NCBI GenBank assembly: GCA_037833965.1
Contig: AP031356.1
Span: forward strand, 7,400,501-7,464,500
Length of the DNA stretch: 64,000 nucleotides
Source: Marchantia polymorpha subsp. ruderalis
Lineage: Eukaryota; Streptophyta; Marchantiopsida; Marchantiales; Marchantiaceae
Direction: 5' to 3'
Positions 1-64,000 of this stretch are shown piece by piece; the first letter of the stretch is position 1; the number at the start of each line of letters is the position of its first letter. A model generated the notes under the pieces. That model worked only from the letters and a program-made list of their open reading frames with translations. It was not told the DNA's origin and did no database searches. The translations under genes were made by a program, and so were the position numbers.

Positions 1-3000
1 TGAGGATCAGAGTACCAACAGGATCATCTACAATTTGGTGACCTTATCCCTACGCAATGAACAAGCTGACTCTCCCAGGAGTTTTATTACAACCATATGA
101 ACAATGTTGCTTCTTCACTTGATCGCTCAAGGCTCCAGCTTGTGAAACCTCAAGTAATCGAAACACATAAGAGTGGAACACGACTGTTCAAGCGATGGTT
201 GACCTACAATGGGCTCATGGCAAGCCGGATAATCCAAATTGAAAGCACTCCATTCTCCAGTTTGTCAAATCCCAACCACCCCTCTGAAAACGATCTCAGT
301 GGGTCGGAATGCAGAAATATGTATATATATATCAACGTTTCAGATTTCGCGCATAAACACCACGTTTGCAATTTGAACTTGGAATTTACATCAGTGCAAA
401 AAACCGATTAAAACGTCAATGAGAAATCTGCCAAACACCAGCAACCCTGAAATCCAAGCAGCACCCGCCAATAAAATAGCGTGCAATAAAACTTTCAATT
501 CATCGACCTACGACAGACAGAACACGCACCAGAGAATTCGAATCCACTGAGATCAAACGACCGAGGAACTCGCTTTCGATCAAAACCCCTGCGCTATGCT
601 ACCTGCTCCCGCGAGCGCATTCGGAATCCCAGGGTTTAACGAACGAAATGCCTCTCCCAAAAACCCTCTGCCCTGACGAGAAAACAGTAAAGTCCCGGCG
701 GGAGAGAGCTCCAGCATCTGCCTACGTGGCCGTCGCGACTTCTCCCAGTCAGCCCCATAAAGGTAAATACCAAAGGGGCAGTTTTGTATGTCGTGCTGAC
801 GTGCCGTTTCTCTGAATCCTACGAGAGGAAAGGGAAAAGCGAGACTCATGGAATTAATCGAATGAAATACCCAATGGTTCAACATGTCCACTAATTTAAT
901 TAAAGCCCAGGCTGTGTAATTATCAATATCTGAAACTCGGTTTGATTATTTTAGTAACATTATTTTCTCTTCTGCTTGATATATTTATAATTCGAAATAA
1001 ATAACTAAAAGGGTGACACCGAAGACACGGAAAATCTGAAACTGGACGGACCCGCTACGACAAGACGTGCGACCGTTCTGTTTTGGAGTATTGTCCGAAG
1101 CCAGTCCTCGTGAACGTATTTTTAGTCACCTCGAGGCACTTGCTACATCACAGTGTCTCGAGGATGCCGGTATCCGGTAACCGGTGGCGTCTGGCAAGCG
1201 CCAGCAGAACGAAGCACGGCCGGAGTTGTGACAATTTAACGCTTGTCGGCAAAGTCTTTCCGTCGGCAGATGCCGGGCGTAGGAACACGGTGATTATAGA
1301 CCCAATCGTGCAGTCTACGTCGCGTCGCGTCCACGTAGAACGAGTCGGTCGGGCTCCTAATGGGCTCAGATTGGTTGGACAGACCCTTGTTCCATCTTTT
1401 GACCAATAATCACGCAGAATTATCGCGCCCGATGCACTGGGTCACATTCACCGTGAAACTTCACGTCGCTTTGTTTGCTTCCATTCAGAAAAGTAAGATG
1501 TATCGGAACGTTGACCATTAATTGTCATGAATAATGAATTTCGTCATCGCGATGACATTTCGATACCCCTCGCACGAGAAGAGTCAACGGGGTATGAACC
1601 CGCATAATGGTTTCCAGGGGAAGACCTCTCCTGGTGGCCTACTTGTACTCAATTTGCAATTTGCTTTTCATCCAATACTCATTTACGAAAAAATACAAGG
1701 GCTGAATCCAAATCCCAAATTGTCGCTAAATGCAAAGTGCACATTTTCGCTAACTTCAAACTCATCCGCTACTCTCGACGTCGACGGGAAAGAAGACTAG
1801 TCTAATCTGGTATTACTGTGTGGCTGATCCTGGTCGATCCTCCCTCCTTAAAATTAGTTATGTGAAGTTGCACTTACAACAAATTCATTCCAGGTCTTGG
1901 ATGAATCTCAGTGAGTGCAAAGACGACCGTATTTCCCTCGTATCAGCCTTGAGCCGTGAGCGATGGAGTGCTGACGGACACTGTGGGAATCTCCTGCTTC
2001 ATACGCTTCCTCTCGCGTCCAGAGGATGGTAGATTCTGTAGACTCGAGGCTCGGGAAGTCGTCAATCGCCTCGGACCCGTCGGGACGAACTCTGACTGAC
2101 GTGTGAGGACGACAATAGTCATTGGGAGAGGAGAAACCGGAACGATCATGACTCTTTGCCCAGATGTTCGATCTCAGGCCATCCATCCTTCGCAAATTAC
2201 ACCATGAAGCTGTGATGCGCTTTGCCTCTGCTGAAAGTCTGCTCGTCAGTCTGGAAGGACGAATATCACTCTGTTGCAGGGCGGTGGCAAAATTCTCACA
2301 CTCACGTCCCAGAGAAAACGCTTCGAGGATGTATCGGGAACATAATTTGTTTGGATTGTCTGTCAGCTTTTGGATCTGAAGCAAGCACCTGGCCCTGAGC
2401 TGTCCCAGCTGGCCCTGAGGCCCGCTTTGTATGTGCCAGAGAAAAGTAATACATCAAACCGACTGACGAGGTTTCAATCTCTGTGCAAAGGTGCACGTGC
2501 ATTTTACACCGACGATCGATCGATCTCTACTCTGAACACCCATAAAGCTGGACCGGATTCTACTCAGCAACAGAGGGGACAAGCCCCCAGCCCAGCCTGT
2601 GATGATGGATGGATGGATGCAGAGAAAATAACCTCTCGAACCATGCTTTGTGCTCTACCTGTGGGACATGTGAAAGTTTTCAAGCCTGCTCGAGGAAGCA
2701 ATCACAGCTAGATGGAGCACAGAGCGAAAGTGTGTGGGCCTGCTGAGCAGTTACTTATCTCCACACTGTCCATCATATATTACACATGCATCCTACTTTC
2801 CGGCCAGTGCAAAAGCCTATAAATCCATACTTCTGCACCCACTGAAAATCTCATGACAGACCCGACTGGAGATTCAGTCCAAAGTTTCACTCGCAACAAC
2901 AATTTTCACCCCTTGCGTGAAAATTGAAGACCTGTCTCTGGAGTAATGAAATCGAAACTTGCAACTGACAAAATCCCCTGTGAATGACGATGTCGGAGTC

Positions 3001-3850
3001 CATATTCATCCCACCGAGAATGAGAACCGAGCGGGAAGGGGTCTGCGAGGAAATTGACCAGCAATTTACGCCAGGAGTGCATCTGTTTCTTTCGGTATTC
3101 GAGCTCCGAGCTAGACGAAGACAACAGATGTGATACGTGCATGAGTGTGCACACGCTTACAATAACATCGTTCCAAGATATATTACGATCGAATGATAAA
3201 ATCCTTCGGCTCACAAACGCTCGAGAAGAAGGATGGAATTCATCGACTCAGCCCCGGCTCACGGCTGACACACTCTGTACAGCGAAAACTCGAGATGCCA
3301 ATCTAAGAAGTTGAATATGCACTCGTCCTCTCGAGAACCAGTCGTAAAACCTCCTGCGAGAGGGATGGGTTGCCTCCTCTCCTCTCCTCTAGACCTCGCC
3401 TGCTTAGAAGAAAGGCTGCAGCACTTTCCAGATCCACCTTCTAACTCCGTTTTTACTCTCTGCCCCTCTAAGTCTTCTCCTTCCTTGTATTCCCCATGCC
3501 CGGCAAGCTCTCTGGCAGGGCTCTGGGGACTCGAAACCAACACACGGACTCACTAACCAACCCCTCTAATTTCCCTACTCTCGCCGCATTTGATAGAACT
3601 TACAAATTGCACAAGCATCGATACCTGATGGTCGGACGACCTCGCTCGGGATAGCTCTCAGCTGCTTTCCAGGCCTGCAGCAGCGAGTGAATGCTATGGT
3701 GCTAGGTAGCTGAGTTCTAAGGATTCATATACAATATGTACTGGGAAGACTCCGCGTGCCTCGAAGTCGATGACCTGATCGATCGAACCTGAGGCATGGT
3801 CGCCCGCCACGACTGTTTAGCATGATCACCTCGTCGGGTCCGCAGACATG
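1..3850. other. Left flank, no supported gene
   Basis: Several open frames of 60-158 codons lie here on both strands (for example 580-891 and 1908-2384, both on the minus strand). None shows a recognisable domain, a convincing start context or matching splice sites, and they overlap one another, so I call none of them. The pyrimidine-rich minus-strand sequence at about 540-860 could be the leader of a gene that lies off the left edge, but that is a guess. The part just below 3850 is probably the 3' untranslated region of the small minus-strand gene next door. Confidence 0.5.
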
Positions 3851-4408
3851 TCACTTTACTTGATGAGGAGCAGTCAAATCCGTCATGAGCAGTCCGGAAT
3901 TGAGGGAGGAGAGGGAATTGAGAGATCGGATGCGGAGCATGGTGTCGTGAGGCTCGCCGAACATTTTCTCGAACGTCATGGCCCGGCTCAGAGGAACTTT
4001 GGGCTTGGCGCCGATGGGGCGAGCAGCGTGCGATGCTGCACTCCAGATCATGTCGACGTACGCATCGCCCAGTTTTTCCATCACGGTGCGTCTGCTGGCG
4101 GACGACGTGGAAGCGGATCGGCGCAAAGCCGCACCTTCGGCTGCGGCGGCTGCCTTTTGCTCCTTCGCCTTACTGCCGTCGCTCCTGGCGCCATCGCCCA
4201 GCTTCGACTTCCTCGACGACAGCCCGAAGCGGAACGAGGACGACTTCGTGGGCGCATAGTCGCCCGCCGGTCCCAGCCTCCCATAGCGTTTGCGCAGCAG
4301 TAGCCTCACCACCCTCGACGGCTCCACGCCTGGCTCTCCCGCTCCCGCCGCCATCCTGCTCCTCCCTGCAGAATCAGCCCGCTTACTGCTGCTGCTCATC
4401 GGCCACAT
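3851..4408 (-). CDS. Small Ser/Ala/Arg-rich plant protein, unrecognised
   Basis: An uninterrupted minus-strand frame encodes 185 residues. I place the start at the ATG at 4408-4406 (protein begins MWPMSSSSKR). The frame extends a few codons further upstream but without an ATG. The protein is basic and low in complexity at first: basic residues around 32-43 (RVVRLLLRKRYGRL), a Ser-rich stretch at 56-70, and an Ala run at 86-90. It then becomes more ordered: residues 108-130 (VMEKLGDAYVDMIW...) look like an amphipathic helix, followed by FEKMFGEP at 147-153 and a Ser/Leu-rich tail. Third codon positions are GC-rich, as expected of coding sequence. There is no signal peptide or membrane segment. 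The arrangement of a basic, serine-rich protein with one short conserved-looking helix is common in plant-specific regulatory proteins of unknown function, but I do not recognise the family. A TATA motif about 800 bases upstream and a long CT-rich leader support a real transcript. Confidence 0.62.
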   Translation of the reverse strand: MWPMSSSSKRADSAGRSRMAAGAGEPGVEPSRVVRLLLRKRYGRLGPAGDYAPTKSSSFRFGLSSRKSKLGDGARSDGSKAKEQKAAAAAEGAALRRSASTSSASRRTVMEKLGDAYVDMIWSAASHAARPIGAKPKVPLSRAMTFEKMFGEPHDTMLRIRSLNSLSSLNSGLLMTDLTAPHQVK

Positions 4409-5175
4409 TTTCACCCCCTTCCTCACTTGCTCCAAATTCCAAATTCCCTCCCGCTCAACCGATTCTCCCCACTCCTCTCACGCCCAGGCACCGAGTGCTG
4501 CTGATGATGATGATGATGATTATGATTCCGCTCGACCAATTCCGTCACTCGATCATAGCCTGCCTGTGCCTCGACTATGAGGTAAGAGAGAGAGAGAGAG
4601 AGCTCAGATTAACGTTTATCACAAATTCAGACGTAGACGAAGACGAATGCTTTCAAAGGATCCCTTGCAGGCTACGAGAAATAAGTACGTTGCGAATCGG
4701 CCGCCACGCACGCAGGCCTGCCTTGGCGTGAATCGATAGGGAGGGAGGGGTCGGGTCAATGCAATCCAATCCAAAGCAAATTTGGGTTTTTAGGCCGAGC
4801 ACGCACGAAGGCGTCCCGGAGAAGGACGACGACCTGGCAGCAGGCACAGCTCGAGGCGAGCGAGCCCAGTCAAGCCAAGGGACGGGGGAGATGCTTTTCT
4901 AACTCTTTTTATTAGACGCCGGGGACCGAGTGATGTCCACGAGACAATCAATCGAAAGCGAGAGAGCGACGAGCGAGCTCAGATAAGGAGAGAGGGGCTC
5001 GCTCCCAGAGAGGGCCCCCCGCCTCGTCGTCGTCGTGGATCGAGTCAATCCCCCCCCTTCTCTAGCCCGAGCGCCATCGCCAGGTGCCAGCAGCAGCAGC
5101 AGCAGCAGACGACGACGGCGACGACGCGGCGACGGCGGCCCCACAACGACGTCGGTACGGATACGACCGGACTCC
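4409..5175 (-). promoter_or_regulatory. Probable long 5' leader of the small minus-strand gene
   Basis: Between the start codon and the TATA motif lies simple-sequence DNA: a GAT run near 4503-4522, a GA/CT run near 4586-4601 and seven CAG units at 5088-5108. On the minus strand the CT run is followed by a TTACCTCATAG sequence that could be the 3' end of a leader intron (AG near 4577). On the plus strand the same bases resemble a donor (GAG|GTAAGAG), so this reading is ambiguous. Long pyrimidine-rich leaders of this kind are common in bryophyte genes. The transcript start is inferred from the TATA position. Confidence 0.4.
5088..5108 (+). repeat. (CAG)7 microsatellite
   Basis: Seven uninterrupted CAG units, followed by an imperfect GAC/GACGG-type run to about 5137. 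It lies in the presumed leader of the small minus-strand gene. Confidence 0.9.
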
Positions 5176-5201
5176 GTCGCCTTGCACCGCCGCTCTGATT
5201 G

Positions 5202-5208
5202 ATTTATA
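5202..5208 (-). promoter_or_regulatory. TATA box candidate
   Basis: A minus-strand TATAAAT in a GC-rich setting (GCGTATAAATC). It would place transcription start near 5175 and give a leader of roughly 770 bases for the gene at 3851-4408. It is the best core-promoter match upstream of that gene; no transcript data were available. Confidence 0.4.
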
Positions 5209-8200
5209 CGCGCCGGCTTATATTTAGCTTATATTCTCCTCGGTTCAAATTGACGAACAGTGATAAGATTCGACGGAGGAAATCTCTTCGTTGACTCCGT
5301 CGTCGTCGGTCTGTCCGACCTTTGCGGTTGTACGGCCCCCCAAGGGGGCCGGAGGACACGTTCCTGACTGGCCCGTAGGATTCTACGCTTTGGGGGCTTC
5401 TTCTGTTGAAGAGGGAAGCAGCGAGAGGCTGAGGGATGACACGAACGAGTACGACGACGACGACGACTTTGTGGTCATTTTTAATTTGTGGAGCTAGGAC
5501 TGAATCTCAGAGTGACTCGGTTCCTTGTGCCTATCAACATTGCAGAGATCCGAGGTGACACACAAGTCCAGGTTTGGTTAGGGGAGTGCGGATGTACGTC
5601 GTGATGATGATTGTCCAGCAGCTCCCGAGCTGCGTTCAGGAAGCCGTAATGAGTGGTTGGATCCACAGGCCGGTCTTTGTCACCCGGCTCCTACACCAGA
5701 TCTCTCTCTCCCTCTCTCTCCCTCTCTCTCTGAAGGCATCGTCTGCATGTGCTGCGATTTTGTTGATCTCCGTCAGAGAGATCAACACGAGACTCTGTCA
5801 GCGGGCCTTTCTCTCTTCGCTCGACTGACTCTATCAAGCGACAAATTGCACAAGTCTAAGGGAGTGAGGGCGGCCTGAACTTCATCCAAGGAAGGATTTG
5901 TCGCAACGGTTATTTTGTTGGGCTCTGGGATGGAAAGTCGAACACTGGACGAGAGACATCGAGAGTAACGGCTAACTGCATGCTTTACTCAACGTAGAAT
6001 TTCCAAAGCGGTTCCGATAATTGAGAGCTTAGATCGCACGGTAATTTGACTCGACGACGGACCGAAGACTCTTGTGCTGCAGCTGTGAATTGCGTGTGAA
6101 GGAAGGAAGGTTGGGTGAGGTTCGGTAATTTCCCATCTTCAACTACAATTACAGCCACGAGCTGGACTTACCTGATTCATTCAGCCTTCATCAATCTCAA
6201 ACGATGGGAGCAATTACGATCCTCGTCCTGCTGGGGTCACTTTTCTCAGAATGTAACCAACTTTACAGAAAGGGCTGCCAGGAATGAAAAATCCCAAAGC
6301 TCCAATTTAAAAGTCCAGTGTCAGATCCTACGCGATTTGTAGGCATCGATCGTTTGCCGATCTCTCGGATCCTGAAAAGGATTGAGTTCTGTCAGCCTGC
6401 GGGTCTCGGGAGCACGAGGGACAAACGACAGATTCACGTACAAACCCAGGAGGGAGGGCATGTGGACTGACTAAAAAGCTGAGCGATCTGGAAACCAATT
6501 TTATCTTCCTACTCTCTGTCTGTCGTAGGAATGGGAGTGCACCACGCCAGCAATCCTCCGGCTCATGAACACGAATCTTTCACTGTAAATGGTTGGAACT
6601 CGAAAATGGATGCCGAGCACACTGTCCCGTTCTTCTCGCAGGCGAACTTATGACTGGCACTGTTGGTCCACGCACGGTCACAGGCATGATGGGCACCGTC
6701 AACCCATGACACCGACAGTCAGCCCAGGCCAGAAATGCGGCAGAATTCTATAGACGAGACCGCGCTGCTCAGGCCATGACTGCTCAGACACACGGTGGCA
6801 TAATTAAATCTTCGTGTCCCGTCTTGTGTGCACGGCTTTCATTCCCTCTGAGAAGAAGAAGAAGATGCACTCGGCATCCTCTCCTCCGCATGCCTCGATG
6901 CCAGTACTGTATGCAGAACATGCAAGGGCGGCGCAGATTATGCACAACAACATGAACTTTCTAGAAGCTTCAGAAATTCTATCCATCTAGCTGGACTCAG
7001 GAGCACAAATATGTGCGGCATATTTATGACTCAATCCTCCACCATATTTGGTCTCACAGCACGAGTATACCAAAGCCTATGATTTTGATTCGAGCGATTT
7101 CATTTACTAGAAAGAGTGCACGATCAATTAGGATGTCAATTCATAAAAATAAACAAACAAACGTCTGTGAACGAGACATACGACGTCAAATTTGACGTCA
7201 ACTCTGTAGCATAGTGATGGATATCTTGCAAAAGCAAGTTACTGTGTTAGAGTCTCAGGCTCTCCGCACTTCTGAGACTCCACAGCGCTGAAGGGAAGGG
7301 GTTGGACTGTCCGGATCAGCTCTGAAAACTCTAGACGGAAGCATGTCTCAACAATACGAATGATGTCGTCCTCATTGAAGACAGAATTTTGGACTCTCCA
7401 TGCACATCTCGGACCCTGAAATATTTGAAAATAAAATTCTTACATTTTACACTCATACTGTTATATTATATCAAATCATCGAAAATAAGATTTGATTCAA
7501 GCACGACCTCTTAATCGTTGAGCACTTACATATGAAGGACGTTGATATGTCTTTCCTAATGTATGATCAAAAATGCGACTGCGCCAACATTTTTTCGATA
7601 TAAACGAATTGATACGCAGCGACTTGAAATAAACTGATTCGACTGTACCAGGCAATATTAACAAATCATGGACACCATTAACCATAGCATTCTCTGCCAC
7701 GTCATGAAATTATGCAAATGTTATAGTCTAAAAATGAAGACATTTAGAAAAAAATACAACAAGTGCTCTACGTAGTTTGAAGACACAATATCAAATAGGT
7801 ATGACTCCAAACCTATCAGATTAAAAAATTCATATGATATTCAAATGCAAAATTTTAAACTGGAGATAGTTTATTCTTAGAGAAGTTTTATATTTCTGAA
7901 AAAAGAACAATCGTGTAATTATATATCTTTATATAAAGATTTATTAAAAAAATATAGAAACTATTAACCTGATATTTTAAAATTTTGAATTATTTCTAAT
8001 CTAGGTGAAGTTTAATAATTAAATGATCAATTTAATTTATTCAAAATAAACATCGTAATGTCAAACAAAAAATATATGCCTAACTCTACATCAACATCCA
8101 CAACAATTACCTGTGACATTTGTTCATATAAAACCCTTTTTTTCCTCAATAAGTCATCCAATTTAAAACATTCCTTGTTGTATCAACAAGTTCGCTTTCA

Positions 8201-8809
8201 CGTGAATGCTTTCTTGAGATTAATTCATTTGTGATAGCAAACACTTAGTATATTAGAAACTAATCCATTTATACAATTTATATTTCCACTTGATGAACCG
8301 TCTTGTAATAACGTCTCAAGATACATGTACTTCGGATTGGAGAAAACATCTTCCAACTCTATCACACTTGATAAGTAGGTTTATGGAAAGTCTATTGCAT
8401 ACTAAGATAATGGGCTAGAAAATTTTTAATTGGAAAGCTGTAAAGAAGACATACATTTTGTCAGTTTTTGATGAAAAAAAAAACTTATTATCAATTTTTG
8501 GGATGACACATATATACTAACAAATTGGTAGTAAACAATCTTTACACCTTTGTTAGATTTGCAATTGTAACTGCATTTATTATCATCATTGAGAATTTTA
8601 TATTTACATAGATGAGAATTAACATTCTAATAAATGAAGAATGCTTTGTATACTATAAAGCATTATGAGTTTTTATTTTTTCCTCCTTGTGTGCTAATTA
8701 ACACAAGATAGTATATGTTACATTGTGATGTTTTTCTTACAATGCCCCGTATAAGTGTGTAGGTTTCATCCATGTGAGAGTTATCATCCTAATTGTTAAT
8801 TTATATAAG

Positions 8810-8885
8810 AAGGTATCATTCATGCACTCCTTGATGGGGCCTTCAGTCCGTGAAGGTATAATTCATGTGCTACTTGACGGGGCCT
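8810..8885 (+). repeat. Two-copy tandem repeat, 43-bp period
   Basis: Copies at 8810-8842 and 8853-8885 share the pattern AAGGTAT-ATTCATG...CTTGA-GGGGCCT, with a few substitutions. A weaker related stretch (GGTTTCATCCATGTG) precedes them at about 8762. The repeat sits at the right end of the AT-rich patch. Confidence 0.65.
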
Positions 8886-8947
8886 CCCATCCTTTTGGTA
8901 TTTTACTTTGTTAATTTTCTGTCTTTCATTAGCATCTACTATTCAGG

Positions 8948-9113
8948 ATATTGTCAAATGAGCCGCCGCCGCCGCCGGCCACGCTATATTCAGAGCGGGA
9001 TGCCCTCGTTGTAAATTTACCTTCGTATTCTCCCCTTTTCCATAAGCACGTACTTCTAATTTATTATTCAGAACTTCAACGTCGATTTCGACATATTGTC
9101 AAAAGAGCCGCCG
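8948..9113 (+). repeat. Diverged tandem duplication, 145-bp spacing
   Basis: The segment ATATTGTCAAA(T/A)GAGCCGCCG occurs at 8948-8968 and again at 9093-9113. Looser similarity continues downstream of both copies (ACGCTATATTCAGAGCG against ACGTTCTGTTCAGCGCG). This looks like an old tandem duplication of about 145 bp. Confidence 0.55.
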
Positions 9114-10477
9114 GCGGCAACGTTCTGTTCAGCGCGCGCGAGTACACTGCGTTCGAGCAAAGCTCGTGGTACATAACGCTCGCAAGAATTCAAGAATGGA
9201 GCTGAGTGCCCGCGCGCACTCGATTTCATGGAAGTTCTTGAATCTGATCTCGGGTCGACGATGGTATCGTTGGGATGTAGATGTCGAGGTGTGACAGCGG
9301 TACGAGAGTGGAGAAAATCCTTCAAAAATCGAGTGTTGGGGAATCAGGTCGGTTCCAGAAGAAGTAGGAGCAATGCCTTCGACAATGAGCAATTCGACGA
9401 GTATAGACTTGGGTAGTCTCCTTGATTGAATTGCTGTCTGATAGGGCTGCAACGTCATGACGATCTGTCTCATTTCGTCCGGTATCTGAAGTCATGCGAG
9501 GAAAGTAAATGCGAGGCGTGAGTGCCTGCCAATGCTGTCAACGATTGAATCACGTCCTCATGGGACGGCTGTGAATTTGCCTTGAGGGCTCCATCCCAGG
9601 AACATACAACGCGTGTGTACAAGTCCCAGAGAGGCTCGTATGCAGAGAACTTCTCCAGATTCATTCAAATCAGATGCGTCGACATGCTTCACGCGACGAT
9701 CGGGGAAATGCGGCGTTCAGAACTTTGAGTACGGAAAACGGAGTATCTATGAAGTATCAAACATCCGCGTGGAGGTTAAAGGGAAACGAAGAGAGACTCG
9801 ATGCTGACCAGACCTTGAAGAGATTTACAATCTCCGGGAAGGAAATTCAGACATATTCATTCAAACGCTACAAGGAGTTGTAGAGATTTAAGACGCAAAG
9901 TATTTCCACATGTGACATATGCAGATTTGCAGGTGATGGTGATGATGAGAGCCGATCTACTGAGATCGCTATCCGCATTCCACTCGTGAACAGTAAATGA
10001 TATCCATCGAGATCACCAGTGTGGTGTTGTAGTTGTTCTGCATCTGAGATGCAATTGGAAACGGGGATTCTATGTCAAGTAGATCCGGTATTCGTATTTC
10101 TCGAAGTGTAGACTGGTGCTTGAGGTAAAACACGGGATGGTGCAACTACAGTAGACTGGATCGAAGGGAATAAGTCCATGGAGGCCTTGGATGGACCCCT
10201 AGACGCGAAATAAACGAACTCGGTAAGTACAATGAAAACATGATCTTCAAAAATGAACTCCAAAAATGAAATCAACCTCTAGAAACTTTGGATCTCTTTG
10301 GAATGCTCCATGAAACCACTGTCAGTTGTTCTGTACTTCAGTGATGGACGACATCTGTTTGTGGTACTAGTTACCTTCATCTCGTCACTGTGGGGTATAT
10401 TCCTCCATTACTGCTCCTACGCTCATGGCTTCCTGCGCAGATCCTCCTCTTATCATTTCTATATCCGTTCCTACCTG

Positions 10478-10508
10478 TCCTCAAAGAGCTTGACAAACTC
10501 TTTGAGGA
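10478..10508. repeat. Inverted repeat, 11-bp arms
   Basis: Perfect arms TCCTCAAAGAG and CTCTTTGAGGA are separated by nine bases. It lies between genes. It could fold as a hairpin in RNA, but no transcript is evident here. Confidence 0.6.
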
Positions 10509-11578
10509 ATGTAACATGGGCCCATGCTACAAACTAATATCCAGCATGCAGCATCCAGATTAAACAGGCAGACTGTCCCGCGACCGAAACCTTTCTTTTG
10601 CTCCGCATCGAATTCTCCTCCACTCCTGCACTCCTGCACAAACATCGACTGCACCATGCACCTCTGTCAACGTTGATTCCAGTGGATGCTCCGTCAGGAT
10701 TTGCTGCGAGCACTGCAGCGTCTGCGCTTGATAAGAGATTGTGAGGAAGTACCATGCATCCAGAAGAGACACGGTACTGTGGCTTAGCATGAGGGATCCC
10801 ACTCCTCATGGTCGTGAATCAGTCCACCGCCTCCCTTGCTCCATGATCAAAAGTCCTAATCACGAAGACTCCGGAGTAGTGCCAGTGTAGTAGGCTAAAA
10901 CGAAGGACATGCACTGCACTGCTCCCACCATGCTTTCTTTGTTCATTCGGTTCTAACCATGTCAGATAAGCTTTGATCCCACGGCAAGAGATTCTATAAG
11001 CAGGTGGTTACCAGCAGAAGAGGAGCTAAATGGACTTGGGCCCGACATCATAGGTTGCAATCTGGTACGCGTCGATCGATTTGGTTGCGTGGGCTGCAAC
11101 GCACGCCCGGCGACATGGTTTGAGTTTGTGTGCAGCCCTCAGTATATAGGAAGATTATGCAGTGTTGATGTCACTTCAAATGTCCTGCAGAGAAGCATGT
11201 ACTTCTCCCAACTTGGGAGAATGTGTTGAGATTTGAGGCGTGTGGCAGAGCTGGACTGCTGACGGCCTTCTCAAGCAACGACTTCGACCGTCCGTGTCAG
11301 AGGGCCCGATCTGATCGTGCCTCTAGGAGTAGCTAGATGAGATAGATCGTTGAATTTCATCAGTCTCATGAATGTTCGAATGTTGGAGCATCGGAAATCA
11401 AGACATAGCTTCTTTTGGATGAGAGAAAGCTCCGTCAGGTGGAATTGTGTTGGAGTGTGGAGATCAAATTTGACCTCTAGTTGTCGCATTTGACCTCCAA
11501 TCGGCCAGAGGTCCGCGGGTTTCGTCCCCCGCCGCGTCGGTGATTGGAGGGATCGTGATGAATGTGTAGCTGAGCAAA

Positions 11579-14500
11579 ATGCATTCATCTTCAGAGTCCA
11601 ATCCTGTCCACAATTCAGATGTTCGCCGTCCTTCAGTTGATCAGTACAATCCAGCCAAGCTCTCCGCCTCGCTCTCTGTCCTGCTTGATAGAAATGCCCC
11701 GCTAGCGCGACTTGATGCAGGGGTTCTCTTGGATAGACTGAAGAGGGTTAAAAGCGAGAATGTTAGAGTATTCGACGATTCTTATTACGAAACCTTCAAC
11801 TTTGATGGACTCGACGCTCCAACAAAACCGGGGTTGACGAGGAGATTGTCGTCGATAAGATTGGTCAATCTCGAATCAGGCCTCGTGAAGGAGTTGTCAG
11901 TTAGAGCTCGGAGAAGCTCGGCAGACACAAGAAAGATCCAGATTACGAATGACCCAGACTTCGACATTCTTGAAGGTGTAGATGTTGAAGACATCTTCCA
12001 AGTCATCACTCGCCAGGGTCGCGAGCCACCATCTTCCCTCGAGTCTGAGAAGGAGGATGCCCCTGGTCCGAGCAAGGCGAATGTGTGTGAAGCAGTTCTA
12101 AGAGCTGTATTTGCTCCCAAATTCCAAGGAGAATATGAGAAGGAGGAGGAAGAGACAGTGGAGACTTTGAGAGACGCATTTGCTCTACCAGGATCTCAGT
12201 TCGACAATGCAGAGAGGCGTGCAACATATGCAGCTCGCTATCGTAGAGCAGGTAATTCAATTCGTCCCACTCCTTCCACATTTGCTCTGCGTTGTAAATT
12301 AAATCTCACGCAAGAGCAATAGGACAGTTTATGTTGCCCTCTTGGTTCAGTTGGTTTCAAACGATAGAAGTAAGCTAACAAGTTTTTGCACCATCATGAT
12401 ATGAAGTAGAGAAGACTTCTGAAGAATGGAAGATTTCGAATCAAAATCATCACTGAAGTCAGGTTAAATCTGGATGTTAATTCCGCCTGCTTGTTCGGCA
12501 TGCAGAGTTGAAAGCCAAATTCAGGGCACTTAGCAGGGATAAAGATGAGACCGTACAACCAAACCAGTTTGGAGATCAGGCCTCGTACGAATCATGGAAG
12601 AAACAGGAACTCGATAAAATCTTGGAGCTCATTACATCTTTGGGAGGCGAGTTGCCTCCGTTTTCAGGATCCGTGCAAATCCTGAAAATTGCTGCCTATC
12701 ATTTGAAGCCAGCAAAGTGGATCAGACGGTTGCAGTGCAGCAGAGGACGTTCTACATTTCAAGTATACTACACAGTCAAAGTACTTTCTTCTACTATACA
12801 ATCTCCCAGTTACCAAAAAGCTATCGATCTTGACGGAGATGATGCAACTTCACTCTTGGAGCCTGCATTTCTCAGCAAGGTGGTTGTGTGCAAGGGCAGC
12901 GCAGACTGGCAGGGCGAATCACCGTGGATCACGGTAAACAGGTAGACAGAAACACAACTTCTTGAAGCTTTCAAGCTTAGTTGCAAGAGATAATGTGTGC
13001 GGTTTATTGTGTTGATAACTTGTGCGAAGATTTTTCACAGAATTTTGTTCGAAGTCAGAGTGGTAAGTGCGCAGATGTTCGCTTGAAATTTCCTGTCTCA
13101 AATCGAAAGCTCTGAACCTCCGAACCATAATCATCCAGACTTCTAGTCACTTCTCGCACATTTAATCAGCTACATAAATTCAAAATATCCGAAATTTAAC
13201 TCAGCGCTAAGGAACATTGCTGTATTGGGTTCAGTCCACTTATCCCATCTCAGGGTGGCAGTGCCCGTCTTTGAACAGTCGACTTGACAGGCCTCTGCAG
13301 ATGCTAGTGACTCGAAAGAGAATCTACAGTCATATCTGCCTGAGATACGTGCAATTCTGACAATTTCTTAGTGCAACATTTCTAAAACCAAGACAGCTGC
13401 CGAATCAGCAGGTTATTCCGGGCCATCATCAACTCATCTAGCTCAATATCACGAATATAGTCAAACAAGTTCGCATCTCCGGTTGACATGAGAAATTTTT
13501 TATGCATCACAATTGAAATATCTCTGAACTGGCGCTTGAATAAGTCTGCATGATTAGGAGTGACCTTCGAACATTATTTGATCAGACGACCAATACGACC
13601 TTTTAACGGGATATGATGTCTATTGCAGTTTGCAGGATCAAATTCTCATCGAGTTCTGGGAAAGAAGAGAGGAAAAGTGTATAAAATTTAGAATTGCCAA
13701 CAAAAAGCTGGATCATGGTTGCATGCCCAATGTGGGATGTGGTCTCAAGCGGAAGGGCACTGGAAGACGGAAGGTAAGACCGTGATCTCTAACATAAAAG
13801 AAAAGATCATCTAGTAAGATATTAACATTCCACATTTCTTGGTGGGCTTTGTTCAATATGGACAGGTTTAGATTTTGGTTACTAGATCTCTAGAAGAGTT
13901 GTTAAACATCTTCACGGTGGAGTGCAGACAGCACCACGGATTGGGGACCTATTCCTCGGCCAAAAATACGTCAACTTCAGCCACATCGAGAGGCAGGCAT
14001 TAGCTGATGGCGGTATGCAAGGCAAAGCTCCCGAGGAATTGGAGAATCTGGCCGACGAGAAAAACCGCGATTGCATGAGCGTGGTCCAAATGCAATTTGC
14101 CGCCTGCTGTAAGAATGATTCAAGGTTAGTAAGCAACTGCCACCGATCGCGCGCAAAAATTGACCTTTTTCATCATCTTTGTGGAAGAGCAATTTCACTT
14201 CGAATTCATGAGTTATTTTAAATCTCCACAGGTGTCGAAGCGTTTGGATACATAATATGCTTCTTCCTTGTGGGGTCAAGCCTTGATTATTCCGCACTCT
14301 CAGAGTAAACTAAACCGTGGTTGATTTGACAGAGATACACCTCCGAACGAGTTGTTACTGCAACCGCCGGTGGAAGATCTGGGGAGAGCATATGACTGTC
14401 TTATACGCGTTGCTTTTCAAGCAGATAAGGCAGGTGTGAACTGCTAACGATTTTGTCTTACTTGAAATAATTTGGACAGAGACATGCAGAGCAATGTGGA

Positions 14501-17500
14501 GGAATTTGACACGATTCGTAACTTTCGTGTGATTTTGTTCTCGCGAACTTAAGCATTCATCGGTGTGTTATTTTTTAAAACATACCGGATTATAACTCGG
14601 ATGGTAAATATGAGTTCTTGAGTCTAAGTAGCGTTTGAGGTGAGAAGGTATAAGTAAGAAAAGTTGTCTAATCCTAGAAAATTATCTTCGAAAAAGATTT
14701 CCTATTTGTATTAGCATTTTGAGTAGGATAAATATAATGGCAAGAAGTATCTAACATTGTGCACTGATAGACAACAGTATGCACGGCTATTGCATGTGGT
14801 GTGTTCACCATTTCTGCTGTGTTCTTTCAGTGTACAAGCTCGGAAAGAAGTGGGAGAAGGTAGTTGAAGACTTCGCTGCCCACTACCGGATAAGAACGGA
14901 GAGATGCCAACTTGGTTTGGTTCAAATTCTGGCCGAAAAATTCGAACCGACCTTCAGATACCTAAGTACTGTTGTTGATGATTGGTCACCAGTATGCACA
15001 GCAGCCAGAGAAGGAAAACTGACAAAGACTGAGCTTGCTATGCACAGCGATATTGCTCGGAGTACGTATGTAACACCAATTGTTTCTTTCTGTATATTCT
15101 TTCCTGCTCATGTGTCTAATGTCTCTTGAATGGTGTGATTTCAAAACCAATGGAGTTGTTTGTGATATGTTTCAGATGACGGATTTGTCAGAAACTGAAC
15201 ATAAACTGAAAAGAAAACTGAATAATCTTTTACTAATTTTAGTTCACTTCTTATGAGTATCTAATGAGCATGGCTGGGAATGCGGTTCCATATCGAGCAG
15301 TACTAGCTAAACCAGCAGAGGAGGCTTTGGAGAACTTCCAGACAACGTTCAATGAAAGTCAACCGGCTGGTTCGTTATCCAAGCTGCTGGAACTTTTGGC
15401 GCTCATTCTTTGCTGGGATCCAAATGTAAACGAAATTTTAATCCCCCTCAGGGGATGGATCGAGGTACTTCGCTGTCCACAATCGTCGTAAAATGTTTAT
15501 TTTCATCTACCAGATGGTAGTAATATATGTTTGCTTTGAATGAACCAGAACTATCAGCAGCTGTAGTTGCTTAAGATATTCACATCTATCTTGCTCTCCA
15601 GATATTGACAAAGTTGCAACTGGTAAAACAAACGAATGTTAAAACAGGACTCTTGCGAGAAGAGGGTACGAAGTAAGCTCTTCTACGACGCTAATGGCGA
15701 AAAGCAAGAAGAGATTACGTTACAGAATTTAATCGAGACAGTAAAGCTGGTCCGTTCCGATATAGAGGAGCACGGAAAAGTGTATCAGCGCGAATTTCCA
15801 CCTGATATCAAGTTGCCCACAATCACCGCACGCATTCATTACAAACTGGTACGACGTCGTATGTTGATGGTGCATGGTTGCAAAATTTGATGCTTCTTTT
15901 CACACAAGGATTAAAAGTTGTAGATAATGAATGAATCGGAATGGGTTATGTCGCCGTTGGAATATGCTGGATACATCATGCTCACTTTCATAGTTCTGTT
16001 TGCAGGTTATCGAATACACAAAAAGTTTTGTAGACAGCGTCGCTGAAAAGACCTTCACTAAAGAATACGGGGTAAGAGGACTACACTTTGTAGGGCCTTA
16101 ATAGTTTGAAGTCAAAATTGCAGATCACGTCTGTATTCATGCTGGCGTTGTGTCAGAGAATTGAAAAGTTGATTCGATGTGAGCACTCTATGAATATTTT
16201 GCAAAGAGTAAGTAATTGTAGCGTATCCGCTTCTCCGATTCCGTTCCGATTTGTACAGGAGCTTGCTTCAGAGTTACTAGCTCTGCAACAAGACGTTGAA
16301 AGACATGGAATACAACTTCCTTTCGCGGATATTCATCACATTTTCGAGAAAAATATTTCCGAGTGGCTCGCCGTGATGGAACCTCGCATGTTTGAGTGAG
16401 TTATTTATGTGCCCATGTGTTAGCAGATTGTTTTTATGCTCCAATTGATATCTTGTTGTCAATCGGTCCGTCACAATTATGCTCGGAAACTGGATAAGTC
16501 CATGAAGAAATGTTTTACACCATAGATTTCTCCGTAAATGTGCAGCTTCGTCATGAACAGTTGCAGTGGTGAAAGATGGGAACCTTTAACCAAGGCCACA
16601 ACAATGACAGAGACTACCTTTTTATATTCGGGATCTGTCATTGGTACGCTCATCTCCTTGTGAACTTGAGTCAGTGAATTCCGGCATTTATGTCCTACCT
16701 TCCACCCTTGCTGCAAACATTGACGCCCTATCCCAACTAGCTTGGGATGTATCTAGTTAAAAGTACCTGGAAAGCACTCTTAGTTGAAGAAGGAATGGGC
16801 AGGTGAGCTTTTACACAGAAATGGTGACTGACAAGGTGCAAATGCCTGGCTCCTCTGTGAACAGATTTGTACTGGATGATGACTGAATACGTTGATGAGC
16901 TAACTTCCCGGCTTCTCATTTTACCGTCCGGGCTACAATATGTGTGGCACATCGAGGCTGGAATTTGTGCTGCTGTACAACTTTACGTTGGACGGCTTGA
17001 AAAACTTTGCCTCCGGGATTTGCCTGAAGAGGAGCGGGGAACTGTGGATGATGACACTGATGAATCGGATTCGGACATTGGAACCATCACTGTCAATGCT
17101 CCGCACGCTCCTTCTCAGTATATATCAATGTCACTGTGTGTTAAGGTAACAACAAAGTGTGCTCTTAGAGATATCTCAACCTATTCAAAAACTTTAGGTA
17201 CTGACTTTTTCTGTACTCAGACTCCTCGCAGTTTCCCATGAAGTAACTTGTTTGTGACCACATGTCATACAAATCTTGAGCTAAGTCGGGCTTATACTTA
17301 GACGGATACCATATACTGATCATGGATGCCAACAACGCACTGTTTGTCAACTGAGTGCTTTATGCTAGACACCGTTATTTCTAAGATCGAACGTTTTTTT
17401 TCTCTGCCTGCACAGCTCAACAACATCAATGAGGTCATACAGCGCCAGCAAGAGCTTGAATCTTATCTGGATAAGAAGCTTCAGTTTTTTGTTCCGAGCG

Positions 17501-20500
17501 TGAATGACGACGATGAACTATCTATGTAAGTTCATATCTTCTGAAGAAGTTGCAGCATTGAATAAGTTGACAACAGAACAACTCACTGACACGACTGTAA
17601 TGATTGCGAGATAGAAAGAGCGTTCTATGCATCATTATATCTTGGTCCCCTCTTTCCGCCTTTTCTTTCCGTGGATCACTTCATCCTTCTAGAAAGAAGA
17701 TTTCATATTGAACCTTATACTATGGCTGATGACTTCATACATTTGCTTTTAGCGACGACTCCAAGTCCTCCGTGTTATGCTGATGATCCTTTCGACATGA
17801 AATAGGTCGGAGGACTTTGGAACGGAAGAGAGATTCCAGTCTGTAAATGACGACCTGGATGCAAAAAATAAAGTTGGGGAGAAATTCAAGGATTTGGGGA
17901 AAGTTATTCATCACACTTACAACAATGTGATCGGATCAATCGTTGAAAGGATGCAGGTAGGCCCTGAATAAGCTCTAAACTTTCTCTAAGTTTGTCTCTG
18001 AAAGGCTTGCCACAATGAATTAAACTCCAAATGCTTTGACTCGCTTCTACTTGCATGATTGTAAATTTTTTTGGCTTAATTCTCTAGTTGATCCTCTAGT
18101 TAACAAAATGTGCTTTCCATATTAACTCCAGATGTATTCCTTACATGCAGGGCCGGCTCAGGTTGGAGCTACAGACAGTGCTGAAAAGCGTGCCCGAGGG
18201 AGATGAGTATGCAATTGAGGATGTATTGGAGCCTTTGACCAGCTACATGGACGAAAATATAGTAGTTATGAATGACTGGCTGCACCCAACTATCTTCAAG
18301 CGTTTACTCAAGGTAAGATGTTAGCCAACATATTTGATGAACAGCTAACACTGGATTTATCTTGTGTTGGAAGTGTTGCCCTATATAGTCGTTGTAGCCA
18401 TCGTAAAAGGTGAACTGAGTACAGAAAAATTCAAACCGTCATATGGACTTGTGCAGGAAATGGCCAAGGCGCTGTTCTTTTGCATGGAAGAGTTTGTTCT
18501 GAACAAGGATGAAGACCCCACCCCCATGACACCACATCAAAGAGAAATGCTCAAGAGAAGTTTAACTGAACTTTATGACTATTTCGATGGTTACGGACAA
18601 AGTAATGGACGAGGATTGACTTTGAGTCAAACCCATCAAGCTTGTGCTCGTCTGCGTAAGATTCTGGAATGTTGGGATCTGAGCACGAGAATATTATGTA
18701 CTCGGTACTGGCCTGCTTGGATAAAATTTAATGACTACATGTTTCAGAAGCAAGAAAGCTCTCGCCAAATACGTTACAACTCTGAGGATAATCTGAGGAG
18801 TACTTCCTCTTCGTCAATAGATGATGAACCTTTGGACGAAGAAGTGGAGCTTCATGTGCTAGACTACTTGTGGCTTCTTAAGCAGAGAAAAGACGACGAA
18901 GCCAAGGAGCTAGTTGCTACTCAGAGTCTAATCGCTACTGAAAAGACGACACAGGTTTGTGGTTGAGAACACTATCTTTGGATATTTTATTTGCTAAAGC
19001 TGCATCGTTCCACGCTGATCTGAGAGATGGTCCTCGGTTTCTGAAGTCAGAACTTTATCGTAATAATATTTGTGGATCAGTCTTTGAACTTGTCGTCCTC
19101 CCATAATGTGTGTTCTTGAGATTGGGAATATGTTCAGAGACTTATATGCTGTTGTTGATTTCGCAGTTCATATTTGGTCTGCCTAGAGATGAGGAAATCA
19201 TCGCATCATTCAGTTGCAGGTAATTCGTGAATTCAAGCATGCCTTCTTAAATTCAGGAAAAGTTTAATAAATTCCATGATATTCATGCACGATCCATTGT
19301 TGGACAGTTTTTGTGTGGTTCCAGTTCGAGCTTTGGAGATTATTTTCGAGTTGAATATTATCCAAGTATTTTTTCAGTTTATCGCTTCTTAATAAATCTT
19401 ATTCTCTGCCTTTAACTCTACATTGTCTTTATCTACGTGTGGTTTATCTGACCTTGAAGGGACGCATCTAAAAAGGAGGGTACTTTGTATATTACTACCC
19501 ACCATATTGCGTTTGCCGAGAACAACGTAGTAGCAGCTCACAATCCGCGGTTATTCGTGCTTTCTTTCGAACGCCTTATGTCCGTGCACACAAAAGGCGA
19601 GAATACTGTGGTCCTTGTACCATTCAATCTCCGTCCAAAATCATTCACAAACTTATCAGATTCAGCTGCTGTCCCTCGCACTATATTCGACCAGGTAATT
19701 CAGCCCGTCCATCCTCCAAGAATCATCGTGATCAATACAATGAACATTTTATTTCTTCCCCTACAGGAACTCCTGATCTTTGGGGTCGAGGGTTAGAGAA
19801 ATATATATACTTGACAGTGTACTTGATGTATTCTTCTTAACTAATGTTGTTGCTGTAATGGTACGTCACATGATTTGTTCTTGGCAGATAGAAGGAAGTG
19901 GAACGTACTTAGAGAAAAGTATGAGGCCCTCATATTCTAAACAGAATAGTCTTTCCGACATAGTTCTTAAAGGTATAAACCTTCTTACCTCTCAACTTTA
20001 CTGTAAATGTCCATGCATTTGTCATTCTTCTAGACGAGCAATTCTTCTTTTATCTGAGACTAGTTTCAAGGATGGTTTCTTAAGTCTGACCAAAAAATAC
20101 TACTCCAAAATAAGATAAAGACAGTACTACTTGACGGACAAATTAATAACATATAAACAGATTCATCTTGTGAGAACTTGGGATAGGACAGCAAGAACCT
20201 CTTGAAACTGGAAAAAATTTAGTGTTATCTTGGAATCGAGGCATATCTTCTGTATTTTGCGGACTTTACGTTTTTCGGGTAGGTCTTTCTATCAAGGGGC
20301 AAGCTTGGGGTGGGATGTTCGACGAGCTGTAGGCTGCAGGGCTCGGTTGGTAGTTTCCAAGGGAGGAACAGATATGAAAGCCAGCATCGCCTGAGTGAAA
20401 TTCGTACCTTGAACAGAAGGCATCTAACACGTTTCACTTATGATGGTTACAGAATATCATTGTTCGAAGCGCCAAGGTGTGATTCGCCAACTACGTGGTA

Positions 20501-21037
20501 CACTGGTGATTTCAGCAACGCATATCACTTTCGAACCGCTGGAAATTCTAAAACAGGAGGTACGTTGTTGTGAATCCATCAGTTCTTTAAGGCATAATGC
20601 TGTCCGCCTAAAGCATGATGCTTATCGGTCTAAGAAGACACTGTGCTGGAGCTTTCTTTTGAGTAAAATCATTTGAGCTACAATTACAGGAGTTTACATA
20701 TTTTCCCTCTGCTTATCTTCGCAGAGAGAATCCATGGACTTTGCAAGCATCAGCAACGTAGCAGAGAGAAAAGGTCTGCGAACCAGTTGTCTGGTGATTG
20801 ATCTTAAATATGGAGGTCATGTACGTAATTCCTCTCACCTTTCCTCGCAGACAATACGTTGTACATGTTTGACAGATTTCTCCTCCTTGTCAATAGCGAG
20901 CCTTCCATCATTGTTTGATCTTAACAAGTTCGTGCGTTGAACTTCTTTGACAGATTGAGTTCGTGGAGTTTACAAAAACCGAACTCTCACTTCCAGAAAT
21001 AGTGAAGGAGATTCAGAAATTGGTTCTATCTACATGA
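11579..21037 (+). CDS. Munc13-like MUN-domain protein with two C-terminal GRAM/PH-like modules
   Basis: Coding exons: 11579-12251, 12506-12933, 13636-13773, 13928-14124, 14333-14433, 14831-15069, 15243-15464, 15648-15848, 16006-16071, 16124-16207, 16259-16395, 16546-16643, 16865-17145, 17416-17525, 17806-17956, 18151-18312, 18457-18954, 19167-19219, 19460-19694, 19888-19972, 20453-20559, 20725-20820, 20954-21037. These sum to 4446 bases, 1481 residues, with GT-AG ends and matching phase throughout; an in-frame TAG precedes the ATG. N-terminal 1-280 is charged and probably disordered. Residues 280-413 resemble a degenerate C2 fold (SPWITDQILIEFWER). About 440-1000 is the MUN core, with MHD1-like signatures such as WEPLTK, SVIDLYWMM and QYISMSLCVKLNNI. 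About 1055-1185 is MHD2-like (IEDVLEPLTSYMDENI, IFKRLLKEM, MTPHQREMLKRSL). Residues 1263-1358 (FGLPRDEEIIASFSCR, EGTLYITTHHIAF) match GRAM, and 1386-1475 (RGTLVISATHITFEP) looks like a second copy. MUN proteins prime SNARE-dependent vesicle fusion, and GRAM modules bind membrane lipids, so a tethering/exocytosis role at a membrane is inferred. The acceptors at 13928 and 15648 and the donor at 15069 are least certain. Confidence 0.85.
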
Positions 21038-22665
21038 CAATAATTTCATAAACGAAGAGGTGATTCAAAGAAACAGAAAATGAGTTCATTGTGCATTGTT
21101 TGCGATGTTCAGCATTCTAAATTTTCCCCTTATTTGCATAAGCCTCAAATGTCCCACCTTTACCTAGGTAACTAAACCCACAACAACTACAGAAGATGGG
21201 CTCTCTCCACCTTATCAGGGGCGAGTCTTGGTTAAGGGAAAATTCATAATGTACTAGGAGAAAATTCACTTGGAAACTGCCCTTACCAAGCCCAGATCCG
21301 ATTCAGACACCTCCAACTACATTGGAGATTGTTTGTTGCAAATTGTAAATGCACCAAGTTGGAGGTGCATTTACACCTCCAACTTGCAGATTCTGCATGG
21401 AGAATCTGCAAGTTGAGAGTAATGTAAATGTATTCCACAAACTTGAACTAGAAATAGAAGTTTTCAATCTCTCCGAAGAGGTCATAGCACCTTCTACTTG
21501 TATTGACCAATATGAAGCAAGTAGGAACGTATGTACGAGGATAGGGTAACAAGAAGTCTGGTTCCATAATACGTAGAATCGGCGTAGAATGATCTCTCTT
21601 AAAATGTCTCTTAGATAACAACTGAATGGAAAAATGTATCTATACACACATTCTGATGCCGAAAAATTTGCCTTGGCAGACTTCTCGGCATTATTAAGTT
21701 CACATTCTTATAAATGAAAATTGTTCCAACCGTGTTGCGGTCGGATTGCTGTTTATTTTGTTCTCTGTATTTATCGTGACTTTCAGGAGACCATTGCACA
21801 TACTCTCATAACTGGTCTCGCTTGGTGTGCTTAAATGGTTCTCCTGCTTCTACGCACAATATTGAGTTTTCTTCACTGTAAAATTAATATCTATATAATC
21901 ACACGATGGTCAGATTGGGAATAGCACACGCAGGTAGATAAACACATTCAAGTGACAATTGGGTAAACTTTGGCAGTAAGCATGCAGTATACTTGTACAA
22001 CTACATGACTATTATATCAGTCTCGAAGTTCAGTACAAGACATAGAGTCAGGAAAACCATGCACATTTAAAAAGGTGTTCATTTGTCATCAAAGTAACAC
22101 TTAGGGCTACATGGTGAACATGCATGTAATTTCAGGACTGCGATAAACTCTACAAGGTATTCTTGGACAGTTGATTCGTTGTTGACCGCACAAGGAAATG
22201 TCCTTATCGGTGAAATCCTTACGATTTGAGGCTAAACAAACCAGTTGTCTATTAGATAGTTCGACGTGTTTTAACAACTGTTCAGATGCTGCACAGAAGT
22301 CCAGAGGATGTGATCATTTAACTGATGTATGTACTCAACCTTCCGTGTTCGGCTTCATACGGAAACTGCAACCTTAGGCGGCTGGGACTAGAATGCTTCT
22401 CATGACCTTGGGCTCATGCTAGCTTTCTGTTTCCAACAGTTTTCATCTCCGTTCTAATTCGGAACCTCTAGGCATAATTCTTGATCTCCGTAACAACGTA
22501 ATTCCTTTGAACTCAACATACAGTGGATCTATTGATTCCAGATCTTAGCCAATAATTAACTGAATTGCATGCATGGCAGAGGAGTGTGTGAACTGGAACA
22601 CCATGACATTTAAGCTACAAGATTCTTTACGTAGTTCTAAGTAATGTAATAAGGTGCAAAGTGAC
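21038..22665. other. Convergent spacer between two 3' ends
   Basis: The MUN/GRAM gene (plus) and the unknown gene (minus) end on either side, so this stretch should hold both 3' untranslated regions. I saw no convincing AATAAA signal for either and no coding frame. The notable content is the interlocked inverted-repeat cluster at 21311-21415. Confidence 0.55.
21311..21415. repeat. Cluster of interlocked inverted repeats
   Basis: Hairpin A has 13-bp perfect arms (CAAGTTGGAGGTG / CACCTCCAACTTG) at 21355-21386 with a 6-base loop. Hairpin B has 15-bp perfect arms (CAACTTGCAGATTCT / AGAATCTGCAAGTTG) at 21380-21415 with a 6-base loop. They share bases 21380-21386, so only one can form at a time. 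A weaker 6-bp pair (CTCCAA / TTGGAG) lies at 21311-21327 and uses the same sequence family. The cluster lies just past the stop codon of the MUN/GRAM gene, probably in its 3' untranslated region. Confidence 0.75.
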
Positions 22666-25593
22666 TTACAAGGCTCTAAAAATTCCTTGCCTTCTAAATA
22701 TCTTCCCAACCTTTTCTAAGTGCAACAACAGTCGCATAAGCTCTACTTCGTCACATTCTCTGTATTTCAGAGCTATCTCCAACAACGACGCCTGAAATAG
22801 ACCCACGCTGATGTTAGAAAATCACAGTCAACTACCATAGACAAAACAAAGCTCTTGTAAGGTCTATTTGAACTTGGTATGTGAATCCTGAAACGTAAGA
22901 TGTGAGGGGGCATATAAGTGGAAACATGTTTGACACGAATGGGAAGGGCCAGGATATGTGAAGAGGTTGGTGTGCTGTACGAGAAACAATCTTTCTACAT
23001 CAGCTGACGAAACGCACATGACTGACTGGCTTATATGCTTCAAGGTTGTTCAAAGGTGAATGCACAACATTCTACTATCTTGGTAACTATGTTCAGTCAC
23101 GAGGACATGACTTGAACCATCGTCGCACGTCAGGAGGTAGCATAATCACAGCAAACTTTCAAGAAGACAGAGTCAGAGGGAAACTCAAGAGCAGGACTTT
23201 TGAATTTATCTACGTCTGTCAAAACATATTACTGTAAAGCACAAACCGCGAGGCGTTGTTATGTTTATCACAAAAGACATATTGCATTGTACGGGCAGGC
23301 CTATTTCTTGACGCGGTTCCCTGTTCGTTGGATTGATTACAATAGGGAAACCCTCCGAATTTGGCACTCGGGGTTAGGGGCCTCTCTTTGCCATGATTTT
23401 CATTGTTCAATCTGCTGGTTCACTTCATTCAAATCTCAATATGGTAAGAAAATCGCATGCCTACTCCATTGACCTGAGATAACGAACACTTACCCCATCT
23501 TTCTCTAGGAGCCATTGTAACATAGCTGCTTCTGATATCTGGGTGGGAAACCTTTCATCATCCGAGCTCGGTGTTCCCCAGTCCGTTACAGGTTGGCCAT
23601 ACTCCCTTTGTGATGCTATATTCAATATAGTTTCATAAGAAAAACCACACCTCAGCATTGTCATGTACAGTCCGAAATGAACTTCAGTGACCTGGAGACA
23701 GTAGCCATATAGACGATTTAGCTCCTGAAAGTGGATTAGCCAGATAGCTCAGGCACATTATGCGAGTTTAAATCATACATTCGAACTCGCCTAGACCACC
23801 TGTGCGAAATTCAAATAATGAGGTGAAATGCTAGAGTCAACGAGTGCATAGCCGACTGGCGTAGAAACTCACACCAGAGGAGCAAAGTTTCATAAGTGGA
23901 GGCCATTCGATTGGAGCACCCTTAGCTTCAGCAACCAGCTTTTCTGTGGCTTGAATCAGTCTCTTCGAAATATCTAGAGTGAATTGCGCTTCTTTGCAGA
24001 GTTCATACCAGTCTACATAAAAGTCATTTTGAATACAACTGAATATACAGAAAAATACACCCGTTTCCGTCATATTCCGTTGTTTCTGTACATCAAAAGT
24101 AACAAACCTTTCAGTCACAACACCTCAAAAAGAAAAAGACTAATTATGTTCGGCAAGCCTATTCATGTTTCCCTGAAACGCTCCATTGTGGTCATCATTT
24201 TCTTCCCTCTAGCTGAGTAACTGTCATTCTTCACAAACAGTAATCCCTCAAGTTTTAGAAAACGGCACAATCGACCAAGACATACATTGAAAGCCAGTAG
24301 CAGCACTTACGGCAATCTTAGATATGGGAAGCCCAACTCGTTGCCAAAGGTCCCAGCATTCGCGTATCTCGGGTGGGACCGTTTCACTGTTTTCATCGAT
24401 AGTATCCGCCACTTCAAAGGATTCTTCCTGTGAGGAATCACGAATACATCTTTCAGTTCGGTATACAATGTGTGGAAGACAGATTCTTTGCTAGTAGAAC
24501 TGCACGGGTGACTGCGACCCTCATAAACCAGTGTAACAGTGTAACAAGGAGCTTTCTGTTGTTCTGATCTGCTGGCTTAAGCAACTCATCCTTCATGAGC
24601 CTAATCCACAAGTAGAGCAAGTGTAGACACGGTCTTGATCATAGTGCTGAATGCTGCCACAGGGTGTTTGCTACATGAGATCGGGTCCTGATGTGTCCCG
24701 ATATTTAATGGACCAAGTAACTCAATAAAGGTACGTAGCTGCCAGATATACTGTGATCCTGATTTGGCATAAAAAGCAGTTGATATCATGTTCAAGCACG
24801 TAGACGGGGACTAGTAATCCAGGTGAAGGAAAACTGAGCTGAAACTGCAGGTAGGCTTATTGTTCTCTCGACTGAAACAGAAATGGATGGTTCTACATCA
24901 ATCAAATCCTCTTAGTGGTAGATAGACAGAGAAGAGGAAACTCCGAGAAAGAAAAGTACATGCCAAAAGTTAATGCCTGGAAAGAACCCGAGGAGACCTT
25001 GCCTAGATACAGTTCTCCTTCCTGCTCCTCTTCGAGAATTCGCTGCTCCTCTCCTAAAATTTCTTCCTCCGAAATTTCCATGCTCTCCATGACGCAACAT
25101 ACACGCCCAACATTTCCAGACCTGCCTAGCTGCAGGATTCTAGAGTCAAAGCATGTTGATGCGTGAGACGCTGGTCGACTAACTTGAGGTTTCCGGCCGA
25201 CCCGAAAATCATGACGCGGGTGATTAGCCCTTGAGATTTCCAGATTCAGCTTGCCATATACACCTACACGAGAAAATAGAAACCCAGGATCAGACGCCAT
25301 GTTATTGATATCATTTTGGAGTCAAAGTCCTTTGTGGAGGAAAACATTTGATAAAGGCAGCAAGAAGAACATTGAGCTAAAAAAGTATGAGTACCGAGCA
25401 TCTTGATACCTTGTCTAATACCTGCTGTAAGAATTAAATCATGCATCATATGACATATGAAAGGAAGGCAACGTGAGTTCGCACCTAAAGTACGGGAACA
25501 TAGCGCATTGTCAACTTGGAACTGGAATGATGTGGTGGCGACATTGGCAACATATTGCAGCGAGCAAGTACTCTTCACTCCAAGGATCGTCAT
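22666..25593 (-). CDS. Uncharacterised multi-exon protein (about 350 aa)
   Basis: Minus-strand exons, in transcript order: 25593-25485, 25263-24998 (3' end uncertain), 24427-24311, 24085-23873 (5' end uncertain), 23724-23494, 22791-22666. Together they give 1062 bases, 353 residues plus stop. The last three introns are phase 0 with strong donors (GTAAGT, GTGAGT, GTAAGT) and CAG acceptors. The ATG at 25593 has an in-frame TGA four codons upstream. The N terminus (MTILGVKSTCSLQYV...) is followed by basic residues, then a very acidic stretch (EISEEEILGEEQRILEEEQEGE). After that come helical segments: VPPEIRECWDLWQRVGLP, ISKRLIQATEKLVAEAKG, the segment beginning MTMLRCGFSYETILNIASQ, and a C-terminal winged-helix-like end (VELMRLLLHLEKVGKIFRRQG). 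I do not recognise the family. No membrane segment or catalytic motif is visible. The donor at 24998 (AAG|GTCTCC) is poor, so a further small exon between 24997 and 24428 is possible. Confidence 0.55.
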
Positions 25594-27230
25594 TCTCGCT
25601 CAACGGTTTTGTAGTCAATGAGATACTGTTGCTTTGAGATAACAAGGTACCTCCCGAATGATCAGGCTTCAGACAGACAACATCTCAGAATGTGAAGCCT
25701 TTCCATGAGTACTCTGCAGAGAGGTGAAAGTTAATCAGCTGATGGTGCGCCATCAAAAGATTCCCAGTAAAGCCAGCACAGGTTCGGATTCTCTGAAATA
25801 CGCCTCAAGTCATCAAACAAGGATAACTTTGTGGAATCATACCACTGAATTTCGAAAACCCGTGACCTTTTGTAATGAAGATATCAGATTTTAAACAGAT
25901 TCAGGAGGAAAAAGTTAACGGACACCATGAATTGAGCAGAAAGTACCCTTAACACCACTGTTACAGGACAATAGTAGAAGTGATAGACATGAACATTCAG
26001 GTAAATGAAAAAGAACAATAGCACCACTTTTCAAAACATGCAAGCATCAAGGGCTCAGGGGGTCCAATTTCAATCCCCCGTACATGTAGAAAGAATTACA
26101 CGAATGGATCTAGAATCCGTGAACTAGTTACAGAGCCAAATGGTACAAATTCAATCAGGAGGAAGTGCATCCGAAACTAGTAGGCCCTTAAAGACAAGTT
26201 TCAAGCTAACAAAAGTTTCAATGCAATCCAAGTTCTCGTGACATATTTCAGCTCAGTATTATCTGAACCAGCCCCGTGAATTATCGAACAGAGAGCTCAC
26301 GAATTGGGGGTAAAATAAGGGGCAGGGTGGTGACGAGATCAGCCAAAAACCCCATTCATCTCATCCCTAATAGCTGTCAGCAGATACCCACCCAAAACCC
26401 CGGAACGAGCCAACCCACTCTAGAAAGACTAATGTGAACACCTCCGAATCTCACTCACGGCTCAGAAACGTCATAAAATTTCTTTCCACCAGATATCCCA
26501 ACCATTCCAGGCATCCAATTGCGGCTCGCGACCAGACATTCAATTCCATGACATGCCATTCGGCGGGGTTTATAAAACCCCGCCGAATGTCATAAACCCC
26601 TGTTTGGACGCAACCGGCTCGAACTCGACCAAGGCAAGGCAAGGCAAGCCAAAGCCAACACAATTCAACCCATGAAAGCATGAAAGCAAAGGTTCCGAAT
26701 TCTTACCAAAACGCGCGAGATTGCAAATCACACAGCACGGCGAAATCACGCGACCGAGAAACGCAGGAAATTCACCGGGCGCAGCGGAAATTCAAGGTCC
26801 GGGAGGAAGACTTGGGACGCGGAGAAGATGGAGCAAATGATTCGGGCCCTTCGGTGATTCGTCGACCATTCGATCCGTCTCGGCTGTGCAACCGCAACGA
26901 AACCCAACCTGAACCAGAGAATTGCGCACGCTGTGACGTCTCGAGGTCACGGCGCTCGACGCTCTACGCTCTACGCTCTTCGCTTTACCCAGTCGAGTGG
27001 ATAAGGCGCCGCTCGATACAGCAGCCCGACAACGGACGCCGTCCAAGAGAGACGACGTCGTCGTCGTCGTCAAAGAGAGAAGCCAGATCCACCGCCGACT
27101 TGGCGGAGCCTCTAGACGGATTCACGTGGCAATGCACAAGGCAGACTATCTTGTACAAGAACGTGGAACCCGGAGGGATCTCTTTTAGGCGCCTCCCTAT
27201 CCCTATAAACTAAAGTTCGTTTCACGCGGT
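25594..27230. other. Upstream region of the unknown minus-strand gene
   Basis: No gene supported. The GC-rich part (about 26600-27200) has overlapping low-complexity frames on both strands, including Arg/Ser-rich and CGT-repeat-driven ones (27050-27070), which I take as leader or promoter DNA. A hairpin carrying a TATA motif lies at 26557-26589. A plus-strand CTATAAAC occurs near 27202, where the sequence becomes AT-rich. A short GGCAA-type run is at about 26633-26651. Confidence 0.45.
26557..26589. repeat. Perfect 15-bp-arm hairpin around a TATA motif
   Basis: Arms CATTCGGCGGGGTTT and AAACCCCGCCGAATG flank a 3-base centre (ATA), so the middle reads TTTATAAAA, a TATA-like core readable on both strands. 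The arms are GC-rich and match at all 15 positions. It lies about 960 bases upstream of the ATG of the unknown minus-strand gene. Confidence 0.8.
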
Positions 27231-29070
27231 GGTTCTTTTCACACTGTCACTCTCTGAGTTCTTCTGTGCTAGAGGATATTTGAGATTCATCTTCGCTGCA
27301 GTCCAAGCATGTGCGCATGCATGCTCGTCAATCATCAGTGCTTTCCATTTCGGATGAGTCCATCCATCTCCATTCTTATTAATCATGAGATTGGATTTCA
27401 GTTAGATGCAAGGGTAAATATATTTAGTTGCCCATTTGAAGTAAATTTTTATAAGTAAAATGGCACAAGAGGTTGGATGTTCATCCTCTTGGGGCATTTC
27501 ACTAATGAAGTGGAGAGATTGTTGTCACTTAGTTTTAAAAATGTGCATGATTAGTTTGGGATGAAAAGTTATATCAAATTTGTTGCTTTTCATTTCTTAC
27601 ACGTTATATAGTTTTGGAATGTATATTTATTCATCCTCCTTGGCTGTACGACGACGAGTGGAAAGTCAACAATCGATGTACTCAATTAAAGTAACACATA
27701 AAACGGTGTTTATTTTCTTTATTAATCATGGAGATTTTCAAAGCTATGGCGGTCACTTCGAGAAGCTTGTAATATACCACAATATGAGATATGAGATTTT
27801 GCATATTTATTGTGTTATTATTGAATTTTGAATCTCGTTTAGGTGATGAAACATTCTTTGGTGAAATTTAAATAACATCAATCACTGTACTTGATAATTA
27901 CACATGTAAGTATTACCTGATTTAAAAATTTACAGATATAAATTTAAAACAATTTTTATTTGTAGATGCATTATCATCTACTTCTCAACATAGTGTTAGC
28001 CTCATACAAATTGCTTGATGTTATTGATGTATGACTTGATGATGTCTTCTCATAATTTGATGTTATTATTTAATATTGTGTATGAAATTAACTTTATCTT
28101 TTTATTATAAGGAATTACGGTGTCATATTATGACTTGATGAACGCAATCATGTAAGATGAGACAAAATAACAAATCATCACAATATAAAACATATAAACT
28201 TAAAATTTTCAAATTGTTTTGAACAAAACATATACATGTACTATCCTCACCTAATATAAAGTTATGATGTAAATTGCACACGTCAAATTTTTCGTGGAAC
28301 AATAAATATTGTTGATTAAATATGTCAAGATTACTAAAAAAGAAAAAGTATGATATCTTGATATTTAAGCTAATTAGTTTTCAGCTACAAGTAAAAGTGT
28401 TAATCATAACTCTACATATTTTCAAAGCCAGAGCTACAAAGAGTTGAATTGTGTGCAGTCATTGACTTTATATAATCTTTTTTCTTCCGATCTTACCGCA
28501 ACCCATCTAGAAAATGAATATTACATATCTAAGTCTTTTTCTTCAACGTAATTTGATAATTCTAATCTTAGTAAATAAAAGTAAAGAAAAGTTTTGCTCC
28601 AGATAAGATAATCATCATTTATTTAATAGCATTACACCTTTTTCACTCTTAAAGGATTGGTAACCATACGGATCTTTTGTACAAACATATACATATCACA
28701 ATCACATGTACATCATTTTTATGCTCCAGCAACGGCTGAAACCGCATGAATATTAAAAAAATATCTTGTGTGAGTTGGCTAATATTTGGGTGTACCTATA
28801 ACTTTTTATTATAATCTTCCTGATTTCAACGTAATACATCTATGAACACAAAATTGGGAAAAAAAATTCTTAATTACATGGAGGATTGTTAAAAGTTTAC
28901 TAAGAGACATATCTCTATACAACATTGTAAACCTTTCAGATCAAAATTTGCAACCAACACAAAACTTCCTCTCAGTTTTCCACTAATCGAATCAAATTCA
29001 TTTACTGGAAAACTGTAGATAACCTCACACTGAATGAATATTTACTTATATCTCTCATATGTATTTTCCA

Positions 29071-29090
29071 CCCCCCCCCCCCCCCCCCCC
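29071..29090 (+). repeat. Homopolymer of 20 C
   Basis: Twenty consecutive C residues, preceded by TTTTCCA, inside the AT-rich block. It is the only long G/C homopolymer in the window. Such runs are also prone to length errors in sequencing and assembly. Confidence 0.9.
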
Positions 29091-29651
29091 TAATTTCTCG
29101 TTCCTCATATCGACATAGCATGATGATACCAAAGATCTAGTATGGTTTAAATTCATGTTATTCTCAATTTCTCAAATCGTCTTCTTCAAATGAAACAATT
29201 CCTTAATTTTCTTCTTTTTTTAACCATTCTAGTTTTGTCTCTCGCACGTCACATTCATCCTATTAGCTTATGTTATATAAATTCACTTCCCCCATTGAGT
29301 TTCATTATTATTTAACTTGTCTTTCTTTCAAAGATCTCTTGAGTAGATTTCATACAGATATATAATCACTCGGGACTTTGATCTGCGGGAACACCACATG
29401 GATTATATTTTCAGAATTACCCTAAATGAGATATAGACAGACGGGTGGAGGAGGAATTTTTAATTGGAAGCGAAATTCATTAATCTCTCCCAAACCATAC
29501 GTTATTCTGAAAATCATGCCTAAAAACTTTATGGCAAATGAGTTGCAAAGTGAGACTTAGGTAATCTATGAACCTTCACACATCCAGCAAATTGGCGAAT
29601 TTTATTTATCAGAATATGCCAATCACTACCGAATGAAGATTTGCGCGCAGT

Positions 29652-29677
29652 GAGTTACACACATATGTGTGTAACTC
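29652..29677. repeat. 26-bp perfect palindrome
   Basis: The sequence equals its own reverse complement: a 13-base half-site, GAGTTACACACAT, followed directly by its complement with no spacer. It lies in the AT-rich block with no gene nearby. Confidence 0.8.
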
Positions 29678-30697
29678 TTAGAGATCCAAGAACTAATGAA
29701 CATGAGAATCACTCATCTTCTTCTTCATTTATCCTTTCTCTTATGACTTATGCTTTAGTGGGTAAAACTTGCAATCTTGTCACAATACGCTACATACAAC
29801 TCTCTAGGATCACAGTACAATGGCAAATATCAAAATGTTGCACAAACACCTAGACAGAAAGTGGATCCATCACCAAGTGAAAAATGCTTCATAAACATCA
29901 TATACATATTGGTCAAGTGTATAGAATGAAGTCGTTCACCGTCGCAAGCCCACCAAACTTGATGTATTGAATGATTAAAATGTGAAGTAACTCAAATGAA
30001 TATCTTATTAGACAAAAATGGACACAAATGTTCCTGTAAATAACAACCCAATTTACCTTTCCAGAGCAAATTTACTTTAGAGAGAGTAGAATAAATGTCC
30101 TAGTTCAAGAAATCGAATGTTTGAGTGGGCTGTATATAGAGTGTGCACCTGTACTCTATTGTAATGGAAAAAAGTTTAATATATTCGCTATTTGTACTTA
30201 CATTGAAAAAACTACTTGAAGGTGCATTTTTCTGAAGTACGTACGGTGATATCAATGCAAGATGCGGATAGGCAAGGTTATGGACCACAACCAAGTAGCT
30301 AAAGACCCCATTTCTCACCCTACATATGAAAAGACAGATGAAAATTAGTTGAAAATAAACTTTTGTACTCTCCAGGGGAAGTTCGCATTTCTGAAGAGCG
30401 TGCAACGTCATCAGCCTCTAAAAGGCCCTCTTATTTCATTCCAACATGATCAATTTTGTACTGAGCTACTTGTGAACTCGGTTGCAAATATACCAAGACT
30501 CAGTCTGTCGTGGTGGTGCAAGTGAACAGTGAACGAGACAAGTTTGGTGCAATTCATTCGCCGAGATTTGCAGCCACAAGCGAAAATCCAAGAAAATCAC
30601 TGAAACAGGAAGCATGGGACTGAAATTAAATTTTAGCAAGGAAAAATAATTTAATTCTGGTTTGAAACCTGGGATCCAATATTGCGGGGGAGAGACG

Positions 30698-30730
30698 ACT
30701 CATTGGGCTCAACCTTTGAACCCAATGAGT
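30698..30730. repeat. Inverted repeat, 10-bp arms
   Basis: Arms ACTCATTGGG and CCCAATGAGT match perfectly around a 13-base spacer. It is one of several hairpin-forming repeats spread through the AT-rich block. Confidence 0.6.
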
Positions 30731-32613
30731 TTGGTTTGTACCGGCAATTCATTTCAATATTATGGTACCATTCCACTAGTGATGGTCTACAATCATCGAA
30801 ATAGAAGGACTAATTTTAACCGCGATAGATCAAAATGCACGCTTTTTTTCTGACCTTTTATGATGGGTTTTAATATGGACAATTATTTGATCAGCCGCCT
30901 TAAGTTGACCTTGTACTATATATCGCCCTCCTACAAGCTTCCTACACGAGGTTAACATGGTTTTGAGGAATCCACACGTTGATAGTTTGCACATTGCAAT
31001 GCCGAGTTTTAAATGTCATTGTGTTTTCATGATAAAGTGACTGCGCTCCGAGCAGAATTCAAGATGAATAAAGAATTGTGAAGGAAAATTCCATCCCTGC
31101 AAAGTGTATCATAAAGAAAAGGTAAACTCTAAATTTGAATTTTAGGTAACAGTCTGATTGTGTCAATATTTGGATAGATATCTTTCACAACGAAGCACTA
31201 ATCCATTTATGTATTCTTTACCTTGCACCAAACCACGCTATAAATTCGATAATGTTAACAATTATATAGCTTTATTAAGATTATATATTCAAATTCTTAG
31301 TTTAATGATATTGAGTCATCACATAATATATCATAACAAAGATGTCGAAACACGACAAAACTCTACGAATAATGTGAAGACATTACTCTCTACTAGAGAG
31401 AAAAGTTGCCAAACATAGTCACCAACTGGAATATGGATGTATGGCTAGATATTACTTGGATGGTATAGTTGACTACGTAATTTGAAATGGTATCCACTTC
31501 TTTCTTAATGAAAAGCTTTAGATTTTATCATGAAAACAACTGATTGTTTAATGTATTCCACTTTTCTACATCTAATAGAGTTATGGAAATTATTTTTTCC
31601 TTATAGTTTTCTTATCGTATGCAAGATATGATCAGAAAGATCAGCTCAAACTGTCTGATATTAATTAAAAAAATTGTGAATAGTTTATATTCTTTACAAC
31701 ATTGATCTTATCTGAAACAACGCATCACTATTTTTTCCTCAACTTTATCGTTCAAGTGATTCATCGAACGTATTTACTCTCAGCTATCAATGCAGAAAAT
31801 AAAAGTAAGAAAACTAAGTTGAGAAATGTAAAAAACTTCAAATTCCCAACAAGCAACCCACCGCAGCTGAAGCTGTGCTGATTTTTCCAGACACACCAAT
31901 TGTTGTGCTCCTGGTCCTGGTAGGCGCCCACAAGGAGGCCAACGACGGCCATGTTTGTTAGTTGGACACAATATGTACTTTCCAAGTAATGACTCCAACG
32001 CTACTTGAATGGGCTATTAAAGTTAGAGCTATTTGTCATGTGCTTTTGACTTTGTGCGGCTAGCTGTTCATCTGATTCTTTTGACCCTCGGCGGGGTTTC
32101 CTCTGGCCTTCGCTCTATATTGCCAATTTATTCCACGCGCCACGCTTTCTCTTGCAACTCATCTTCACGGGCCTGACCACTGTCTGATAAACTTATAATC
32201 TTTTCGTGTACAAAATTACACAAGCTCTGAATGTCATAAAAAAAGGTCCAGATACTCACACTTTTATAATTGACGTGTGTTGTGACCGTTGGATGCGATA
32301 TACATTTGAGATTTCGTAGCCATGTACTCCACGTGCCCTGTTTCTTCATCAGATGCACGGAAATGATAAAAGCTTATAGCACGGCCATTATTTTTACAAA
32401 CAGAGATAAACATATTGAAACCTACGTTACAACAAGTTTCCTTCAACGTTGAAGTACATATAAGCTAGACTCTATCTTCTATAGCACGAATTAGGACGGT
32501 TGTATACGATCATCTATGTACACGGGGCTAATCTACTATCACATGATGAACAATATTCTAAAGCAAGAATTATTATGTTCTACAGAATTAAAGCCTACGA
32601 GAACTGATTCAGT

Positions 32614-32655
32614 AGATAAACCTATTCAGGTTAAAATTCCTGAATAGGCTTATCT
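32614..32655. repeat. Inverted repeat, 17-bp arms
   Basis: Arms AGATAAACCTATTCAGG and CCTGAATAGGCTTATCT pair at 16 of 17 positions around an 8-base spacer. Confidence 0.7.
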
Positions 32656-34657
32656 ATGAACAAAGAGATTAACAAAGAAATTTGGAAATCTCATGAAATT
32701 TCAAGCATCATTTATCAGTGTCTGAAACCATGTACTTCAGAGTTACTGCTCTCTCGGTTGGTCGGTTGCTAATAATCGTAGGTGAGTTTTCAATAGTCCC
32801 GCTTGTGGCGCCTTCAAATAACCTACATTCTGACTTTCACGTGGTTAGAAACAAAGACATTACTGAGATCTTGTTATCCGTTTGTTTACTTTAGAAACGA
32901 AGACATGAGTGAAACCGTGTTCAATTAATTGCAAAAATTGCAAATCCCAATCTATAATGAAAAACCAGGGTTCTAGAATTTCTAAAAAATATTTTGAAGA
33001 ATGTAACTTTGTAGAATATGTAAGAAGCTCGTAATTACTAAAATTTCCAGAAGTTCCAACACTGAGTTTCAAAGTACATGGTAATATTCTAAGGAATGAG
33101 CAAACGCTACCTGTTGATTATATAATCTGATGCCAAAAGGTATGGATCGAAGCTTCCTTCTGGTCTAAGAATTTTTGTTGATGAATATTATCAGATCTTC
33201 TGAGAGAAGCATATGAGTTTTTTAGACTTTGAGAATTTGTTTAGCAGAATTTACTATTTTGCATGTATAATATTGGATCAAACGTTGATTCTATTTTTAT
33301 TATATTCACTAAGTTATCTCTCACAGGGCGCCAAATAGGTTTAGGATAATCCAGATGGATATAAACTATTCAATCGTTGTATCTGCATGATTCTTGCCAT
33401 CTGGAAACAAAATGGGAAACAAAATCTGTTTAGACAGGAGATCTACATGGAGGGCTTCTTGAATTCCGCATCTCTTCGACAGATCTCCCACTATATTATC
33501 AGGTGAGCGTCATACATTCTCACAAGATTCTTCAATTCGCTGTCATACAGCTTCGTCGACCGTTACCCTTGTCACGGAATTCAGAGGTTCAACAGTCTGC
33601 GACTTGATACGCTGATTTTACTAGAGGACTTTCCGTTCTCTTCAAATGACAAACTGATTTAGCTTGTTTGTCAGTCCCGTCTAGTTTTCCGCAACATGTG
33701 AGGCTCACAAGTGTTACATTGCTCCTTTCTGTATAGAAGGGAATATGGGTCTGTGGATCATAATCTTCACAATTGGAAATTGTCATAAGGTTGAGGATGT
33801 ACCCACATCCTCAGAGGATGCCTCGGCAGAGTCCGCACTCCGTTGTAAGTTCTCAGCCTGCATGTAATATTCATGGCAATTGAACAATGTCTGCCAAAAT
33901 ATGGTATCATTGTTGCCCATTCCACTTCGTTTTATTGCCACCTGCTTTGAATTTACTTGAATGTTGGTTAGTTATTAGCCTGTTGATCTAGATTGAATAC
34001 GCGTATCGAGTGAGTATGCTGATATAGAATAGCTCCCCAATCCTGACAGAGGTCAACAATACAAACTTTTGTTGGAAATTTAGAGATTGAGAAGACAGTG
34101 AATTCGGTAAACCCTAAACCCTATTAGCTTCATATACTTCAGTACGAAATTGAATATATTATTCTGATATTCTTAAATTCCATTTATACCAAATTGAATA
34201 TCATGGGATACTTTATTATAAATATTTTGTGACATTTTTCATTTGTATAATTTTGAACGATGGTACTGGAAGCCTTGGTGCTACATATCTAGCTTGCTTT
34301 AACCTCCCCCTTAATCCGCTTTGGTTTTATTGAAATATAATTGAAATCTACAAATAACATTCTTTTAAATCAAGAAAATTGTTTAATAATTTAGTTCCTT
34401 TATGACTATCAGTTTCACATATTATGTAAGATTTGCAGAGCGAAACATTAGAACAATGTAGCCATTGAAGAGCTTACACGAATGATCCATATAGAGTGAG
34501 TTCTTCTATGGTTATCATCTCACATATGATGTGTGATTTGTTAATATTTTGCTCTGCAAATGGATGAATATACATTATGGTATGTTCATTATGTCTATTA
34601 TTGTTTTTTGATCAAATATTATGCATTTGACCTCAAATTTCATGAATTATGAACTAT

Positions 34658-34688
34658 ACTCTCGACATGAATACATCATGTCGAGAGT
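34658..34688. repeat. Inverted repeat, 13-bp arms
   Basis: Arms ACTCTCGACATGA and TCATGTCGAGAGT match perfectly around a 5-base spacer (ATACA). The arms are less AT-rich than the DNA around them. Confidence 0.7.
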
Positions 34689-36817
34689 TTAGTGGATTTT
34701 TTTATTGCAAAGCATGTGGAAAATTTACACATACATAATAATTAAATTATTCAACACAAATATGGTAATCAATCATGCTTGTGATTGTTGATTTGAACAA
34801 GAATAATGATAATTTGAGTAACTCAAATGCTTTTAGTTTACTTTAAATGGAAGTATCATTTGTAAAAGTAATTTAGATACGTTTTTTCATTTCAAATATT
34901 TTTGAAGGTAGAAAAATGAAATCTTAATAAATCATGAAAGTTATTTTATATTTTATATGTATGCAATCTATTTTATGATCTTAATTATTTTTAAATATTT
35001 TTAAACTTTTGCTCTTGATGTCTACTCTGATTCTAATTCAATTGCTATCAGAGTGAACAAATGACAAATGAATTTAAAATATCGATACATGAAAATATGA
35101 TAGTTAGCATGACAATTTATCTATAGATCTAGTACATGTTATTATCGAATCATGAATGTGAACAAGAATAAATTTGGCCTTATTGCGGTTAGTGTATTTT
35201 TTCATATGTTTAGATGAATGATCGTTTAAAAATATATATTTTACTTTATTTTTGTTGTTCATATGAGTAGCTGAATTTAGTTCTTAGTTCTTTAACATTC
35301 ACCCTTTAGGTACTACAATCTCATTAATATATCATTTATGTACTATATCGCATAAATATAAAAGTATCAAGTACAGGAATCATTATCTTTTGATAAATAT
35401 TTGTGTATGTATCTACAAACTATTTAAATGATTATATTTTGTGAATAATTCTAAGATTGTATTTCAATCATAGAATTTGTTCACATAAATCATTAACTTT
35501 ATTTCTTATGATGATGTCATTAAAAAAATGCAAAATCACAAATTTAATCTATTTATTTATGTAATGACAAATTTTATGAAAGATTAAAAATACAAGTTTC
35601 AAAAATAATAATTTTGTGCTATTATGGAAAAAAAATTTGGATTTTTTTGGGCAATAATCGGCTTGGAAATAAATAAATTAGACGTTCTTCAGATAAATTT
35701 AAATAAATAATTATTTTTTATATTTTTATATTTTTTATTTAAATTTGAAATAATTTCAGCAGTAAAATGTATGAAAAAATCTTCTAATAAAAATAGAAAT
35801 GTAAGTAATAAAAATATATCAAAATAAAATGTTTGATAATAGTTAAATCATTTTTAAACTTGTTTTGAAAGGCAGCTTAAAAAAAATAAAATTTGATTTA
35901 CATACAAATCTCAACAGACATAATATTTTCTTTTCTTTAGTTAAGATGAAGTTTGAAATTGTTTTCAGATTTATTATCAAAACAGTCAAAGCGATTTCAA
36001 TTTCTACTTCATACTTTATAAAGTGTTATAAAAAAAAGTTAAGGTTTATTTTATTTTGGTTTATTTTGGTAGATGTATTTAATAATGTTCTATCAAATAT
36101 TATATGCATAAATCAATATGAAGCTTTGTCATCATATTATGGACAATCTTTCTTTGGTAATTGATTCAAGATTTGAACAATTAAATGTATTTCCTTAAGT
36201 TTGTGAAAATTCTGAAACATTTTTAGAAGTTTGACATCAATCATTTGGACATGCCACTGAATAGATTATTGCAGTACATTATTTCTTCTGAAATTATCAC
36301 ATAATTTTATGTTGATGAATAGTCAAATAATCAATCAATTGATAACACCTTGTGATTTTATCTTTATTAAAATTCAAAATCAGTTTAAATATTAAATACT
36401 TAAATTTTATTTTAACTGAATAATAATACATGTTAAAAAATGTAATGATACATGTGCTCTATTACAAAAAAAAATTAAAAATTATATTCTAGCATTTAGC
36501 TTAATAAAATACAACGCTTGCAAAATCAAATATTTAAAATAAAATCTTTATCCAATTTTCTATTTTGGAATTATATGCAGTAATTTTTTCATTGATTGGA
36601 AAAAAAAATAACTTTTTTTCTTTCTCATTTTTCTATGTGTGTTTGTATATATATATTTTGTGCATAGTTTCACAACATATATGAAATCTACATTTATGCT
36701 TTAAAGTGCAGCTTTTGTGTTTTTTATTATTTCAAGAGTTTTCAAAAACATATTTCATGATCACAAATGTTCAAAATTGTCAAAATTATTATTCATAATT
36801 TGCACTTTGCACATTAC

Positions 36818-36854
36818 TCATTTGTCACCATTTTGATGAAATGGTGACAAATGA
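36818..36854. repeat. Inverted repeat, 16-bp arms
   Basis: Arms TCATTTGTCACCATTT and AAATGGTGACAAATGA match perfectly around a 5-base spacer (TGATG). The arm content suggests a selected or recently formed hairpin, not a chance AT-rich match. Confidence 0.75.
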
Positions 36855-39662
36855 ACTTAGATGCAAGATTAGTTTTAGCTTATGATATTGTTGCATAGTC
36901 TTAGCTTGCAATATTTTTATAACAGTTTTGTATCTATCATGTCTGAAACTGTCATGTCTTGTATTAAGTATTTTTCATTATTTGTTTAATATATGGAAAA
37001 TTTATGTTTGAATCAAAGCAGTTTATAACTACAAAAAAAATCATTATAAATTTTCTATAATGAGTAGATGTATGCTTGTGGATCTTGTTTTAACCTCATA
37101 GTAGACTCATTAACTCATACATTTGGATCTTATATATTTATACGTATTTGTATATTCAGTATCGCATGTGGTAGTAAAATTACTTTAGAAAAAATGTGAA
37201 TGCATGCAACTTGTCATTTAATAACTTGAAATCATTTATCATGTTATTGAAATATATTGAGATGTTGAATAAATTTTTATAAACAAATTGTGATTTCAGT
37301 TAACATCAACCACATTCTCCGTATGTCATAAATTTATGTCACAATTGTATACCTATATAGTACCAGTGTTACATATGATCAATTTTTATATCAATATAAA
37401 AAACAATATGAAAAACCTGATTAATTTTGCAGTGTTTGATATATGCAGCTTAGAATATCAACGCTCATTTTTGTGGGGAGTTTTGGCAAAAACTACATCA
37501 AATAAAAAAATTTGTATTCAAGCGTCATATGAAAAAAATTTGACCATCGTTAATTATTTTAAAATCCAGTATTTATTTTAAATTATACGTATACAAACAT
37601 ATAAGATTATTTTCTCCCAAAAATCAGTCATTATCAATATTCTCTCTATGATATCTGGATTTCATTTGATGCATTGAGATACATTTTTCAATCGATGAAA
37701 ATTTATCAATGTTTTTTTGGTTGTCTGTGTGTTGCTGTGTTTTTTTTCTTGATTATATATATATTATATATATAATTTCACACGTGTTTTATGATCTTTT
37801 GCATGAATGTTATGCTGTATGATTGATCATAACTTAAAAACCAATTAATAAAGCTTTAAGCGTAAGACATATAACGCGAATCGGAATGAATCAATCTTAT
37901 AAAACAATCCCATTTAGATATAGATATGTCATTTTTGGAGCTGATTGTGATGGTTTCGAAATCTAAATACGAGAGATGTAAAATATCTAAAAATATCTAA
38001 ACTCAAATTATAGATGTCCAGCAATACTTTGTTATTCTGTGTTTCACAAATATATATTTTTATATAAGTTAGTAAATGTGCATTATTCCATGAGACTCAT
38101 GAATAGAAACAATGGAAGTGTTCAAACATTCAATGGCTCTTTTTTTTCAACAAAAAAAGGTCATGGTATAGATTAGAACAACGTTATTATTTACTCATGT
38201 TTTTGTACACGAATATAAAATTGAGCTGGATACAATAGAGCTAGAAGTCGACAGCATCACACTTTCAAATATTTGTCAAATGATCCACACTACATGATCA
38301 TAAAAAAATGTAATTTACATAGTGGAATTTCTTACGATGGATTTCAATAGTAAGATTATAGATGTTGGCCAATATTAGAATTAAAATATATTAATATTCA
38401 TGTACTTCTAGTGTGATAAGCTTGTGCAACCTTAAATGATGAAGTTGGTATCGATATTTTCATATATGCCCAGTATTAATGAAGTAAATACTATACCTCT
38501 GCGCAAACCTGGAGATATTGTGTGTCTTTGCTCGACTTGTCAAGCATACACAAATTTGGAATCTCCTCATGAAGTCTAATGCCATTCAAAATGAATGGAG
38601 GAAATAAGAGTATACATGTATACTCTATTTGCAAGTAAGATTGTGCCAGTCAACAAAACTTTTATTTGTGGTTTCCATAAACAAATATAACATAAGCTAA
38701 TATAAGAACACTGTATATTTAAAACACACGAACATTCACACTTTTGGACATTTCCATTTTTGTATACTCTGAAACAGGTCATAATGCACTTTTAGGTCCG
38801 GACTAAGAATGCATAATTGCATCCAAAATACCATGTGCAAGCGCAACCTCCATGACGCAGAAGTAACACACCTGCTCTCGAAGGATTTGCACAAGTTATA
38901 CTCAGAGGAACACGGACACAAACAAAAGATTTAAATATTCTTAAATGCACACAGAAAAAACTTGTTGCAAAAGAGGGGAAAATGCTTGGAAAGGAAAGCG
39001 GTGGTGGTCAGGAGCAGAGGGCCTATTGGACTCTGCTTGATCCTGATGGAAAGCTTTTACTAAATTGGTGCATACAAGAGAGTACACTCGTGTACTAAAG
39101 TCAAGGGCAGAGAGTTTGTTTTTATTGCAAAAGCCAGGTGCCTCAAACTGTGGACACACATGTTTTCCATACTGATTCGAAAATGACCGAATAAGAATAT
39201 GAAGATTGCAGGCTAGAATTGTGTAGCTTGCAGTACAGTGGTAGCTTTTGGCTGTTCGGATAGGCTCTTTACCTAAACTCATATAGCCATGTTTTAGTGT
39301 CCGCTTTTTGTCCACTTTGTATCGTTATAATACTTTTCTCAAAGAGCTTCACTAGAGACTTTCATTTGCGGCATATTTTTACTCATATTTGAGTGGTTAG
39401 AATAGTATTGATCTGCATCATAGTGACGAAACGGGAGCCCATTGGTTGACCTTTTATTGACAATACAATATTTTTCTCCTTGCGCAACACTTTTTCATAG
39501 ATCATACTAGATCAGATGAAGCTATATAATATGTTGATAAACTTTTCCAATTTCATTTGTTACTAGTTTCAACATTTGCACTTGACCAAATTTATCTGCA
39601 TGTCATGTGATGATGTTTTATTTTGTATGAAGTGTTACAACCTACATGCAGTTGCTTAATTG

Positions 39663-39910
39663 GGACTCCCTTACCTTTCTATTTGCTATAAAATTCGAAT
39701 TGAACTTTGTAGTACGAGGCGACGGCTGTTACTTTGCATGTGCTTTCTCTCGACAAGTTGACAACGTCTAGTGGACCTATATGTGGATGCACATTATGGA
39801 CTCCCGTAACTCCCATCTAGTTTTATCTCTCAATTTGAACTTTGTAGTATGTGTTAATGGTTGGCATTTTGCATTTGCTTTATTCCTTTAAGTTGACAAC
39901 ATCTAATAAA
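39663..39910 (+). repeat. Diverged tandem duplication, 135-bp period
   Basis: Three anchor words recur at a constant offset of 135 bases: GGACTCCC (39663 and 39798), TGAACTTTGTAGTA (39701 and 39836) and GTTGACAAC (39757 and 39892). The sequence between them is partly conserved, including TTGCAT-TGCTTT. This is an ageing two-copy tandem duplication in the AT-rich block. A third copy is not obvious on either side. Confidence 0.75.
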
Positions 39911-42900
39911 CCACGTGGAAATTCTTTCAAATCCAAGCTTATGCAGGAAATCATAAAATTTGAACTTACTTCGACTCAACCTCTTGACTGATATTGATGG
40001 TGCTAACAATAAATCAACAACATATTTATGAAAAGAACTGGAGTGTTGATATCTAAGAAATTATATGCTTGTACTTGGACTAGAAAAAGTAACAACCCAA
40101 AATTATAAAGACTTCATTTTTTTCTATAGGATATGACATAAACACTCTTTTTCTTTACCAACTTTTATAGCATGTTGTGGTACTCATGCTATTGATTCTT
40201 TTCATAATAGATCAATCAAAACAATAACTGAGACTTTTGGCATAATTATGCTAAATCATTTAACTTGGATAACTTGCAATTTATTTTTCACATAAATCCA
40301 ACAATTATAATCAATCCAATAATTTATTTGTATTTTTTTGATATTTTATATGAAGTACAAACGACGTAGTGTAGATGAATGTAGAGTTGTTCTTAAAATA
40401 TTTACGATTCCATGATGGACATTAAAAAATCTTCAAAGGACCATTAACATGTTAACTTTTATCAATTTATACAATTGATACTTATAAAGAGTTTATATTA
40501 ATTTTGATAAATAGTGACTAAATTATTAAATTTCGGATTTACATATCTTGATATTATATATATATATATAATATTAAAATAAATACATTCATGCAGGTTA
40601 CTACCATGTTCAATCATTACAACGATGTAATTAAAACTCATTTGAAATAGGCAAATTTTGATGTGCACCAAAAGATATTGATTAAGAATGAGTTGAAAAG
40701 ATTGTTGTAATTATTTTGAATCAAGAGTGTTCTTCGGAAGTGTCTAAAAATGTGATAAAAATCATAATCACATCAACTCATGTGTTTTTTTATATCATAA
40801 ATTAACATTTGAAGAAGAATGATTTATCGGGTGAAAATGATACATCATAATATAAAACTATTTGTTAAAAATTTATTAATTTCACAAAATAAATTAATAA
40901 ATCAAGTTACAATAATGTGATCACATTGAAGAATGTTATATTTGTCACATGCTTAGTCTAACGTTATCATAATATGCATAATGTACACATGAAGTATTCT
41001 TTTAATCCAAGAGATAAAATTATTCAATTGCATGCATAAAATCTTACTTCAATACATTTTGTATGTTTAATAAGAAAATGAAACCAGTAAAATTTATTTT
41101 CTCAAACAAAAGAGTATTTCACAAGCATTTTAAAAGGTTAGCTCTCAAAATCAAACATGAACAAATGTCTTGTTCGTGGAAAGACTTTGCTTATGCCTAG
41201 AAAACGTTTACGACAAAGTCACTATACTCAACTTGGATTGGCTGAGTAGCTCTCCACCTACCAACATGCATATTTCTTATTTTTCTAATTCTAATGATGC
41301 ATTTAGTCTTTGAATTCATTCATGGATATTAGACATACCTTTTTAGTTTAGGTCATACATTAAACATTTACATATATCTGACTAAATTATATCTTTCATA
41401 TCTTTCAATGTATCTTAATATAATTTGTACACTATAATATTCATTGTTCAAATTTGATCATACATAGTTTTGAATGAAGTTATGGCTCATTAATCTTTTG
41501 TATAAAATATTTATCATATTTTCATGAGTTCATTTTATCATTAATATTGTTGTGATATCAAGAAATATGTTCCAATCAGAGTTAGTATAATGCTGGATTC
41601 TATACATTAAGTTTACGAGTATAGTAGTAAACAACACATGTACATTTAAAATTATTCTATCTTGTGAAACAAATTAACGATGACTGTTGTTCTCGACTAT
41701 TTTTGTTTACAATTGATTAGAAGTTGACAATAAAGAATAAAAAAAACTCTTGGATGTAACAAATACTTTCAAATTTATAATCAAAAGTGTCAAATTTGTT
41801 ATAGCATCAAAATTATCAATTATAAATATATATAAGCAGGAATTTACATATTTGAATCATACATCAATCATTGTTTTTCGTGAAAATAGCTTAATATTAA
41901 ATAGTTATGCAAAATACATGTTTTTGCGTACATCATGCTCTTTTAACATCTAAACGAAGTCTTTGACAAAGGGGAAAATATACTCATTTATTTATTTATT
42001 TTACATATATTGTACACACAAAATAGAATTAAACGTTATTCTATATAAACATATTAGTGGAAATGATATGAGATTCAACTTTTAATTTATATAAAAATTT
42101 GCCTTCACATTACTTAGTTTGTGATATAATACGTATTTCACTTTAAAAGTATTATGTTTCAATTTTAATTTTAATTTATGCTGTGAAATTTAAAGTTGAA
42201 ATATGTATACATTTTGTATCAATATAATCCAATATATCGTCACAATATTGAGATAAAAATACCTAATGCTTTTCAAATCAAAAAGAATAAACTTCATGTA
42301 ATTGTATATGTTTAATTATAATTATGTTTGTTGAGATTTAAATAAATATCACATATAACATTTTTTTCTATTTATATGAAAAAAATACCAGGTCTTATAT
42401 ACATACCTAAATATCATTATATTATTCCACAGTCAGAGTCATAAATTGACAGTATTTGCATCAGAATGAATAAATATTTAGATAAAAATCTTATAAGATA
42501 TAAATGATAAATAAAATAATGAAATTATTGATTTTATTAATCAGTATATATCATCAAATTAAAATTTAAACCATATTCAATATGGCTTGAACCGATCCAC
42601 AATGTTGTAATTTGAAGGATTTATGATAAATAATTTTTTGTATATTTAAAATAATTATTTCCACAAACAAATAAATAAATGAATTCGATGATATAAATTT
42701 CTTCTAAAATTTATTGTCTGAAATAAATTTGAATGGATGTATTTTAATATAGAATTATAAATTTTATTTAAGAGATTAATATTGAAACAAAATTGTTGCA
42801 ATGTTTTCGTTTGATTTGTTTCCTATATATATATATGTCATTGACTACTTGTATTAGAAATGAATACATATTTAAGAAGTTAAATATTGTGTGGGACTTT

Positions 42901-43054
42901 TTTTCCGAATTATTATTTAAATTTTGAGAAGTATGATTGGAAATGTACTTTCATATATATAAAGCTAATATTTTTTATTAGTTTTTTGACTGATAATATA
43001 AATCATAAATTATTTATGTTTTAAATTTCACATTTTAATTTCATATTTATGTAT

Positions 43055-43057
43055 GTA

Positions 43058-43081
<24 letters not shown>
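43055..43081 (+). repeat. (TA)n microsatellite
   Basis: An uninterrupted TA run of about 27 bases in the AT-rich block. Shorter related runs occur at about 40554-40571 and 37757-37774. Confidence 0.85.
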
Positions 43082-43089
<8 letters not shown>

Positions 43090-45358
43090 AGTTTAAATTT
43101 CTTCTGGAAGTATGATTTTAGTTCAAAATCTCTATTATCATTTACTTTGGTGATAATTTGTTGGGGGAAAACACAGGTTTTTCTTAGATCTAAACTAGTA
43201 ATATTTTACATCCTACATACTTCTAATTTTACATAAATTAGATCTAAACCTCTTAAAGTTTGTTGTCTCATTTATATATATATATACACACTACTTATCT
43301 ATCCATTGTATGAAATATTATTATTTCATGAGATTACACATTGATTATTTTCTAAGTAAATACATCTTTTGTTCTTTTATTACGCTTGCATGAATATAGT
43401 ATACAAATATTAAGAAATCTCTTCAATGGTATTTTTCCTTTATATGTTTCGTCCACTTATTCCTTCATTGACATGTTTTAAATTTGTTTGTCACATGTTG
43501 AACACTTAATCCATAAAGTAATTGAATATTAGGACTTTTTAAAATATTATTTTTGTTGTATATATAATTCTGATGTATGAAGGAGACGATTTTTTCTCTT
43601 AGTGTATTCTCATTTTGGAAACTTTGTTTTAGCTTACTGCATCATCTAAATAGGACAGCATCCATAAATTTCTGTAATCTTTGTGGATTTATCATCAACT
43701 TCCTTCCTCTCTGTGTTATACCTTATGGTTGCTATGTATACTTATCTTTTAACTTCATTTGATCACTCGCAATTACTGGAGTCACTCACGTTTCTTTTTA
43801 AATGCATATACTCCCATGGATTGGAATATATCCCTATGAAATGACCAAATTTGCATACAGTGAGACTAGGTGATGCATTGACAAACCTTCGTTCAATTCT
43901 AGTGCGTTCAACGACTAGAAAGGTCGGACACATTTATGACCGTGACAAAAGAGGCTATCGCAAAGTTGGATAGAACTCTCAAAAGTGTGTTGGAGACAAA
44001 AAAAATAATCCAACGTGTAATGGGGTATCATTTCCTCTCGAGGTGGACTTCTCACAAGGGTTACCCGAATATTGATGGTCAGAATTTCTCTATGGTGGTG
44101 ATTTGTATCTTCACACGTTTGTATGAGTTGTTCGTAGTACATTATGCTTGTCAAGCCCTTGTCATTTTACAATGGGGATTCCGAGGATCAAAAATATAAT
44201 TTAGAAATAAATATACTGGTTGCTTATGATAAAATGCAAAATAATTCAGATTAAAGGGATGACCAGAACCACTTACGCTGATTATAAAAGGCCTGTATAT
44301 TGACAACCTTACATTTGTAAGGAAGTGACAAGAACAGAGCTAAATTCATCGTTAAATTTTGCGCTGGGCTGCAATTAACTGTATTTTGAACAGGGTAGTG
44401 CCAGGAAAAACTCCTTTTCACGGAGGGCAAATTGTTACAGGAACGACTGTAACATCATGACAACTTTGTACTGTATACGGAAAGCTACATGGTTGCCCCA
44501 GGCTTTCATAGGGAACCGTAGTGGCCAGTGCTGTTGTAGAGGAGATGGAGATAAAACAACCCTCAGAAACAATTTAAAGATCAGGGTGAATCTGATTTAT
44601 AAATAAAATTACGGGAAATTAGGAGAAGCGCTCATTGATGTACACCTTATCCTCAAGAGCGGCTAATGGAGGACACATTGAGAGAGAAAATTGCAGACGT
44701 GGTGACAAGAATTGCGAAAACATTTGAGGATACCAGCTAAGCATTACAGAAATGAAAGACAGGTTTGATAGCGAGTCAAGACTTAGAGTAAAAATGCGGA
44801 ACAGTGAGAAGGAAATAAAGGATAAGACGGGGATGCCCTCGTGAAGGGAGAAGGAATTATGCCATTGGACTGGCATGATGATGACACTTGTGAAAACTTG
44901 TAGTGATTATTTCATGGGCTTGAAAATAGGGCCTCGTGCGTAATATCCATGTTTAAAGATGGAAAGAGCTTGGACACTGAGGTGAGTAAGACCCAATCCT
45001 TTCAAACCATGCCATGCAAACGCGACGACGACATCCGTAGCATCATGGGATGGATGTCGGTCCATGTGAAGGGATAGGATGGTGTGGGGGTATGGATGGG
45101 GTATGGATGGGGCATGGATACTCTCGAGTCCCATCGAAGCACTCATTCAATGCGATTCCATCGGGCCGTCGGTCATCGCGGGCATGACATGCGAGTGCAG
45201 AGGATGACATTGATTGTATGGGATGACATGAATGATGCGAATGAATGTTCCGTGCCGGTGAAAGAAGGCGGAAAGGTGGCCGGAACGGTAATTCGGCAGC
45301 GAGTTGCGGTTGCCGCACGTAGTGCCACGCAGCAGCGTCCTTGCTCTGCCATGCCTAT

Positions 45359-45364
45359 CACGTG
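45359..45364. promoter_or_regulatory. G-box (CACGTG), distal
   Basis: A palindromic CACGTG about 2.1 kb before the JAZ start codon. G-boxes are the known binding sites of MYC-type bHLH factors, the partners repressed by JAZ proteins; whether this one is used is inference. Confidence 0.4.
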
Positions 45365-46891
45365 CGCTTTTCTTTTCCGGCCACAGCCAGGGTCCCCACT
45401 CTCGCCTTCCTCGTCCCCGTCGTCGACACCCGTTGCGCGGGCCTTGCTCCCCATCAGCCTGTCCCGTCCCGTCCTGACGCTCCCCTCCCCTCCCCTCGCC
45501 TCCCCTCGTCGCCCCGTGCATCGCCCAAGGCCCTCGCCTCGTCTTCTTCTCTCTTGCCTCGCAGCCTCCCGCACTCTCAACTCTCGGCGCCTCATGTTGC
45601 AGTTGTTGTTCTTGTTGGATCTCGCCAACGAGGAAGAAGAAGGAGAAGACGCCGCGCCTGCACTGCCGCCTTCCCGCTAGACAACACTGTTCAATTCCTT
45701 TCTTTACTGACCCTCCCCATCCAGCAACTCCTGCTCCTCCTGCTGCTGCCCATCATCATCACCTTCATCCTTCATCCTTCCTCCCTGTTCTCACGAAAGC
45801 CTTGCCCGCTTTCCCGTCCGCCTGTCCTCTTGTCGGGCTGCTGCTTTAAACTATCGACACTTGGGTTGTTTTCCAATTTTCTCGTATAGGATCAGGGAGG
45901 GTGGTTGTAGTAGCATCGGCGCGGTCGAACACACGAGCAGAACGAGAGAAGTGGGGAGAGAGAGAGAGAGAGAGGGAGAGATAGAGAGAGAAGGAGTGGA
46001 GGAGGACGGGACAGGAGGCTGGTGGTGAGGCAGGAATACAATTATCAGAAACATCAATCTACGAGGTGCGGAGTGGTACGTGCGCGGGGCTGTTGACGGG
46101 CCTGTAGGAAGTGTGAGGGAGTTGCGCACGGGGAGCTTGTCGCTCCTTATCTTGCTCCCACTTTTGTGAGAGTGTATTCTGGTTCGAGCCAAGGGACTAA
46201 AACACGCGACGATGTTTTCTGCTGCCTCGTGTGCCTAATACCTCTTGCCGATATCTACGGGCGGTTACTCTTCCGACTGATTTCCTTCCCTCTTTTTCAT
46301 AGGCACTGCTCATTTAGGGTAACCCTGTTCATCATCATCAGCAGCTCCAACTCCTCCCTTTCGTCCCAATTTACATACCATACCATATCATTCCGGTTCT
46401 TGCTCTGTTCATTTTGGTGGTGGTCGGTGATCATTTCTGTTCACATTTGTGTTCCGGGCCCCATCCTGCCCGTTTGGACGTGCGGCCACATAGTTACGAG
46501 GTGAGCCGCGGGTGGAGGTTGTTTGTCGCTGTGGGCCGAACCTACGCACGCTCGCGCATTGCCTGCAGGGTCCGGAAGTTCCGTTGCATCAGCAAGCAAG
46601 CATCTTACGCAGGAGAAGGAGAGAAGAGGAGACGAGTAGATTTGCAGCGGAGAGATTTTGGAAAAAGGCGGATATCTTTTATCAGGGAGGATACTCATTT
46701 GTCTCAGCGAGGAGAACTGTGAAAAGAAGAGGAACTCTCGGTTTAAGCATTCTCCAGGTGCAGCCACCCGTGGGCCATCGGTGCCATATTTGATCACCTC
46801 CGAGCCACAAAGAACGAACCAATTCTCTGCGTTTTTGAAAGTTTTGCCGGCCGCTTCGTGAGCAGTAATCCACTTCATGCCAGGAACATAC

Positions 46892-46897
46892 CACGTG
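46892..46897. promoter_or_regulatory. G-box (CACGTG), proximal
   Basis: A palindromic CACGTG in the context CCACGTGCC, 563 bases before the JAZ start codon. This position suits the MYC-driven feedback seen in JAZ genes of other plants. It may lie in the promoter or in the leader, since the transcript start is not known. Confidence 0.45.
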
Positions 46898-47459
46898 CCA
46901 GGCGCCTATCAACTTGAAATTCATGTTCTGCCCAACTTATCTCATTGTGCACACTCGGCCTCCGCTTACTGTCCTCCCGAGGCGTCCCTGTGAGCGTGCT
47001 CGCTGTAATCCCCGATCGTGAAGACAGGCTGCTCCCTTCTATCCACTGTTCCTTACTTGCAATCGAGAGATCCTGGACGGACGAGGGGCTAAAGGCCAGG
47101 AAAGAGGGAACTCTACGTCCAACAGGAGAGCACAGTTCCATTCAGATCTACCAACCCCTCGTCTATCTAGTGAGTTAATTCTTCGCCTCTCTTCTCATTC
47201 TCTTGTTCGTAGTCTGTGTGTTTGTCAGTCGTTCTCTTGATTTCATGCTTTCTCCCGCTTGGTGCCCCGTTGGTACTCCCAGAGTTTATGTAGTCTGCCC
47301 TTCATGCCTTCTCCTATTTCATCCACAATCTCTCCCTCTTCGCTGAGGTAGATAGCCCGCCCTTTTCTTCCCAATCGTTCTACTTATCTTAAGGAACATA
47401 ACTGTTATAAAATTAAACTGCTCGCCATCCGGGCTCTAAGCTAAACAGGCCCTCTCTCA

Positions 47460-50400
47460 ATGGCGAGAGAAGCTGTTGGAGCGTTGGACTTTCTGGGTTT
47501 GGGCAAAAGCCTTTGCGAGAGAGATACAACTGACTTTAGTGTGGAAAGAGAACGAGGGAAGTTAGTGAAACCCATAGCTTCTCTGCCCACATCGTCGAGT
47601 CAAAGTTCTGGGACGAACTCCGTCGGTGAGGGAGGGCGCGAAAGCTCCATGTCACGTCTCATGCTCAGGACCGACAATTCCCCCTCGAAGAACCCTCTAG
47701 TTCTGTTCAAGGAAGGATGGCCTCCCATGGGTATAAAAGAGGAAGATATGGGAGGAGTCCGGAAGACTAGCAGGACACGCTTGGAGAAGCCTTACCAGCC
47801 ACTGGAGGTCCTTACAGACACAGATGTAATGCATTTGTCGCAGGAGGACTGCAGAGACTATCTGAAAGGAAAAGGTACTTTTTCTTTACGAATAACCCGT
47901 TGGGCAAGAATCAGGAGAGGCTAGGCTGGAGAGGAGATCCTCAAACCATGTTGGTGTTCTCACTTCCGTTGCCCATTGTAGATTTAGAGCCAGTTATTCT
48001 TGCGAGATGCAAATCTAGTTCTCATCGTACAGGGGTCATAGCTATGTAAAAAGTAAGCTTGCCTTACTGAGCAGCAACTTGCTGGAAACGACAGTACGCA
48101 ATTTCGCTCCTTTGGGATCATTCGTTAGGCCCATTCTTCGAGCCCATGAAGTTTTCTGTGGGAAGCATAGAACTGATGTGGGCAGTATACCGTTGGTCCC
48201 TCTACAACAGTAGTGAGGACAACTAGTATCAGAGTATTGCACTTACTGCGCTTCATCGGAATACGGTCTTAAATTTAGAGGCTCGTATTGCTGAGTGACT
48301 AGTCAGGTAGAAATCGTGATTCCAGGGCTATCAGCCCTTATCCTGGTGGCCGCTTAGGAACTTTATGGAACTTGAAGAGCTCTCTATTCAAGGCTCTTGG
48401 AGACTGCCTATAAAGCAGGTTGTAATTCTGAAGACTTGGGAGTCAAATACACTTTACGAGGTACTCTGTAATTTCTCTCACGAGACGTATGACATCGGAA
48501 TTCGTCGCTCGTATCTTGTACTCAGCCTTGGTGCACGTCGATGCAGCCTTCGGTTCTATTTCCTGAGAACAGTCACGGGGTATTTGAGAGCACTTGGTAT
48601 TGACTATTTTGTGCTGCAAGTTAGCCATCGGTACGAAGTCGCTCCATCTTCCATAGTCAATGGTTTTTGGTCCCCAGTCTGGAATTGACATCCTGATGTC
48701 ATATCTAAAGACGAGAATGATCGATCAATGGCTCTTTGGTTACGTTCTTAACGTGGTCTAATTGTATCATTCCAGGAATGCATCGCAATACTTGGAATAA
48801 GCCCTTGGCTCCAGGGGTAGTGACTGAAAGGCACTTAGTTTCAAGACAGGAAGAGGAGAAACCTGCGAGCAGGAGTGCCGGTTCGCCACAGAAGAATGGG
48901 TTGTCAGACGCACCCACTCTTACTGTCTCTTCCGGTCCTGGGTGGCAGCACGATACATCTGGCCAATCTCACGCTTCAGTAAGTACCCCCTTTATTCGCA
49001 GTTTCGCGCTACGTGGCCCCATCATGATCCGCTGATCTCAAAGCATCGTCTGTCGCGCCAAGTGTATTTCTCCCAATTTCCGAACTCGATTACCTCTGAA
49101 AGGTTGGGCGCTATGTGTTTCTGCGGAACTTTTGTTATATCTGTAGTAAGATCATACGGTTATAGTTTAATTGCTTTCTAGATTCGCTGATAGTATCAGG
49201 CAAATGCCCTAATATTGATGTCTGTGTCATTTCATGTTGGTTTGCAGGGAATTCGCGTTAATGGTTTCCAACCTCCTCGGTACAATGTGGCCACAACACA
49301 AGCTGCTGGGAGTGACGAAGCGCATGGGGGAGCTCGACCAACTGAACGAGGGCCTCATATAGATTCGAGCCTCACTCTATCGATTCCATCCACCAGGGAG
49401 CAGCCGCCGACCTCTCAATCCAGTGGCTTCGGCTCGCCATTGCCTACCTTACTCAGGATGCTGAAATCTCCAGACAACTCTTTGGCAATGCACGGTCAAC
49501 GTGCCCTTCAGGGCCAACCTCCTCAACCTACATTCCAAGGAGGTAGTCCGCAAATTGGGTCAGTTCCAAGGTATAATTTCAGGTGTTGATTCATTCCACG
49601 GCTTTGATTGGGAGCTTTAAAGTTACATTAGGGTCGGTGTCGCACTCTGATTGCTACTAAACGATCGGAATAAACTATTGTATCAACTATCTAAGATTGT
49701 TAGTAGGAACTCTTCGTCGAATCATTTTCTCAAATCTTTGTGTCTGTCAACTGTCCAGGAATACCACCCCAACGCACTTGCCTGGGAGGCCTCCTACTGC
49801 GCAACTTACAATATTTTATTCTGGAACTGTAAATGTGTATGATGACGTGCCGGCAGACAAGGTATGTTGATCTATTGAACCTGTATGTTACGAGCAATTT
49901 TCTCCATACATTTCGCAAATTTTTAGATATTATCAGTAGTTCAACAAATACCACTCTGATGTTTGTATCGTTTGGTATGATTCCTGTGGATGTTATAGTA
50001 TTGGATAATGGAGACATCTCATTTTCACATCAGAAGGATTGATTGTGATACTTTGCGTTGATTTGTTTCGTATTCAGGCTCAAGCCATCATGCTGCTAGC
50101 TGGCAGTGGGAATTCGTGGTCATCAAATTTTATGAACCCTCCTGCTCCAGTTGCAACGCGACCGGCTTCAACTGGAGGAGTTGCATCCTCATCTAGTGCT
50201 TCAGCACCTCCTGCTTCAACCCCAACTCCATCAATCCCGACTAGTTCAGGATCAGGTTCACCGCTGGTTCCCGCAATGCTGGTTGCAGGTGGTCTGAACA
50301 AGCAAGCAGTAGGAGCCACAAGAGGTGCCGCAATCCTTCATCAAGGTATGCTCTAATTTCAGTTAGTGACATGATTTGAGGCCGGAGGAGTGGTGATGTT

Positions 50401-51058
50401 GGACCAAGTACATCTGTTGCATGGACTTATTGCATGGAATTATTGCTAACATCATGTTGATAGTTTCAGCTGAACTACCTCAAGCAAGGAAGGCATCGCT
50501 GGCTCGCTTTCTGGAGAAGAGGAAAGACAGGTACAGTTCACCTAGTTCAAGCTTACACGCTTTTGATAAAATACTTTTACGAGGATGATCGATAATGCTG
50601 TCATAACGATTCTAATATTAAATTATGTTGTCAATTTCAGGGTTCGTGGAAAGGCTCCGTACGTAGCACCGACTTCTGCACCTGTTGCTAAAAAACCTGA
50701 AAGCACATCACCTCCAAGGGAAAAGTCGCCCAGCCCTTGCACCAGCAAAGTTCGAACGAGATCACCATCACCTGCAAGCACAACCCCAAACAAGAAACGC
50801 TCGCCATCTCCTGCCCAGCGACCTGGTCCATCTCAGTCCAGCGGAAGTGAAACATCTTCTCCATCTCAAATGCCTGGGACACCTCAAAAAACAAGTCAGG
50901 CGAACCCCACGGAGGAGCAACCAGCAGGAAGTGCCTCACGAAGACGGAGCAAAGATGAACAGTCAGATTGGGGAAGCCAACAGCACCCGCAACACTCTAA
51001 AGAGGAAAAGGCGGAGGCGATGGACGAAGAAACTGGTTCACCCTCACAACGGCATTAG
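47460..51058 (+). CDS. JAZ: JAZ (jasmonate ZIM-domain) transcriptional repressor
   Basis: Seven coding exons: 47460-47874, 48776-48978, 49248-49570, 49759-49861, 50078-50345, 50470-50530 and 50641-51058. They total 1791 bases (596 residues plus stop), with GT-AG sites and consistent phase at every junction. The N terminus carries LDFLGLG, similar to the start of other JAZ proteins. The TIFY/ZIM domain is at about 330-356 (TIFY at 331-334, then SGTVNVYDDVPADKAQAIML). The Jas motif is at about 439-465 (ELPQARKASLARFLEKRKDR, ending APY), with its degron-like start and basic nuclear signal intact. An LTLSI sequence near 248-252 resembles an EAR repression motif. The tail after Jas is about 130 residues, Ser/Pro-rich with RSPSP-type repeats. 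JAZ proteins bind MYC factors in the nucleus and are destroyed through SCF-COI1 when the hormone is bound. At 596 residues this is much longer than typical flowering-plant members, which fits an early-diverging land plant. Confidence 0.94.
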
Positions 51059-53480
51059 ATTTAGTTTTCTGTTCTGAGGTAAATGGCAGTCCATGCTTTT
51101 GTTGTCTTAGATGCTATGGCTGCTTATGAGTAGGATTCTGTGCTGAAATTATTGCACACCTGTACATTATTTTTTGGGGGCTTTCATTGGCCCTTAGGTA
51201 TAGTACACTCTCGCGCTGTCCTGCCCTCTGCCGGTTAGAAAGGACATGCAAGAGTTAGGCCAATTTAGCTGTAGGGTGTGTTAGACCAGCAGAGTTATTT
51301 TTATAGAGGGTGGCGTCAGGCATTCCTGTCACGGGGTCCATGAATTGGTGAATCCCCCATCTCCTTGCCCTCTTACGCAGTTGTTATACAAATTGATTGC
51401 AGAGTTTAATCCATCCAAGCTTTCATATGAAGATGTTTTTACAAGTCTAGACTTGCGACTTGAGAGGGCAGTCAACAATAGTCTCTAGTGGTTTGGAGTG
51501 ATGTATGATGAGAACTTTACATTGACACTGATGGTCTTTGCGGGGTTGCTCAGCGACTAGAAGATACTGCATAAGTCATTGGTGTATCGTGATGCATGGC
51601 CGCTTCTAGAGAGTTTATCGGAATGTACAAATGCGTCACATTTTCGATGCATGATTGTAGTTGTTCCAACTAGTGAATGTTTACATCGTTCGTACGCTGA
51701 CTTCCAGTACAGGTACATTTGAACAGTGTCTCGAGGATTCTGCTCGAAGATCTTAATGAAGAACTTTTCCACAAAACGATGCATGAAGACAGCAGCGAGA
51801 AATACATATTTCCTGCATTTGGCTCTGAAGTTCTGTAAGTCTTGAGCAGTCTCAACAAGCATCCTCCATCCGAAGGTTGCTTCCAATCTGCTGAAATGGC
51901 TTCATGAAATTTTGACACAAAACATAGGCTCGAGTACACTCTCCAACGATCTGTAGCATGAAAGCTTCTTGGAATGACGAGGTGATCGACAAGCACCAAC
52001 TTTCTCAAGACGAAGGTCAAAAGGAAAGATTTGAGTGTCGTCATGAGGAGACCGTCCGAAGCACTTGCAGTGATGGAGAATGGAGGGAGGGCAGGCAATG
52101 TTCTGATGAGAACTTATGAGCTTCTAGATTATATGAGGTTCATTGAACTGCCCGGGTCACTGTTGCTAGAAAGCCCAGATGTCGTTTTCCTGGTTACCGA
52201 AGGTGTGTTGCACCTGTCTGCACGGACATAAATCTGGGGTTGTATCCACTTATTCGGGGTAAGGGCGGTATTATAGCTTTGTCCACCCCACTTTGTATCA
52301 TTCTCGGAGGCCGAGAGTTTAGTCTCGCCACTTCCATGTTCGGTGTATACAACAGATACAGGTAGATCCGTTACAGATGTTCGGGGGCTTGTAAATCTAG
52401 TTAAGGTAAGCGGCATTGTCCAATGATTCATGTAAGACTCATAATGAGGAATGGGAATTACTGTGTATCATTACATTTTGATCTATCAATTCTGTCACAA
52501 GTCCAGAGAGTTTTCCACAGCATTCTCAATGTGAATGCTGGTTTAGATGGCTTGCCGTCGGTCAAGATGCTATACCGACAGCGTTCAGCCTTTTTGTTCA
52601 AACATGTGTTACGGAAAGAAATGCGAAATTTTGTGTGAATCAAAACTTTGTCGTCGAATGTATCATCTTCAACTCGAGGTTGTCTTGTTATAGTGTGCAA
52701 GGATTTTCTTGTTAGAGGCCTTGTGATAGTTATATCATCCTCGCGTGGTTTTTTATGCGAGTGAAGAATCTTTTAAGTATTTCTCGCGGTGTGGCGCGAC
52801 ACCCTCATTGAATATCGTGTTGACCTAGATCAAGGCACACTTGCCCTTGTGGGCTCTCGTTAATATATTTGTGTGGACCGAACCGACGTCTGTCACAGTG
52901 GAACATGGTGGAGCGAGGTTCAATGCTGCTCCAGGTCCACAAACATCATTTCGCCAGATCGTGTAGCTTTGTGCAGGTTATCACCGAACCAACTAAAGCT
53001 CAGGATGGTCCAGATCATGTTGCACGACAAGTTGAAGATGCCTGACCTACGACACTTTTGTTGCACAATAAACACGCACAGGGAGGCTACAACGCAGGCT
53101 TTGAACTCGTTGTAGAATCCTGGAAAAGAGAAGACGGTAGTCCAGGGCAGGTGGCGTCTGGGACTGTTGTATCTGGTACTGGTACAACGGTTCATGGCTC
53201 ATAGGGGTGGACCGGGAGCCGAACCAGCTTTTCACTTCAAGCGAAAGAGGGAATAAGGACAAGGGCACGTTTTTGTTATGAGAGTGTGCGATTGGGACTG
53301 AGACCTGAGGAGTGTCTATCTGTCCAAAGAAGCTCTGACTTGTCGAAAGCACTCCGCATGTCCATATCCCATGGAGATTTTCTCCCTTACCAATCATCAT
53401 CACTTGACCAAAAGTTCGTCACGCCTACAGCTGACGAATATGACATTTATTCTAGCCGGTGATCCAGTGCCTGGCAAAGT
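51059..53480. other. Downstream of JAZ, no supported gene
   Basis: The first few hundred bases are presumably the JAZ 3' untranslated region; no clear AATAAA is present. Frames of 60-142 codons further on occur on both strands, overlap, and show no domain or splice pattern I can support. Confidence 0.5.
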
Positions 53481-54700
53481 GGACTAGAGCCAAGGCATGT
53501 TCCATTTACCAGGCGTGGTCGTCGAGTGTTGTGTGTGCTTTGGGGGCCTTTGTTTACCATTTCTATCCGCGATGGATCTTCTGAATGGCTGGCCCGCCGT
53601 CCCTCCCAGAAACACAACCGTGTTGCAAGTTTTACGCGTTTCTCTTTTGGGTGTCATGACCCCCCCCCCCTACCCTCAGGGATCCCTCCCTCCTCCTCCT
53701 CCCACATGCATCTGTGCTCATCATCACCACCACCATCACAATCATCATCATCATCATCGCCATCCATGCTATGCATGCTCGCTCGCTCGCTCGGGCGGCC
53801 CATCATCGACTCAATTCCGCACGTTTGCTTTCTTTGCTGCTTCCGACCAACCTTGCTTTTATTGGAAGGCGTTGTGTCAAGGCAGCAACCCATCATTCAT
53901 GGAGATGCAAGTGCCCCCCATGCTGTCCCACGGGTGAGCTTCCGCAAATCCACAGGCCCTTGCGCAACAGCTCAGTGCGGGTGCCACATCGGATCGCCGA
54001 GCTCAAACCACACGCCGAAACACTCCAAAAAGGCGACCGAAGGTGTTGCGCCCATGCTCAAAGCAAGGAAAGCAAACCCCCTCGTGCTCCCGGACTCTCC
54101 CTCGTCCTTGTCCTTTCCCTTTCCCTCTCCCTCTCGTGTCCTCTCCCCGCTAAAGATAAGAGCAGCCGGCCAGCCAAGCCTCGCCTCCTCCTCCCGCGGC
54201 TTGTGCCTGCCTGCTCGCTCGCTCGCGCCAGCCAGCCAGCCAGGAGGTCGTCTCCAGCGTCTCCCTCCTGTCCCTACTTTCCGGGTCTGAACAGGTTCCT
54301 CGTACCCCTCGAGTGTAGTAGTCCAAGTGTCCTTCGCTGCTGCTGCTGCTGCTCCTCCCCAGAACTGCTGGGCAGAGGGGGGTGGATCGGACGTTCGTTG
54401 TCCATGTGAGAGAGATGCCCATTGGCCGAACCGAAAGATATGGAGGAAGTCAAGGCAAGTCAAGCCCAGCCAAGTAAGCACACAATCCACCTCCGGTCTT
54501 CCTCTGAGGAAGGTCGAGAAGGTCGAGGGAGGAGAGAGAGAGAGAGAGAGAGCAAGCGAACAAATCGTAACCGAGAGTGGTCCTGGCTCGGATATATCCT
54601 GTTCTATCCGGTCTGGTCTGTGAGAATGGAGAGGTGGATGATGTTGCATTTACATTTTACCCACCGAGTTGCCATCAGAGCTTGTGGGAGAGAATGACGC
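53481..54700. other. GC-rich low-complexity zone
   Basis: Long overlapping frames on both strands (up to 254 codons plus, 225 codons minus) are driven by simple DNA: CAT/ATC runs near 53720-53760, CTCG runs near 53771-53790, CT/CCT-rich DNA, GCT units near 54337-54352 and a GA run near 54535-54551. The products are Ser/Pro/Arg-rich with no domain, so I call none as genes. The makeup resembles the leader/promoter stretches upstream of the other genes here, so this may be a promoter or a non-coding transcript. Confidence 0.45.
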
Positions 54701-55276
54701 GGAGAAGCCGCTAGGTGTGACCTTAATTGTGGAGCGGGGCGGAGACAGGACAATATCATTGACGTAAGGAGTATGACGCTGGTTGCTGCTGCTGCTTTAT
54801 GCGCTCGAGCACTGTGCACCTGCGAGAAATTGGACCTCGCACTTGCTTTTGATTGTCTTAGAGACATGAAGAGTGCATGTTCGTTCACAAGCATTTCGCC
54901 AGCGCTGTAAAGTGTAGTGGCATCAGTGTAGTCCATTTGCTCGAAAAGTCATGGCTGGAGTAACATATAGTTTTTGTTTGCAGTGGAGGGAGGCTGGAGT
55001 GCAGCTCGTTCAATATTTCGACCTATTCGTTGTGCAGCTAAGCGAATGATTATTGAATGCTTATAATATGTATTGTTTGTGAACATATATGTAGCTCGAC
55101 TAGTTTCCAGCGAAACCAAATTTTGGCATCCCACTGTAGATGCGTGTTGAGAAACTAGGGACTGGAGCTGGACACACTTGGACAAAAGCTCGACAGATAA
55201 CGAGAGGAACTTCGGGAATCAAAAGCTTGTCATCAAAATTATCAAGTGCTTGGTAGTGGCAAGTTACATCTAACTA

Positions 55277-55279
<3 letters not shown>

Positions 55280-55311
<32 letters not shown>
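55280..55311 (+). repeat. (CT)16 microsatellite
   Basis: Thirty-two bases of uninterrupted CT. No adjacent coding frame. Confidence 0.9.
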
Positions 55312-55316
<5 letters not shown>

Positions 55317-57510
55317 GCTCGCAGATGAATCGAGGAGAACTTTGGGGTTGAGGCTGGCCCTCTGGTTTTAAAATAGAGTGGAAGAAGCACCATGGACTTA
55401 TTTCTCAGATTCCTAATTTAATTCTTGTGGTCACACTTGTAGTCTTCAGAGTTTTCTGCTCCGTTCCGACAAAAGAAGAGGTTTTGAGGCCGTGTTGTTT
55501 GGTTTGGATAAGACTCGTAGGAAGAAGATGTCAGACATGGAAAGGCATAATTGACTTAAAAAGTATTAATGTTAGACAGAATATAATCCTTCTTAAACGC
55601 TTTTGACCAAAAGAGAGGAGAATGAAGCCAAACCAGAACATACGCTTGTTCCCATCGTGAATCACATGGAGAAGAAAGAATGCTTCTAAAAAAGAGAGTT
55701 GAAGGAGGGAACTGCGGGGCTACATTGGCACAAGGCAGATGAACAATCAACTTGACTAAGCTGGGCTTACTGACTGAACAAGACCTTGTGTCCAGCGTGA
55801 AGCACATGGAGAGAGATAGAGGGAGACCAAGGCATTTGACCAAAACTCCGTCTTCGAAGGTCGTGGAAGGGCTAGAATTGAGGAGGCCACCAGGTACCGA
55901 ACGGAGCCAAGTCAATTAAGTCAGTGTAGTAGTGAATCGAAGGCTATGGATGGTAGCATCCACAGTTGTTCGCTTGCGGCTTACATCATCAACATCATGT
56001 TCATGGATGGATCTGTTGGACATTATGATCCAGTAAGGGCAGTAAGCCTGTGGTGAACAAACCAGCCGCTCGGGTTGGTTGCTTCTGATCAGAAGGATAC
56101 TACTATTCTAGACGTGATTAATACTTGATGGGAAATACGATCAAATCACCCCATGTTATTTGATTTCTTCCGGGTCCACCAGTGCGCCACTACAAACATG
56201 CACACATGTGGGCAAATCTTTGAGTTGTGTGCTGTTGCGAGAAGGTGTGTGTCGTTTCTCCGGTACATATGGCTTGAAGCTTCATATGGAAAGTTTGAGT
56301 AGACGAAGATATGATGAACTCTGAGATGAAACTGAGGCAGAAGTTTCCCTCCCCTGGCTCCCCTGGCTCCCTAAGGTGCCCAACGAGAAACATGTTGAAA
56401 ATCAAACGCCTACTACAGCGGCCATGGACATACATATTAAAAGCAACGAATAAGACTTGGCTCGTCGTTTACCTCTTCGGACTTCTTCCGACCTAAGACT
56501 CTGTACTCTCGAGTATGATTATGGATGTTCATGGGGGTATGCGTCGCAGGTGGGGTGGGATTCCCATCGAAGTTTCTCTCGTCTCCTCCCAACCCCAAAA
56601 GAAACCGAGGGAGGGATACACAAACACCAATTTCCTCATTTCCAGGGCGTCCACGTGTACATCATGCATTCGAGGCCTGGGTGCTGAAATACAGAGAGTA
56701 GATCTCGGCAGGGTAGGAATCCGATACCGATAGGAATATTGTAGGACACCAACAAAACGACCATGCTGCTCACGGGGCAAGGACAATGATCTATCTTTCC
56801 CTCCCTTCTTTGCTTCTTGGGTCCGTTGCTTTTCCCGCAAGATGGTAACGAGAATTTCCTTGCTAGTGACAGGGAAGCACACGAGCGAGGGAGGGATGGT
56901 GAGGGATGAGATGAGATCGGTGTTGTGTCTCACCAGTGGCGACACACGTGGTGTCATGGCGTTCGTCCTGCTCTCGCAAGGGCACGTATGTTCCTGCTTC
57001 TGGGGTCACCCGGAGACTCTACGCTGCTGGCTGCTGTACATGTCAACACTCCGGCTCCGCGTTTCTTGCAGATGTTCCGATGTTCCGATGTTCCCCATCA
57101 TGGAGGACGGAGTGCTGAGAAAACGAGGATTTCCATTCGACGAGCAATAATAATACCCTACGACGACGAAAGGATCTCCCCCATGCACTTGTGACAAATA
57201 TCTTTTTGCCCGGCTCCTGTTGCGCCGTTCTGCTTACCAAAGTGTCAAGACTCATCCGCCCTCGTTCTATGCCGAGGTCATCCCACGCACGGCCGGGAAG
57301 ACCCTCCCTCCCTCCCTCCCTCCCTGCCCCTTGAGTCTCACCATCGCCGGCCCATCTCTCGTGCGAAGTTGTAATCTGGAATATTGCGTCGCCGAACAGT
57401 TCGAAGAGAATACTCCCCGGATAAACCTCGCGTCAGTTGAGCGAACTGGGTCAGAGGACCGGAGGTTAGTTTTACAACTCTCGGGTGCTAACTGTTGAGT
57501 TGACTAACTC

Positions 57511-57556
57511 AAGTCAAGTCAAGTGAGGTCAGGTCAGGTCGGGTCGGGTCGGGTCA
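57511..57556 (+). repeat. Evolving pentanucleotide run
   Basis: Nine pentamers in sequence drift from AAGTC to AGGTC to GGGTC. Units are in phase and change by one base at a time. Related CAAGC/GGCAA/GGCCA pentamers occur at about 26633-26651, 54447-54475 and 63974-63994. Confidence 0.75.
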
Positions 57557-58902
57557 GCAGCAGCATAGCATCATCATGAACATGCTCGTATGACCCGAGC
57601 TAGAAGAACGCGGGCATGCGTGGAGTTAAGCGGCTCCAGAAGGGGTTTGAACCTCAGATCCACGAGCCAATCCCATCGCCGCATCTTTGCGATGGTGTTC
57701 AGCTTCCTCGACAAGCAAAGATGAGGACTCCGTCGAGTGTTCATGAGCCTCACGAGCGCTTAACTGAGGTCACGAGTAATCATGATCCACATCACAAACC
57801 AGGAGGGCGGGGCGTGGGTTGGGGGGGTCGAACTCTTCTTACAGTCTCCAGAGGCGCTGGCTGAATCTACCTCTTGACTCGGATACGGTATACGTGAACG
57901 GTACTCAAGGGTTCCCGGGTAGGGGATGGGCAATTCGGTCGGCCGTTACGTCCCGAGAAAATTCCACGGCTTCCTGGGCCAGCATGGCTATTTTTAAGCC
58001 GACTGGATGCAAGTTCTATCCTCGAAATCTAGTTCACCCGTGCGGGACCAGTTGTCATAAGATATGGATTCCGCAAACACTTGATCGTAGATTTTGTCCA
58101 TGTAGACATGAAACATATTCGAGGACTTTTCTCTTCGAATACTTTTGAGCCAGATCTAACCTTGTTCTCCGATACCAATTTTCTTATTTGACTTAATGCA
58201 TTGATTCATTGATTTTATTCACTAAAAAATAGACATGTGCTTGTCTCGTGTTATTTGTTTAAAATTAGAAGATAAAGTAAAGTATACGTATTCCAGTTAG
58301 AGCATTATTTAAACAAAGTATTAAAATAGGGTTCCCTCATCATACTACGTCATAATTTTCTCAGGGCTGTGTTCTGATTGTCACTATGAATGAATCTGGG
58401 GATTTGTATTGTGGAAATTTTTCTTGGTGGCTGAACTTAGAAAAGTTCAAACTAATCCACCTACGTTCATACTCTTTAGTATATCCTTGCTAGATCACCA
58501 ATCGTAGGTTTGATTACTTCTGAATTTTTTTTCTGATTTGTTTCATACTTTTTCTTTTAAAGTTTCGTAGACAACTGAAAAATCAACTTTTTTAATGCAG
58601 GACTTCTACAAGAGGATCTCTATCTGAGAACTGTGATCACCCTTACGCATACATATGATACCCTTGCGAATAATACATGTTGTCGATATTAGTATATCAT
58701 GAAAATCATGATCCGTGTCGTAACGCATCTTGATTCTTGACATACTAATCTCCAACTACGGTTGGGTTAGTTCGCACATTCTTTGGAGGTCCGTTTTCCG
58801 TGTACATGTTCAACGACATAAGTAACGTAGACCTTGTCAATTATAATTGTCGTAGAAATCAGATAAGATAAGAAAAGATAAGAAATGGGTTTGGAAACCG
58901 TA

Positions 58903-58910
58903 ACGGTAGG
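58903..58910 (+). repeat. Left 8-bp target-site duplication of the hAT element
   Basis: ACGGTAGG directly precedes the element and is repeated exactly at 59289-59296 directly after it. Eight bases is the target duplication length of the hAT superfamily. Confidence 0.85.
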
Positions 58911-59288
58911 TAGGCTTGGCCACAGTCCGGTAAAAAAATTTCCTCCGGCAGCAGAATCAGGCAAGCGAGGTACCCAATTCGTGATTCAATGTGAGAAAAT
59001 TCGCGAGAATTTTTTTTCACAAATTGGTACAACTCAACTCCGGTCTCTGAACGTCCAACCGTGGGCTCATTTGAGTCGCGGCACACCTCATTCACTCCGC
59101 CATCGAGAATTTTTGGGTATTAAGGCCCTCCCCATCGGCCAGGTAGGGGTCCGGACCGATGGTTAACCGGTTAACCGTCGGGACCGGTTAAAAATATCGG
59201 TTAACCGTAACCGATACGGACCAATCCTGGACCGGTTAACCGGTCCACAAAATTTCCGGACCCGTTAACCGGACCATGGCCAAGCCTA
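58911..59288 (+). mobile_element. Non-autonomous hAT-type element (378 bp)
   Basis: The ends are inverted copies: the left begins TAGGCTTGGCCACAGTCC and the right, read inwards on the minus strand, begins TAGGCTTGGCCATGGTCC (16 of 18 match). Both ends are flanked by an exact 8-bp duplication, ACGGTAGG. The right half is packed with GGTTAACC/CCGGTTAA words, including a 20-bp perfect palindrome at 59228-59247, which fits the clustered subterminal motifs to which hAT transposases bind. At 378 bp it cannot encode a transposase, so it must depend on an element elsewhere. The perfect target duplication suggests a fairly recent insertion. Confidence 0.9.
59228..59247. repeat. 20-bp perfect palindrome inside the hAT element
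   Basis: Reads TGGACCGGTTAACCGGTCCA, identical on both strands. It is the most symmetrical of the TTAACC-type subterminal motifs (others at about 59161-59178, 59185-59193, 59199-59206 and 59263-59272). Confidence 0.85.
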
Positions 59289-59296
59289 ACGGTAGG
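59289..59296 (+). repeat. Right 8-bp target-site duplication of the hAT element
   Basis: ACGGTAGG, identical to 58903-58910. Confidence 0.85.
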
Positions 59297-62200
59297 CGCG
59301 GGCGGACTGTGTAGACGCCTGAACCGGTCGCGACATGCGCGGCCCCTTGAGCGAGCCACCTGTCGGGCGATCGAGGGCCGAGTTTTGAAATGACGCGCCG
59401 CTGGGCATGCCGCGGGCGGACGAAGTCATGCGAGCTCGAAGGGGAGGCATGGACGAGGATCGGAGGAAGTCTTGATCGAAGAGGAATTGATGGAAAACGT
59501 GCCGAATTGCTCGCTCGCTCGCTCGCTCGCTTTCGGAGTGCTTTTCGTGATGGACAGGGATCATGGCCAGAGGATGCAGCTCGTTCGTTCGGGCCGCGTC
59601 GGCATCATCATCCAGACTTGTGTCGTCCTTGCAGGTGAGCGAAAGTTGTGCGCTAGATCCACCCGTCCGCACACCAACAGTGGCATCCAACTTCACTTCA
59701 CAGCTCGTTTTTCTTTCTTTCGGTGGTGGACCGATTTCTTTTCGTCTCTGGGTCGCTTTGTTCTTGTGTTAAAAATGGTTTCGCTGATGTTAGTATACAC
59801 GCTGCTCACCCCTTCGCCTTTTCGAGCCTTTCTGCCAGCGGGTGGATTTCTCTTTATTGCGTTTTTATATGTATGTGGTCTCTGAGGCGCGAGCTATGAT
59901 TGCTCGATGAAGCGACCTGACTCGGCTAGGCCAGAGTTCGACGATGAGAGACCTGGCGAGGTGAGAGTCACAAAGAGCACTATGGGTGGAGTGCCTGCGA
60001 ACATTATCTTTAATTTTTTTTTTCAAAACGCCGAATATCCCCACCTCATCCGATGTGACAATTGGAATTCGTGGCCAGGCTCTTTGTGAAAGCAGTCAAT
60101 CATTCTTCACTCCCTCATTCAATAAAGGAAAAGAAAGGGTCTTTGGAAAAAACTGTCTTTAACTCGAGGAGAAACAAAACGGAAATATTAAACGAAAAAC
60201 TTTGTGTTTTGTTAAACGGAAAGAAATCACAGAAAGATGGGAAAGCCGAACGTAAAGAGAGACGAGCAAGCCCTTCAACCTTCAACAAGGTCTCCCAAAG
60301 TGAGGTACAACCTCCGGCAGGTCCTCTATGCCTTGCAGTGTGAAACTTCTAGGATCCAGGAGCGTGCATTTCCAGAGGCAACAAGTACATCGATCAACCG
60401 ATGTAAGGAAAGAGAAAGAAAGGTAGAAGGCAAGGTTTGATTGTGTTGACCACCAGTTAAGAGAGAAACCATCGGAGCTACAAATGGAGCTTCATTCCGG
60501 TGCGGTGCATGCATGGCTCTGATTCGAACCCTGTCTTTTTGCGTGTTGACATGTCTGTCTTTCGTCTTCAATCTTGCTGAAAAGAATGTGGAGCTCCACG
60601 TACAGTCACATATCATGAAATCATTCCGACTCGAGTTTCACAGCATATGAATCATGCCAGTTGAATTTGGAGTCGATCACAAGGCTCATGAGTTGAGTGG
60701 TAGATTCCATCATAGCTGCAATCAATGAAATATGATTATCTGATATCAAAGAGCGTGCATTCAAGCGATGCACCACTCCTAAGTGTCAAATCCTACGTTT
60801 TTCCCTCTGGAATTTCAAGAAGGGAATGAATTTGTGAAGGCGTACACATCACTCATGTGTGAAGGAATGAAAGACATATTTACTAAATTTAAGATCTTAA
60901 CTAGCATCGATTGTACCATACTTGATCAGATAATAGGAACAGACGCTATAACACAGATAGAAAAAGCGACATTCATGTAATGTGATTATTTTATGCGGAT
61001 GCCCACCTCAGAGAAGAAGTAATTGCCCACCTTTTCGCGAGGAATGAAGGAGGAGAAGCCTACAGTGACAAATGTGCTGGATTTATCATCTTCCGGCAGT
61101 CAATCTCGGTCCACCACAATACTTGGGCTTCTTCTCTACAACAGTATTCTACTTCTATGGCTGGCTGTAAAGTGTGGATTGGCAGACTGCATTTAGGCCA
61201 TGTTGTGCACATTTTCTTCATGGCTTTAAGCTCTGATTGACTTGCAGGTGTAGAGATTTTGGGATATCCAGTAAGCAAGGCATCCCAGGAAGAGAAGCGG
61301 CAGAAAAGCAAGAAATGTGAGTGTTATTGGACTGGGCAAGGTTGACTCATCATAGGCGTCTACTTTCGTTTAACGGTGTGGGAATTGAGAAGACGAAATA
61401 TATTCCATGCTCAGAAAAAGGCAGGAATTCCACGATAACAATGATTCTTTGACACGAGCGTCGTGAGAATGAGATCAAGTCCGAATTGTGCACATTATCT
61501 GTGTGCGTTTCACTGTTCACAGAAAAGCCATGGATCCGTTTTCCACATTGACTCTTCCTTTGAAGGAGGGGGAAATCTGAACGATTCATAAGATGAGGAG
61601 GAGAAAAGCAATGGCCTGTCTTGTCTTCCGCACATGTCATATCCATTTTCCTCTAGGATCACATGACACGACAACAAGGCCACTACCGAGGGTAAACGAT
61701 GTAACTTGAACGAGACGCAGAAGGATGATGGTGTGGATAGATAGATCAAAGGTACGTGTATAGATCCGTTCGATGATATTTTCCAATTGAGAACCAAATA
61801 ATATAGGAAAAGGGATGGGAAGACCCATCAAGGAATGCGTGCATGCATGGGTAAAACGCAACGATGGAAAATATGTATTCCAACTAATCTAGGTCAAATG
61901 GGCTACAATAATACTAGGTGTAGCGATGAGAGTATTTTTTTATTTGCTTGAAGAATCTGGAATGTTCCAGCTAATGTGACCATCGATGCGCAGCACATGG
62001 GTTCCTGCTACTGTTCGATTGGTTTTTAAGTCATTTGGAGTCTTGCTTTCCAGCAACGTAGGCAGATGAGGTAGCCTTCATAGTATGTAGAGAAGATGCC
62101 TTCTGCGAGCTTCCAAGCGTTTGTTGGCCTGGCTTGACATGTTGTGCTCTGGTAGCTGAGCGTCCTTGAAACCGCTGCTTTGACAAAGAACGAGGGAGGG

Positions 62201-64000
62201 GAGAATGAGGGAGAGAGAAAGACAACACAGTGTGTACAATACAGAATGTTCCATGCGATGCAGTCAAAGAGTCTGGCACTCTCTGCAGTGATGGAATCAC
62301 GCAATACCTGGAAGACGGTGTCCGTCTGCTATGTGAAGTCCGACTCGTCTCTCCGAGATTTTGTCGGAAGATGAAGAAGTAGAGGTTGAAGTATGACTGG
62401 CATGAAGTGCAAGCTGAACGAGTGGTGGGTTGAAGAGTAGATAGATCTTCCTCCAGTCAAGGCCAAACGTAAAGTTTTGGCCATGGAGAAGAAGACGGAG
62501 CTTCATGCACGCACAGCTGCTTCGCCGCATCATGTGTTTAGGACTCGTCAAAATAAATGTGCACCATTTTCCTCGACCGTGGCAGTCGACAGCTTCTCCC
62601 TCAACTGTTGTCTCAAACAAAAGCTCATCAAGCCCCGATTACTAACTCTCCTGGAGCGGAGCTCGGGCACACCCATTTATCACATCACTACCTTCTGAGC
62701 ATGACCAGTAGTTTACTTGGCAGGCTAATAAATATCTACCGGCCTCTATAGCAGCATAGGACAACAACATGGTACGAGAGAAGGCCATGTCCGCATCTCC
62801 ACCATGCCATGCAATGCCATGACCTTCGACACCGTCCATCCATTGCAACTTCTTTGGTTTCATGGATCCTCCCTCCCACTCTTTGGGCTCTATCACTCGG
62901 TACACATCCATGAAGAAATAAGAGTCCAGTGAGCACCCGCGTTTTTCGTGCTCAAAGCACATGCCCCAGTGTGACAGTGGCATTTGGTAGGAATCGGAGA
63001 GACAAAAGCAATATTGTTTATTTCCAAGTTTTTCAAAGCGCTGACATGGTCTGAGTCTCAGGGTTGACACGAGAGGACGAAGAAGAGGGATAAGGAGGAG
63101 GGGAAATCATGCCACTCGCCTTGAGCATAAAGATCCATTCTAGGATTGTTAGGACATGCACTTTATGCCGTTGTTGTAGATTTCATCGTTCTCTGTGATT
63201 TCCCTCGAAGGAGGAATGCAGGAAGGTGCAGTGGACGGGACGGGAGAAGCGCGAAGGGACCGGGACGCACACACTTGCGCACATGTTCGATTACCTTGTG
63301 TGAGTTCCACACTGAAGTGGAATTTGAAGTCTTCCAACTGACCGACCGACCAATCAGCCGATGGGCCGCTGCTGGATGCCCCACACATGACGCATCCTAG
63401 CCCATCCCATGGACAAGAAAAGTGTTGGGCTGCCGGGATCAAGGCGTGGCCGGTGACGGGGATAACATTGCCATGGGTTGGATTGTGGGCTGGGGTATTC
63501 TTAGGCATGACATGGTGAGACGAGATTGCAGGTGGTTAAGGGAGGCAGCAATCAAGGAAGGGACGGAGGCAGGCCAAGGATTGTCCATCGGACAAGGTCT
63601 TTGGAAATCGCTGCTTGACCGTGTCGTGAGAATATTTCACAAGCAGCACAGTGGTGCATCGAAGCCTTGTGTAGTAAAGACGAGAACAAAACTGAAGCAA
63701 GGATGACATTTGGTTGCGATTTGCCCCAACTGTGCGCCACGCGAGGCCAAGCACTGCGATGGAGGATTAGGGAGTCGAGTCACGCTAGACGCCGACTTTG
63801 GGCACAGAAATTCTGGAGCTGGGCAAATCTGTGGGGCCCAGCTGATGCGAGAACGAGATCAGCAGTACGAGACCTCGCATCCCTAAGCGACATCATATGT
63901 CACGCATGCGTGTGCATTCTACCGTATACCGTATCAGCCTCATCTTTTCCCGCTTATGTTCGTTATGGGTGGGGCCAGGCCAGGCCAGGCCAGCATGGGA
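59297..64000. other. Right flank, no supported gene
   Basis: Frames up to 142 codons occur on both strands but none has a domain or supported splice sites. The GC-rich part next to the hAT element (59297-59700) contains a CTCG run near 59511-59530 and a 136-codon minus-strand frame that ends inside the element; I could not decide whether it is coding. A GGCCA pentamer run closes the window at about 63974-63994. Confidence 0.5.

What the first reader, a model, noticed from the sequence alone, without database searches (positions are those of the whole stretch)
11579..21037. Plant MUN-domain protein with two GRAM/PH-like modules instead of a C-terminal C2
Animal Munc13/BAIAP3 proteins carry C2 domains around the MUN core, and plant PATROL1-like (DUF810) proteins carry MUN without GRAM. 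Here a 1,481-residue product has a weak C2-like segment, MHD1- and MHD2-like regions and then two GRAM-type repeats (GTLYITTHHIAF at about 1290; GTLVISATHITF at about 1405). This suggests a fusion-priming factor that finds its membrane through lipid-binding GRAM modules. It may be a little-described branch of the family.
Basis: partly seen in the sequence, partly recalled or inferred. Interest (0 to 1): 0.75.

Follow-up and report, generated by a model that had tools for sequence, protein, structure and literature searches.

The report
Plant MUN protein with GRAM tail
A land-plant gene appears to encode a vesicle-fusion helper of the animal Munc13 type whose tail is one clear and one possible lipid-binding GRAM module instead of the usual C2 domain; I found no description of this combination, and what it does has not been tested.

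Summary
Pfam finds MUN (PF06292, 26.7 bits, cut-off 24.2) and GRAM (PF02893, 37.1 bits over two stretches, cut-off 23.6) in the joined product. The first GRAM module passes alone (29.6 bits); the second does not (15.4 bits). No C2 profile matches. It is not PATROL1-type: PF25761 matches two other genes of this genome (up to 338.5 bits; both lack a GRAM tail) but not this protein. Its only PDB sequence matches are four Munc13-1 chains, none significant (E 0.068-0.16). Best explanation: a Munc13/BAIAP3-like SNARE-assembly factor anchored to membrane by GRAM instead of a C-terminal C2. Domain content is shown by profiles. The exon joins rest on splice sites and phase, not on cDNA. Function, lipid and location are inferred. 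Nine paper searches showed no description in what I saw of them. Occurrence in other plants could not be tested.

The parts
11579..12251 (+). exon 1, start codon; residues 1-225, no known domain
   Evidence: open frame while the other two frames hold 8 and 16 stops; in-frame TAG just upstream of the ATG; coordinates
12506..12941 (+). exon 2, start of a C2-like region (recalled pattern only)
   Evidence: GT-AG, in phase; no Pfam match
13041..13062 (+). exon 3 (22 nt), ILFEVRV
   Evidence: phase and splice sites only
13636..13773 (+). exon 4, C2-like region (recalled pattern only)
   Evidence: also in the fragment on contig C2
13886..14124 (+). exon 5, end of C2-like region (recalled pattern only)
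   Evidence: fragment on contig C2 differs at 6 of 239 bases
14333..14433 (+). exon 6, lead into the MUN region
14831..15069 (+). exon 7 (E8); donor uncertain
15243..15464 (+). exon 8 (E9); acceptor uncertain
15648..15848 (+). exon 9 (E11), joined directly to exon 8 because the 21-nt exon would leave a 25-nt intron
16006..16071 (+). exon 10
16124..16207 (+). exon 11
   Evidence: flanking introns 52 and 51 nt
16259..16395 (+). exon 12
16546..16643 (+). exon 13
16865..17145 (+). exon 14
17416..17525 (+). exon 15
17806..17956 (+). exon 16, residues 1016-1066; start of the best MUN stretch (1036-1163)
18151..18312 (+). exon 17, residues 1067-1120, MUN; with the start of exon 18 it aligns to Munc13-1 chains (not significant)
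18457..18954 (+). exon 18, residues 1121-1286, end of the MUN stretch and acidic linker
   Evidence: single-exon fold all-helical, pLDDT 51
19167..19219 (+). exon 19, start of GRAM 1 (FIFGLPRDEEIIASFSC)
   Evidence: GRAM best stretch 1288-1348
19460..19694 (+). exon 20, core of GRAM 1 (GTLYITTHHIAF)
   Evidence: single-exon fold all-beta, pLDDT 65
19888..19972 (+). exon 21, linker between the GRAM modules
20453..20559 (+). exon 22, start of possible GRAM 2 (GTLVISATHITF)
   Evidence: GRAM 15.4 bits alone, below cut-off
20725..20820 (+). exon 23, possible GRAM 2
20954..21037 (+). exon 24, end of possible GRAM 2 and stop codon

Best explanation
One gene encodes a 1,505-residue protein: an N-terminal region (with at most a degenerate C2-like domain), a Munc13-type MUN rod, then one clear and one possible GRAM module at the C-terminus. 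It most likely works like BAIAP3/Munc13-4 and CAPS: the MUN rod holds SNAREs and helps them assemble, while the GRAM tail, a PH-like membrane binder, anchors the rod on one membrane where BAIAP3 and Munc13-4 use a C-terminal C2. Without a recognisable C2, recruitment would follow lipid identity rather than calcium; the site is most likely endosome/TGN or plasma membrane. Shown: gene model, MUN and GRAM profile matches, absence of a PATROL1 match. Inferred: membrane anchoring, SNARE work, location, calcium independence.
For: MUN and GRAM both above curated cut-offs in one joined product. MUN region alone 29.4 bits, E 5.3e-7. The 4 PDB sequences listed at E up to 10 for the MUN region are all Munc13-1. 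PF25761 matches an exon of a PATROL1-type gene of the same genome at 338.5 bits but not this protein, in the same call. The GRAM exons follow the MUN exons after a 212-nt intron, in phase. Literature, passages only: CAPS combines a PIP2-binding PH domain with MHD1, and Munc13-4 appears to need a membrane anchor (C2B) coupled to SNARE binding (PMC3849599); BAIAP3 sits on late and recycling endosomes and interacts with SNAREs of endosome-TGN traffic (PMC5496627); the GRAM domain is PH-like and in GRAMD1b senses anionic lipid and cholesterol together (PMC7957428).
Against: No transcript; exon joins rest on splice sites and phase. GRAM 2 is below cut-off alone, and GRAM 1 too if exon 19 is left out. 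The MUN score is only 2.5 bits over cut-off in the whole protein, and the PDB matches are not significant (E 0.068-0.16; 0.24 for the whole protein). No fold evidence for GRAM (low confidence). No relative from another species was examined. Neither GRAM module is strongly basic (net charge about +1 each), so strong phosphoinositide binding is not evident.
Confidence: 0.55

Rival explanations
1. The GRAM modules bind proteins rather than lipids, so that the protein is a tether recruited by a protein partner on an endosome.
For: For exon 20 alone the MTMR6-like GRAM model scores above plain GRAM (19.5 against 17.5 bits) and the Vps36 model follows; modules are nearly neutral. That some PH-like domains bind proteins is recalled.
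Against: The MTMR6-like and Vps36 matches are below their cut-offs, and with exon 19 included plain GRAM fits best.
Confidence: 0.2
2. Two genes: a MUN protein ending after exon 18 and a separate small GRAM protein starting at the ATG at 19146, in frame with exon 19.
For: There is an in-frame ATG at 19146, 21 bases before exon 19, and exon 18 read past its donor meets a stop after three codons.
Against: Only 212 bases separate the two exons; donor and acceptor join in phase; a polyadenylation site, promoter and untranslated regions would have to fit there.
Confidence: 0.06
3. It is an ordinary PATROL1-type plant protein with a different tail.
For: PATROL1 is the plant MUN protein described in print (PMC3913439, PMC11427605, passages).
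Against: No PF25761 match at E up to 10, while an exon of a PATROL1-type gene of the same genome gives 338.5 bits; the two PATROL1-type genes end at LPKKLSGTK-stop and LPKV-stop.
Confidence: 0.04
4. It is a rod-like tether (CATCHR type) that captures vesicles but does not act on SNARE assembly.
For: The Munc13 and CAPS region resembles the CATCHR region of exocyst-type subunits (PMC3849599, passages); residues of Munc13-1 needed for syntaxin opening were not checked here.
Against: The sequence matches are to MUN and not to exocyst, COG or GARP models.
Confidence: 0.15

Closest known systems
BAIAP3 / Munc13-4 (UNC13D), animal short Munc13 proteins
   Same: MUN core followed by a membrane-binding type of domain at the C-terminus
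   Different: Theirs is a C2 domain at each end (passages); here no C2 profile matches and the C-terminal match is GRAM
CAPS/CADPS
   Same: MUN-type region combined with a PH-type membrane domain (passages)
   Different: In CAPS the PH domain is central and precedes MHD1 (order partly recalled) and there is no MHD2; here GRAM follows MUN
PATROL1 (plant Munc13-like; DUF810 name recalled)
   Same: Plant, called a MUN-domain protein in print (passages)
   Different: In this genome that type is matched by PF25761, and the five stretches tested of one such gene gave no PF06292 match; no GRAM tail
Plant C2-GRAM proteins such as rice OsNOP
   Same: Plant GRAM-bearing proteins (mentioned in PMC8875736, passages)
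   Different: That they lack MUN is recalled; here a MUN match and no C2 match

Membership tests
MUN-domain (Munc13-type) proteins | match to the MUN profile PF06292 above its curated cut-off | tested here: met
   26.7 bits against 24.2 for the whole protein; 29.4 bits for the MUN region alone
MUN-domain (Munc13-type) proteins | significant sequence match to a solved MUN structure | tested here: inconclusive
   4 of 4 PDB sequences listed at E up to 10 are Munc13-1, but E is 0.068-0.16
BAIAP3 / Munc13-4 subfamily | C-terminal C2 domain after the MUN region | tested here: not met
   no C2 profile among Pfam matches at E up to 10; GRAM matches there instead
BAIAP3 / Munc13-4 subfamily | N-terminal C2 domain before the MUN region | tested here: inconclusive
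   no Pfam match for the 309-residue fragment, but HMMER's filters can drop a degenerate C2 and only a recalled strand pattern speaks for one
PATROL1 | match to PF25761 TPR_PATROL1 | tested here: not met
   no match at E up to 10, while a PATROL1-type exon of the same genome gives 338.5 bits in the same call
GRAM domain, module 1 | match to PF02893 above its curated cut-off | tested here: met
   29.6 bits against 23.6 in a fragment holding exons 18, 19 and most of 20; 17.5 bits without exon 19
GRAM domain, module 2 | match to PF02893 above its curated cut-off | tested here: inconclusive
   15.4 bits, E 0.017 alone, below cut-off; the whole-protein match of 37.1 bits counts two stretches
GRAM / PH-like fold | PH-like beta sandwich with C-terminal helix | tested here: inconclusive
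   a single exon folded alone, seven strands, pLDDT 65; too incomplete and uncertain to decide
CAPS | C2 and PH domains before the MUN-type region | tested here: not met
   the GRAM match follows MUN, and no C2 or PH profile is among the four matches at E up to 10
Munc13-type priming factor | promotes SNARE assembly | not testable with these tools
   needs biochemistry

The most novel reading that the evidence does not exclude
Land plants (at least this lineage) keep an animal-type UNC13/BAIAP3 fusion-priming protein beside the PATROL1 family, and in it the calcium-sensing C-terminal C2 was exchanged for tandem GRAM modules, giving a calcium-independent, lipid-addressed priming factor that flowering plants may have lost.
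Probability: 0.35. Interest if true: 0.65.

Novelty: new variant of a known kind. Interest (0 to 1): 0.45.

Why it matters
In the plant papers whose passages I read, Munc13-like priming is represented by PATROL1, whose identity with animal MUN domains is weak (PMC3913439, passages). A second protein that matches the Munc13-type profile and has a different membrane anchor would give a direct way to ask whether SNARE priming by MUN proteins predates the split of plants and animals, and how its membrane address can be changed by domain exchange.

Full report
Check of the observation. The window is G000:C7:7400501-7464500 of a 241 Mb genome in 9 contigs. Reading the plus strand from 11579 to 21037 I built a gene model from open frames and GT-AG sites. 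The first version had 25 exons and 1,512 residues. One 21-nt exon left a 25-nt intron, which I take as too short, so I joined its neighbours directly: 24 exons, 23 of 23 introns GT-AG, 1,505 residues, a single stop at the end, exon GC 45.5% against 39.0% in introns. The exon 7/8 join (15069/15243) remains uncertain, and two introns are short (51 and 52 nt).

Domains. In pieces, the MUN region alone gives 29.4 bits; a fragment with exons 18, 19 and most of 20 gives GRAM 29.6 bits; exons 20-21 without 19 give 17.5 bits, below cut-off, with the MTMR6-like model at 19.6; the second module alone gives 15.4 bits (E 0.017), below cut-off, with a HARE-HTH model at 18.3, also below cut-off. Ten single open stretches from the gene gave no Pfam match except the three sub-threshold PH-like models on exon 20. 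The two modules cover overlapping parts of the GRAM profile (6-65 and 13-91 of 112), which argues for two modules rather than one split module, but their direct similarity is weak (score 37, reached by 104 of 5000 shuffles). The C2-like segment has no Pfam match at E up to 10. The PDB sequence search with the MUN region lists four sequences at E up to 10, all Munc13-1, E 0.068 to 0.16; with the whole protein one, E 0.24; with the GRAM region none.

Structure. Only single exons were folded. Exon 18 is all-helical, pLDDT 51; exon 20 is all-beta with seven strands, pLDDT 65. Fold comparison of the latter is inconclusive; the exon lacks the N-terminal strand and the C-terminal part of a GRAM domain.

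One gene or two. Exon 18 ends in an acidic linker and is separated from exon 19 by 212 bases with a donor and acceptor that join in phase. Exon 19 starts with FIFGLPRDEEIIASFSC, the beginning of the GRAM match. A separate gene could start at the ATG at 19146, but would need all its signals in that short space. I hold a single gene far more likely; only cDNA can settle it.

Relatives in the same genome. PF25761 (TPR_PATROL1) gives ten rows on contig C5, two at 28.49 Mb and eight at 9.205-9.208 Mb, which I read as two genes. Their frames end in LPKKLSGTK-stop and LPKV-stop, and the three GRAM places listed in the genome are elsewhere (a lower bound, since it missed this gene too). Our protein does not match PF25761, and the five open stretches tested of the first PATROL1-type gene do not match PF06292, one of them giving 338.5 bits to PF25761. 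So this plant has two kinds of MUN-like protein. A protein search lists 27 rows: 22 on C7, this gene exon by exon, and 5 on contig C2. The C2 copy consists of two blocks, 93.6% and 91.1% identical to window 13633-14140 and 15920-16351, lying next to each other with introns kept. Substitutions in its second block are as frequent in exons (7.8%) as in introns (7.9%); in the first block exons differ less (3.7% against 6.9%). With a frameshift in exon 4 and most exons missing it looks like a dead fragment.

How it most likely works. MUN-type regions bind SNAREs and help them assemble, and the animal proteins couple this to a membrane anchor: a C2 in Munc13-4, a PIP2-binding PH domain in CAPS (PMC3849599, passages). 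BAIAP3 sits on endosomes and interacts with SNAREs of endosome-TGN traffic (PMC5496627, passages). GRAM is a PH-like domain that in GRAMD1b reads anionic lipid and cholesterol (PMC7957428, passages). By analogy the GRAM tail is the anchor and the MUN rod the SNARE-acting part. Calcium control seems unlikely because no C2 profile is found. All this is inference from domain content.

Known or new. Paper searches for MUN with GRAM (no paper), DUF810 with MUN (no paper), Munc13/BAIAP3/GRAM combinations, PATROL1 with MUN (two papers), Munc13 in Arabidopsis, Marchantia and Physcomitrella showed no description of such a protein in the listings and passages that I saw; several lists were partial. The library holds open-licence papers only, the original PATROL1 paper was not held, and no database of plant proteins was searchable, so the protein may be annotated there. 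I rate it a new variant of a known kind, interest 0.45.

Noticed in passing
L024 (G000:C2:17783000-17792900), 4349-5310: Partial copy of this gene (exons 4-5 and 10-12 with introns, about 1.78 kb missing between) with a frameshift in exon 4; looks like a dead duplicate, possibly carried by a mobile element.
   Followed up: partly
window 27500-44500: AT-rich tract (500-base windows of 18-42% GC) beside DNA of mostly 41-50% GC; no open frame of 130 codons or more, no tRNA, no Rfam match at gathering score; the slice 40001-42000 matched only itself at E 1e-10.
   Followed up: partly
window 47841 and 49799 (+): Pieces of a TIFY-type gene: QEDCRDYLKGKG at 47841 and a tify domain at 49.8 kb (47.7 bits); resembles PEAPOD (PPD), a recalled name. 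The open frame around 47841 had no Pfam match of its own.
   Followed up: partly
L022 and L023 (G000 contig C5, 28.49 Mb and 9.205 Mb): Two PATROL1-type genes, one with its profile match in two stretches and one in eight small ones.
   Followed up: partly
window 19146: In-frame ATG 21 bases before exon 19, a possible alternative start for a short GRAM-only product.
   Followed up: no
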